Origin: Chloroflexota bacterium | GTDB lineage: Bacteria; Chloroflexota; Limnocylindria; Limnocylindrales; CSP1-4 | Reading direction: 5' to 3' | Assembly: GCA_003171255.1 (NCBI GenBank) | Contig: PMYK01000045.1 | Location: 30,735 to 72,389, forward strand | DNA length: 41,655 bases | Shown: piece by piece, positions 1 through 41,655 of the stretch | Layout: every line of letters starts with the position of its first letter | Position numbering within the stretch: the first letter of the stretch is position 1 | Notes under the pieces: generated by a model | What the model was told of the DNA's origin: nothing | Databases searched by the model: none | Seen by the model: only the letters and a program-made list of their open reading frames with translations | Translations under genes and position numbers: made by a program

Positions 1-291
1 AGCCGCGAAGAGAAGCGCAAGCGTGAGCGTGAGGACGCCGAGATTGCGGCCACGCGTATCGGCAGCACGACTCTGACCATGGGCGTGAAGGTGGGCGAGG
101 GCGGCAAGCTCTACGGCTCCATCACGGCCAAGGAGATCGCCGAAGCTCTCGGACGCCGCGGCATCACCGTCGACCGCCACAAGATCGAGCTGCCGGAACC
201 GCTCAAGACCCTCGGCACCTACAAGGTCGCCGTGAAGGTCTTTGCCGGAATGACGCCCGAAGTGACGATCGTCGTCGAGCCTAAGGGCTAA
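1..291 (+). CDS. rplI: 50S ribosomal protein L9, C-terminal part (5' end outside window)
   Basis: The reading frame is open from the first base and ends with TAA at 289-291, giving 96 residues with no start, so the gene begins outside the window. It opens with the charged, Lys/Arg/Glu-rich end of the long connecting helix typical of L9. The compact C-terminal domain follows, with the stretch GGKLYGSITAKEIAEAL and the terminal strand region VTIVVEP. L9 binds 23S rRNA near the base of the L1 stalk and spans towards the neighbouring ribosome. The next gene converges on it after only 16 bases, and I see no clear terminator hairpin between them. Confidence 0.95.
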   Translation, partial: SREEKRKREREDAEIAATRIGSTTLTMGVKVGEGGKLYGSITAKEIAEALGRRGITVDRHKIELPEPLKTLGTYKVAVKVFAGMTPEVTIVVEPKG

Positions 292-307
292 GGAGCGGGC
301 TCGGGAG

Positions 308-1150
308 CTACGCGCCAGGCGGCCCCTTGCGGACGCGTTCGCGCTGCCGATCGAAGTCGCCGCGGGCCGAGTTTATTCGCTCGGTCCACCACGTGGCCCC
401 GGCATCGGCGAACTCGCGCGTGATCTCGGCCGCGTGAACGGGATCGTCGGACGGGGTCACGCCCGCGACGAGAATGTCGAACGGTTCCGCGGACGTGCGC
501 AGCTCGCCGACCAGCTCGCGGATTCCGCGAACATCGTCGGGAGTCAGTGGCGCGCTCGTGCCGTCCGGGTTGCGGCGCAACGGCCACGTTCCGTCGAGTC
601 GGGCCGCGCGCCGGAAGGGGGCACGGACCGGCCACGTCGCGGCCGCCCAGATCGGTATGCGCGGCTGCAGTGGGCGCGGCAGGAACTGCACATCCTCGAG
701 CCTGTAGTACTCGCCACTGAAGCTGAACCGCTCGCCGCTCCAGCACCGGGCGATGATTTCGAGGCCTTCGTCAAGCTTCGCGGCGCGGATCTTGGCGTCG
801 TCTTCTTCGGCGAAGGCGGTGAACTCCTTGGCCGGGGCCCCGAGGCCAATCCCCAGCGTGAACCGCCCGCCGGAGAGGTGGTCGAGCGTCACGGCTTCGC
901 GGGCCACGGTCCACGGCCGGCGGCGCGGCAGGGGCGTGACCATCGGGCCTATGCGGACGCGTTTCGTTGCCAGGGCCATGGCCGCGAGCAGGATCCACGG
1001 GTCGCCGTATGGCACCCCCTCGTCCCGCCAGACATGGTCCCACAGCCACACGGCATCCCAGCCCGAATCCTCTGCCTCGTGGGCAATCTCGGCCGTGAGG
1101 TGTGGGTCGGCGTATGGTCCAAAGTTGGGGAGGTCGATGGCGAACTTCAT
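308..1150 (-). CDS. LLM-class flavin-dependent oxidoreductase
   Basis: Predicted 280-residue luciferase-like monooxygenase (FMN or F420 dependent; substrate unknown). The N-terminal barrel strand MKFAIDLPNFGPYADP, the WDHV motif near residue 37, and the GRFTLGIGLGAPAKEF segment at about 95-110 are hallmarks of the bacterial luciferase superfamily. The family normally runs 280-340 residues, so this is short but complete. I chose the ATG at 1150 rather than the TTG two codons upstream because TAAGCT sits exactly 6 bases before that ATG, matching the leaderless pattern of several other genes here, while no Shine-Dalgarno is visible. It converges with rplI. Cofactor choice cannot be read from sequence; F420 is plausible in this kind of organism but is an inference. 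Confidence 0.85.
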   Translation of the reverse strand: MKFAIDLPNFGPYADPHLTAEIAHEAEDSGWDAVWLWDHVWRDEGVPYGDPWILLAAMALATKRVRIGPMVTPLPRRRPWTVAREAVTLDHLSGGRFTLGIGLGAPAKEFTAFAEEDDAKIRAAKLDEGLEIIARCWSGERFSFSGEYYRLEDVQFLPRPLQPRIPIWAAATWPVRAPFRRAARLDGTWPLRRNPDGTSAPLTPDDVRGIRELVGELRTSAEPFDILVAGVTPSDDPVHAAEITREFADAGATWWTERINSARGDFDRQRERVRKGPPGA

Positions 1151-1156
1151 TCGCAA

Positions 1157-1162
1157 AGCTTA
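1157..1162 (-). promoter_or_regulatory. -10-like box of a leaderless start (LLM oxidoreductase)
   Basis: On the minus strand TAAGCT is followed by 6 bases and then the ATG at 1150, so transcription would begin at or next to the start codon. No Shine-Dalgarno is present. No convincing -35 is seen. Confidence 0.45.
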
Positions 1163-1294
1163 AGGGACTCATACCCAGCCGGGGTTCTTGGCGGGTTTTC
1201 CCGTCCTTCGGAGCGGCGCCGACCCTACTAGCGGCGGCGGCGGCGCGGCGCGGTGTCTCTGGCCAGGGGCTCCCGGCCGCGCCATCATTCACGC

Positions 1295-2542
1295 ATGATT
1301 TTCGGCCGTCTCCACATCATCCACTGCGATCTCGACGCGTTCTTCGCGGCGGTGGAGCAACGCGACCGGCCCGAGCTGCGAGGCAAGCCCGTCATCGTCG
1401 GTGGCGACCCGGGGTCGCGCGGCGTGGTCAGCACCTGCAGCTACGAGGCGCGCAAGTTCGGCGTCCATTCGGCCATGCCGGTGCGAACCGCGCTCTCGCT
1501 CTGCCCGAACGGCATCTTCGTGCCGGTCGACGGCGCCAAGTACCAGCGCGTCAGCCGTGAGGTCATGACAGTCCTGCGCCGGTTCACGCCTATCGTCGAG
1601 CAGGTCTCGATCGACGAGGCCTTCCTCGACGTCGCCGGCTCGGAGGCTCTGTTCGGGCCCGCGCCGGAGATCGCCCGCCGGATCAAGGCGGACGTCGTCG
1701 CGACGACCGGGCTGACCGTTTCGGTCGGCGTCGCCACCAACAAGCTGATTGCGAAGGTGGGTTCGGACCTGCGCAAGCCCGACGGCCTGGTCGTTGTCCA
1801 GCCCGGCGAGGAGGCCGCCTTCCTCGCGCCACTGGAGATCAGGCGGCTGTGGGGGATCGGGCCCAAGACGGCCGATCGACTGCATGGTCTGGGCGTTCGA
1901 ACCATCGGCGAGCTGGCGGCGCTGCCGGTCGAGACGCTCGCGCGCGCCCTGGGCGACCACGGCGGCACGCTTCACGACCGGGCGCTGGGAATCGATGCGG
2001 ATCCGGTGATCGGCGGTGGCGAAGCGGCCAAGTCGGTCAGCCACGAGACGACATTCGCGGTGGACGTCACGGATCCGGCCGAGATCGAACGGACGCTGCT
2101 GGCCCTGACCGAGGGCGTGTCGGCCCGACTGCGGTCGGCCGGGATTCGAGCCGGCACCGTCGCCGTCAAGATCCGCGACTCGCAGTTTCGGACGATCACG
2201 CGCCAGAAGTCGCTGCCGGAGCCGAGCGACCTGACCGACACGATCTGGCGGGCGGCACTGGAGCTGACCCGGCCGGAGGTGCGCGGCAAGAAGATTCGAC
2301 TGCTGGGCGTTGCCGCGACCCAGCTCGGGGCCCCGGAGCAGATCAGCATGTTCGAGGTCGTGGACGCCAAGCAGCGGCGGGTCGTGGACGCCACGGACGC
2401 GGTCCGGCGTCGCTTCGGCGATCGCGCCGTCACCCGCGCCAGCCTGCTTCATCGGGGCCTGCCCGCCCCCTTCGAGCGCGACCCCGCGTCGGCCGTGGAG
2501 GGCCGCGTCGGGGTGCCGAAGATAGAGGACGAGGTGGAGTAG
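1295..2542 (+). CDS. dinB: DNA polymerase IV (Y-family translesion polymerase)
   Basis: 415-residue Y-family polymerase that copies past damaged template bases. The N-terminal catalytic palm has CDLDAFF (Asp12) and SIDEAFLD at 105-112 (Asp107, Glu108), the three carboxylates that hold the metal ions. The VSVGVATNKLIAKVGS segment and the helix-hairpin-helix-like thumb (RRLWGIGPKTADRL) follow. The little-finger domain contains VAVKIRDSQFRTITRQ. No beta-clamp binding motif is obvious near the end, but QISMFEV is a candidate. The ATG at 1295 is preferred over a GTG 42 bases upstream because family members begin just before IIHCDLDAFFAAVE; CATCAT lies 6 bases before it. Its neighbour ada and the SOS-type boxes at 4.2 kb make this a DNA-damage block, though no such box is seen directly upstream of dinB. 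Confidence 0.96.
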   Translation: MIFGRLHIIHCDLDAFFAAVEQRDRPELRGKPVIVGGDPGSRGVVSTCSYEARKFGVHSAMPVRTALSLCPNGIFVPVDGAKYQRVSREVMTVLRRFTPIVEQVSIDEAFLDVAGSEALFGPAPEIARRIKADVVATTGLTVSVGVATNKLIAKVGSDLRKPDGLVVVQPGEEAAFLAPLEIRRLWGIGPKTADRLHGLGVRTIGELAALPVETLARALGDHGGTLHDRALGIDADPVIGGGEAAKSVSHETTFAVDVTDPAEIERTLLALTEGVSARLRSAGIRAGTVAVKIRDSQFRTITRQKSLPEPSDLTDTIWRAALELTRPEVRGKKIRLLGVAATQLGAPEQISMFEVVDAKQRRVVDATDAVRRRFGDRAVTRASLLHRGLPAPFERDPASAVEGRVGVPKIEDEVE

Positions 2543-2563
2543 GTCCCCGCCGCCACGCGCCGC

Positions 2564-2613
2564 CACGCGCCGCGCCCCGCCGCGCCGCCACGCGCCGCGC
2601 CCCGCCGCGCCGC
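2564..2613. repeat. Perfect tandem duplication of a 25-bp GC-only-like unit
   Basis: Two exact copies (2564-2588 and 2589-2613) of a 25-base unit beginning CACGCGCCGCGCC. Degenerate partial copies (CGCCGCCACGCGC) lie directly upstream. It sits just after the dinB stop in a gene-free stretch. It is probably a replication-slippage product; no function is evident. Confidence 0.8.
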
Positions 2614-2632
2614 GCCGCTCATCGGGGAGCAG

Positions 2633-2870
2633 TTTCCACGCAACACCAGTGGGGGCGGTACAGAGTGAAAGGTGTCGACGTCGCCACCGGTGAGAGCGGC
2701 TGCGATGGCTCCGTTTCGGTCCCGATCGACCGGATTCGCGCTCAACAGGGCATCGAATCGACCCGTAGGAGCGTGAAATCCGGCCAGTGTCGCTTCGGGG
2801 CGGCCGCTCCGGAGCCGACGCCCGTCCCCGGGTTCAACCTAGTACCACCGTCATCGGTATTGCGTGGAAA
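2633..2870. repeat. 238-bp non-coding segment bounded by 29-bp imperfect inverted repeats (MITE-like)
   Basis: The left arm at 2633-2661 starts TTTCCACGCAA. The reverse complement of the right arm at 2842-2870 starts with the same 11 bases, and 23 of 29 positions match overall. Both arms end GGTAC on the inside. No open frame in the interior resembles a protein, and I see no clear target-site duplication. This element and the tandem repeat account for nearly all of the 380-base gap between dinB (ends 2542) and ada (ends 2923). It could be a relic of a small non-autonomous element or a dispersed intergenic repeat. Confidence 0.45.
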
Positions 2871-2922
2871 GTGGCGGGCGCCGGGCCTCCCGGGCGGGGA
2901 CGACCCAGTTTGACGAATCGGC

Positions 2923-4062
2923 TTACCGCACCGCAGCCACGCGATCGAGGTCGCGCTCGGCTACTTCCTCCGCGGCCGCCTCGGCGTCGAGGAGCTGGCG
3001 CTTGCGAGCCAGGCCGTAGGCGTAACCGCCCATCGACCCGTCCGAGCCCACGACGCGGTGGCAGGGGACGACGACCGCGACCGGGTTTGCGGCGCAGGCT
3101 GAGCCAACGGCCCGGGCGGCGCGAGGCGCACCGATAGCGGCGGCAATCTGGCCATACGAGCGAGTCTCGCCAGCGGGGATCCGTCGCAGCGCCTCCCATA
3201 CGCGCCGCCTGAATGCGGTGGCGTGGACGTCGAGCGGCAGCGTGTCTGCCTCGGGCCGCCGCCGACCGACCGCCAGGTCGGACACGATCGAGGCCAATTC
3301 GGCGAGAGAGGCATCGTCGCGGGAGACGGTCGCGTTCGGGAACTCGGTCCGCAACTCGGACGCCAGGGCGGAGGTATCACGGCCAAGCCGGACGGCGCAC
3401 AGGCCGCGGTCCGTGGCCGCGACCAGGGCCACTCCGTCCGGGATCGGGGCGATGGTCCAGCGGATGGACTCGCCGGCGGCGCCGTTCCGATACCGCCCCG
3501 GGGCCATGCCCAATTCGCCGTTGGCGGCCTCGTAGGCGGCGCTCGCCGAACCGTAGCCAGCATCGTAGAGCGCTCCGGTCACGTCCCGGCCGTTCGCGAG
3601 CCGCGACCGCAGCAGCTCCGCCCGCCTGGCCGCCAGCCACGCCCGCGGCGTGACGCCAAGCGATGCGCGGAACATCTCGCGGAGCCTGCGCTCCGGCAGG
3701 CGCAGCTCGCCGGCCAGCTCGCGGTCGGTCGGCGCATCGTCGCCGGCAGCAAGGGTCTGCGCTATTCGGGCGATCGCCGTCGCGACCGGATCGACCGCGG
3801 CCTGGCTCCACGCACCGAAGAGCCGGTCCGGGTGGCAGCGAAGGCACGGTCGGGCACCGACTGCGAGAGCCTCCTCGAGCCCGGATACGACCCGAACCCG
3901 CTCGCGACCCGGGGATCTGGCGGGGCATCCGGGCGTGCAGATGATGCCGGTGCTCGTCACCACGAACAGAAACGTCGGAACCGATCGCCGGGCGGAGATG
4001 GCCGCCCATTCGGCGTCGGCGACCGGTCGACCGACACTGCCGAGGCGCTGCGACTCATTCAT
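2923..4062 (-). CDS. ada: Bifunctional Ada: methylphosphotriester sensor / AraC-type regulator / O6-methylguanine-DNA methyltransferase
   Basis: 379 residues with all three parts of Ada. The N-terminal zinc domain has Cys42, Cys46, Cys73 and Cys76 (IICTPGC and RPCLRC), the same C-x3-C ... C-x2-C spacing as in E. coli, where the first Cys accepts methyl groups from phosphotriesters. An AraC-like helix-turn-helix region covers about 90-195 (LAGELRLPERRLREMF, GVTPRAWLAARR). The C-terminal methyltransferase domain carries the suicide cysteine in VVPCHRVVG (Cys334) and the arginine-finger region GAPRAARAVG. All catalytic residues are present, so it should both repair alkylated DNA and activate adaptive-response genes. 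It is transcribed divergently from the small gene at 4330 across a 267-base control region. TATCCT lies 7 bases before the ATG, so the start may be leaderless. No E. coli-type Ada box was found. Confidence 0.95.
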   Translation of the reverse strand: MNESQRLGSVGRPVADAEWAAISARRSVPTFLFVVTSTGIICTPGCPARSPGRERVRVVSGLEEALAVGARPCLRCHPDRLFGAWSQAAVDPVATAIARIAQTLAAGDDAPTDRELAGELRLPERRLREMFRASLGVTPRAWLAARRAELLRSRLANGRDVTGALYDAGYGSASAAYEAANGELGMAPGRYRNGAAGESIRWTIAPIPDGVALVAATDRGLCAVRLGRDTSALASELRTEFPNATVSRDDASLAELASIVSDLAVGRRRPEADTLPLDVHATAFRRRVWEALRRIPAGETRSYGQIAAAIGAPRAARAVGSACAANPVAVVVPCHRVVGSDGSMGGYAYGLARKRQLLDAEAAAEEVAERDLDRVAAVR

Positions 4063-4069
4063 GACGCCG

Positions 4070-4075
4070 AGGATA
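4070..4075 (-). promoter_or_regulatory. -10-like box of a leaderless start (ada)
   Basis: TATCCT on the minus strand, then 7 bases, then the ada ATG at 4062. No Shine-Dalgarno precedes this ATG. A 6-bp perfect hairpin (GCCCGG-CTT-CCGGGC, 4090-4104) lies just upstream of the box. Confidence 0.45.
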
Positions 4076-4148
4076 GCTATTCACTGACGGCCCGGCTTCC
4101 GGGCTTCGGCTTTGGACTGGGCTACCTCGCCTTGGGCCGGTCTCTCAA

Positions 4149-4171
4149 CCGTGACACGCTAGCTGTCACGG
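4149..4171. promoter_or_regulatory. Perfect dyad CCGTGACA-N7-TGTCACGG in the ada/4330 divergent region
   Basis: Eight-base arms at 4149-4156 and 4164-4171 are exact inverted copies around a 7-base centre. It lies upstream of both divergent genes, so an operator for a dimeric regulator is the natural reading. The regulator is unknown. With no following T-run it is not a convincing terminator. Confidence 0.4.
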
Positions 4172-4217
4172 GAGCCCACCAATCTCGTGGCACGAGCGGC
4201 GTTCGAACGAATATCTC

Positions 4218-4246
4218 TTGACATAGAACGTCCGTTCGAATAACCT
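4218..4246 (+). promoter_or_regulatory. Sigma70-type promoter of the 4330 gene
   Basis: TTGACA (4218-4223), a 17-base spacer and TAACCT (4241-4246). The -35 is a perfect consensus and the -10 fits TANNNT. It is one of the strongest promoters by eye in this window. The spacer is almost wholly occupied by the box at 4226-4237, and a palindrome CGTTCGAACG (4200-4209) sits just upstream. Confidence 0.75.
4226..4237. promoter_or_regulatory. SOS/LexA-like operator, copy 1 (GAACGTCCGTTC)
   Basis: GAAC-N4-GTTC is the pattern recognised by LexA/DinR in Gram-positive bacteria and Actinobacteria. This copy lies between the -35 and -10 of the promoter at 4218-4246, the classical repression position. TetR-family operators can also look like GAACGNNCGTTC, so the regulator's identity is inferred from the dinB/ada neighbourhood. 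Confidence 0.6.
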
Positions 4247-4260
4247 GCCAGCAAGTAATA

Positions 4261-4272
4261 GAACGTCCGTTC
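4261..4272. promoter_or_regulatory. SOS/LexA-like operator, copy 2 (GAACGTCCGTTC)
   Basis: Exact second copy of the 12-base box, 35 bases downstream of the first. Both are preceded by TA, giving a 14-base direct repeat. It falls just past the expected transcription start of the 4218 promoter, in the 5' leader of the 4330 gene. Confidence 0.6.
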
Positions 4273-4329
4273 ATCCGCTCAGTGCCCGAGCGAACGACGG
4301 CCAAGCCATAGCGAAGAGGAGCGCCCGCC

Positions 4330-4599
4330 ATGGCCATCGTCCGCATGGAGCCTGTAGATGTGCGCGTTCGAGCCGACTGGTTCGATGGCACGCCGCGTGA
4401 GATCACCTGGGGTGAGATCCGGCTACCCGTGACCAAACTTACGGCGGTTCGACGTGAGGATTCGGCGTACCGGATTGAAGTCGGACCACGCACGATCTTC
4501 GAAGTCGAGACGCCGGGCGCCACGTTGGCACTGTGTTTCCAGCATCGATCGCGCCGCTGGACCGTCAATGGCGTGGACGACGAGGTCGGCCTCTCCTAG
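4330..4599 (+). CDS. Small DUF6504-like protein under SOS-type operator control
   Basis: 89 residues, single domain, no signal or membrane segment. The ATG is supported by AGAGGAG at 4315-4321, 8 bases upstream. Recurrent features are a conserved-looking WG(E)IRLPVT segment near 27-35, GPRTIFEVET near 52-61, and RRWTVNGVDDE close to the C-terminus. This layout (a W-x-G strand, YR/FE strands, and a final RW..GVxD strand) resembles, from memory, the DUF6504 family often encoded beside imuB/dnaE2 mutasome genes in Actinobacteria. I could not verify that. The promoter with two GAAC-N4-GTTC boxes, and dinB plus ada next door, point to induction by DNA damage. Biochemical function is unknown. The assignment to a family is tentative; the reality of the gene is well supported. 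Confidence 0.75.
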   Translation: MAIVRMEPVDVRVRADWFDGTPREITWGEIRLPVTKLTAVRREDSAYRIEVGPRTIFEVETPGATLALCFQHRSRRWTVNGVDDEVGLS

Positions 4600-4718
4600 A
4601 TCGCCGGTCGGACGGCGCATTCCGTCGTTGGAGCCTCTGCTCCTCGCTCACGGACCTTCAAGTCCGCTCGCTCCGGTGCTCGGCTCCGCCTAGGACTGCG
4701 CTCGTCGGACCGGCGATC
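4599..4718. repeat. Long imperfect palindrome (16-base arms) with nested hairpins
   Basis: The arm GATCGCCGGTCGGACG (4599-4614) pairs with CGTCGGACCGGCGATC (4703-4718) with one mismatch. The enclosed 88 bases contain a smaller stem (CGGAC-CTTCAA-GTCCG) and further GGAGC/GCTCC complementarity. It starts at the stop codon of the 4330 gene. It could act as that gene's terminator-like end structure or be an extragenic palindromic repeat. No T-run follows either arm. Confidence 0.45.
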
Positions 4719-4832
4719 GGATTCCGTGGCGATCCGACCGGGCAGCCGATCCCGCGGCCGCTTCTTGCGGGTCTAGCCGGCGCCCGGCTGCTAGGCAGAA
4801 CAACCGATCGACGCCGGGCGGCTCGGACTCCC

Positions 4833-4838
4833 TACAAT
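4833..4838 (+). promoter_or_regulatory. -10 box TACAAT of the folate operon, leaderless start
   Basis: TACAAT is followed by 7 bases and then the ATG of the fchA-like gene at 4846. No Shine-Dalgarno is present between them. This is the clearest leaderless arrangement in the window and the likely promoter of the three-gene folate operon. Confidence 0.65.
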
Positions 4839-4845
4839 TCCAACC

Positions 4846-5538
4846 ATGAACGATCCGCGCGCGAATGACTCGTTCTCGGAAATGACTGTCGGCCAATTCG
4901 TCGAGCGTCTGTCCTCGGCCGAACCCGTTCCCGGAGGCGGATCGGCCTCGGCGATAGCGGCAGCGCTTGGGGCGTCGCTCATCTCGATGGTCGCCGCCCT
5001 ATCGACAGGCAAGCCCAAGTACGCGGCCTACGAGCCGACTCTCGCCAGGTGCGAGGCGGTTGGGCACGAACTCGCTGCGGAGTTCCTGCGCCTGGCGGAT
5101 CGCGACGCCGAGGCCTACGCTGGCTATGCGGCGGCCCTTAAGCTGCCGCGCGAGCCCGAGGAGCAGCAGGAGGCACGGCGGACGGCTATTCGTGCGGCGG
5201 CGCGCGTGGCTTCGGAGGCGCCCTGGGAGTGCGCCAAGGCCTGCGGGCGATTAGCAGTCGCGGCTGAGGCTCTGGCCGGGCGTAGCAACGTGAACGCCGC
5301 AAGTGATGTGCTCGTGGCCGCGCTGCTCGCGGAGGCCGCTGCGCGGGGCGCGGCCGAGAACGTGCTGATCAACCTGCCCTCCACGGGCGACGAGCAGTAC
5401 GCGGAGACGATGCGCTGGAACGTGGACTCCATGCTCCACGAGATCGCGGCGGTTGCGGCCCGGACCCGCGAGATCGTCCTGTCCGGGCAGTTGCAGGAAC
5501 CGGAACCGGAACCGGAACCGGAGCCGGAGCCAGCGTGA
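4846..5538 (+). CDS. fchA: Cyclodeaminase/cyclohydrolase family protein (formimino-THF cyclodeaminase or methenyl-THF cyclohydrolase)
   Basis: 230 residues, all-helical FTCD_C/FchA family. The PVPGGGSASA signature is at 27-36, and the helices and NVNAASDVLVAALLAEAAARGA segment follow in the usual order. Members either release ammonia from 5-formimino-THF, giving 5,10-methenyl-THF, or interconvert methenyl-THF and 10-formyl-THF (FchA of acetogens and methylotrophs). Both roles suit the context: a separate ftcD at 23148 lacks this domain, and the gene directly heads folD-fhs. The C-terminus ends in six Glu-Pro pairs (218-229), encoded by GAACCG/GAGCCG repeats, an unusual tail absent from typical members. 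Its stop overlaps the GTG start of folD, indicating translational coupling. Symbol given by family and context, not proven activity. Confidence 0.85.
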   Translation: MNDPRANDSFSEMTVGQFVERLSSAEPVPGGGSASAIAAALGASLISMVAALSTGKPKYAAYEPTLARCEAVGHELAAEFLRLADRDAEAYAGYAAALKLPREPEEQQEARRTAIRAAARVASEAPWECAKACGRLAVAAEALAGRSNVNAASDVLVAALLAEAAARGAAENVLINLPSTGDEQYAETMRWNVDSMLHEIAAVAARTREIVLSGQLQEPEPEPEPEPEPA

Positions 5539-6470
5539 CCGACGCACGAGACGGAGGCGCGGCGGCGCCCGGGCCCCGCTTGCTCACCGGCAGCCCGATC
5601 GCGGCGGAGATACGCGCGGGGCTGACCGAGGACTTCGCCAGGTTCAAGGAGCGCTGGGGCCACTCGCCGACGCTCGCTGTGGTGCTGGTCGGAGCGGATG
5701 CTCCGTCGGCGGTCTACTTGCAGCAGATCCTGCGGAGCTGCCAGAAGGTCGGAGTCGACGGGCGGCTTGTCGAGATCGGCTCCGAGGTAACGCCCGAGGC
5801 TCTTTGCACAGAGATCGAGGCGCTCAATGCCGATGCGGCGGTCGCCGGGATCATCGTCCAGATGCCCCTGCCGGCCCACATCCCCCTGCGGACGGTCATC
5901 GACTCGATCGATCCAGCCAAGGACATCGACGGCATCCACCCCCGCAACGCCGGCCTGCTCTCGCTAGGCTACGACGGCTTTCTGCCGGCGACGGCCCAGG
6001 CCTCGGTCGAGATCCTCAAGCGGTCGGGCATCGAGATTGCCGGCAAGCGCGTGGTCGTGATCGGGCGCTCGAACGTGGTCGGCAGGCCGGCCGCGCTGCT
6101 GCTCATTCGCGAGCACGGCACGGTGACCGTGCTCCACTCCAGGACGCGCGACCTGGGCCACCACACCCGCGACGCCGAGATCCTGATCGTGGCCGCCGGA
6201 AAGCCGGGCCTGGTCACGGGCGAAATGCTCTCGCCGGGGGTGGTCGTCGTGGACGTGGGCATCAACGTCGTCCCCGATGGCCAGGGCGGTGAGAAGCTCG
6301 TCGGCGACGTGGACTTCGAATCGGCGAAGGGCGTCGTCTCAGCGATCACTCCGGTGCCGGGTGGGGTGGGGCCCCTGACCAACGCGCTGCTGCTGACGCA
6401 CTTGCTCCGAGCCGCCACGGACCAGGCGGAGCAGGGCGCTCGACCGACCGCGACCGGCGTGATGCCGTGA
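5535..6470 (+). CDS. folD: FolD: methylene-THF dehydrogenase with altered cyclohydrolase active site
   Basis: 311 residues, starting with a GTG that overlaps the previous stop. FolD normally oxidises 5,10-methylene-THF with NADP and hydrolyses methenyl-THF to 10-formyl-THF. The NADP-binding domain is intact (VIGRSNVVGRPAALLL, then HSRT) and the C-terminal PGGVGPLTNALL motif is present. Active-site Tyr61 is present, as are the Gln of IIVQMPLP and the Asp of PAKDIDG. However, the lysine four residues after the tyrosine in the usual YxxxK motif is Ile65 (YLQQI; codon 5727-5729). That lysine is considered essential for cyclohydrolase and not for dehydrogenase chemistry, so this enzyme may only be a dehydrogenase, with the upstream FchA-like protein doing the hydrolysis. 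It overlaps fhs by 4 bases. Confidence 0.94.
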   Translation: MTDARDGGAAAPGPRLLTGSPIAAEIRAGLTEDFARFKERWGHSPTLAVVLVGADAPSAVYLQQILRSCQKVGVDGRLVEIGSEVTPEALCTEIEALNADAAVAGIIVQMPLPAHIPLRTVIDSIDPAKDIDGIHPRNAGLLSLGYDGFLPATAQASVEILKRSGIEIAGKRVVVIGRSNVVGRPAALLLIREHGTVTVLHSRTRDLGHHTRDAEILIVAAGKPGLVTGEMLSPGVVVVDVGINVVPDGQGGEKLVGDVDFESAKGVVSAITPVPGGVGPLTNALLLTHLLRAATDQAEQGARPTATGVMP

Positions 6471-8197
6471 GTGCCGCTGCGCCCATGCCCAACAGCCTGG
6501 AGATCGCGCGGTCCGTCACCCCGCGGCCGATCATGGAACTCGCCCGCGAACTTGGGCTCCATGACGACGAGGTGGAACAGTACGGGCCGTACAAGGCCAA
6601 GATCTGCCTGGCAGGCATCGAGCGTCTCGAGGCAAAGGCGGCAGCCGAGGGTCGGCGCGGCAAGTACGTCGTCGTCACGGCAATCACGCCGACGCCGCTG
6701 GGCGAGGGCAAGACGACCACCAACATCGGCCTCGTCCAGGGGCTCAACCGGATCGGGCATCGCGCGGCGGTCTGCATCCGCCAGCCGTCGCTCGGTCCGG
6801 TGTTCGGGATCAAGGGCGGCGCCGCGGGCGGCGGCTACAGCCAGGTGATCCCGATGGAGGACTTCAACCTCCATCTCACCGGCGACAACCACGCCGTCGG
6901 CGCGGCCCACAACCTGCTCGCAGCGTTCGTGGACAACTCGCTCATGCACAACAACCCGCTCGGCATCGATCCGCTCGGCGTCGTCTGGCCCAGGGTTGTC
7001 GACATCTCCGACCGGGCCGTCCGCAAGGCGATCATCGGTCTCGGCGGCCGCGAGAACGGTTACCCGCGCGAGACCGAGTGGCAGATCACCGTCGCCAGCG
7101 AAGTCATGGCGGTCCTGGCGCTCGCATCGAACCTCCAGGACCTGCGCCAGCGATTGGGCCGGATGATCGTGGCCACGACCTTCGACGGACGCCGCATCAC
7201 CGCGGAAGACCTCAAGTGCGCCGGCGCGATGACCGTCCTGCTGCGCGACGCGATCAAGCCGAACCTGCTCCAGACGCTCGAGGGCGGCCCCGCCTTCGTG
7301 CATTGCGGGCCGTTCGCCAACATCGCCCACGGCAACAACAGCATCCTGGCCGACCGGCTGGCGCTGGCCACGTGCGAGATCGCCTGTACTGAAGCCGGTT
7401 TCGGGGCCGACATGGGAGCCGAGAAGTTCTTCGACATCAAGTGCCGCCAGAGCGGGCTGCGCCCCGACGCAGCCGTGATGGTTGCCACAGTCCGGGCCCT
7501 CAAGATGCACGGCGGCGTCGGTCGGATCGTGGCCGGCAAGCCGCTCGACCCCGCGCTGGGGCAGGAGAACGTCGACGCGGTGCGCAAGGGCTCGGCCAAC
7601 CTGGCCGCTCAGATCGAGAACGTCCGCGTCTTCAACGTGCCGGTAGTTGTAGCGATCAACCACTACCCGGGCGACACGGACGCGGAGGTGGCCGCGATTC
7701 GCGAGGTGGCGCTGGCCGCCGGGGCGCGAGACGTGGTGGTGAGCCGCCACTTCGCCGACGGTGGAGCGGGCGCGGAGGACCTGGCCCGTGCCGTCTGGTC
7801 GGCGGCGGAGGAGGGCGCCCCGGACTTCCGGCTGCTGTACCCCGACGACCTGCCCCTGCGCGAGAAGATCGAGACGGTCGCAGTCCGAATCTACGGCGCT
7901 CGCGGCGTCGACGAGCTGCCCGCGGCCACCAAAGCACTCAAGCTCTATGAGGACCTGGGCTTCGGCAGTCTGCCCGTCTGCATGGCCAAGACTCACCTTT
8001 CGCTCAGTCACGATCCGGGTCTCAAGGGTCGGCCGACCGGCTTCCGCGTCCCCATCCGCGAGGTCCGCCTCTCGGCCGGCGCCGGATTCGTCACCCCGCT
8101 CCTCGGCGAGATGCGCACCATGCCGGGCCTGCCGTCGCACCCCGCCGGCGAGTTGATCGACATCGACGCCGATGGCAACATCGTCGGCTTGTTCTAG
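6467..8197 (+). CDS. fhs: Formate--tetrahydrofolate ligase
   Basis: 576 residues (family about 555). It joins formate and THF using ATP to give 10-formyl-THF, or runs in reverse to recover ATP and formate. The Walker-A-like TPTPLGEGKTTT is at about 74-85. Other family blocks are visible: RQPSLGPVFGIKGGAAGGGYSQV (shown here only as the family landmark near 100-120), NLHLTGDNHAVGAAHNLL and EAGFGADMGAEKFFDIKCR. A GTG at 6467 overlaps the folD stop and is used here; an ATG at 6485 would remove six residues and is also possible. With the two upstream genes it forms a complete methylene-, methenyl- and formyl-THF interconversion unit like the upper methyl branch of acetogens, although nothing in the window shows an acetyl-CoA pathway. 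Confidence 0.96.
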   Translation: MSAAAPMPNSLEIARSVTPRPIMELARELGLHDDEVEQYGPYKAKICLAGIERLEAKAAAEGRRGKYVVVTAITPTPLGEGKTTTNIGLVQGLNRIGHRAAVCIRQPSLGPVFGIKGGAAGGGYSQVIPMEDFNLHLTGDNHAVGAAHNLLAAFVDNSLMHNNPLGIDPLGVVWPRVVDISDRAVRKAIIGLGGRENGYPRETEWQITVASEVMAVLALASNLQDLRQRLGRMIVATTFDGRRITAEDLKCAGAMTVLLRDAIKPNLLQTLEGGPAFVHCGPFANIAHGNNSILADRLALATCEIACTEAGFGADMGAEKFFDIKCRQSGLRPDAAVMVATVRALKMHGGVGRIVAGKPLDPALGQENVDAVRKGSANLAAQIENVRVFNVPVVVAINHYPGDTDAEVAAIREVALAAGARDVVVSRHFADGGAGAEDLARAVWSAAEEGAPDFRLLYPDDLPLREKIETVAVRIYGARGVDELPAATKALKLYEDLGFGSLPVCMAKTHLSLSHDPGLKGRPTGFRVPIREVRLSAGAGFVTPLLGEMRTMPGLPSHPAGELIDIDADGNIVGLF

Positions 8198-8218
8198 CTC
8201 CCGGAGGGCGACCGCCGC

Positions 8219-8254
8219 ATGCTCACGCTGCTGCTGACCCGCCACGGCCTGAGC
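8219..8254 (+). pseudogene. Duplicated start fragment of the downstream phosphatase gene
   Basis: These 36 bases encode MLTLLLTRHGLS and are a near copy (about five differences) of the true gene start at 8292, 73 bases downstream. The two copies are in different frames, so the fragment cannot be an N-terminal extension. It has its own Shine-Dalgarno (GGAGG at 8202-8206) and its frame stays open to 8566 without resembling any protein after the first dozen residues. It is best explained as a relic of a local tandem duplication. Confidence 0.6.
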
Positions 8255-8279
8255 CTGGGCGCGCCCCTGGCTCAAACCC

Positions 8280-8285
8280 TAGACT
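8280..8285 (+). promoter_or_regulatory. -10-like box TAGACT of a leaderless start (phosphatase)
   Basis: TAGACT, then 6 bases, then the ATG at 8292. There is no Shine-Dalgarno before this ATG, in contrast to the decayed upstream copy at 8219. Confidence 0.45.
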
Positions 8286-8291
8286 CTGCGC

Positions 8292-9014
8292 ATGCTTACG
8301 ATGCTGCTGACTCGCCACGGCATGACATCGGCCGGCGACGTCATGCTCGGCGGCCAGCTCGACCTGCCACTGACGTCCGAGGGGCGCGCCCAGGCTCAGG
8401 CCCTGGCGCACCGGCTCGCCGGCGTGCGGATCGACCGGATCGTCGCCAGCCCGATGCTTCGGGCGCTCGAGACCGCTCAGACGGTTGCCACCGGGCGACC
8501 GGTCGAAGTCGACGATCGGCTGCGCGAGCTCGACTACGGGCGGTGGGAGAGCCTGACCTATGCTGAGATCGACGACCGTGACTCCGAGCTGCGGGCGCGC
8601 TGGGAGAACGACCCGGCCACGACCCACTCACCGGGCGGCGAGTCGGGCGACGAAGTGGCGGCCCGAGCACACGGGTTTCTACGGGATATCGTCGCGGCCG
8701 AGATGCCCGGCGGCGCGAGGACTCGCGGTCGCTCGCCCGACCCGGGCGGCTCGCGCGGGAGCGTCTCGGAGTCCCAGGCCGCGGCCGAGGGCCAGAAGCG
8801 CGTTCTCGTGGTTGCCCACGGCACGTTCAATCGCATCCTGCTCTGCGCTGCGCTCGGGATCCCGGTTCGTGACTACCGCCGCCGATTCATCCAGGACCAG
8901 GCCAATCTCACTGTCCTTAGGTACGAGATCGACGACGGGCCCGACGGGGCGCAACTCGTTCTGTTGAACGACGTCAGCCACCTGCGCGGCCCGGGCGAGG
9001 CCCCCTGGGGCTAA
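8292..9014 (+). CDS. Histidine phosphatase family protein (phosphoglycerate mutase-like)
   Basis: 240 residues. The catalytic RHG motif (Arg8, His9, Gly10) forms the phosphohistidine. LRELDYGRWESLTYAEI holds the acid residues near 79-87, and VVAHGTFNRILL at about 173-184 supplies the second catalytic histidine (His176). This architecture covers cobalamin/nucleotide/sugar-phosphate phosphatases and mutases; the substrate cannot be told. Odd feature: a Gly/Arg/Ser-rich stretch at about 140-168 is inserted before the last catalytic strand and is encoded by palindrome-rich DNA (8708-8790). It follows fhs but has its own promoter-like box, so it may not belong to the folate operon. Confidence 0.88.
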   Translation: MLTMLLTRHGMTSAGDVMLGGQLDLPLTSEGRAQAQALAHRLAGVRIDRIVASPMLRALETAQTVATGRPVEVDDRLRELDYGRWESLTYAEIDDRDSELRARWENDPATTHSPGGESGDEVAARAHGFLRDIVAAEMPGGARTRGRSPDPGGSRGSVSESQAAAEGQKRVLVVAHGTFNRILLCAALGIPVRDYRRRFIQDQANLTVLRYEIDDGPDGAQLVLLNDVSHLRGPGEAPWG

Positions 9015-9048
9015 GCCGGTCGAGCGTCCAGTCGCCAGGAGCCAATCG

Positions 9049-10278
9049 TTGCGTCGCGCCTCAATCGCCTACGTCGTCCTCTTCGTCGGCATCGCCGCCA
9101 ACGCCCCATACATAACGCTCTACTACCAGAGCGTCGGCATCCCCTTGGCTTGGATCGGTGCCCTGGTGGCCTTTACCGGCGCCACGGCCCTGGTCAGCGG
9201 GCCGGCCTGGGGAGTCGTCCACGATCGATTCCCGCGCTCGCTCGTGCTGCTGCCGCTGGCCGGTGGTCTGGCCGCGGTCGGCTGCTACGGCCTGTTCTGG
9301 ACCGGCGCGACCCCGCTGTTGCCGGTGTTCGCCGCCCTGTTCGCAATCGGAATGAGCGGGCTGTTCCCGATGATCGACGTCCGCGTGCTCGAGCTGACCG
9401 GGTCGGACCGGACCAGGTACAGCCTGGTGAGGGCCTGCGGGTCGGCCGCGTTCATCGTCTTCGCCCCTCTCATCGGCCTGCTCGCCAATGCTCAGGGCTA
9501 CGGCGTCATCTTCCTGATCATCATCCCGGCCATGCTCGTGGGCAGCCTGATCGCGAACTCCGTGCCGGGTCGGTCGAACGTCCTGCGAGCCCCGAGCATG
9601 CTCCGTGCTCCGGGGCGGGTCCTGAGCCACCGACCCATCGCCATCTTCATGCTCGGTTCACTCGTCTGTTGGACTGCCATCTACTCGCAGACGGGCTTCT
9701 TCTCGATCTACCTGAAGTCGCTCGGCGCCCCAGCGGAGCAGGTGGGCTGGGCCTGGTCGATCGCCGCCCTCCTCGAAGTTCCGGTGATGGTCGCGTACCC
9801 GATCCTGGCCAGACGGGTCGGTGTGGAACGGCTGATCCTGCTGGGGGTCGGGATCGCCGTCGCCAGGCAAATCGCGAATGTCGTCTTCACGGAACCATCG
9901 ATCCTGCTGGCGTGTTCGATCCTGCAGGGGGCGGGTTTCGCGCTGTTGCTCGTTGGGGGCGTGACCTTCGTGTCCAGGCAGGCGCCCAGGGGGACCGCCG
10001 CGACCGCACAGGGCCTTCTGAGCGCAGTCACCGTCCTCGCCAGCATCATCGGGTCCGGCGTGGGCGGGCAGGTGGCCGGGATCATCACCATTCGCGGCTT
10101 GTACGCGGTCTCGGTGGGCCTGGGGCTCCTCGGCATCGTCATGATCTCTGCCGCGGTGCTTCCGGCGGCGCTCCGTGGCCAATCTCACGATCCGGATGTT
10201 CCGCCCGGCGTGGCTGCCGCCGTGATCGACATCGGTGCGGGCTTGGAACCTGCCGTGGAGGTACCCGACGAAATCTGA
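9049..10278 (+). CDS. Major facilitator superfamily transporter
   Basis: 409-residue membrane protein with about 12 hydrophobic segments and the loop GVVHDRFPRSLVLLPLAGGL, a typical MFS motif A region between helices 2 and 3. The substrate is unknown; the overall look (SVGIPLAWIGALVAF, then GLFPMIDVRVLEL) resembles the MFS_1-like/nucleoside-sugar symporter group. The TTG start at 9049 is chosen because AGGAG (9037-9041) lies 7 bases upstream and the first helix begins immediately. The C-terminal 30 residues are hydrophilic and probably cytoplasmic. It converges with the SGNH hydrolase gene after 21 bases. Confidence 0.85.
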   Translation: MRRASIAYVVLFVGIAANAPYITLYYQSVGIPLAWIGALVAFTGATALVSGPAWGVVHDRFPRSLVLLPLAGGLAAVGCYGLFWTGATPLLPVFAALFAIGMSGLFPMIDVRVLELTGSDRTRYSLVRACGSAAFIVFAPLIGLLANAQGYGVIFLIIIPAMLVGSLIANSVPGRSNVLRAPSMLRAPGRVLSHRPIAIFMLGSLVCWTAIYSQTGFFSIYLKSLGAPAEQVGWAWSIAALLEVPVMVAYPILARRVGVERLILLGVGIAVARQIANVVFTEPSILLACSILQGAGFALLLVGGVTFVSRQAPRGTAATAQGLLSAVTVLASIIGSGVGGQVAGIITIRGLYAVSVGLGLLGIVMISAAVLPAALRGQSHDPDVPPGVAAAVIDIGAGLEPAVEVPDEI

Positions 10279-10299
10279 GACGGAGGCCCGTGGTCCGGC

Positions 10300-11334
10300 T
10301 CAGAACCCGTATGGGTGAATTCGCGCGTAGATCGTGTTGGCCACGGCCTGCGCCCCGAGCGCGCTGAAATGCAGGCCGTCGCTCGTGTACTTCGGCCAGT
10401 ACACACCAGTCGACTGCGAAAGCGGGGTGTGGATATCGATCACGACGAGCCGGTAGGCGTTGCCGAGGTGAACGATCGCCGCGTTGAGTGAGTCGATCTC
10501 GTTGACCATGCCGGCGGAGGCGTTCGGTGGGATCGTGATGAGGGTGATCCGTATCCCCTTGGCGTTGGCCGCGACGATGATCGCTCTAAGGTTCGCGATC
10601 GTGGTCGCCTGGCTGATGTTGTGGCCCAGATCGTTGGTGCCACCCATGATGAACAGGACCTCGGGTTTGTAGGCGAAGACGTCGCTGTTGACCCGGGCCA
10701 GCATCTGAGCCGTGGTGTCGCCCGGCACGCCGGCGTTGTTGACCAGTCGGAGATTGGCGTCCTCGGCGTCGAGGCGGCTCGGCCAGGACGGTCCGGCGTC
10801 GCCGTACCCGGAGGTGAGCGAGTCGCCCAGGGCCACGAAGGTGTAGACCTTGGGGGGCGGCGGTTTCGCCGGCGCCGGGGTCAGCTTCTGCGTCGGCGAG
10901 GGCGAAGGGCTGGTGGAGACGGAGGGCGACGGCGATGGCGATGGCAGGGTCGGGTCGGGCGACGACGTGTCCGCCGGTGAAGGCGAACTGCCGGCAGTGG
11001 CCGGGGGATCCATCGATGTGAGATTAGCTGCCGGCGCCGGCGAAGAGCGGGCCGACGCCTGGTCGGCCCAGCCGCCGGGCAGGCTTGCCGAGATCGCCGC
11101 CGCGGTGACCAGCAGAGCGAGCACGGCCGCCAGCTCGCGGCGCCGTTGGTCTTTGGGCACGAACCGCGAGACGAAGCGCGACGCGACACTGCCGGAGCCC
11201 GAGCCCGAGCCCGAGCCGGAGCCGGAGCCCGAGCCGGAGCCGGAGCCCGAGCCCGAGCCGTTGGGACTCGGCCGAGCGGCCGCGAGAGCGCGGCGCAGCA
11301 ACCAGATCGGGCCGTGACGGACCGGGTGGGCCAT
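10300..11334 (-). CDS. Membrane-anchored SGNH/GDSL hydrolase with Gly-Ser and Pro-Ser linkers
   Basis: About 344 residues from the ATG at 11334. Order: short basic N-terminus, about 12 consecutive Gly-Ser pairs (encoded by 11188-11259), basic segment, one membrane helix (LAAVLALLVTAAAISASL), a long Ser/Pro/Thr-rich linker, then an SGNH esterase domain. Catalytic blocks are ALGDSLTSGYG (nucleophile Ser), NNAGVPGD (Gly), GGTNDLGHN (Asn) and DGLHFSALG (Asp319, His322). It should act outside the membrane as an esterase or acyl hydrolase, perhaps on cell-envelope acyl groups. The start is uncertain: in-frame alternatives are ATG 11376 and GTG 11442, and no good Shine-Dalgarno distinguishes them. 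Confidence 0.85.
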   Translation of the reverse strand: MAHPVRHGPIWLLRRALAAARPSPNGSGSGSGSGSGSGSGSGSGSGSGSVASRFVSRFVPKDQRRRELAAVLALLVTAAAISASLPGGWADQASARSSPAPAANLTSMDPPATAGSSPSPADTSSPDPTLPSPSPSPSVSTSPSPSPTQKLTPAPAKPPPPKVYTFVALGDSLTSGYGDAGPSWPSRLDAEDANLRLVNNAGVPGDTTAQMLARVNSDVFAYKPEVLFIMGGTNDLGHNISQATTIANLRAIIVAANAKGIRITLITIPPNASAGMVNEIDSLNAAIVHLGNAYRLVVIDIHTPLSQSTGVYWPKYTSDGLHFSALGAQAVANTIYARIHPYGF

Positions 11335-11672
11335 GCGTCGACCGGACTGGGCCACCTTCGGATCGGGGTGTGCCATCAGCCGCGATTGCGAACCGGGCTC
11401 CGCTCCGCGAACGGGCTTCAAGCGGTCTCGAGGCGAGGTCACGCGCGCCCAGAAGCGAGGCTCGAGCCTCGTCGGTTCGTATGGTCGCTGCTCAGCGCCT
11501 GCAACTGGACGCGAGTTGGTCTACTGCGCATGAGCGTTCCCCAATTCCACCGGCGACCACCGGAACGCCCCCTGGCCGCGACCTAAGTCTGCCACCAGAT
11601 GGCCCGACCGCGCACGGAGGGTTATCGGATCCGAACGGAAACCAGACCGAAGCGTGGTCGGCCGGGCCGAGC
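11335..11672. other. Gene-free stretch upstream of the SGNH hydrolase
   Basis: 338 bases between the chosen SGNH start and the dedA stop, both on the minus strand. Open frames crossing it show no protein-like signal apart from possible in-frame N-terminal extensions of the SGNH protein up to 11442. I see no strong promoter, terminator hairpin or RNA gene here. Confidence 0.4.
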
Positions 11673-12335
11673 CTATGCCTCGGCAGGGCCGCGATCCGGG
11701 CCCCGGTGGATGAGGCGCCACGCCACGAAGACGACGACTGCGGCCACGCACGCGACGAGGATTAGCGTGTCGAACGGCCTCAGGGCGTCGCGGATCTGGG
11801 TCCAGTTGTCCCCCAGCACAGTTCCAGCGTAGACCAGGGCGATCGTCCACGGAATGGCGCCGAGCGTCGAATACACGGCGAAGCGCCCGATGGGCATGTG
11901 CGACACGCCGGCGATAAAGCTGATGACCGATCGAATGCCTGGCAAAAGGCGGCTGAAGAAGGCCGTCGGCGACCCCCAGCGGGCGAAGAACTGCTCCGCC
12001 TGATCGACCTCATGCGGGCGAATGAGGAGGAACCTGCCCCAGCGATCGAGGAACGGCCGGCCGAGCCTGGCTCCCAGGGCGTAGCCGCACAGCGACCCGG
12101 TGGTGTTTGCGACAACCCCGACAACGACCACGATCCAGAAGTTCCACTGACTGTGCGTCAGCGGCTCGATGCTGTGGTCGCTGACCAGAAACCCGGCGAA
12201 GGGCAGGATCAGCTCGGAGGGAAGTGGCAGCAGGGTCGACTCCACGACCATGGCCAAGAAGACGCCCAGGTAGCCGACGGCGGCGTACAGGTCGTGGAGA
12301 AACGGGATGACGGCGATGTCGATGAAGCTGAGCAC
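11673..12335 (-). CDS. DedA family membrane protein (VTT domain)
   Basis: 220 residues with the DedA/SNARE-associated pattern. Family landmarks are GVFLAMVVESTLLPLPSELIL near residues 20-40, GYALGARLGR, FFARWGSPTAFFSRLLPGIRS and AGVSHMPIGRFAVYSTLGA, followed by a last membrane helix. DedA proteins support proton-motive force and lipid-carrier handling; some flip undecaprenyl-phosphate or phospholipids. The frame stays open far upstream into hutH on the other strand, so the start must be judged. The GTG at 12335 lies just before the first helix and 8 bases after TATACG on the minus strand, and no ATG is available nearby. The gene is divergent from hutH. Confidence 0.88.
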   Translation of the reverse strand: MLSFIDIAVIPFLHDLYAAVGYLGVFLAMVVESTLLPLPSELILPFAGFLVSDHSIEPLTHSQWNFWIVVVVGVVANTTGSLCGYALGARLGRPFLDRWGRFLLIRPHEVDQAEQFFARWGSPTAFFSRLLPGIRSVISFIAGVSHMPIGRFAVYSTLGAIPWTIALVYAGTVLGDNWTQIRDALRPFDTLILVACVAAVVVFVAWRLIHRGPDRGPAEA

Positions 12336-12533
12336 GAAGGCCTCGTATATGGAGCGACCGGACGCTGCGCGCGGCGGCAGCAGGTCGTGCGCAGGATACC
12401 CGAGCCACCAAGGCGGCGTCGCGAACGTGGCCGGCTGCCCGGTCCCGTAACCCGCGCCGTCGACCGTCGGCGCGGAGCCAGGGCGGGGGCGGCCAAGCGC
12501 CGCGCGCCAGCCACTCGTCAGCCCTTCGCGGCG

Positions 12534-14213
12534 ATGCGGGATATGCTCACCGACGTGAGCGACACGCCCAGGTCCCCCGACCTCGGTCCGCACCGTCATC
12601 TGCCCGAGTCGCATTGGCTGCGGCAAACGCTGCCAGCTGAAGCGGAACTCGTGCTGACGGGCGCCGACCTGACGATTGCGGACGTGGAGGCGGTGGCGCG
12701 CGGTGGGCGTCGGGTCTCGTTGGGGGACGAGGCGCGGGCGCGCGTCATCGAGGCCCGAGACGTCATAGAGCGGCTCGTCGAGGCCGGCGAGATCGTCTAC
12801 GGCGTAACGACCGGTTTCGGCGATCTGGCTACCACCTTCATCGACGCGGCCGACTCGGCCCGGCTCCAGGAGAACCTGCTCGTATCGCACGCCGTCGGCG
12901 TGGGCGAGCCGCTGCCACGGGACGTGGTTCGGGCCATGCTGCTGCTGCGGGCCAACACCCTGGCCCTTGGCCACTCCGGTTGCCGGCCGGTCGTGATCGA
13001 CCGCCTCTGCGATCTCCTGCGCCTCAACATCCACCCCATCGTGCCGTCGCAAGGGTCCGTTGGCGCGTCCGGAGACCTGGCTCCGCTGGCGCATCTCGCG
13101 CTGCCACTCACGGGTCGGGGGCACGTGGAGGTTGGCGGGCGGGTCATCGCCGCTTCCGAGGCACTGGCCGCCGCGGGCCTCGAACCGCTGGAGTTGCAGG
13201 CCAAGGAGGGCCTGGCACTGCTCAACGGCACGCAGATGATGAGCGGCATCGGTGCTCTCGTTGCCGCGGATGCCCACCGCCTCATGCGCGCCGCCAGCGT
13301 GGCGGCCGCGATGAGCTGCGAGGCCCTGCTGGGGACAGACGTGGCGTATGCCGCCGCGTACCAGCTGGCCCGGCCGCACCCCGGCCAGATAGCCGTCGCC
13401 GCGGAGCTGCGCTGGCTGCTGCGTGACTCCACGCTCATGACCAGCCACCACGCCTCGACCCACAAGGTCCAGGACCCGTATTCGCTCCGTTGCGTGCCGC
13501 AGGTCCACGGCGCTGTCCGCGACGCGCTCGACTATCTCTGGGGCGTGCTCGACATAGAGCTGAACTCCGCCACGGACAACCCGCTCGTCTTCCCGCAGGG
13601 CGGTGTGGCCGACGCCAGGGCCGCGGCCACGGGCGGCGGCCTCGTGATCAGCGGCGGCAACTTCCACGGCGAGCCCGTGGCCATTGCCCTGGACTTCGCC
13701 AAGCTGGCTCTGTCCGAGCTGGGCGCGATCTCCGAGAGGCGGACTGCGCTCATGGTCGATGCGCGGTTGAACGGCGGGCTGCCGCCGTTCCTCTCATCTG
13801 GCAGCGGGCTCGAGTCGGGTATGATGCTCCTCCAGTACACCGCCGCCGCGCTCGCGTCGGAGAACAAGGTCTTGGCCCACCCTGCCAGCGCCGATTCGAT
13901 CCCGACGTCGGCCAATCAAGAAGACCATGTGTCCATGGGATCGATCGCGGCCCGTCATGCAATGTTGGTTGTCGCCAACGTCCAGCGGATCATCGCCCTG
14001 GAGCTCCTGGTCGGTGCCCAGGCGCTCGACTTCAGACTCGAGCTGGTCGCCGCCGAGGGCGCGAAGGTCAGGCCGGGCGCAGGAGTCGACGAAGCCCACC
14101 GACGCATTCGGTCGGTGGTTCCGCACCTCGGCCACGATCGACTGCAGGGCAGCGATATCGAGTCGGCCGTCAGGCTGGTCCGAGAAGGCTCACTCGTCGA
14201 TCTCGTCGGCTGA
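12534..14213 (+). CDS. hutH: Histidine ammonia-lyase
   Basis: 559 residues; converts histidine to urocanate and ammonia, the first step of histidine degradation. The self-forming MIO electrophile comes from Ala-Ser-Gly at 178-180 in GSVGASGDLAPLAH, which is intact. YGVTTGFG at about 89-96 carries the catalytic tyrosine, and the late SANQEDHVSMG block is the usual substrate region. The true N-terminus may be the ATG at 12534 or the GTG at 12555: TATGCT (12542-12547) sits 7 bases before that GTG, in the leaderless pattern. Either way the N-terminus is some 20-30 residues longer than in common homologues. The other hut genes are at 18286, 23148 and 24107, not adjacent. Confidence 0.95.
   Translation: MRDMLTDVSDTPRSPDLGPHRHLPESHWLRQTLPAEAELVLTGADLTIADVEAVARGGRRVSLGDEARARVIEARDVIERLVEAGEIVYGVTTGFGDLATTFIDAADSARLQENLLVSHAVGVGEPLPRDVVRAMLLLRANTLALGHSGCRPVVIDRLCDLLRLNIHPIVPSQGSVGASGDLAPLAHLALPLTGRGHVEVGGRVIAASEALAAAGLEPLELQAKEGLALLNGTQMMSGIGALVAADAHRLMRAASVAAAMSCEALLGTDVAYAAAYQLARPHPGQIAVAAELRWLLRDSTLMTSHHASTHKVQDPYSLRCVPQVHGAVRDALDYLWGVLDIELNSATDNPLVFPQGGVADARAAATGGGLVISGGNFHGEPVAIALDFAKLALSELGAISERRTALMVDARLNGGLPPFLSSGSGLESGMMLLQYTAAALASENKVLAHPASADSIPTSANQEDHVSMGSIAARHAMLVVANVQRIIALELLVGAQALDFRLELVAAEGAKVRPGAGVDEAHRRIRSVVPHLGHDRLQGSDIESAVRLVREGSLVDLVG
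12542..12547 (+). promoter_or_regulatory. -10-like box TATGCT (possible leaderless hutH start at 12555)
   Basis: TATGCT followed by 7 bases and an in-frame GTG at 12555. If this is the real -10, the ATG codons at 12534 and 12543 would lie outside the mRNA and HutH would be seven residues shorter. Confidence 0.4.
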
Positions 14214-14237
14214 GGGAGCCGGCCCGCCGTCGTGCAG

Positions 14238-15044
14238 TCAGGAGGGCAGGGCCGGCCGGACGGCTCCGGAGCAGCGATCGATGGCCCGCCGGACGCGGAC
14301 CTCGTCGGCGACGCCGGCCTGCTGCAACGCCCACAACGCGGGCAGCAGACGCGGATCGGCCGCGGCGGCGGCGGCGTCGACTTCCAGACCGGCGACGAGC
14401 GGCGAGCGCAGGGCCCGGATCAGATGCGGAACGGCTCGTGGATCGCGCCGGACCGCCAGCCCGAACAGAGCCTCGGCCCGCGCCTCGTGATGAATGTCCT
14501 CGGCCCGCTCCAACAGCGCGGCTCGAATGTCCGGGCCGTCGGCATCCGAGAGTGTGCCCAGCCCGAACGTGGCCCAGTCTCGCACTTCGGGGTCGGTGTC
14601 GCGGGAGAGGCGGATCAACGCGGTTCGCGCCTCAGGCACTAGAGGCTGGGGGCTGATCGTGGCCACGGCAAAGGCGACCGCCAGCCGCACCTCCGCGCTC
14701 GGGTTGCTAGCCAGCGGGAAGACCATGCCCAGGGTGCCCGCATCGCCCAGATGCCCGAGCGCCGCGACGATCGATGCCAGCGCGGAGGCGGCCTCCTCTA
14801 CGGCCAGCGCCGTGAGCAACGCCTCACCGACGGCCGCCCGGGTGCCCTGCTCCACGCCGACCAGCCGGCCCAGAATGTCGGCCCCAAGGGTCCGTCCGCG
14901 GTCGGTATCGCTGCTCAGCAATGCAGCGGCAGCCTCGAGAATGTCGTCTGGACACTCCGTCAGAATGCCGCCGATCAGATCCCAGCGACAGTCTTCGTCG
15001 TAGGTTCCGAGGGCGGCTTCGATGCGGATGTCGAGAGGCCGCAT
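14238..15044 (-). CDS. HEAT-repeat protein
   Basis: 268 residues of repeated helical pairs, for example ALASIVAALGHLGDAGTLGMV, AEVRLAVAFAVATI, PEVRDWATFGLGTLSDADGPDI and HHEARAEALFGLAVRRDPRAV. These match HEAT/PBS-lyase repeats, usually protein-binding scaffolds. No catalytic domain is visible, so its partner and role are unknown. The ATG at 15044 is backed by an excellent Shine-Dalgarno (GAGGTGATCT directly before it). It converges with hutH, 24 bases apart, and lies downstream of an MFS gene on the same strand after a 221-base gap that contains GC-rich stems (CCCCG-N5-CGGGG near 15125) but no gene. Confidence 0.8.
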   Translation of the reverse strand: MRPLDIRIEAALGTYDEDCRWDLIGGILTECPDDILEAAAALLSSDTDRGRTLGADILGRLVGVEQGTRAAVGEALLTALAVEEAASALASIVAALGHLGDAGTLGMVFPLASNPSAEVRLAVAFAVATISPQPLVPEARTALIRLSRDTDPEVRDWATFGLGTLSDADGPDIRAALLERAEDIHHEARAEALFGLAVRRDPRAVPHLIRALRSPLVAGLEVDAAAAAADPRLLPALWALQQAGVADEVRVRRAIDRCSGAVRPALPS

Positions 15045-15265
15045 AGATCACCTCATCAAATCGGCGACCGCCCCGTGGCCGCCCGCTCCTATGTCGCTGT
15101 TCGGGACCCGATCCGACCATTTGCCCCGTCGGTCGGGGAATGCCGCAAGTTTGCGCCTGCAGATCGGCGAGTGACAGTTGGTCGCACGTGGGGGAACGGC
15201 CGAGCCATCCACCGCCCCGACCCCGAGCGCCCGTGCTCGGGCGTGGCCCGAGCCGGTCCCGAGCC

Positions 15266-16591
15266 CTACTTCCTCGGGCCCGGATGCACGGTGGCGAGGA
15301 GCAGGACGACGGCGGCCGCGGCGCAAGCGGAACCGAACCAGAACGGGGCCGGCGGGGCTATCGCGGTCCACAGGATGCCGGCGATCACCGAAGCCGGAAG
15401 GATCATGGTTCCCTGGACGGCATTGAGTATCCCGAACGCCGTGGCTCTCAGCTCTGTCGGAGCGAGGTCGGCCACCAGGGCCTTGCCCACGCCTTCGCTC
15501 AGGGCGTAGTACGTGCCGTAGGCGATCCAGAGCGGAACCACCCAGACGGCCGAGCTGGCTACGGCGAAGCCCGCGTAGCAGGCCGCGTATATCAGCCAGG
15601 CCAGGGCGATGAGCCCGCGACGACCAATGCGATCGGAGAGGGCTCCGGCCGGCCAGGCCACGACTGCGTTGGTGGCGTTGAAGGCCACGATGGTCAGCAG
15701 CAGCGCGAGCAGCGTCAGGCCCAGGTCCTGCGAGCGCAGGGCCAGGAATGCGTCGCTGGAGTTGCCCAGGGTGAACAGTGCGTTGGCGAGCATGAACAGC
15801 CAGAACGGGCGGGGGAAGCGACGCCACATCGCGCTGTCGCCGACGATCTTGCGAGGCAGGCCCCAGATCGACACCGGCGCAGCGGTCGGCACCGTCGGGG
15901 CGGAAGGGGCGGCCGGGCCAGCCGAAACCGGCGTATGGCGCGGCACGTCGCGCACGCCCACAACGATTGTGGCGATGGCGAGCACCCCTGGAACCAGGGC
16001 CAGCAGGACCAGGATCCGGAAGGTGTCGCTGGTGAGGCGGGTCGCGTCGCCCTCGGTAGCCCAGATGACAGCCGCGGCCACCAGCACGCCCGCAAAGGCG
16101 CCCGTGGTGTCCATGGCGCGGTGGAGACCGTAGGCGACGCCACGATTCTCCGGAGCTGTCGAATCGGCGATCAGCGCATCTCGCGGCGAGGTCCGGATCC
16201 CCTTGCCGAACCGATCGCCGACGCGGCCGAGCAGCACCACCGGCCAGGCCACTGCCACCAGGTACAGGCCCTTGGCCGCGACCGAGGTTCCGTAGCCGAT
16301 CCCGACGAGCAACCGCCTCCTCGACAGCCGATCGGAGAGGGCGCCGCTGACCAGCTTCAGGACAGACGCGGTGCTCTCGGCGACTCCCTCGATGAGGCCG
16401 ATGACCGCGACCGGCGCCAGGAGAACGTTGGCCAGATAGAGCGGGATGAGGTATACGAGCATCTCGCTCGAAATGTCAGTGAACAGGCTGACAAAGCCCA
16501 GGGCCACGACGTTGCGCGTTATGCCTCGCGTAAGCGCGCGGCGCCAGCGTGGGCCCGACTCGGGCGACTGGGAAGCTGAGGTGGAAGCCAT
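15266..16591 (-). CDS. Major facilitator superfamily transporter
   Basis: 441 residues with about 12 membrane segments. After a short hydrophilic N-terminus comes NVVALGFVSLFTDISSEMLVYLIPLYL, then GALSDRLSRRRLLVGIGYG (motif A). This matches the large bacterial group of uncharacterised MFS permeases whose first helix reads LxSLFxDxSSEM. The linker between the two halves is Pro/Ala-rich. Substrate unknown. The ATG at 16591 is chosen because homologous sequence begins soon after and TAGACT lies 10 bases upstream; the frame stays open further but the added residues are low-complexity. Confidence 0.85.
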   Translation of the reverse strand: MASTSASQSPESGPRWRRALTRGITRNVVALGFVSLFTDISSEMLVYLIPLYLANVLLAPVAVIGLIEGVAESTASVLKLVSGALSDRLSRRRLLVGIGYGTSVAAKGLYLVAVAWPVVLLGRVGDRFGKGIRTSPRDALIADSTAPENRGVAYGLHRAMDTTGAFAGVLVAAAVIWATEGDATRLTSDTFRILVLLALVPGVLAIATIVVGVRDVPRHTPVSAGPAAPSAPTVPTAAPVSIWGLPRKIVGDSAMWRRFPRPFWLFMLANALFTLGNSSDAFLALRSQDLGLTLLALLLTIVAFNATNAVVAWPAGALSDRIGRRGLIALAWLIYAACYAGFAVASSAVWVVPLWIAYGTYYALSEGVGKALVADLAPTELRATAFGILNAVQGTMILPASVIAGILWTAIAPPAPFWFGSACAAAAVVLLLATVHPGPRK

Positions 16592-16701
16592 GGTGGCGTC
16601 GAGTCTAGCGGTCGGACGTCCGGCGGGCAGCGCCCGATCAAACGGCCCCGGGGGCGCTTGACGGCGTGGGGGGCGGTCGGCGCCAACAGCGTCAGTTGCC
16701 G

Positions 16702-16707
16702 TACAGT
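16702..16707 (+). promoter_or_regulatory. -10-like box TACAGT (GNAT gene, possible leaderless start)
   Basis: TACAGT followed by 8 bases and the ATG at 16716. A TTG codon overlapping this region is in frame but less likely as a start. Confidence 0.35.
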
Positions 16708-16715
16708 TGGACACC

Positions 16716-17531
16716 ATGGCACGCCTTGAGATCGTGGACGTCACCGACGAAGCCCGCTTCGCGCTGGTTCCGCCGTGCGCGGACCCGTCGTTCGACCACC
16801 GCACCTGCGACTACTGGGAGGACTCCGATCGAGGCTCGAGGGCGAGCCGACCGAACTGGCTTCCCGCCGGTTTGACCGGCTCGGATGGCGGTTGGGCCGA
16901 GCGACCGACCGGGGGCTCGGCGGCCAACCCCTTCGCACCGCCGCCGCGATCCGAGTCGAATCCATTCCTGCCGGCACCGAAGGCCGCCACGAACCCGTTT
17001 GCCCCGGTCTCCAAGGAACCCGCGCACAATTCGTTCCTCGAGCAACGGCAGGGGTCGCCCGCCGACAACCCCTTCGCGCCGTCGCGCCCCGCCCGCCCGA
17101 CGATCGCCGCGGAGGCCCCGCGTAAGTTGCAGATGCTCGGTCGAGGGCTGGGCATATTCGGCAGCTACGCCAGCCTGCTCCTGGCCGATGGCGAGGCGGT
17201 GGGCTACTGCCAGTTCGGGCCCTTGTCGGCGTACCCACGCGCGTTGCGCCTGCGCCAGCTCTACACCGAGCTGCCGGATGCGCCCCTGCCGGCGGTCATC
17301 ACCTGCATCGCGACCACCCCCGACGCCCGCCGGAAGGGCTACGCCCTGCGGCTCGTCGAAGAGGTCTGCGCCGATCTCGAGGGCCGGGGCTTCGCCGCGG
17401 TCGAGGCCTATCCGGAAGCCCAGGCCAGGGAGGACGGCACGCCGGCGGCGCGGCCCGAGTTCTGGGTGCACGCCGGCTTCCGACTGGCCGTCGACGACGA
17501 GCGTTATCCGGTTCTGCGTCGTGAGCTCTGA
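16716..17531 (+). CDS. GNAT N-acetyltransferase with an inserted NPF-repeat linker
   Basis: 271 residues. The N-terminus ends in HRTCDYWED (about 28-36), like actinobacterial GNAT proteins that begin with a Cys-x-x-Trp-Glu element. The C-terminal half is the acetyltransferase fold: GEAVGYCQFGPL, PAVITCIATTPDARRKGYALRLVEEV with the acetyl-CoA-binding RRKGYA at 205-210, then EFWVHAGFRL. Between them, residues about 68-125 form an unusual linker with Asn-Pro-Phe at 71, 82, 93 and 118 and a related Asn-Ser-Phe at 105, spaced 11-13 residues. The acceptor substrate is unknown. The next gene starts one base after its stop, so the two are probably co-transcribed. Confidence 0.82.
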   Translation: MARLEIVDVTDEARFALVPPCADPSFDHRTCDYWEDSDRGSRASRPNWLPAGLTGSDGGWAERPTGGSAANPFAPPPRSESNPFLPAPKAATNPFAPVSKEPAHNSFLEQRQGSPADNPFAPSRPARPTIAAEAPRKLQMLGRGLGIFGSYASLLLADGEAVGYCQFGPLSAYPRALRLRQLYTELPDAPLPAVITCIATTPDARRKGYALRLVEEVCADLEGRGFAAVEAYPEAQAREDGTPAARPEFWVHAGFRLAVDDERYPVLRREL

Positions 17532-17532
17532 G

Positions 17533-18171
17533 ATGCGCCTGACTCGCAGTGCCGCGAGGCTCCGCGCCCGTGGCGTCGGGCATGCCACGTTCGTACTGGC
17601 GGCGCTGCTGGCCGTGGTGGCCGTCGCCGGCTCCGCGTGCGATCAAGCGGTCGCGACGCCCACGCAGCGCTACACGGCGGTTCCCATCGGACCCACCCCG
17701 TGGGCCAGCGGTACGACCGGGCAGTACGGCCTGCACATCGACCCGGGTCTTTTCGGCAAGCTGCCTCACCAGGTGGGCGCCCAGCCGATCGTCGAGGACG
17801 CCGAGAGCGAGTCGGTGGCAATGGACAATGCTGACCTGGCCAGGACGTTCGATGGCTACGCCGCGGGATCGATCGGGGAACTCGGCGACGACAACTGGCT
17901 CAAGCTCATGGTCGCCCATTTCCGTCCCGAGAATCAGAACACCGACGTGTTGTCGGCCTGGATCGACCAGTACGCCGCGGGCGCGTGTTCGCAAGCGAAC
18001 GCCGTCTCGAGCTCGACGCAGGAGACGATCAACGGCTTCATCGTCGATGTGGCGACCTGCGGCGGGGGACCCGTCGTGTACACGGTCCTGCTCGACGACC
18101 AGGTCGTGCTCTCGATGTTCGATTTCGGGCCCAAGCAGCTCGGCCGCCAGCTGATCGAGGCCATCTATTAG
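17533..18171 (+). CDS. Hypothetical secreted or lipid-anchored protein
   Basis: 212 residues, starting at an ATG two bases after the GNAT stop. An Arg-rich N-terminus leads into the hydrophobic segment ATFVLAALLAVVAVAGSAC, so it has a signal peptide. Cys at about 36 could be a lipobox cysteine, though the residue three before it is Gly, which is atypical. The mature part has no family I recognise; SSTQETINGFIVDVATCGGGPVVYTVLLDDQVVLSMFDFG looks like a small beta-rich domain. Probably an extracytoplasmic protein expressed with the acetyltransferase. Confidence 0.7.
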   Translation: MRLTRSAARLRARGVGHATFVLAALLAVVAVAGSACDQAVATPTQRYTAVPIGPTPWASGTTGQYGLHIDPGLFGKLPHQVGAQPIVEDAESESVAMDNADLARTFDGYAAGSIGELGDDNWLKLMVAHFRPENQNTDVLSAWIDQYAAGACSQANAVSSSTQETINGFIVDVATCGGGPVVYTVLLDDQVVLSMFDFGPKQLGRQLIEAIY

Positions 18172-18248
18172 CGACTCGGCCTCGGCATGACGGTTCGGCC
18201 GGACCGGAGCACACTTGGACGGAGCGCTCGGGCAGGGCCCGGGCCGAA

Positions 18249-18267
18249 ACCCAGGCGCAGCCTGGGT
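18249..18267 (+). promoter_or_regulatory. Hairpin directly upstream of the hutU ribosome-binding site
   Basis: ACCCAGGC (18249-18256), loop GCA, GCCTGGGT (18260-18267): a perfect 8-bp stem ending 7 bases before the GGAGG at 18275-18279. It may influence translation initiation of hutU, or may be the end structure of the preceding gene; no T-run follows. Confidence 0.4.
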
Positions 18268-18285
18268 CACCTTCGGAGGCCTCTG

Positions 18286-19974
18286 TTGGCGATCGAAGCC
18301 GACCCAAAGCCCCGTGCCGGACCGCGCCCCGTACGCGCTCCGCGCGGCCCCGAGCTCAGCTGCAAGGGCTGGGCCCAGGAAGCCGCCCTGCGCATGCTCA
18401 TGAACAACCTGGACCCCGAAGTGGCCGAGCGCCCGGACGACCTCGTCGTCTATGGCGGCACCGGCCGCGCGGCGCGCAGCTGGGACGCCTTCGACGCCAT
18501 CGTCCGTGAGCTGCGCCGCCTCGAGAACGACGAGACGCTGCTGGTCCAGTCCGGCAAGCCGGTCGGCGTCTTCCGGACGCATGAGTGGGCGCCGCGAGTC
18601 CTGATCGCGAACTCGAACCTGGTCGGGAAGTGGGCCAACTGGGACACCTTCCGCGAACTCGAGCGGGCCGGCCTGACGATGTACGGGCAGATGACCGCGG
18701 GATCGTGGATCTACATCGGCACTCAGGGCATCCTCCAGGGCACGTACGAGACGTTCGCGGAGCTGGCCCGCCAGCACTTCGGCGGCAGCCTGCGTGGCCG
18801 CGTGACGCTCACCGCCGGACTCGGCGGCATGGGCGGCGCGCAGCCGCTGGCGGTGACGATGAACGAGGGGGTTGCACTGGTCGTGGAGGTGGACGAAGCG
18901 CGGGCCCGTCGGCGCCTCGACATCGGCTACGTGGATCGGCTGACGGACTCGCTCGACGAGGCGCTGGCCTGGGCTCGCTCGGCTGCGGCCGAGGGACGCG
19001 CCGAATCGATCGCCCTGGTCGCCAACGCGGCGGAAGTCGAGCCCGAGCTGGTCCGGCGCGGCGAACGTTTCGACGTCGTCACCGACCAGACGTCGGCCCA
19101 CGACGCGCTGAACGGCTATGTGCCGGCGGGGCTATCCGTGGCGGCGGCCGCCGAGCTGCGCAGCGCCAACCCCGGCGAGTACGTTCGGCGCTCGATGGAA
19201 TCGATGGCCGAACACGTCCGGGCTATGCTCGCCCTCAAGTCGGCCGGTGCGGTGACCTTCGACTACGGCAACAACATCCGCGCCCAGGCCCAGACAGCCG
19301 GTGTTGCGAACGCCTTCGACTTCCCGGGTTTCGTGCCCGCGTTCATTCGGCCGCTCTTCTGCGAGGGCAAGGGGCCGTTCCGGTGGGTCGCGCTGTCGGG
19401 CGATCCGGCGGACATCCTGGCCACCGATCGGGCCATCCTCGAGCTCTTCCCGGAGGATGCGTCACTTCGGCGGTGGATCGAGATGGCGGAGGCGCGGGTG
19501 CCTTTCCAGGGGCTACCGGCCCGGATCTGCTGGCTCGGCTACGGCGAGCGGTCGAAGGTGGGGCTGGCCTTCAACGAGCTGGTTCGTTCCGGCCGGGTAA
19601 GCGCACCGATCGTGATCGGGCGCGACCACCTCGATTCGGGGTCGGTCGCCTCGCCGAATCGGGAGACAGAATCGATGCGTGACGGCTCGGACGCGATCGC
19701 CGACTGGCCGCTTCTCAACGCCCTGGTCAACACTTCGGCCGGGGCAAGCTGGGTGAGCATTCACCACGGGGGAGGGACCGGTATCGGGTACTCTCAACAT
19801 GCCGGAATGGTCGTCGTCGCCGATGGCTCCGACCTCGCCAAGCAGAAGCTGGAGCGGGTCCTGACGACCGATCCGGGCATGGGTGTCATCCGCCACGCCG
19901 ACGCAGGCTACGACCGGGCGGTGGAGGTCGCGCGGGAGCGCGGAGTCCGCGTCCCGATGCTCGAAGACGACTAA
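18286..19974 (+). CDS. hutU: Urocanate hydratase
   Basis: 562 residues; adds water to urocanate to give imidazolonepropionate, using tightly bound NAD+. The N-terminal block [20 protein letters not shown] and the [11 protein letters not shown] motif are diagnostic. NAD-binding residues lie in [19 protein letters not shown], and the conserved active-site cysteine is in [10 protein letters not shown] (Cys415). The C-terminal [17 protein letters not shown] and [15 protein letters not shown] are intact. The start is a TTG at 18286: it is the only nearby start with a Shine-Dalgarno (GGAGG at 18275-18279, 6 bases away) and gives the usual length. The frame continues upstream to 18187 but that part is low-complexity. 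Confidence 0.95.
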
Positions 19975-19985
19975 GGGGAGATAGG

Positions 19986-20699
19986 TTGGGCTATCGAGTC
20001 CAGGGGGTGATGGTTCGAGCCAGGCCGGATGCCGCCGGGCTGACGGTGCTGGAGCGCGCGTACGGCTACCGACTCTTCGAGATGGCGGGCTGCGGGCTGT
20101 GGCTGATCGACCTCGGCGTGCCCGAGCCGAAGGCCGGAGATCGGGCGATCATTCGAGCCGCTCGACCGCTGGCGTCCGGCTATGTCGATGCCCTGCGGGT
20201 CCTCGGCAGTGACGAGGAAACGTTCGAGCAGCTGGCCTGGCTGGCCGCCTCGGCAATCGCCGCCAAACAGTTTCGGCAGCCCGTCCTCGGTTTCGTCTCG
20301 GACGACGCTGTGCTCGACTTCGCCGTGATCGTCACCCCGGACGGAGTAGGGGTGATCGGCGACAAGCTCGGCCAGTACCTGCTCCGCTGGGAGTCGGGCG
20401 CACTTGCCATCCAGCCGTTCACGAGCGGTGGCGATCGCCAGGAGCCCCCGATTGCGCCCGAGGAGCTGGCGCTCATCCCTGCCGTAACGCTGCTCGCCAC
20501 CGAGACGTTGGGCAGCGGCGGCTACCCGCTCCACGGCAACGTCATGGCCGAGATGCGCGGTTTCGCCGACGGCGCGGCCGGTCTGGGCATCGGCACCTGG
20601 GACATCGGCCAGGTGGGCTCGCTGCGACTCGTGGAAGCCAAGGGCCTCGACCACAGCCTCTGGGATCGAGCCGCCGGCGCGGCCGCGCGGACCCGCTAG
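19986..20699 (+). CDS. Hypothetical protein next to hutU
   Basis: 237 residues that I do not recognise. A TTG at 19986 is preceded by GGGGAG (19976-19981); a GTG/ATG pair at 20007-20012 is an alternative start. No signal peptide, membrane helix or Cys cluster is visible. The sequence looks like an ordinary soluble alpha/beta protein (YGYRLFEMAGCGLWLIDLG, LGFVSDDAVLDFAVIVTPDGVGVIGDKL). It follows hutU by 11 bases on the same strand and so is likely co-transcribed with it. A role in histidine use is possible but only by position. Confidence 0.7.
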   Translation: MGYRVQGVMVRARPDAAGLTVLERAYGYRLFEMAGCGLWLIDLGVPEPKAGDRAIIRAARPLASGYVDALRVLGSDEETFEQLAWLAASAIAAKQFRQPVLGFVSDDAVLDFAVIVTPDGVGVIGDKLGQYLLRWESGALAIQPFTSGGDRQEPPIAPEELALIPAVTLLATETLGSGGYPLHGNVMAEMRGFADGAAGLGIGTWDIGQVGSLRLVEAKGLDHSLWDRAAGAAARTR

Positions 20700-20814
20700 C
20701 CGGATTGGCGGGCCCGCCGGCATGGCGTTCGGTCGGGATTGCGTGCCTGGAGCTAGCGGTTGGCCCCTGCGGGGTCTAGCATCCCTGCACCAGCCACCTC
20801 AGAGGGAGAGCCAA

Positions 20815-21570
20815 ATGGAGTCACGAAATCTCAACCGGCCCAGCTATGTGCTGGCCCTGCTGCTCGGGTTCATCGCCATCGTCGATGCAGGTAATGCCCT
20901 CGTCGGCATGCAGACCGGCGAGTTCTGCACCGCCTTCTCGTCGGCCGCGGTCGTCGGTTGTGGCAACTCCGGTTGGTTCATCGATCTGTTTACGTCCGGC
21001 GTGAGTGCCGCCCTCCTCGCTCTGTTGCTTATGAGGCCCCACCTTTACGTCTTCACGGCCGTCGTGGCGTGGTCATTCCTCGCCTTCGGCGCGAACTTTC
21101 TTATGCGCCAGACCCCGGGCCTCGACTCTCTCGCGACCGTCCGAATGACTGTCCACTTTGTGATCTTCGTCGTGGCCGGCGTGCTGTTGATCGTGGAAGG
21201 ACAGAAGTGGCTCGAGGCCGAACGGGCAAAGCGGCCCGTCGCGCCCGCGATGGCGGCGATGCCGGTCTGGACCGGGGCCGGCTGGGTCGTTCCGTACGCT
21301 CCGCCGCCGATCCAGTCGACGATCCAGTTCGGCGCCCCCGCCTCTTCGCAGCCGCCGTTCGGGTCGCCCTGGATGCCGCCCGCTCAGACCCCGCCCTACG
21401 GCACGCCATTTGCCCCGCAGGCCGCTCCTCAGCCGGCCGTGGCCCAGGAGCCGCTCGCTGCGGTCGCTCCCGTGGCGCCGGGCGACGCCGCGGCGCCTGG
21501 CGCAACTCCGGTCGCGCCGGCTCCGCCGGCTCCGGCCGAGCCCATCGGCGACGCAGGCTCGAACAAGTAG
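20815..21570 (+). CDS. Membrane protein with Pro/Ala-rich cytoplasmic tail
   Basis: 251 residues from the ATG at 20815, which has a strong purine-rich Shine-Dalgarno (GAGGGAGAG). The first 130 residues hold four hydrophobic helices (VLALLLGFIAIVDAGNALVG; LFTSGVSAALLALLLM; VFTAVVAWSFLAFGANFL; VHFVIFVVAGVLLIVEG). A Pro/Ala/Gln-rich tail of about 100 residues follows. Cys residues at about 35 and 46 lie on the loop after helix 1. I do not recognise a family. It lies between hutU and an MFS gene without an obvious link to either. Confidence 0.7.
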   Translation: MESRNLNRPSYVLALLLGFIAIVDAGNALVGMQTGEFCTAFSSAAVVGCGNSGWFIDLFTSGVSAALLALLLMRPHLYVFTAVVAWSFLAFGANFLMRQTPGLDSLATVRMTVHFVIFVVAGVLLIVEGQKWLEAERAKRPVAPAMAAMPVWTGAGWVVPYAPPPIQSTIQFGAPASSQPPFGSPWMPPAQTPPYGTPFAPQAAPQPAVAQEPLAAVAPVAPGDAAAPGATPVAPAPPAPAEPIGDAGSNK

Positions 21571-21610
21571 ATCCGCCTTTCGGTCGGCGGCGCGGGCGGA
21601 CCCGGGCAAC

Positions 21611-22978
21611 TCAGTCGGTCGGGTCGGGGTCAGGTCGGCGGCGGCGCGCGGGCATACCCATGGCGGTCGGACCCATCGCGTCCGGGTGAGCAGAGTTGGC
21701 CGTGTTCGCTGTCGGTGAGCCCTCGGTCGGGATCTCGCGGAGCGACCTCAGGGGCGAGAGCAGAAGCGGCAGGAGCGCCGCGGAGGAGGCCACTCCGGCG
21801 ATGACAAGGGCCGTCCGAACGGGCAACAGCGTGGCCATCACGCCGCCCAGGATGGACCCGATCGGGAGGGTTCCCCAGACGATGAAGCGCAACGTCGCGT
21901 TCATGCGGCTCTGCATCTCCGACGGAGTGATGGCCTGTCGGAGGCTGATCTGGGCCACGTTGTAGATGACCTGGCTCATACCGGCCACGAACCAGCCGAC
22001 GAAGAGCGTCACCGCGGCCAGGTTCAGGTCCGCCGGCGTGAGGGTCATCAGGAGGAAGGCGGGCGGGCCGAGAACAGTCGCCACGATGATCGTGCGCCCG
22101 AGCCCAATCACGTTCGGCAACCGACTCGAAAGGGCGGCCCCAACCAGGAAACCGATACTCGCCAGACCCATCACCGTGCCGAAGAAGGCGGGCGGCAGCC
22201 TGAGCTCGTGCCAGATCAGGACGGGGAAGACGCCGAAGAGAGCGGCGCCGAACAGGTTCGTAATGCCGGTGCAGGCGGCGATCGCCCTTAGGTAGCCATT
22301 GCCGAGGACGAAGCGCAAGCCCTCCGCGATCTCGGCGCCCATCGACGCCGGCCGGCCGGACGCGTCGAGCCTGCGCTCAGGCTTACTCTCGCGGCGGCGA
22401 ATGGAACTGATGAACCCGCCGGACACGAAGAAGCTGATCGCGTCGACGGCGAGGGCGATGGGTGCGGCCACGACCGCGATCATGTTTCCGGCCAGGGTTG
22501 GGCCGCCGATCTGGGCCACCGAGTAGCTGATCTGGAGATTGGCGTTGCCGTCTACCAGATCGTCGCGCTCGAGAATGGCCGGAAGGTACGACGCGTCGGC
22601 GATGTCGAAGAAAGCGCTCAGGGTGCCCATTACGAAAGCGACCACGAATAGCTGCCAGATCGTCAGGGCATCGAGGAGGTAGGCGACCGGGATGGAAAGC
22701 AGGACGATCCCGCGGCCGATGTCCGCGGCGACCAACACGGGTCGCCGTCGGACGCGATCCAGCCAGGCTCCGGCCGGCAGGGTGAAAAGCAGGAACGGCA
22801 GCATCTCGACGGCGGCCAGCAACGAGACCTGGAGGACGCTGGCGCCGAGCATTGTGAGAGCGATGAACGGCAGGGCGATGATGGTGATCTGGCTGCCGAG
22901 AATCGAGACCGTCGCGGCCGACCAGACCTTCACGAAGTCGGGATGCCGCCACAACGACGGCCTTGACGTCCCGGTCAT
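21611..22978 (-). CDS. MFS transporter (drug-efflux/MFS_3-like)
   Basis: 455 residues, about 12 membrane helices. It begins MTGTSRPSLWRHPDFVKVWSAATVSILGSQI, the typical opening of MFS_3/enterobactin-exporter-like permeases (LWRxxDFxKxWxxxxxSxxGSQ), followed by GAWLDRVRRRPVLVAADIGRG (motif A). Likely exports a lipophilic compound; substrate unknown. The ATG at 22978 has GAAGGAAGG just upstream; another in-frame ATG at 23002 is possible. It is divergent from ftcD. Confidence 0.85.
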   Translation of the reverse strand: MTGTSRPSLWRHPDFVKVWSAATVSILGSQITIIALPFIALTMLGASVLQVSLLAAVEMLPFLLFTLPAGAWLDRVRRRPVLVAADIGRGIVLLSIPVAYLLDALTIWQLFVVAFVMGTLSAFFDIADASYLPAILERDDLVDGNANLQISYSVAQIGGPTLAGNMIAVVAAPIALAVDAISFFVSGGFISSIRRRESKPERRLDASGRPASMGAEIAEGLRFVLGNGYLRAIAACTGITNLFGAALFGVFPVLIWHELRLPPAFFGTVMGLASIGFLVGAALSSRLPNVIGLGRTIIVATVLGPPAFLLMTLTPADLNLAAVTLFVGWFVAGMSQVIYNVAQISLRQAITPSEMQSRMNATLRFIVWGTLPIGSILGGVMATLLPVRTALVIAGVASSAALLPLLLSPLRSLREIPTEGSPTANTANSAHPDAMGPTAMGMPARRRRPDPDPTD

Positions 22979-23147
22979 GCGCCTTCCTTCATCGCGCGGC
23001 ATGCTAGCGTCCAAACCCTGGTCGGGCATTAGGCGACCAGTCGCATTGGTCCTGTGCCACGATACGGATGCCGCTACCGGACGGACTGTTGGCCCAGGTG
23101 GGTAGCCTGCTCGGGACGGTAGCCCGGCAGGCGATATCGGAGGTCGC

Positions 23148-24110
23148 GTGGCGAAGCTCATCGAGTCGGTCCCGAACTTCAGCGAGGGGCGTCGGATCGA
23201 CGTCGTCGACAAGCTTGCCGCCGCGGTCGAGCGAGTTCCGGGAGCGTTCCTGCTCGATCGAACCAGCGACGCCAGCCACAACCGCAGCGTCCTGACCCTG
23301 GCCGGCGAGCCCGCGCCGATTCTCGAGGCGCTCGAGCGCACCGTGGCTGTCGCTGTCGCCGAGATCGACATGGGGAAGCACACCGGCGAGCACCCGCGCA
23401 TCGGAGCGGTCGACGTGGTCCCGTTCGTGCCTCTGGCGGGCGCCAGCATGGCCGATTGCATCGAGCTTGCCAGGGCCTTTGCCGAGCGAGTGGCCGACCG
23501 TTTCGGCATCCCCGTCTACATGTATGGCGAGGCTGCCACTTCTCCTGCCCGCCAGCGGCTGGCGGATATCCGGCGCGGCCAGTACGAGGGTCTCAGGACG
23601 CAGATCAGCGAAACGGGCCGAGAGCCGGACTTCGGCCCGGCCAGGGTCCACGCCACTGCCGGGGCGATGGCGGTCGGCGCCCGGCCGTTCCTGATCGCCT
23701 ACAACATCAACCTCGAGAGCCGCGACCTGGAGCTGGCCAAGCGCATCGCGCGCCGGATCCGCGAGTCGAGCGGCGGCCTGCCGCGCGTCCAGGCCAACGG
23801 CTTCTGGATCGAGGAGCTGGACCGGGCGCAGGTATCGATGAACCTGCTCGACTACCGCACCACACCACTATGGCTTGTCTGGGAGGCGGTCAGGTCTGAG
23901 GCGGCCGAGGACGGCGTCCACCTGGCCGAATCCGAGCTGATCGGGCTGGCGCCGCTGGGGGCCCTGGTCGACGTCGCCGACCATGCGGGCGTGTCGGCGC
24001 ATCTGTCCCAGACGGAGAGACTGGCCGGAGCGGCGGCCTTCCTCAAGCTGCGCGACTTCTCGCCGCTCCAGACGCTCGAGTTGCGGCTCGAGGCAGCGCG
24101 GAGAATATGA
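23148..24110 (+). CDS. ftcD: Glutamate formimidoyltransferase (stand-alone FtcD N-terminal domain)
   Basis: 320 residues; moves the formimino group of N-formiminoglutamate to THF, giving glutamate and 5-formimino-THF. The start MAKLIESVPNFSEGR and the catalytic-histidine block GEHPRIGAVDVVPFVP are characteristic, and GPARVHATAGAMAVGARPFLIAYN is the folate-site region. It lacks the C-terminal cyclodeaminase domain of bifunctional FTCD; that function is best assigned to the gene at 4846. The GTG start has GGAGG (23138-23142 region) 5 bases upstream. Its stop overlaps the hutI ATG (ATGA), so the two are translationally coupled. Confidence 0.93.
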   Translation: MAKLIESVPNFSEGRRIDVVDKLAAAVERVPGAFLLDRTSDASHNRSVLTLAGEPAPILEALERTVAVAVAEIDMGKHTGEHPRIGAVDVVPFVPLAGASMADCIELARAFAERVADRFGIPVYMYGEAATSPARQRLADIRRGQYEGLRTQISETGREPDFGPARVHATAGAMAVGARPFLIAYNINLESRDLELAKRIARRIRESSGGLPRVQANGFWIEELDRAQVSMNLLDYRTTPLWLVWEAVRSEAAEDGVHLAESELIGLAPLGALVDVADHAGVSAHLSQTERLAGAAAFLKLRDFSPLQTLELRLEAARRI

Positions 24111-25441
24111 GCGGCTTCGCGGCGAGTGGCTTGCTCATCGAGGGCGCCGCGTCGATCGCGACCATGGCCGGCGGCCTGCGGTGCGGGTCCGCCCAGGCGG
24201 ACGTGGCCACGATCTCGGGCGGCCCTCTCGCCGTCGCGTGCTGGGAGGGGCGAATCCTTGCCGTCGGCTGGAGCGACGAGGTCCACCGCCAGATCGTGGC
24301 CGAGGGGCTTCCGCTCGACGCCTTCCGCCGTCTCGACGCCGCCGGCGGCCTGGTCACGCCCGGATTGATCGACGCCCACACGCATCTCGTGTTCGCCGGA
24401 ACGCGCGAGGGCGAGTGGCAGATGCGGGCACGCGGAGCCGGCTATCTCGAGATCCTCGAGGCCGGGGGAGGGATCCTCTCGACCGTGGCCGCGACGCGCG
24501 CCGCCTCGGACGCGGACCTGCTCGCGGGCGCACGACGCCGCCTGGCCGAAATGCTCGCCAGCGGCACCACTACGGCCGAGGCAAAGTCCGGCTACGGGTT
24601 GGATGTGGCGACGGAGTTGCGCCAGCTCGACGTTATCGACCGCCTCGATCGCGAGGGCCCGGTGCAGCTGGTGCCGACCTACCTTGGCGCGCACGCCGTC
24701 CCCGCCGAGTATCGCGGCAGGCCCGATGGGATCGAGGCGTACGTCGCGGACGTCGTCGGCAAGCAGCTGCCGGCCGTCGTCCGGCAGGGGATCGCCCGCT
24801 TCTGCGACGTCTTCTGCGAGCGCGACGTCTTCAGCGCTGACCAGAGCGCTCGCATCCTGGGCGCCGCCCGGGGTGCCGGCCTGGCACTCCGACTCCACGC
24901 CGACGAGCTCGCTCCGTCGGGCGGAGCCGAGCTGGCGGCCGAGCTGGGCTGCCTCTCGGCCGATCACCTCGCGGCCTCGTCGGAGGAAGGCATCGCGGCC
25001 CTCGCGCGCGCCGCCGCCGGGGATCGCCCCGTCGTGGCCACGCTTCTGCCGGCCACGAGCTGGTTCCTGGGCAAGCATCACTTCGCCCCGGCCCGCCGCT
25101 TCATCGACGCCGGAATCCCGGTGGCCCTGGCCACGGACCTCAACCCCGGCACGAGCCCCACGGTCAGCCTGCCACTGGTCATGTCGATCGCCTGTCTGGA
25201 GATGAGCCTGACCCCGGCCGAGGCACTCGTCGCGGTCACGATCAACGCGGCCCACTCGGTCGGACTCAGCTCGGAAATGGGCTCGATCGAGCCCGGCAAG
25301 CAGGCCGACCTTGTCGTCTGGGACGTGCCGTCGATCGACCAGCTTCCCTACTGGCTGGGGGCCCGTCTGGCCCGCACGGTCGTCAAGCGCGGGCGAGTGG
25401 TGTTCGGGAACGGACGAGTACGCCGATGTCCCAGCACCTGA
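24107..25441 (+). CDS. hutI: Imidazolonepropionase
   Basis: 444 residues (family about 400-420); hydrolyses 4-imidazolone-5-propionate to N-formimino-L-glutamate. Amidohydrolase metal ligands are visible: DAHTHLVF (His91, His93), LHADEL, the SADHLA histidine and ATDLNPG with the catalytic Asp. GTREGEWQMRARGAGYLEIL is the family's substrate segment. An extended N-terminus of about 25 residues precedes the first strand. It starts in the ftcD stop and its own last codons overlap the next gene, so ftcD, hutI, the radical SAM gene and the HEAT gene form one compact transcription unit. Confidence 0.95.
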   Translation: MSGFAASGLLIEGAASIATMAGGLRCGSAQADVATISGGPLAVACWEGRILAVGWSDEVHRQIVAEGLPLDAFRRLDAAGGLVTPGLIDAHTHLVFAGTREGEWQMRARGAGYLEILEAGGGILSTVAATRAASDADLLAGARRRLAEMLASGTTTAEAKSGYGLDVATELRQLDVIDRLDREGPVQLVPTYLGAHAVPAEYRGRPDGIEAYVADVVGKQLPAVVRQGIARFCDVFCERDVFSADQSARILGAARGAGLALRLHADELAPSGGAELAAELGCLSADHLAASSEEGIAALARAAAGDRPVVATLLPATSWFLGKHHFAPARRFIDAGIPVALATDLNPGTSPTVSLPLVMSIACLEMSLTPAEALVAVTINAAHSVGLSSEMGSIEPGKQADLVVWDVPSIDQLPYWLGARLARTVVKRGRVVFGNGRVRRCPST

Positions 25442-26802
25442 TGCTCGTTCCGTCGTTGGCGTGTCCGGCGAGCTGCGCCTACTGCTTTGGGCCGCATGCC
25501 GGCGGGAAGACCATGGGCCGCGAGACGCTCCAGGCGGTGGTCGAGTGGCAGCGGGCCCTGGGCGCCGGGCGTGACGGGGACGGCCTCGACGATGACCAAC
25601 CGGACAACGACGACCCCGAGTCCGACCCGAGCGCTAACGCCCGCGATGGACTGGGCAACCACAACGGCAACGGCCCGGGCACCCTGGAGATCACGTTCCA
25701 CGGCGGCGAGCCGCTCGTCCCCGGCGCCGATTGGTACCGGGAAGCGCTGCCGCTCCTGCGCGACGGCCTCGCTCCCCGTAAGGTCCGGTTCGCCGCGCAG
25801 AGCAACCTGTGGCTTCTGACCGACGAGCTGTGCGAACTCTTTCGCGAGTACGGCGTCTCGCTCGGCACGAGCCTGGATGGCCCAGAGGAGATCAACGACG
25901 CCCAGCGCGGGGCAGGCTACTTCGCCAAGACTATGGCCGGCATCGAGCGGGCGCGCGCGCACGGCATCGACGTCGGGGCCATCTGCACCTTCACCGCGGG
26001 TTCGGTCGGGCATGCCCCGGAGATCTTCGACTTCTTCGTCCGCGAAGGGCTCAACTTCTCCGTCCACGCCGCGCTGCCGTCGCTGCGCTACCCGGAGGCC
26101 GATCGCTGGTCGATCACGCCCGAGGCGCACGGCGAGCTGCTGGTCGGTCTGCTCGACCGGTATCTGGACAACCTGACGCGGGTTCGAATCAGCACGCTCG
26201 ATTCGATGGCTCGAAGCGTCAGCGCCGGGCGCGGCGGCATCTGCACCTTCGGCGAATGCCTGGGCCGCTACCTCGCGGTCGGGCCCGACGGCGCGATCTA
26301 CCCGTGCCAGCGCTTCGCCGGGATGCCCGAGTTCTCGGTCGGCGACCTGGCGACGCGGCCGAGCCTGGCGAAGCTGCAGGGCTCGACCGTCTGGCGTGAG
26401 TTCCGAGCCCGCGAGGAGCACGTCAAGGAGGCGTGCGGCGACTGCGCCTACTTCGGCTTCTGCAAGGGCGGCTGCCCGTATAGCGCATTGGTTGGTTCGG
26501 GCGGCGTGCTCGCCCCAACCGTGCGCGACCCGCACTGCGCCAGCTACCGCCGAATCTTCGATGCCGTCACCGAGCGGGCGATGGCGGAGATGTTCAGCCC
26601 CGAGAACCTCGACGCGGTGGTCGAGAGGCCCGATCCCGAGCGTGGCCTGATGCGGCGCGGCCCGCTGCTCTCGATCATGCGCGACCCCATCGCCAGCCGA
26701 CACATACAGTGTCAGACTGATCCCGAGGAGACCGCACGATGCCGCTGTTCGGACCGCCAGATGTCTACAAGCTCGAGGCCAGCGGGGACGTTGCCGGGCT
26801 GA
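25426..26802 (+). CDS. Radical SAM protein with SPASM-type auxiliary Fe-S region
   Basis: 458 residues. Cys13, Cys17 and Cys20 (ACPASCAYC) form the CxxxCxxC site for the radical SAM [4Fe-4S] cluster, and ITFHGGEPL is the SAM-binding GGE motif. The C-terminal part has Cys-rich SPASM elements: GGICTFGECLGRY, AVGPDGAIYPCQRFAG, then ACGDCAYFGFCKGGCP and a last DPHCASY. Such enzymes modify peptides or proteins (anaerobic sulfatase-maturase and RiPP-maturase relatives). Residues about 47-85 are an Asp/Asn/Gly-rich insertion. The ATG at 25426 is used; an ATG at 25441, overlapping the hutI stop as TGATG, is equally plausible. It overlaps the next gene by 64 bases. No precursor peptide gene was found beside it. 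Confidence 0.85.
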   Translation: MSQHLMLVPSLACPASCAYCFGPHAGGKTMGRETLQAVVEWQRALGAGRDGDGLDDDQPDNDDPESDPSANARDGLGNHNGNGPGTLEITFHGGEPLVPGADWYREALPLLRDGLAPRKVRFAAQSNLWLLTDELCELFREYGVSLGTSLDGPEEINDAQRGAGYFAKTMAGIERARAHGIDVGAICTFTAGSVGHAPEIFDFFVREGLNFSVHAALPSLRYPEADRWSITPEAHGELLVGLLDRYLDNLTRVRISTLDSMARSVSAGRGGICTFGECLGRYLAVGPDGAIYPCQRFAGMPEFSVGDLATRPSLAKLQGSTVWREFRAREEHVKEACGDCAYFGFCKGGCPYSALVGSGGVLAPTVRDPHCASYRRIFDAVTERAMAEMFSPENLDAVVERPDPERGLMRRGPLLSIMRDPIASRHIQCQTDPEETARCRCSDRQMSTSSRPAGTLPG

Positions 26803-28028
26803 TCAAGGCGCTGGGTTATGAGAAGGACTCGAGCGTCCGCTTCGCTGCGGCCTCGGTGCTGGGCCAGATGGGCGACCCTCGCGCCATCACGCCTCTTGTG
26901 GCCGCGCTCAAGGACTCGGACCAGGAAGTGCGCACGATCGCCGCGGAGGCGCTGGGCAATATTGGGGCGCCGGCTGTTGAGCCCCTCATCGCCGCAATCG
27001 AGGACCGGGACCCGTATGTGCGGCTGGCTGCCGTGGCGACGCTCGGCCAGATCCGCGACGCCCGCACCGTCGAGCCGCTGGTCGTCGCTCTCGGGACTGC
27101 GGATGAAGACGTTCGTAGGGCCGCCGCTACTGCGCTGGGCCAGATCGCCGACCCGCGCGCCGTGGATCCTCTGATCGCCGCCCTCAAGGATCCCAACGAA
27201 GGAGTGCGCATGAGCGCGGTTGATGCGCTCGGCCGGATGGGCGGCGCGCCGGCCGTGGATCCTCTCGCGGCCGCTCTCAAGGATTGGAACGAGGGCGTGC
27301 GAAGACGCGCGGCCGACGCGCTGGGCCAGATCGCCGACGCCCGGGCCATCGGGCCGCTCATGGCCGCCCTTGAGGGCGGGGATTCACACGTGAAGGGATC
27401 GGTCGTGGCGGCGCTGGCGGAGATCGGTGTCCCGGCAGTCGCCGTTCTGCTGGCCGCGCTCAAAGACTCGGACAGGGACGTGCGCAACGCCGCCGCGGAT
27501 GCTCTCGGTCAGATCGCCGACCCCGGAGCCGCGCAGCCCTTGATCCGTGCCCTCGCGGATGAGGACTGGCACGTGCGCATGGTCGCGGCTGAGATGCTCG
27601 GTAAGATCGGCGACATCGGCGCGATCGAGCCCCTGGTCGACGCATTCACGTCCGAGCAAGAGGTCCAGCACGTCCGCAAGGCTGCCGTCGAGGCACTCGG
27701 CCGCATCGGAGACGCCCGCGCCGTCGAGCCCCTTGTTGCGGCCGTCAGGGACGGCGAGGGTTGGCAGCGCAAGGCTGCCGTCGAGGCGCTCGGCCGGATC
27801 GGCGATGCGCGGGCAATCGAGGTCCTCATCGACGCCCTCAAGGACTACCTGGACGTGCGCAAGGTCGCCGCCGAAGCGCTGGTGGCGATCTATCGATCGG
27901 GCCAGCTGGGCCCGCAGGAGCGTGCTCTCCTGCTGGCCCAGCGGAGCGTCATAACAGAAACGCACCGCGACGAGTATCCCTACGGTTCACACGAGGACTC
28001 GGGCATCGGCGTCGACTTCCCGGACTGA
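26739..28028 (+). CDS. PBS-lyase-type HEAT-repeat protein
   Basis: 429 residues consisting of about 12 consecutive 31-residue HEAT repeats with the consensus VRxAAAxALGQIGDxRAVxPLIxALKD. A short distinct N-terminal piece (MPLFGPPDVYKLEASGDV) and a His/Asp-rich C-terminal tail ending HEDSGIGVDFPD flank them. The fold is a solenoid used for binding; no lyase activity should be assumed. The ATG has GAGGAG 8 bases upstream and lies inside the end of the radical SAM gene in another frame (64-base overlap), which suggests tight co-expression, so the two products may work together. The near-identical repeats also give repetitive DNA here. Confidence 0.88.
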   Translation: MPLFGPPDVYKLEASGDVAGLIKALGYEKDSSVRFAAASVLGQMGDPRAITPLVAALKDSDQEVRTIAAEALGNIGAPAVEPLIAAIEDRDPYVRLAAVATLGQIRDARTVEPLVVALGTADEDVRRAAATALGQIADPRAVDPLIAALKDPNEGVRMSAVDALGRMGGAPAVDPLAAALKDWNEGVRRRAADALGQIADARAIGPLMAALEGGDSHVKGSVVAALAEIGVPAVAVLLAALKDSDRDVRNAAADALGQIADPGAAQPLIRALADEDWHVRMVAAEMLGKIGDIGAIEPLVDAFTSEQEVQHVRKAAVEALGRIGDARAVEPLVAAVRDGEGWQRKAAVEALGRIGDARAIEVLIDALKDYLDVRKVAAEALVAIYRSGQLGPQERALLLAQRSVITETHRDEYPYGSHEDSGIGVDFPD

Positions 28029-28037
28029 TCCCGTCGG

Positions 28038-28715
28038 CTAGATCTTCCCGCGGGGCTCCAGCAAGACCGTGGTGACCTCGGCGGGGAGCGACGACGGCAT
28101 CAGCGACAGCTTGGCCTGCGGGGCCGGTGGCACCGATACGCCCATCTCGTGGAGGAACTTGGCCAGAGCCTCGGTGGCGTCCGCGTCGTCACACACCGGC
28201 AATGGCACGACCACCTTCACGTCGAGCTGAGCGATCAACTCGGCAGCCTTGTTTGCCGGCAGGGCGCCGCCCACTGCGACACAGGCAACGTCCACGGGGC
28301 CGATGTCGGTGAGCTTGTCCTCCGTGAGGAGATGGCCGATGTCACCGAGATGAATGATGTGGACACCGTCGAGCTCGACGACGAAAGCCACGTTGCGGCC
28401 CCGCTCCTTGCCCCGATGCTCGTCACGGAAGGTCTTGACGCCCGTGATCAGGACGTCCTTTACCTCGTACTCGCCCGGTCCGTCGAGGCAGAAGGCCTCT
28501 TCCAGGCTCCCCGGGATTACCGTGCTGCCGTCGCGTGACGGGCGACCGCCCTTGGCTTTTGGCAGCGGCGAATCATCGGGGTGGCTGTAGGTGACGATGT
28601 CGCCGGTGATCCCGCGGCCTGTTGGCCCAACGACAGCTTGATAGGCGTCGGCCACAACGACCGCGTCCTTGCCGCGCATGCGGACGCAAGTCCGCCCGTA
28701 CCAGGTGAGCTCCAT
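28038..28715 (-). CDS. Metallo-beta-lactamase-fold protein with degenerate metal site
   Basis: 225 residues. The order MELTWYGRTCVRMRG, VTYSHPDD, GPGEYEVKDVLITGV, RGRNVAFVVELDGVHIIHLGDIGHLL, VDVACVAVGG matches the UlaG-like/Lactamase_B_3 group of MBL proteins. Key metal ligands are altered. The usual HxHxDH (or SHDHPGH) site reads YSHPDDSP with only His45, and the late histidine expected in the IPMH segment is replaced (VVVPLPV). HLGD (His122, Asp125) remains. It may be a non-catalytic relative or bind metal differently. The ATG at 28715 has AAGAAT 6 bases upstream. It converges with the HEAT gene. Confidence 0.8.
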   Translation of the reverse strand: MELTWYGRTCVRMRGKDAVVVADAYQAVVGPTGRGITGDIVTYSHPDDSPLPKAKGGRPSRDGSTVIPGSLEEAFCLDGPGEYEVKDVLITGVKTFRDEHRGKERGRNVAFVVELDGVHIIHLGDIGHLLTEDKLTDIGPVDVACVAVGGALPANKAAELIAQLDVKVVVPLPVCDDADATEALAKFLHEMGVSVPPAPQAKLSLMPSSLPAEVTTVLLEPRGKI

Positions 28716-28721
28716 GTGGAG

Positions 28722-28727
28722 ATTCTT
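28722..28727 (-). promoter_or_regulatory. -10-like box AAGAAT of a leaderless start (MBL-fold gene)
   Basis: On the minus strand AAGAAT, then 6 bases, then ATG at 28715; no Shine-Dalgarno is present. This gives the MBL gene its own promoter downstream of the candidate RNA terminator at 28822-28856. Confidence 0.4.
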
Positions 28728-28810
28728 GCACAGGTCGCTGCATTGCCGCTTATCGGATCAGGAGACCCGGCCTGCGGCAGCGGGTGCGTTCCCTAGTGGG
28801 CGTTCTGGCC

Positions 28811-28945
28811 CACAAAAGGAGGACCGGAGGCGCCTGCCCAATCGGCACCTCCGGTCGGAGGGAGGGAGGGAGTGCGGAACGTTCAGGAGGCTCGTCCAGT
28901 GTTCCCAGTCGAAGATTAGCTTCCCTACGTGAACGCAGGGGTCCC
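28811..28945 (-). ncRNA. Candidate small RNA or attenuated leader with intrinsic terminator
   Basis: In the 358-base divergent gap between 28715 and 29074, the minus strand shows a possible promoter (TTGGAT 28973-28978, 17 bases, TTAACT 28950-28955). A hairpin CCCTGCG-TTCA-CGTAGGG (28923-28940) follows. Next is a C-rich tract of four CTCC-type units (28856-28873 region). It ends with a 13-bp GC-rich stem (28844-28856 with 28822-28834, 9-base loop) followed by CTCCTTTTG. Both main stems are fully paired only on the minus strand, where G-U pairs replace plus-strand A-C mismatches. A second perfect stem, GTGGGC/GCCCAC, lies at 28796-28813. No known RNA family was recognised. It may be a free sRNA or a leader of the MBL gene. 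Confidence 0.4.
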
Positions 28946-29061
28946 GGTGAGTTAAGAAACGACAACAAAGTGATCCAAACCGCCGTTGCAACGAGGAAGG
29001 CGGTGCCTCCGTACCCATGCTCCGCGTCCGGTCCGGTTTCCCTACCTCCGCCGGGCCCTGG

Positions 29062-29067
29062 CAGAAT
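29062..29067 (+). promoter_or_regulatory. -10-like box CAGAAT of a leaderless start (lipoprotein peptidase)
   Basis: CAGAAT, then 6 bases, then ATG at 29074. No Shine-Dalgarno is present. Confidence 0.4.
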
Positions 29068-29073
29068 GCCCGC

Positions 29074-30405
29074 ATGCAATCGTACCGCCACCGGCACTCT
29101 GGTCTCGCTCTGCTGCTCGGACTCGCGATCGCCGTCTCCGCTTGCGGATCCGCCGTCCACACCGCCGCGCCCACCAACGGCGCCTCGACCGTGCCGGGGG
29201 CGTCCACGTCCGCGCCGCCTGCGTCGGCGTCTCCGCTGGGATCCAGCTCCGGTCCCTCGGCCGCCGGCTCGCCCGACCAGGCCGATCAGGCGGTCTACGC
29301 CGCAATCGAGAGCCAGGTCGAGGCCTTGCGCGGGCTGCATGCCACGAACGTGGTCAAGCCGGTCCTGCTCGACTCCAAGGGCGTCAGCGACTGGTTGACC
29401 AAGGCCAATGCCGAGCAGACCAATCACGCCGCGCTGGCGAACGACAGCAGGCTGTTGATCCACCTGGGGCTTCTGCCTGCCGGATCGTCGCTGGAGCAGA
29501 TGGAGCTCGATCTCCAGGCCGGCCAGGTGATCGGCTTCTACGATCCGGTCTCGAAGGGCCTGTATGTCCTGTCGCAGTCGGGCGGGGTGGGCCCTCTCGA
29601 GAAGCTGACGTTCTCTCACGAATACACCCATGCGCTGCAGGACCAGAAATTCGGGCTCGACAATCTCGCGACCGACACGGTCGACCAGGGTGACCGCGAT
29701 CTCGCCAGGATCGCCCTGCCCGAAGGCGACGCCACGCTGGTCATGACCCTGTGGTCGGCGAACAACCTGTCGCTCGGCGATCTGCTGTCCATCGCCGGTC
29801 AATCCGTGAGCGGGCCAGAGGCCGATCAGCTGGCCAGCGCGCCGGCCATCCTCCGCGAGACGATGGTGTTTCCGTACGAAGACGGCCTCCGCTTCGTGCA
29901 GGGCATCTACAACAAGGGCGGCTGGGCCGCGGTCGACAAGCTATACGCCAACCCGCCCGGCTCGACTTCGCAGATCCTCCACCCAGAGCTGTACACGGGC
30001 CACGTCGAACCGGTCGCCCTGACCGTTCCGCAGGTTCCCGCGGCGCTGGGCAGCGGCTGGAAGCTGACCATGCAGGACACGATGGGCGAGCTCCAGCTGC
30101 GCATCTGGCTCGAAGGAAACGGTGGGTCGGCCAGCGGGTCGAGCGCGGCCGCGAATGCGGTGTCCTCCTGGGCCGGCGATCGGATCGCGCTCTATGAGGG
30201 ACCCAGCGGCCAGTGGGCGGTCGTCCTCCACACGGCCTGGCGGTCGACGTCCGGGCGCGATGCCTTCAACCAGGCCGCCGAGCAGACGTTGGCGGCGCTT
30301 GGCTCCCAGTACCGGATCTGCGGCGACTCCACGCACGTGGACATCGCCATCGCCTCGAGCGAGACGCTCGTGCCGGAGTTCATCGCCTGCAACACGATGG
30401 GCTGA
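29074..30405 (+). CDS. Lipoprotein with zinc metallopeptidase motif (HEYTH)
   Basis: 443 residues. A signal peptide with a perfect lipobox (AVSAC, Cys24) leads into a Ser/Pro/Ala-rich linker to about residue 68, then a globular domain. The motif TFSHEYTHALQDQKF holds His182, Glu183 and His186 (HExxH), and ALPEGDATLVM about 30 residues later offers Glu217 as a third zinc ligand, the gluzincin arrangement. GFYDPVSKGLYVLSQSG before the motif resembles strands that line the active site in such peptidases. It should act outside the membrane as a lipid-anchored protease; substrate unknown. I chose the ATG at 29074 because the signal peptide begins there and CAGAAT lies 6 bases upstream. Confidence 0.82.
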   Translation: MQSYRHRHSGLALLLGLAIAVSACGSAVHTAAPTNGASTVPGASTSAPPASASPLGSSSGPSAAGSPDQADQAVYAAIESQVEALRGLHATNVVKPVLLDSKGVSDWLTKANAEQTNHAALANDSRLLIHLGLLPAGSSLEQMELDLQAGQVIGFYDPVSKGLYVLSQSGGVGPLEKLTFSHEYTHALQDQKFGLDNLATDTVDQGDRDLARIALPEGDATLVMTLWSANNLSLGDLLSIAGQSVSGPEADQLASAPAILRETMVFPYEDGLRFVQGIYNKGGWAAVDKLYANPPGSTSQILHPELYTGHVEPVALTVPQVPAALGSGWKLTMQDTMGELQLRIWLEGNGGSASGSSAAANAVSSWAGDRIALYEGPSGQWAVVLHTAWRSTSGRDAFNQAAEQTLAALGSQYRICGDSTHVDIAIASSETLVPEFIACNTMG

Positions 30406-30499
30406 GTAGCCTCAGACACAGCCGGCCGCTCCACTCCTCGCTCCGCGCTAAGGCGGTGGCTAAGCGTCCGGCAGCGCGGCGGCGGCGCGGCGGGACGAG

Positions 30500-32227
30500 T
30501 TACATGGTCTCGGGGGCGGAGATGCCGAGCAGGCCGAGGGCGTTGGCGAGAGTGGTTTTTGTGGCGGCGACCAGGGCGAGCCGCGCGGTCGAGCGATCGG
30601 GCTCAGTCTCGTCGATTACGCGGGCGTCGCGGTAGAAGGCGTGGAACGTGGTCGCCAGCTCGGTGGCGTAGGCCGTGATGCCGTGCGTCTCCTCGCTCTC
30701 GGCCGCGTCCTCCACGACCTCGGGCAGGCGCATGATCTGGCGCACAAGCTGGGCTTCGGGCGTGCCGCCGAGCACCCCGGCGAGCAAACCGGCCAGGTGC
30801 GGGTCGTCGACCGCGGGCGGAGTCATGCCGGAGTCGGCGGCCTTGCGCAGGATCGAGGCGATCCGGGCGTGGGCGTACTGCACGTAGTAGACCGGGTTTT
30901 CGGCCGACTGCTTCTTGGCCAGCTCGATGTCGAAGTCGATGCCGGAGGAGGCGGCGCGTGAGGCGAAGAACCAGCGGGCGGCATCGACGCCGATCTCGCC
31001 CAGCAATTCGTCGAGTGTGATGAACTCGCCCGTGCGCTTCGACATCGGGATCTCTTTGCCGTCGCGGACGAATCGGACCCAGGCCGTGAGGATCATCTGG
31101 ACCTGGTCGCGGTCGAAGCCGAGCGACTGAGCCGCCGCCTTGACCCGGGCCACGTAGCCGTGGTGGTCCTCGCCCCAGATGAAGATGATGCGCTGGTAGC
31201 CGCGGCTGAACTTCTCGACGAGATAGCCGATGTCGGCCGCGAAGTAGGTGGGCGCGGCGTCCTCGGTCGAGCGCAGGATGACGCGGTCCTTGTCGTCGCC
31301 GTACTTCGTTGAGCGGAAGACGACCGCGCCGTCTTCCTCGTAGACGTCGCCGCCGGCCCGCAGTCGATCGACCGCCTTCTTGACCCAGCCGTCGTTGTGG
31401 AGCGTACTCTCGGAGCGCCAGACATCGAAATGGCAGCCGAGGTGGTCGAGGCTGGCCTCGATGCCGCCTCGAACCTGCTCGGACGCCCAGCGACCGACCG
31501 CCCAGGCGGCGTCCTCGCCCGACTTCTCGGCCGCGGCCAGGACCTCGGCCGGGACTTCCTTTGCCATGTCGTATACGTAGTCGCCGTGGTAGCCATCTTC
31601 GGGGAGCTCGCAGCCCTCTCGAATCGCCACGACCGAGGCGCCCAGGTTCTTGACCTGGCTGCCGAAGTCGTTGAAGTAGTACTCGCGCTCCACCTTGTGG
31701 CTGGCCGCGGTCAACACTCGGCAGAGAAGGTCGCCGGTGAAGGCGCCGCGGGCGTTGCCGATGTGGAGCGGCCCCGTTGGGTTGGCCGAGACGAACTCGA
31801 CGTTGATGTGCTCCGGATAATCGGCGGCGACGTGGCCCCAGGTCGACGGGTCGCGCAGGACGTCCTGGACGGCCGCGGCCAGGGCGCGGTCCGCGAGGCG
31901 GATGTTGAGGAAGCCGGGTGGCGCGACATCGACGCCGGCGATCGGCGAGTTGGGGTCCGTCGCCGTCGTCGCGACGTGCGAGGCAATCGATTTGGCGATC
32001 TCCAGGGGGGCGCGGCGGTAGGGCTTGGCCAGCTTGAGGGCGATGTTGCTGGCGAAGTCGCCATTCTTTGGGTCGGCCGGGTGTTCAATCGTCACCGGCG
32101 GATCGTGCGGGTCGGTGGGCTCGCCGCCGGTCGAGGCCGGGGTCAGGTCGGCCCGGGCGCGCTGCCAGGCGGCTTCGATAGCCTCGCGGACCTGGGATCG
32201 CAGGCTGGCGTCGGAGGTGGGGATCAT
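30500..32227 (-). CDS. argS: Arginyl-tRNA synthetase
   Basis: 575 residues, class I synthetase charging tRNA-Arg. The N-terminal Add1 domain (NGDFASNIALKLAKPYRRAP) is followed by the HIGH signature in FVSANPTGPLHIGNARG, IIFIWGEDHHGYVARVKAA, the KMSKS-type IPMSKRTGEFITLDEL, and the DALR anticodon-binding domain from about 460 on, ending LLGISAPETM. Length and order are normal. The ATG at 32227 has TACCAT 6 bases upstream on the minus strand and no Shine-Dalgarno, so argS probably has its own leaderless promoter rather than relying on the PTS operon that ends 60 bases upstream. Confidence 0.97.
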   Translation of the reverse strand: MIPTSDASLRSQVREAIEAAWQRARADLTPASTGGEPTDPHDPPVTIEHPADPKNGDFASNIALKLAKPYRRAPLEIAKSIASHVATTATDPNSPIAGVDVAPPGFLNIRLADRALAAAVQDVLRDPSTWGHVAADYPEHINVEFVSANPTGPLHIGNARGAFTGDLLCRVLTAASHKVEREYYFNDFGSQVKNLGASVVAIREGCELPEDGYHGDYVYDMAKEVPAEVLAAAEKSGEDAAWAVGRWASEQVRGGIEASLDHLGCHFDVWRSESTLHNDGWVKKAVDRLRAGGDVYEEDGAVVFRSTKYGDDKDRVILRSTEDAAPTYFAADIGYLVEKFSRGYQRIIFIWGEDHHGYVARVKAAAQSLGFDRDQVQMILTAWVRFVRDGKEIPMSKRTGEFITLDELLGEIGVDAARWFFASRAASSGIDFDIELAKKQSAENPVYYVQYAHARIASILRKAADSGMTPPAVDDPHLAGLLAGVLGGTPEAQLVRQIMRLPEVVEDAAESEETHGITAYATELATTFHAFYRDARVIDETEPDRSTARLALVAATKTTLANALGLLGISAPETM

Positions 32228-32233
32228 GCGGTC

Positions 32234-32239
32234 ATGGTA
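32234..32239 (-). promoter_or_regulatory. -10-like box TACCAT of a leaderless start (argS)
   Basis: TACCAT on the minus strand, 6 bases, then the argS ATG at 32227. It lies in the 60-base gap after ptsI. Confidence 0.45.
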
Positions 32240-32287
32240 GCGGAGAACGACGCGGTTTCGTTGACGGGGATCGCCGCCGGACCTCGA

Positions 32288-34087
32288 TCAGTCGGTCAGG
32301 CGAGCCAGATACGGCGCGATCATCAACCTCACGGACTCGGCGTCGACTGACGCCAGGGCTCTCGTCGAGATGTCGTCGAGTTCCGCCCTCGTCACGACCG
32401 CGAGGGCGGCGCGGATGCCGTCGAGTGATCCCGCATCGGCCGACAACTCGTCCACCCCGAGGCCCACCAGGACAAGCGCGCCGGCCGGATCGCCGGCGAG
32501 CTCGCCGCAGACCGCGACCGGAATCCCGGCCGAGTCGGCGCCGTGAACCACGCTGGCGATCGTCCGCAGGACCGACGGATGCAGCGCATCCTGGAGCGAG
32601 CTCAGTGCGGCGTTGCCGCGATCGGCGGCCATCAGGTACTGCGTCAGATCGTTGGTGCCGATGCTGAAGAAGTCGATCATCCGGGCCAGCTCGGTGGCGA
32701 GGATCGCGGCCGACGGGATCTCGACCATGATGCCAGTGACCATCTTCTCGGCGCAAGGCAGCTTCTGCGAGCGGACATCGTCACGTGCCTCGTCCCGCAG
32801 CTGCTGCAGAAGCTTCACGTCGGAGACCGTGGCCACCATCGGGGCCATGACGTGGGGCGTAACCTTGGCCAGGGCGCCGGCCTGCCAGATCGCCCGCAGC
32901 TGCGTCCGCAGCAGGTCGTGCGAGCGATAGGCGAGCCTTATGGCGCGCACGCCGAGGAAGGGGTTGGCCTCGGCGGGCAGGTCCAGGTACGGGATCCCCT
33001 TGTCGCCGCCGATGTCCGCCAGGCGGATGACGACCGGCCGATCGGGCCCGAAGGCGGTCAGGACGCGGCGGTAGGCGAGCATCTGCTCATGCTCGGTTGG
33101 CGGCGTCTGCCGCTTCATGTACAGGAACTCGGTGCGGAAGAGGCCGACACCCTCCGCCCGGGCTTCGAGGGCTCGGGGCGCGTCGTCGGGCGAACCGATG
33201 TTGGCGACCAGCACCACCCGCTCGCCGTCGGCCGTCGCGCCCGGGCGATCCCGCAGTGCAGCCGCCTTGCGGGTGCGCTCTGCGAGGGCGTCCGCGCGCG
33301 AGCGGAATGTGCCGATGTCGCGGTCGCTCGGCTCGAGCAGGACCTCGCCCCGGAGCCCGTCGACGGCGATGGTGATGGGCGCCGGCGACCCGTCCGCGCC
33401 GGCAGCGTCAGCGGCGGTATCGACGGCTTCGAGCAGACCCGCCGCCCCGACCACCGCCGGGATGCCAAGCCCGCGGGCGAGGATGACGGCATGAGCCGTC
33501 CGCGACCCACCCGCCAGGGCCACTCCCAGGAGGAAGCCTGCGGGGATCTCCGCGGTGACCGATGGCGGCAGATCGTCGGCGACGGCGATGGACGGGTGCT
33601 CGGGCAGATCCAGCTCCTCGCCGCGCAGGATGCGGCCGATCCGCGCCCCAACGTCGCGGATGTCGGCGGCGCGCGCCGCGATCAGTTCGTCGTCCACCGC
33701 GGCCAGCATCTCCGCGGCCGCCGTCGCCGATTCGGCCACGGCCTCAACCGGATCCATTCCCTCCCGAACCCGCCGGATGGCTTCGTCGAGCAGGGCGGTG
33801 TCGGTGGCCATCATCGCCTGGGCGTGGAAGATGCCCGCATCGTCGGCTCGACCGGCCTCGTGAACGCGATCGCCTAGCGCCGTCAATTGATCGGCGGCCC
33901 GGTGGGCGGCGTCCGTGACGGCGGCGACGGTCTCGGCCTCGGTCAGCTCAGCCTGCACGGCCTTGCGAGTGGCGCTCTTGCGGCCTCGTTCAGCGGTCTC
34001 GTGCGGGGTCGGCCGCCGCGGGTATCGCCAGACGGGACCGATGGCAATGCCGGGCGCCGCCGCAGAAGCGTCGATGCGAGTGGTCAC
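32288..34087 (-). CDS. ptsI: PTS enzyme I (phosphoenolpyruvate--protein phosphotransferase)
   Basis: 599 residues (family about 575). It takes phosphate from PEP onto a histidine and passes it to HPr. The phospho-histidine is His199 in GGSRTAHAVILAR, where many enzymes read GGxTSH; Thr-Ser is here Thr-Ala. The PEP-binding barrel has GVGLFRTEFLYM, ADIGGDKGIPYL, MVEIPSAAILATEL and FSIGTNDLTQYLMAADRGN, then the late AVCGELAGDP cysteine. A GTG start at 34087 is preceded by TTGAGGACGG. It lies 10 bases after ptsH, last in the PTS operon. Confidence 0.95.
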   Translation of the reverse strand: MTTRIDASAAAPGIAIGPVWRYPRRPTPHETAERGRKSATRKAVQAELTEAETVAAVTDAAHRAADQLTALGDRVHEAGRADDAGIFHAQAMMATDTALLDEAIRRVREGMDPVEAVAESATAAAEMLAAVDDELIAARAADIRDVGARIGRILRGEELDLPEHPSIAVADDLPPSVTAEIPAGFLLGVALAGGSRTAHAVILARGLGIPAVVGAAGLLEAVDTAADAAGADGSPAPITIAVDGLRGEVLLEPSDRDIGTFRSRADALAERTRKAAALRDRPGATADGERVVLVANIGSPDDAPRALEARAEGVGLFRTEFLYMKRQTPPTEHEQMLAYRRVLTAFGPDRPVVIRLADIGGDKGIPYLDLPAEANPFLGVRAIRLAYRSHDLLRTQLRAIWQAGALAKVTPHVMAPMVATVSDVKLLQQLRDEARDDVRSQKLPCAEKMVTGIMVEIPSAAILATELARMIDFFSIGTNDLTQYLMAADRGNAALSSLQDALHPSVLRTIASVVHGADSAGIPVAVCGELAGDPAGALVLVGLGVDELSADAGSLDGIRAALAVVTRAELDDISTRALASVDAESVRLMIAPYLARLTD

Positions 34088-34097
34088 GCGGCCGTCC

Positions 34098-34379
34098 TCA
34101 ACCCAGAGGCTCGCCGAGACCGCTCTCCAGGGCCGCCTTCAAATCGGCGATCGCCTGCGTCTCGTCTTCGCCCTCGGCCGCGATATGCACCATGGTGCCC
34201 TTCAAGATACCCGCCGCCAGGACGGCGATGAGGCTCTTCGCGTCCACAGGCGGTTTGCCCGTCGCCAGGTTCTGGAGAGTGATGCTCGACTTGAAGGTCA
34301 TCGCCTGGCGGGCGAACAGGACGGCCGGCCGAGCGTGCAACCCGGACGGGTTTCGGATCTCGACATCGACCGACTTCAA
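34098..34379 (-). CDS. ptsH: PTS phosphocarrier protein HPr
   Basis: 93 residues. The phospho-accepting His15 is in PSGLHARPA. The regulatory serine equivalent to Ser46 is present (Ser49 in VDAKSLIAVLAAGI), so HPr kinase control is possible, but no HPr kinase gene is in the window. It carries phosphate from EI to the EIIA encoded upstream. The ATG at 34379 follows the EIIA stop by about 100 bases. Confidence 0.96.
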   Translation of the reverse strand: MKSVDVEIRNPSGLHARPAVLFARQAMTFKSSITLQNLATGKPPVDAKSLIAVLAAGILKGTMVHIAAEGEDETQAIADLKAALESGLGEPLG

Positions 34380-34480
34380 CTCAGCCTCCTCGTAGGCTCG
34401 GGGATCGTCCCGGCCGGGTTCGTGTGCTCGTTTGGCCCATGAGCTTGCGCGCCGCTGGCTCGCGATGTTTGATGACTCGG

Positions 34481-34942
34481 CTAACGCTCGATCGTGATCA
34501 AGACGTCCCGTCCGGCCTGGACCGTCGCGGCGTTCGTCTTGCTGATTCTCCAGCCCTCGTCGAGCTGAGGCAGCACGATCGGCGAAATGGACCGCAGGCC
34601 GGCGGCGGCGATCGCTGCCAGGTCCATCTTCACGATTGGCTGGCCAGCCGCGACAGTATCGCCGACCTCCGCCAGACGCTCAAAGCCGGCGCCCTTGAGG
34701 CTGACTGTCTCGAGCCCGAGATGCACGAGCACCGACACCGACTCCGGCCCCTCGATGGCGAATGCGTGGCCGGCGCTGTGAAAGACCACCAAAGAACCGG
34801 CCATGGGGGCAACGGCCAGGCCCTCGGAGGGCTCGATGGCGAGCCCATCTCCAAGCATCTTCTCGGAGAAGACGGGGTCTGGCACCTCCTCCATAGGTAC
34901 GACCCGTCCGGTCATCGGCGCGAGGAGCTCGAGCCGGGTCAT
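34481..34942 (-). CDS. PTS EIIA component, glucose family
   Basis: 153 residues. The beta-sandwich pattern LLAPMTGRVVPMEEVPDPVFSEKMLGDG opens the domain. FHSAGHAFAI carries the supporting histidine (His59), and VLVHLGLETV the phospho-histidine (His74). This is a free-standing Glc-type EIIA, receiving phosphate from HPr and giving it to EIIB. The ATG at 34942 overlaps the EIIB stop (ATGA), so the start is firm and the two are coupled. Confidence 0.93.
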   Translation of the reverse strand: MTRLELLAPMTGRVVPMEEVPDPVFSEKMLGDGLAIEPSEGLAVAPMAGSLVVFHSAGHAFAIEGPESVSVLVHLGLETVSLKGAGFERLAEVGDTVAAGQPIVKMDLAAIAAAGLRSISPIVLPQLDEGWRISKTNAATVQAGRDVLITIER

Positions 34943-35184
34943 TTCTGCTTGAGGATCTTGTTGATCTCGGCGCCGATCAGCTCCGCGTAGGTGCCGACTA
35001 CGACCTGGACGCCCTTGCCGATAATCATCGGCCGCCCGACCATGCCGGCGGCCTGGAGCTTCCGTACATCGATCTTGCTGGGATCGATCAGAGTCATTCG
35101 GAGCCGCGTGATGCAGCCCTCGATGTCCTTGATGTTGGCGGGGCCTCCCAGGGCCTCCAGATATGCCTGCGCCTTGACCTGCAC
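34939..35184 (-). CDS. PTS EIIB component, glucose/N-acetylglucosamine family
   Basis: 81 residues. The phosphocysteine is Cys24 in DIEGCITRLRMTL, the family signature. It passes phosphate to the incoming sugar bound by EIIC. The ATG at 35184 has an excellent Shine-Dalgarno (GGAGGTGAT) upstream. It is separated from the EIIC gene by 80 bases holding a strong hairpin at 35213-35240. Confidence 0.93.
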   Translation of the reverse strand: MQVKAQAYLEALGGPANIKDIEGCITRLRMTLIDPSKIDVRKLQAAGMVGRPMIIGKGVQVVVGTYAELIGAEINKILKQK

Positions 35185-35212
35185 GAATCACCTCCAGGGA
35201 TTCGAGAACAAT

Positions 35213-35240
35213 AAGGGTGGCCGGGGGACCGGCCACCCTT
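35213..35240 (-). terminator. Strong intercistronic hairpin between EIIC and EIIB
   Basis: AAGGGTGGCCGG (35213-35224), a 4-base loop, and its exact complement (35229-35240): a perfect 12-bp stem. On the minus strand it is followed by ATTGTTCTC, a weak T-rich tail. It could partly terminate after EIIC, or stabilise the EIIC message and make a different EIIC:EIIB ratio. The pairing is certain; the role is inferred. Confidence 0.65.
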
Positions 35241-35264
35241 AGATTGCGCGAGGTTGGCTGAGGC

Positions 35265-36443
35265 CTAGGCCTCGCTGACCGCCGCGGCCTCTTCGTCGAT
35301 GGTCGTCGGCTCGCGTCCTGGGGTCGGGATGTCGAGCCACCCGATGACGAAATAGAACACCAAGAAGTAGACGACCGCGAAGACCACCCCCACCGCGAGG
35401 ATTCCGAGTGGGTTGGTCGCGATCGTGCGATTTATGAAGAAGTCGATCGCGCCGGCTGAGAAGGTGAAGCCGTCGCGCATGCCGAGAGAGATGACGATGA
35501 ACGCCGAGGCGGCCGTCAGAGCGGCATGCAGGAGGTACAGCACCGGAGCCACGAACATGAAGGCGAACTCGATCGGCTCGGTCACTCCGGTGACGATCGA
35601 CGTCAGGGCCGCGCTGAACATGATGCCGGCGATAGCCGCCTGGTTCTCCTTGCGAGCCCTCAGCACCATGGCCAGAGCAGCAGCTGGGAGGCCGAACATC
35701 ATGATCGGGAAGAAGCCAGTCATGAACTGGCCGCCGTGCGCACCCGGAGTGCAGGTCGGGTCGAGGGTGTTGGCGGCGGTCGGCGCGAACTGCGCGACGC
35801 AGAAGAAGTGGTTCAGGTCACCCGGGGTCTGGAACCAGACCACGCTGTTTAAGACGTGGTGGAGGCCTAACGGGATCAGGAGCCTGTTCAGGAATGCATG
35901 AGCGGCTGCGCCGCCCGCGCCCGAGTCGGCGATGTTGGTTCCGAACTGTTGCAGCCAGATCTGCGGGAAGTGCCATAAGACGCCGAAGATCAGGCCGAGG
36001 ACGACCGCGGTGAAGGCCGTAACGATCGGCACGAAGCGCCGACCCCCGAAGAAGGCCAGGAACTCCGGAAGCTTGACGGAGTGGAAGCGCCCGTACAGTT
36101 CGGCTCCCATGATGCCGAACAGGATGCCGCCGCCCACACCAGTCGTCCACCCGAAGGTGTCATTCGGCCAGATGAACTTGGAGAAGGCAGTTCCCGTGGC
36201 GTTGAACATGACGTAGCCGACGAATGCCGCGACGGCAGCCGTCCCGACGTCCGCCGTAAAGCCAGCCGCGACGCCGACCGCGAACAGAATCGGGAGGTTA
36301 TCGAAGACGGCGCCACCGGCCGATGCAAGCCATGGGATATTCCAGGAGTCTGGTTGGCCGAGCCGCAGCGCAAGACCTGCCGCGGGCAGGACTGCGATCG
36401 GCAACATCAGCGCGCGTCCGATTCGCTGTAGATATGCAAACAC
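35265..36443 (-). CDS. PTS EIIC permease, glucose/N-acetylglucosamine family
   Basis: 392 residues, about 10 membrane segments. It begins MFAYLQRIGRALMLPIAVLPAAGL, the classical EIIC opening. The sugar-site segment GVTEPIEFAFMFVAP (family GITEPIEF) and LLIPLGLHHVLNSVVWFQ, typical of NagE/PtsG-type permeases, are present. The GTG at 36443 is fixed by AAGGAGGGAG 6 bases upstream. The Cys-containing loop TLDPTCTPGAHGGQF resembles GlcNAc permeases, but the sugar cannot be determined. The separate EIIC, EIIB and EIIA genes are a split form of what is often one fused protein. Confidence 0.93.
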   Translation of the reverse strand: MFAYLQRIGRALMLPIAVLPAAGLALRLGQPDSWNIPWLASAGGAVFDNLPILFAVGVAAGFTADVGTAAVAAFVGYVMFNATGTAFSKFIWPNDTFGWTTGVGGGILFGIMGAELYGRFHSVKLPEFLAFFGGRRFVPIVTAFTAVVLGLIFGVLWHFPQIWLQQFGTNIADSGAGGAAAHAFLNRLLIPLGLHHVLNSVVWFQTPGDLNHFFCVAQFAPTAANTLDPTCTPGAHGGQFMTGFFPIMMFGLPAAALAMVLRARKENQAAIAGIMFSAALTSIVTGVTEPIEFAFMFVAPVLYLLHAALTAASAFIVISLGMRDGFTFSAGAIDFFINRTIATNPLGILAVGVVFAVVYFLVFYFVIGWLDIPTPGREPTTIDEEAAAVSEA

Positions 36444-36477
36444 TGGTTGCTCCCTCCTTGAGCACCTTTGGGATAAG

Positions 36478-36494
36478 GACGGCACGATGCCGTC
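36478..36494 (-). terminator. Hairpin just after the DUF362 gene
   Basis: GACGGCA (36478-36484), loop CGA, TGCCGTC (36488-36494), a perfect 7-bp stem, followed on the minus strand by CTTATCCC. It sits between the DUF362 stop (36502) and the EIIC ribosome-binding site, so it may attenuate or process the operon transcript. The T-run is poor. Confidence 0.4.
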
Positions 36495-36501
36495 AGAAGC
36501 T

Positions 36502-37827
36502 CTACTGGGCCGCCGTGCCACCACCTCCTTCCCTTCGCGGCGGCCCTGCAGCCGCCTCTCGCCCGCCGCCAGACCGCCCAATCAGGCGCGCCAGGCGGGC
36601 ACCTGCCCTGGCCAATTGGAACTTCAAGCCAAGGTCGGTGCGGAAGTTGCCGATATCGAGCAGGAAGGGCAGGTCCATCAGGATTTGGCTGACGGCAACG
36701 TTTCGGCCCGTCAGGCGGACGACGCGGCCGTAACCGGTGGTCTCCCCCCGGGCCGTATCACCCACATAAAGGACCGTCGATTTGTCGGTTGTACCTGGCG
36801 GAATGTCGTCGACCGCGCCGAGGACAAGAGCCACCTGGCGGCTCTTGCTCAGGTCGAAGCCGGCCCGCTCTATGACCGAGAGAGCCTCGGTGAGCGACCC
36901 GGCGGAGCTTGCCAGGCGTGACTTCTCCGAGCGGACCACGGAGATCTTCTTAGGCAGCGAGTACTTTTCAGGATTCGGGTCCAGCCGCTGGACGCGGCCG
37001 CCACGCTTTCGGAGCTCGCCCAGGCTGACTGTCCCAAGGAGCTTCACGTCGGCGACGCTCTTCGGAGTGCCGGCCGGTGCTCCGGACGGATGGACGAAAG
37101 CCATCTCCTCTTCCGGCACGCCGTACGCGGCGGCGCAGACGAGGTCAACGGCGATCGGATCTATGCCGATGATCAGCAGCCCGAGTTCGACCGGCTGGCC
37201 GGAGATCTCGCCGCCCTGGTGCGTGGCCTGTATGGCATCGACGACGATGAGGTCGGGGGCCACGGCAGCGGAGAGCGGCAGCAGCAGCTCCGGCAAATGA
37301 TGGTGGACGGCCTGCTGGGTGTGCTGCGGCAGAAGTGACAGGGCTTGAAGCAGCGCCCCGCTGAACGGAAGGAACGTGCTGCCCATCAGGCGCGGTAGAG
37401 AGACGCGGAACGAGGCACTCTGCCACACGCTCGAAAGCTGGAGATTCGTTCCGTCGGGACCGAACGGCGCACCGGGGGAGTCCTTGAACGGGCGCTCGTC
37501 GAAGGGCACAAGCTTCGCCTTGACGCGATGCGCAACTGGTCCGAAGCCCGCGTGCCCGAGGCTGTAGCGAGTGGGGAACCCGGGCAGGCTCTGGCCACCG
37601 ACCGTGAGCGAAGCGCCCGCCAGCGATCGGGCTACTCCCTCGATCACGCCCGGGTTGGTTCGGGCGTCTGGGGCAAAGCGGGCATGTGAGAGAGGGATCG
37701 CCGGGTGCAGGACAGCCGAGCCGCTCGATGGGAGGGCGACGCCGAGGGCCGAAGCGCCGACTCGCACGTGCTGGGCGATGACGTCGGGATCGTACGTCTC
37801 GCAAGAAGCCAGATAGACGGTTGCCAT
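36502..37827 (-). CDS. DUF362-domain protein at the head of the PTS operon
   Basis: 441 residues. MATVYLASCETYDPDVIAQHVRVGASALGV, then PAIPLSHARFAPDARTNPGVIEGVARSL, correspond to the DUF362 pattern in which a phosphate-like Lys-Pro segment and a TNPxVIE block occur early. LLIIGIDPIAVDLVCAAAYG is the conserved DPVAxDxxxA motif. DUF362 proteins often carry a ferredoxin domain; this one has no Fe-S cysteine cluster. The C-terminus ends in a Gly/Arg-rich tail. Function is unknown. It lies between the GntR regulator and EIIC on the same strand, with the operon promoter directly upstream, so it should be co-regulated with sugar uptake. Confidence 0.78.
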   Translation of the reverse strand: MATVYLASCETYDPDVIAQHVRVGASALGVALPSSGSAVLHPAIPLSHARFAPDARTNPGVIEGVARSLAGASLTVGGQSLPGFPTRYSLGHAGFGPVAHRVKAKLVPFDERPFKDSPGAPFGPDGTNLQLSSVWQSASFRVSLPRLMGSTFLPFSGALLQALSLLPQHTQQAVHHHLPELLLPLSAAVAPDLIVVDAIQATHQGGEISGQPVELGLLIIGIDPIAVDLVCAAAYGVPEEEMAFVHPSGAPAGTPKSVADVKLLGTVSLGELRKRGGRVQRLDPNPEKYSLPKKISVVRSEKSRLASSAGSLTEALSVIERAGFDLSKSRQVALVLGAVDDIPPGTTDKSTVLYVGDTARGETTGYGRVVRLTGRNVAVSQILMDLPFLLDIGNFRTDLGLKFQLARAGARLARLIGRSGGGREAAAGPPRREGGGGTAAQ

Positions 37828-37836
37828 GGCTTGTCA
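37826..37836. promoter_or_regulatory. Second copy of the operator-like motif TGACAAG-N-CAT, overlapping the DUF362 start
   Basis: The minus strand reads TGACAAGCCAT, ten of eleven bases identical to TGACAAGACAT within the palindrome at 37990-38005. It overlaps the DUF362 start codon. It may be a second GntR-family site or chance; the promoter-proximal copy is stronger. Confidence 0.35.
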
Positions 37837-37969
37837 GTTCACCGCCATTCCCGAAGGTCTTGAAGCGGCGATGCGGAGTCTCAACCGGGGCGGGTGACGA
37901 GGCGCCTATCGACCGGCAATCGTCCACATACAGCCACTCTGGAGCCCGGTGCCCGGAGGCACAGGCGGG

Positions 37970-37998
37970 AGCCTAGCAAGCTCCCGGGCAAATGACAA
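37970..37998 (-). promoter_or_regulatory. Promoter of the DUF362-PTS operon
   Basis: On the minus strand TTGTCA (37993-37998), 17 bases, TAGGCT (37970-37975). The expected transcript starts about 135 bases before DUF362. A stem CGGGAGC-N7-GCTCCCG (37966-37986) overlaps the -10 region. Confidence 0.6.
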
Positions 37999-38005
37999 GA
38001 CATTT
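37990..38005. promoter_or_regulatory. Operator-like palindrome AAATG-N6-CATTT over the -35 box
   Basis: AAATGACAAGACATTT has perfect 5-base arms and covers the -35 of the PTS operon promoter. The adjacent divergently placed candidate binder is the GntR/UTRA protein encoded immediately upstream (stop at 38030), so repression of the PTS operon is a reasonable inference. Confidence 0.55.
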
Positions 38006-38029
38006 CATCGTCGAGATCATGCCGCGCAC

Positions 38030-38743
38030 CTACCTGGTGAGCAGAAGGCGGACCTCGTAACGATCTGCCCGGTACATGGAGTCGGCGACTTCGACCACGT
38101 CGCCCGTGTCCGTGAAGGCCCGCCGCTCAATCCGGAAGAGCGGGCTGCCCGTCGGTATCCCCAGCAGCTCCGAATCGAGGTCCATGGCGACAGCCGCCTG
38201 GATAGTCTCGTCAGCGCTCGCGATCGTCAGCCCGTAGCGGAAGCGCAGCGTTGTGTAGAGAGACGCGGTACGGAAATCGTTCGCCTCGATGGATGGCACC
38301 TTCGAATAGGCGATGTGCGAAACCTGCCATGCCACCGGCGATCCGTCGATCGACCGAACGCGCTCAAGCCGAAAGACGAGTCCTCGGACGGGGATACCCA
38401 GCCTGACTGCCAGCTGACGGTCGGCGCTGACGATGGACTGGTTTCGGATCTTGGCGCTGGGCTGGCCCCCGGACGCGGCGAACTCCTCTGTGAAACTCAG
38501 GAGCCGCCCGGTCGGGTAGTCGACCTGGCGTCGCATAACAACGGTCCCCTTACCGCGCCGCCGGGCGAGGATTCCCTCCCTGGTGAGCTCGAGAATGGCC
38601 TGGCGGACAGTCGGCCGGCTCACGCCAAAGCGCTGCGCGAGCTCGACCTCGGGAGTCAGAAGGTCGCCGGTGGACAGCGCGCCCTCGTCGATGTCCTTGA
38701 GGATCGTCTGCTTGATCTGGGCGTAGATAGGTCGCCTGGCCAT
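38030..38743 (-). CDS. GntR-family transcriptional regulator with UTRA domain (HutC subfamily)
   Basis: 237 residues. The N-terminal winged helix RPIYAQIKQTILKDIDEGALSTGDLL, then ELAQRFGVSRPTVRQAILELTREGILARRRGKGTVV, is a textbook GntR domain. Residues about 85-235 form the UTRA effector domain (GRLLSFTEEF, FRLERVRSIDGSPVAWQVSHI, SLYTTLRFRYGLTIASADETIQA). Relatives include NagR/DasR, which sense amino-sugar phosphates, and HutC, which senses urocanate. Position next to a PTS favours a sugar-phosphate. The ATG at 38743 is used; a TTG nine codons upstream is possible. It probably represses the DUF362-PTS promoter and perhaps its own. Confidence 0.92.
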   Translation of the reverse strand: MARRPIYAQIKQTILKDIDEGALSTGDLLTPEVELAQRFGVSRPTVRQAILELTREGILARRRGKGTVVMRRQVDYPTGRLLSFTEEFAASGGQPSAKIRNQSIVSADRQLAVRLGIPVRGLVFRLERVRSIDGSPVAWQVSHIAYSKVPSIEANDFRTASLYTTLRFRYGLTIASADETIQAAVAMDLDSELLGIPTGSPLFRIERRAFTDTGDVVEVADSMYRADRYEVRLLLTR

Positions 38744-38793
38744 CGCCGGAAATACACGCTCCTGACTCAAACGCCAATGCGGCGCTCTGCGAT

Positions 38794-38822
38794 AGTTTGT
38801 AAGGACATTCCCCTGCAGTCAA
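38794..38822 (-). promoter_or_regulatory. Promoter of the GntR regulator gene
   Basis: On the minus strand TTGACT (38817-38822), 17 bases, CAAACT (38794-38799). The spacer contains AATGTCCTTACA, partly like AAATGTCTTGTCA at the PTS promoter, so autoregulation is possible. Confidence 0.5.
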
Positions 38823-38893
38823 CGTTCCATGGCGAACTCGGGCTCACATTCGGGCATCCATGGCGGCTCGCGAGTCGACCTTGCCGCAGCGGA

Positions 38894-39217
38894 TCAGTGA
38901 TGCCTGGAGCCCTTCTGGCGTGCCCCCGCCCGTGCCTTTGCCGATTTCGAGGCGTCGGCCGTGGGGGCGCCAGAGGCCTTGGTCCCTCGCTTGGGGGCGC
39001 GACTCCGGCGCAGCATCTCGACGCGGGCTCTCTCTCCGGTCCTTGTGAAGTCCCAGGCCACGTACACAAGCATGAGCGCACCGGCGAGCGCATAGACCAG
39101 GAGCCACTGTCTGCCTGTTGGCCGACGGGACTTGCGCGCCCAGTACGCGAGCAGGCCGATCATCACCCACGCCAGCAAAGGGACAATGAGGTTGAGATTC
39201 ACGTCCTGGGCGGCCAC
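38894..39217 (-). CDS. Small membrane protein with basic tail
   Basis: 107 residues from a GTG at 39217, supported by AGGAAAGGTG just upstream. Two hydrophobic segments (LIVPLLAWVMIGLLAYWA and WLLVYALAGALMLVYVAWDF) flank a basic loop. The last 45 residues are Arg/Lys/Ala-rich and presumably cytoplasmic, possibly contacting nucleic acid or acidic lipids. No family recognised. An upstream in-frame ATG at 39256 would add 13 residues. Confidence 0.65.
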   Translation of the reverse strand: MAAQDVNLNLIVPLLAWVMIGLLAYWARKSRRPTGRQWLLVYALAGALMLVYVAWDFTRTGERARVEMLRRSRAPKRGTKASGAPTADASKSAKARAGARQKGSRHH

Positions 39218-39295
39218 GTTTTCACCTTTCCTGCGATGGGGGTGGGCGGCGGCCATGCCGAACCGATCCCCGGTAATGGTCGCCAGCGTGAGTAT

Positions 39296-40819
39296 CTACT
39301 CAGGCAAACGACGCCGCTTGCCCTGCACGTGGGCGACGGATGTATCTCTCCTGGCCACGAGCACACCCAAGTCGGCGGGACCGAAGGCGACGTTGACGTG
39401 CACGGCGAGGTGCAGTCGCGGACCCGAGAAGTCGAACGTGAGCGTGTAGCGGTATGCGTTCGTGTAGAGGCAGACGTCGAGTTCCAGGCGATCCGGCCGA
39501 GGCCACGTGGCGCTTGCGGCGAGGGGCTGGCCGCGCCAGGCGGAGGCGGCGGCCAGGTGCTGGCCGGGCCAGCCACGCACTGCGGCAGAGTCACCCAACC
39601 GCCACGCGCCCCGGCCAAACCTCAAGCGCCGCGGGCGCTCGCTGCCCTCGCCGCACATGGCCAGCGCCCCTCCTCGTTGGGTGAACTCGAGGCGGAGCGA
39701 TCCAAAGCCGAATTGGTTTGCGTCGAAGGCGAACTCGGCGGCGGCGAGGTCGGCCTCCAGGGGTGATGAAGTTGCGCCCGGGTGCGGGACCAGGCGAAGC
39801 CCGGCGAGACGCGCGGTCAGAGCCTGCTGTGCGGCCGCGTCCTCCGGAAGCGGGTGTGGCTGAAGACGAGCCAGGACGATGTTCCACAGCGATTCGGCGG
39901 CCAAATGCATCGGCCCGATGCCGGCGGTGATCGCCACGACCAGGTCCGCGGCAGGCACGACGATGCAGAACTGGCCGAAGGCCCCGTCGGCACGGAAGCT
40001 GTCGTGTTGTCCGCGCCAGAACTGATAGCCGTACCCCTGGAGCCAGTCCGGGTTGGGGTTCAACTCTGGCCCGGTCTCGACCTGGAGCGAGGTGGCGGCC
40101 TCGATCCACTCGGCGGAAAGCAGCCGCTGCCCGCCCCAGACTCCCTTCTGCAGATAGAGCTGGCCTAGGCGGGCGAGATCCTCGGTCCGGAGCCTCAGGC
40201 CGAACCCGCCCATGCTGATCCCGCGCGCGTCGGCCTCCCAGGTCGGCTTCTCGATCCCCAGAGGCTCGAACAATCGCGGCTGCAGGTAGTCCACGAGGTT
40301 CAAGCCGGTCCGCTTGTGGACGATGGCCGAGAGCATGTAGCTGGCCGGCGTGTTGTAGAGGAAGCGAGTGCCGGGTGGGTCGGCGACGGGGAGGGACAGG
40401 AAACGGCGAATCAGGTCGGCGCCATCGCCCAGGTCGGCTCCGTCGACGGTCTGCTGGTCGTGGCCGGTGCACATCGCCAGGAGGTGGCGGACCCTCATTG
40501 CCGCGAGGTTCGGGCCGATCTGGGCCGGCGCCTCGTCGGGGAAGATGGAGACGACCGGGTCGTCGAGGCCGAAGTGGCCTTCTCCGATGGCCAGCCCGAC
40601 GGCCGTCGAAGTGAAGCTCTTCGAGACGGAGAAGAGCGCGTGGCTCAACTCAGGGGCGTTGGGGGCCCACCAGCCCTCCGCCGCGACCCGCCCGTGCCGG
40701 ACGATCATCAGCGAATGGAAGTCCGGGGCGATTCGCTCCAGCTCGTCCACCCAGTTCACGATCGCGCCCGCCGGAATCCCGAGCGACTCCGGCGTCGCCC
40801 GCTCCAGGGTCTGTTCCAC
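39296..40819 (-). CDS. Class C beta-lactamase-like serine hydrolase
   Basis: 507 residues. The beta-lactamase/penicillin-binding fold shows the SxxK nucleophile motif Ser64-Val-Ser-Lys67 (ALFSVSKSFTS), the YxN motif Tyr155-Asn156 (RFLYNTPASYMLSAIV) and GGFGLRLRTEDLARLGQLYL, typical of family members annotated as serine hydrolases or esterases. No signal peptide is seen, so it is probably cytoplasmic and not an antibiotic-resistance enzyme. The C-terminal 150 residues form a separate beta-rich domain. The GTG at 40819 is fixed by AAGGAGGGG 6 bases upstream; the frame is open further into the neighbouring gene's antisense. Confidence 0.88.
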   Translation of the reverse strand: MEQTLERATPESLGIPAGAIVNWVDELERIAPDFHSLMIVRHGRVAAEGWWAPNAPELSHALFSVSKSFTSTAVGLAIGEGHFGLDDPVVSIFPDEAPAQIGPNLAAMRVRHLLAMCTGHDQQTVDGADLGDGADLIRRFLSLPVADPPGTRFLYNTPASYMLSAIVHKRTGLNLVDYLQPRLFEPLGIEKPTWEADARGISMGGFGLRLRTEDLARLGQLYLQKGVWGGQRLLSAEWIEAATSLQVETGPELNPNPDWLQGYGYQFWRGQHDSFRADGAFGQFCIVVPAADLVVAITAGIGPMHLAAESLWNIVLARLQPHPLPEDAAAQQALTARLAGLRLVPHPGATSSPLEADLAAAEFAFDANQFGFGSLRLEFTQRGGALAMCGEGSERPRRLRFGRGAWRLGDSAAVRGWPGQHLAAASAWRGQPLAASATWPRPDRLELDVCLYTNAYRYTLTFDFSGPRLHLAVHVNVAFGPADLGVLVARRDTSVAHVQGKRRRLPE

Positions 40820-40893
40820 GGTCTTCCCCTCCTTGGGAGAGCCCGTTAGTGGCCGGCGGCCGCGGGAGCGGCCGCCTCGCTTTGGCGACGAGC

Positions 40894-41655
40894 CTAATGG
40901 GGCCACGCCCAGTTGCGGATCTCGGGCGCGTCCTCGCCCTCGGCGCGGGTGTAGGCCCGGGCTTCGGTGCGCTTGTCCTCCATCAGCTGGCGGACGTGGG
41001 CGGCCTTCGCGCCAAGTCCGGGGATCCGGTCGATGGCGTCGATGACCAGATGGAAGCGGTCCAGGTCGTTGAGCATGACCATGTCGAACGGGGTGGTGGT
41101 CGTGCCCTCTTCCTTGTAGCCGCGGACGTGGATGTTGTCGTGGCCGTGGCGGCGGTAGGTCAGGCGGTGGATGAGCCACGGGTAGCCGTGGTAGGCGAAC
41201 ACGATCGGCTTGTCCGTGGTGAAGAGCGAGTCGAACTCCGTGTCGGTCATGCCGTGCGGGTGTTCGGTGTCGGGCTCCAGGCGCATCAGATCCACGACGT
41301 TAACCACGCGGACCTTGACGTCCGGCAGGTGCTGTCGCATCAGATCGACCGCGGCCAGGGTCTCGAGCGTTGGGACATCGCCGCAGCAGGCCATGACAAC
41401 GTCCGGCTCGCCGGCCTCGTCGTTGCTGGCCCAATCCCAGATACCGATGCCGCGGGTGCAATGCAGGATGGCCTGCTCCATGGTCAGCCAGTTCGGGGCG
41501 GGCTGCTTGCCGGCCACGATTACGTTGACGTAGTTGCGGCTGCGCAGGCAGTGGTCGGTGACGGACAGCATCGTGTTCGCATCCGGCGGCAGGTAGACGC
41601 GGATGATCTCGGCCTTCTTGTTGACGACATGGTCGATGAAGCCCGGGTCCTGATG
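40894..41655 (-). CDS. xfp: Phosphoketolase, C-terminal part (5' end outside window)
   Basis: 253 residues, open to the window edge. [30 protein letters not shown], then [42 protein letters not shown] and [42 protein letters not shown], are characteristic of xylulose-5-phosphate/fructose-6-phosphate phosphoketolase. The thiamine diphosphate enzyme splits these sugars to acetyl phosphate. The end (NWAWPH) is the normal terminus. Sugar preference cannot be judged from this part. Confidence 0.95.

Follow-up and report, generated by a model that had tools for sequence, protein, structure and literature searches.

FolD of the E. coli type is a bifunctional enzyme with two Pfam domains, a Tyr, a Gln and an Asp in its active site, and the Lys of a YxxxK motif. 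It is established that, in other bacteria, the dehydrogenase and the cyclohydrolase are separate enzymes. In Clostridium perfringens, FolD is reportedly a monofunctional dehydrogenase accompanied by a separate FchA cyclohydrolase and by Fhs, in the work of Aluri et al. (2016). The division between FolD and FchA is already known biochemically from clostridia, and the core idea considered here is not new. PMC6443876 refers to a monofunctional dehydrogenase from Peptostreptococcus productus, and a cyclohydrolase of C. formicoaceticum appears in a reference title within PMC7793690. FchA is treated as a separate enzyme in PMC7219735, and fchA and folD stand beside fhs in PMC3584212.

The window, that is, the whole analysed stretch of 41,655 nucleotides from a Chloroflexota bacterium of the class Limnocylindria, carries an fchA-like gene, folD and fhs as one unit (Table 1). 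FolD possesses the two Pfam domains of the E. coli type (THF_DHG_CYH, 1.7e-31; THF_DHG_CYH_C, 4.1e-59), with scores above the family cut-offs (PF00763, 109.3 bits against 32.8; PF02882, 198.9 bits against 27). Fhs exceeds the cut-off of NCBIfam PRK13505 (776.9 bits, cut-off 652). The fchA-like product belongs to the FTCD_C domain family (PF04961, 187.5 bits against 24.5). It reaches 151.8 bits with the NCBIfam FchA model NF045657, where the cut-off is 275, and for this reason it is filed as an FTCD_C protein and not as an equivalog of that model. Its best solved relative is the methenyl-THF cyclohydrolase FchA (PDB 7vg4/7vg5; residues 14-213, 2e-29 for 7vg4), which we take to come from Methylorubrum and to be paired there with MtdA and not with FolD. 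The FTCD_C domain is also common to formiminotransferase-cyclodeaminase (FTCD; 1tt9, 2.2e-26, and 2pfd). FTCD is a fused protein, whereas the window holds a separate formiminotransferase (FT) gene, and the FTCD_C gene neither is fused to it nor adjoins it; the two are approximately 18 kb apart, and the FTCD_C gene is tied to folD. The FTCD_C protein probably works like FchA. The likeness to C. perfringens would consist of a dehydrogenase FolD, a separate FchA and Fhs.

Table 1. Coordinates of the folate genes and histidine degradation genes in the window.
Feature	Position	Strand	Remarks
fchA-like FTCD_C protein, 230 aa	4846..5538	+	Pfam FTCD_C 2.4e-55; predicted methenyl-THF cyclohydrolase, possibly formimino-THF cyclodeaminase too
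folD, 311 aa, YxxxI instead of YxxxK	5535..6470	+	GTG start; predicted dehydrogenase only
Ile65 codon ATC, at the YxxxK lysine site	5727..5729	+	
fhs, formate-tetrahydrofolate ligase, 576 aa	6467..8197	+	GTG start; Pfam FTHFS 9.1e-248
hutH, histidine ammonia-lyase	12645..14213 (start approximate)	+	TIGR01225 646.9 bits, cut-off 539.15; PF00221 1.2e-192
hutU, urocanate hydratase	18187..19974	+	TIGR01228 989.9 bits, cut-off 375; PF01175 3.1e-89
FT, stand-alone glutamate formimidoyltransferase	23148..24110	+	TIGR02024 346.2 bits, cut-off 221.25; PF02971 3.0e-29
hutI, imidazolonepropionase	24107..25441	+	TIGR01224 448 bits, cut-off 298.15

The difference from the E. coli type lies in the motif, which reads Y61-L-Q-Q-I65 in an alignment with other FolDs, so the Lys of the bifunctional enzyme is missing, and Gln109 and Asp132 are retained. 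The earlier note had reported these residues together with 4-base overlaps at both gene junctions; when the sequence was read again, the numbering of Tyr61, Ile65, Gln109 and Asp132 was right, and the overlap was GTGA at both the fchA/folD and the folD/fhs junction. Ile65 is not a sequencing slip, because I, L or V occupies the lysine site and an FTCD_C gene lies immediately upstream of folD in 24/24 genomes of the same class, its own included. The window FolD also keeps all columns that are invariant among 28 aligned sequences (itself among them), and structure prediction gives a confident fold with a mean pLDDT of 92.9. A FolD with Tyr, Gln and Asp but without Lys is best read as a putative dehydrogenase. 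In one genome of the same class (G123), the active-site Tyr is replaced by Phe, and in a few distant FolD relatives, Tyr and Asp are changed too.

It is very likely, as far as sequence can tell, that the step of the usual bifunctional FolD is divided here between the Lys-less FolD and the neighbouring FTCD_C protein. Without Lys at position 65, FolD would oxidise methylene-THF to methenyl-THF and would no longer open the ring. The FTCD_C protein next to it would hydrate methenyl-THF to 10-formyl-THF, which Fhs, according to its family assignment, would connect with formate and ATP. In its own genome, the same FTCD_C protein would probably carry out the cyclodeaminase step of histidine breakdown too.

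The pairing of a Lys-less FolD with an FTCD_C protein was found both in the window and in a wider survey. The earlier note had proposed that the loss of Lys be checked for co-occurrence with an adjacent fchA, and had held that an equal frequency in genomes without fchA would speak against the split. Profile searches with PF00763, PF04961 and PF02971 were run across 201 genomes from the phylum, and an HMM alignment of the FolD loci showed which residue occupies the lysine site. A type was assigned to 189 of the 190 FolD-bearing Chloroflexota genomes (G169 was left out), and the lists of FTCD_C and FT presence were transferred by hand into the count scripts. A gene was taken as directly upstream if it lay on the same strand with fewer than 600 bases between the matched domains. 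Only Lys-less FolD was found in 128 genomes, a class that is provisional for multi-FolD genomes other than those whose extra copies were read. FTCD_C is present in 124 of these 128, directly upstream of folD in 108 and not seen there in 16; the exceptions with no FTCD_C match are G032, G135, G143 and G151. The 59 genomes with K-type FolD only contain FTCD_C in 23 cases and directly upstream in 0, and the co-occurrence was therefore borne out. At least two FolD matches occur in 29 genomes, and the extra copies were read in nine (G009, G016, G024, G057, G084, G100, G114, G116 and G172). A Lys-less copy stood alongside another Lys-less copy in all of them except G057 and G114, the two genomes that have both types and that carry no FTCD_C.

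The distribution of FT helps to separate the two possible uses of the FTCD_C protein. Among FT-less Chloroflexota genomes, FTCD_C was found in 70/74 with Lys-less FolD versus 0/32 with K-type FolD, which indicates that FTCD_C tracks the FolD type even without the FT route of histidine degradation. All 23 K-type genomes with FTCD_C also carry formiminotransferase; FTCD_C and FT are fused in 16 of them, neighbours in 3 and on separate contigs in 1, and for the other 3 the FTCD_C position is unlisted.

A second group consisted of 148 genomes from the class of G201, taken as Clostridia, with FolD in 138 and FTCD_C matches in 55. Typing covered 103 of the 138; the 35 genomes left out are all without FTCD_C. 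Lys-less FolD was accompanied by FTCD_C in 49/50 genomes (G234, with an unreadable site, is among the 49 and was counted as Lys-less), directly upstream in 25 and not seen so in 24, and the one exception is G239. FTCD_C was found in 3/52 K-type genomes, with one of the three matches below the Pfam cut-off, and the loss of Lys was thus not equally common without fchA. In the one genome with both FolD types, FTCD_C adjoins the Lys-less copy. Class-mates of the clostridial contig resemble the window in that the Lys is lost beside FTCD_C. There are also differences. In the FolDs of this survey, as distinct from that of C. perfringens itself, Lys is mostly replaced by Ala (in 28 of the 51 in the Lys-less count), and Phe, Leu or Met takes the place of the partner Gln (47/51), as would be expected if a cyclohydrolase site decays, whereas the window has Ile and keeps Gln. 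Where Fhs was seen next to a Lys-less clostridial FolD on the same strand, it lies upstream, but in the window it lies downstream. In four Clostridia genomes, Lys is changed to Gln; the partner Gln is kept, and FTCD_C is located elsewhere in the genome in 4/4.

In both surveyed groups, YxxxK can serve as a simple reading aid, since a FolD without the Lys mostly predicts a separate FTCD_C gene. For the window FolD, the 25 NCBIfam matches listed (of 30) are all named bifunctional, and none of these 25 is over its cut-off. In PMC7325909, the monofunctional or bifunctional state is judged from the absence of fch alone.

The genome counts must be read together with the phylogeny of the enzyme. In a tree of 152 FolDs, built with the two diagnostic columns left out, four changes between K and non-K suffice, and two are forced by starred branches. 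Since the changes are so few, the genome counts and their Fisher p-values do not represent independent events; independent pairs number two on starred branches and four on all branches, too few for a sign test. To judge from this tree, the lineage of Lys-less FolD is old, and its association with FTCD_C is for the most part inherited. The best separate event of Lys loss on the same tree is the Lys-to-Gln clade, in which three of the four FolDs are placed, forming one clade within the K clade. The claim of the earlier note that FolD had been split with its neighbour is supported by the genome comparison, but the split is not a local one and belongs to an old FolD subfamily.

The possible role in histidine degradation, also raised in the earlier note, has been strengthened. 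The window contains hutH, hutU, hutI and FT, the last two overlapping by 4 bases, and the FT protein is devoid of a cyclodeaminase domain. The genome of the window (2.56 Mb, 91% complete) yielded a single FTCD_C match and no match to the arginase family, which includes HutG. The FT product, 5-formimino-THF, needs a cyclodeaminase, and so the sole FTCD_C protein found, encoded beside folD, is the candidate; given the hut genes and FT, it is probably also a cyclodeaminase. The cyclodeaminase function might then be the only one, with the change in FolD unrelated and 10-formyl-THF supplied by Fhs. These same genes, the single FTCD_C match, the near equality of the FTCD and cyclohydrolase structure matches and the position of FT 9 to 19 kb from FTCD_C on the same contig in 9/24 genomes of the class would all agree with this. 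It is nevertheless improbable, because FTCD_C adjoins folD throughout the class, was seen within 5 kb of FT in 0/24 genomes (15/24 have the two on different contigs), and is kept with Lys-less FolD in the FT-less Chloroflexota.

The evidence leans slightly towards both functions residing in one FTCD_C protein, which would act as the cyclohydrolase for the Lys-less FolD and as the histidine cyclodeaminase, with the two routes to methenyl-THF meeting there. FT and FTCD_C occur together in 24/24 genomes of the class, with one FTCD_C match in 23 and two in G171. Other arrangements in the survey point the same way and favour dual use: FT, FTCD_C and FolD lie side by side on the same strand in G019, and in G065, G097 and G193, the sole FTCD_C match adjoins FT and the Lys-less FolD is located elsewhere. 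In Limnocylindria-like genomes, a two-job FTCD_C protein that is always available could explain the permanent loss of the FolD lysine. Neither the tree nor the residues allowed cyclodeaminase and cyclohydrolase FTCD_C proteins to be told apart. FT-bearing genomes are interleaved with FT-less ones on the FTCD_C tree (G047 with G006, G019 with G029), and no diagnostic residue was found: those conserved in more than 75% are largely common to four rows labelled as fused cyclodeaminases, one of which (L058 of G065) was so labelled merely for its long frame, with FT on the other strand. The lack of a diagnostic residue fits dual use of this putative enzyme but does not prove it. Among the matches listed from the open-access literature, titles and abstract openings contain no single FTCD_C protein with both jobs. 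What is less expected in the present reading is that the FTCD_C protein looks like the sole candidate for the final folate reaction in histidine degradation. If dual use is true, one enzyme would link histidine breakdown to the formate/ATP step, and it would allow the separability of cyclohydrolase and cyclodeaminase activities in the FTCD_C fold to be tested directly.

The predicted division of labour also depends on the role of the Lys itself. PMC3338484 assigns it the role of general acid/base in the cyclohydrolase reaction. In PMC9173628, the dehydrogenase KM of the K56E variant of MTHFD1 is more than 6-fold higher, and the isotope ratio changes little; the dehydrogenase data are taken there as a binding effect, and the role of Lys in the cyclohydrolase step is regarded as unsettled. 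This last point and the retained Gln109 would allow FolD to be bifunctional still, through another residue, with the FTCD_C neighbour only boosting flux. Such an arrangement is very improbable: a search of alignment columns revealed none that gains a Lys across the Lys-less FolD sets, and the partner Gln is gone in many Lys-less FolDs, whereas K-type FolDs keep it in 61/62 cases in Chloroflexota and 53/53 in Clostridia. Lys71 occurs in 65% of the FolD set closest to that of the window, compared with 5% of other Lys-less Chloroflexota. PMC3368264 assigns Lys56 a role in the dehydrogenase step too, in hydride abstraction, and on that basis, the window FolD might be weakened altogether. That neither activity is left in it, or that it has taken on a different role, as this assignment and the changed Tyr and Asp of distant relatives might suggest, is extremely unlikely for the sole FolD found in a 91% complete genome (one PF00763 match), with its retained Tyr, Gln, Asp and invariant columns and its confident predicted fold. 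The named relatives of the window FolD at 80-93% identity are from Chloroflexi MAGs, and one at 65% is from Candidatus Limnocylindrales.

Two kinds of FolD that depart from the YxxxK motif were found in arrangements of their own. In the YxxxQ FolDs (loci L360, L361, L362 and L364 in the Clostridia genomes G351, G302, G246 and G274, respectively), Gln stands in place of the motif Lys. The three that were placed on the FolD tree fall within its Lys clade, and each of the four genomes carries an FTCD_C gene, located away from folD. The Ile-type FolDs, which have Ile at this position, include those of the Chloroflexota genomes G057 (L067) and G114 (L032), where an Ile-type gene is followed directly by a Lys-type gene. 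The Chloroflexota genome survey gave no FTCD_C match in either genome, and labour is possibly divided between the tandem copies.

Ile-type FolD is also encoded directly downstream of the FTCD_C genes L283 (G174) and L284 (G190), whose products are very divergent (branch length of 4.87 in the FTCD_C tree). The loci L289 (G143), L290 (G135) and L291 (G151) encode odd FolD relatives in which Tyr is replaced by Phe, Lys by Leu, Gln by Val and Asp by Glu. Their genomes had no FTCD_C match in the same survey, and these proteins perhaps have a function other than that of FolD.

The histidine-degradation genes of the window are scattered across 13 kb and interspersed with other genes. The stand-alone glutamate formimidoyltransferase gene (FT) lies on the same contig as the fchA-folD pair, 9 to 19 kb apart, in nine of the 24 surveyed genomes of the class, the source genome included. 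Consecutive Glu-Pro repeats, EPEPEPEPEPEPA, form the C-terminal end of the window's FTCD_C protein. Two ORFs lie immediately 3' of hutI.

Features of the window discussed in this part
Feature	Position	Description
Glu-Pro repeat run	5497-5535	C-terminal end of the FTCD_C protein
hutH, hutU, FT, hutI	12645-25441	
Stretch 3' of hutI	25426-28028	two ORFs
ORF 1 after hutI	within 25426-28028	matches TIGR04083, radical SAM peptide-modifying family, from residue 87 onward
ORF 2 after hutI, next to the TIGR04083 ORF	within 25426-28028	phycobilin lyase CpcE and NblB models, matches below cut-off
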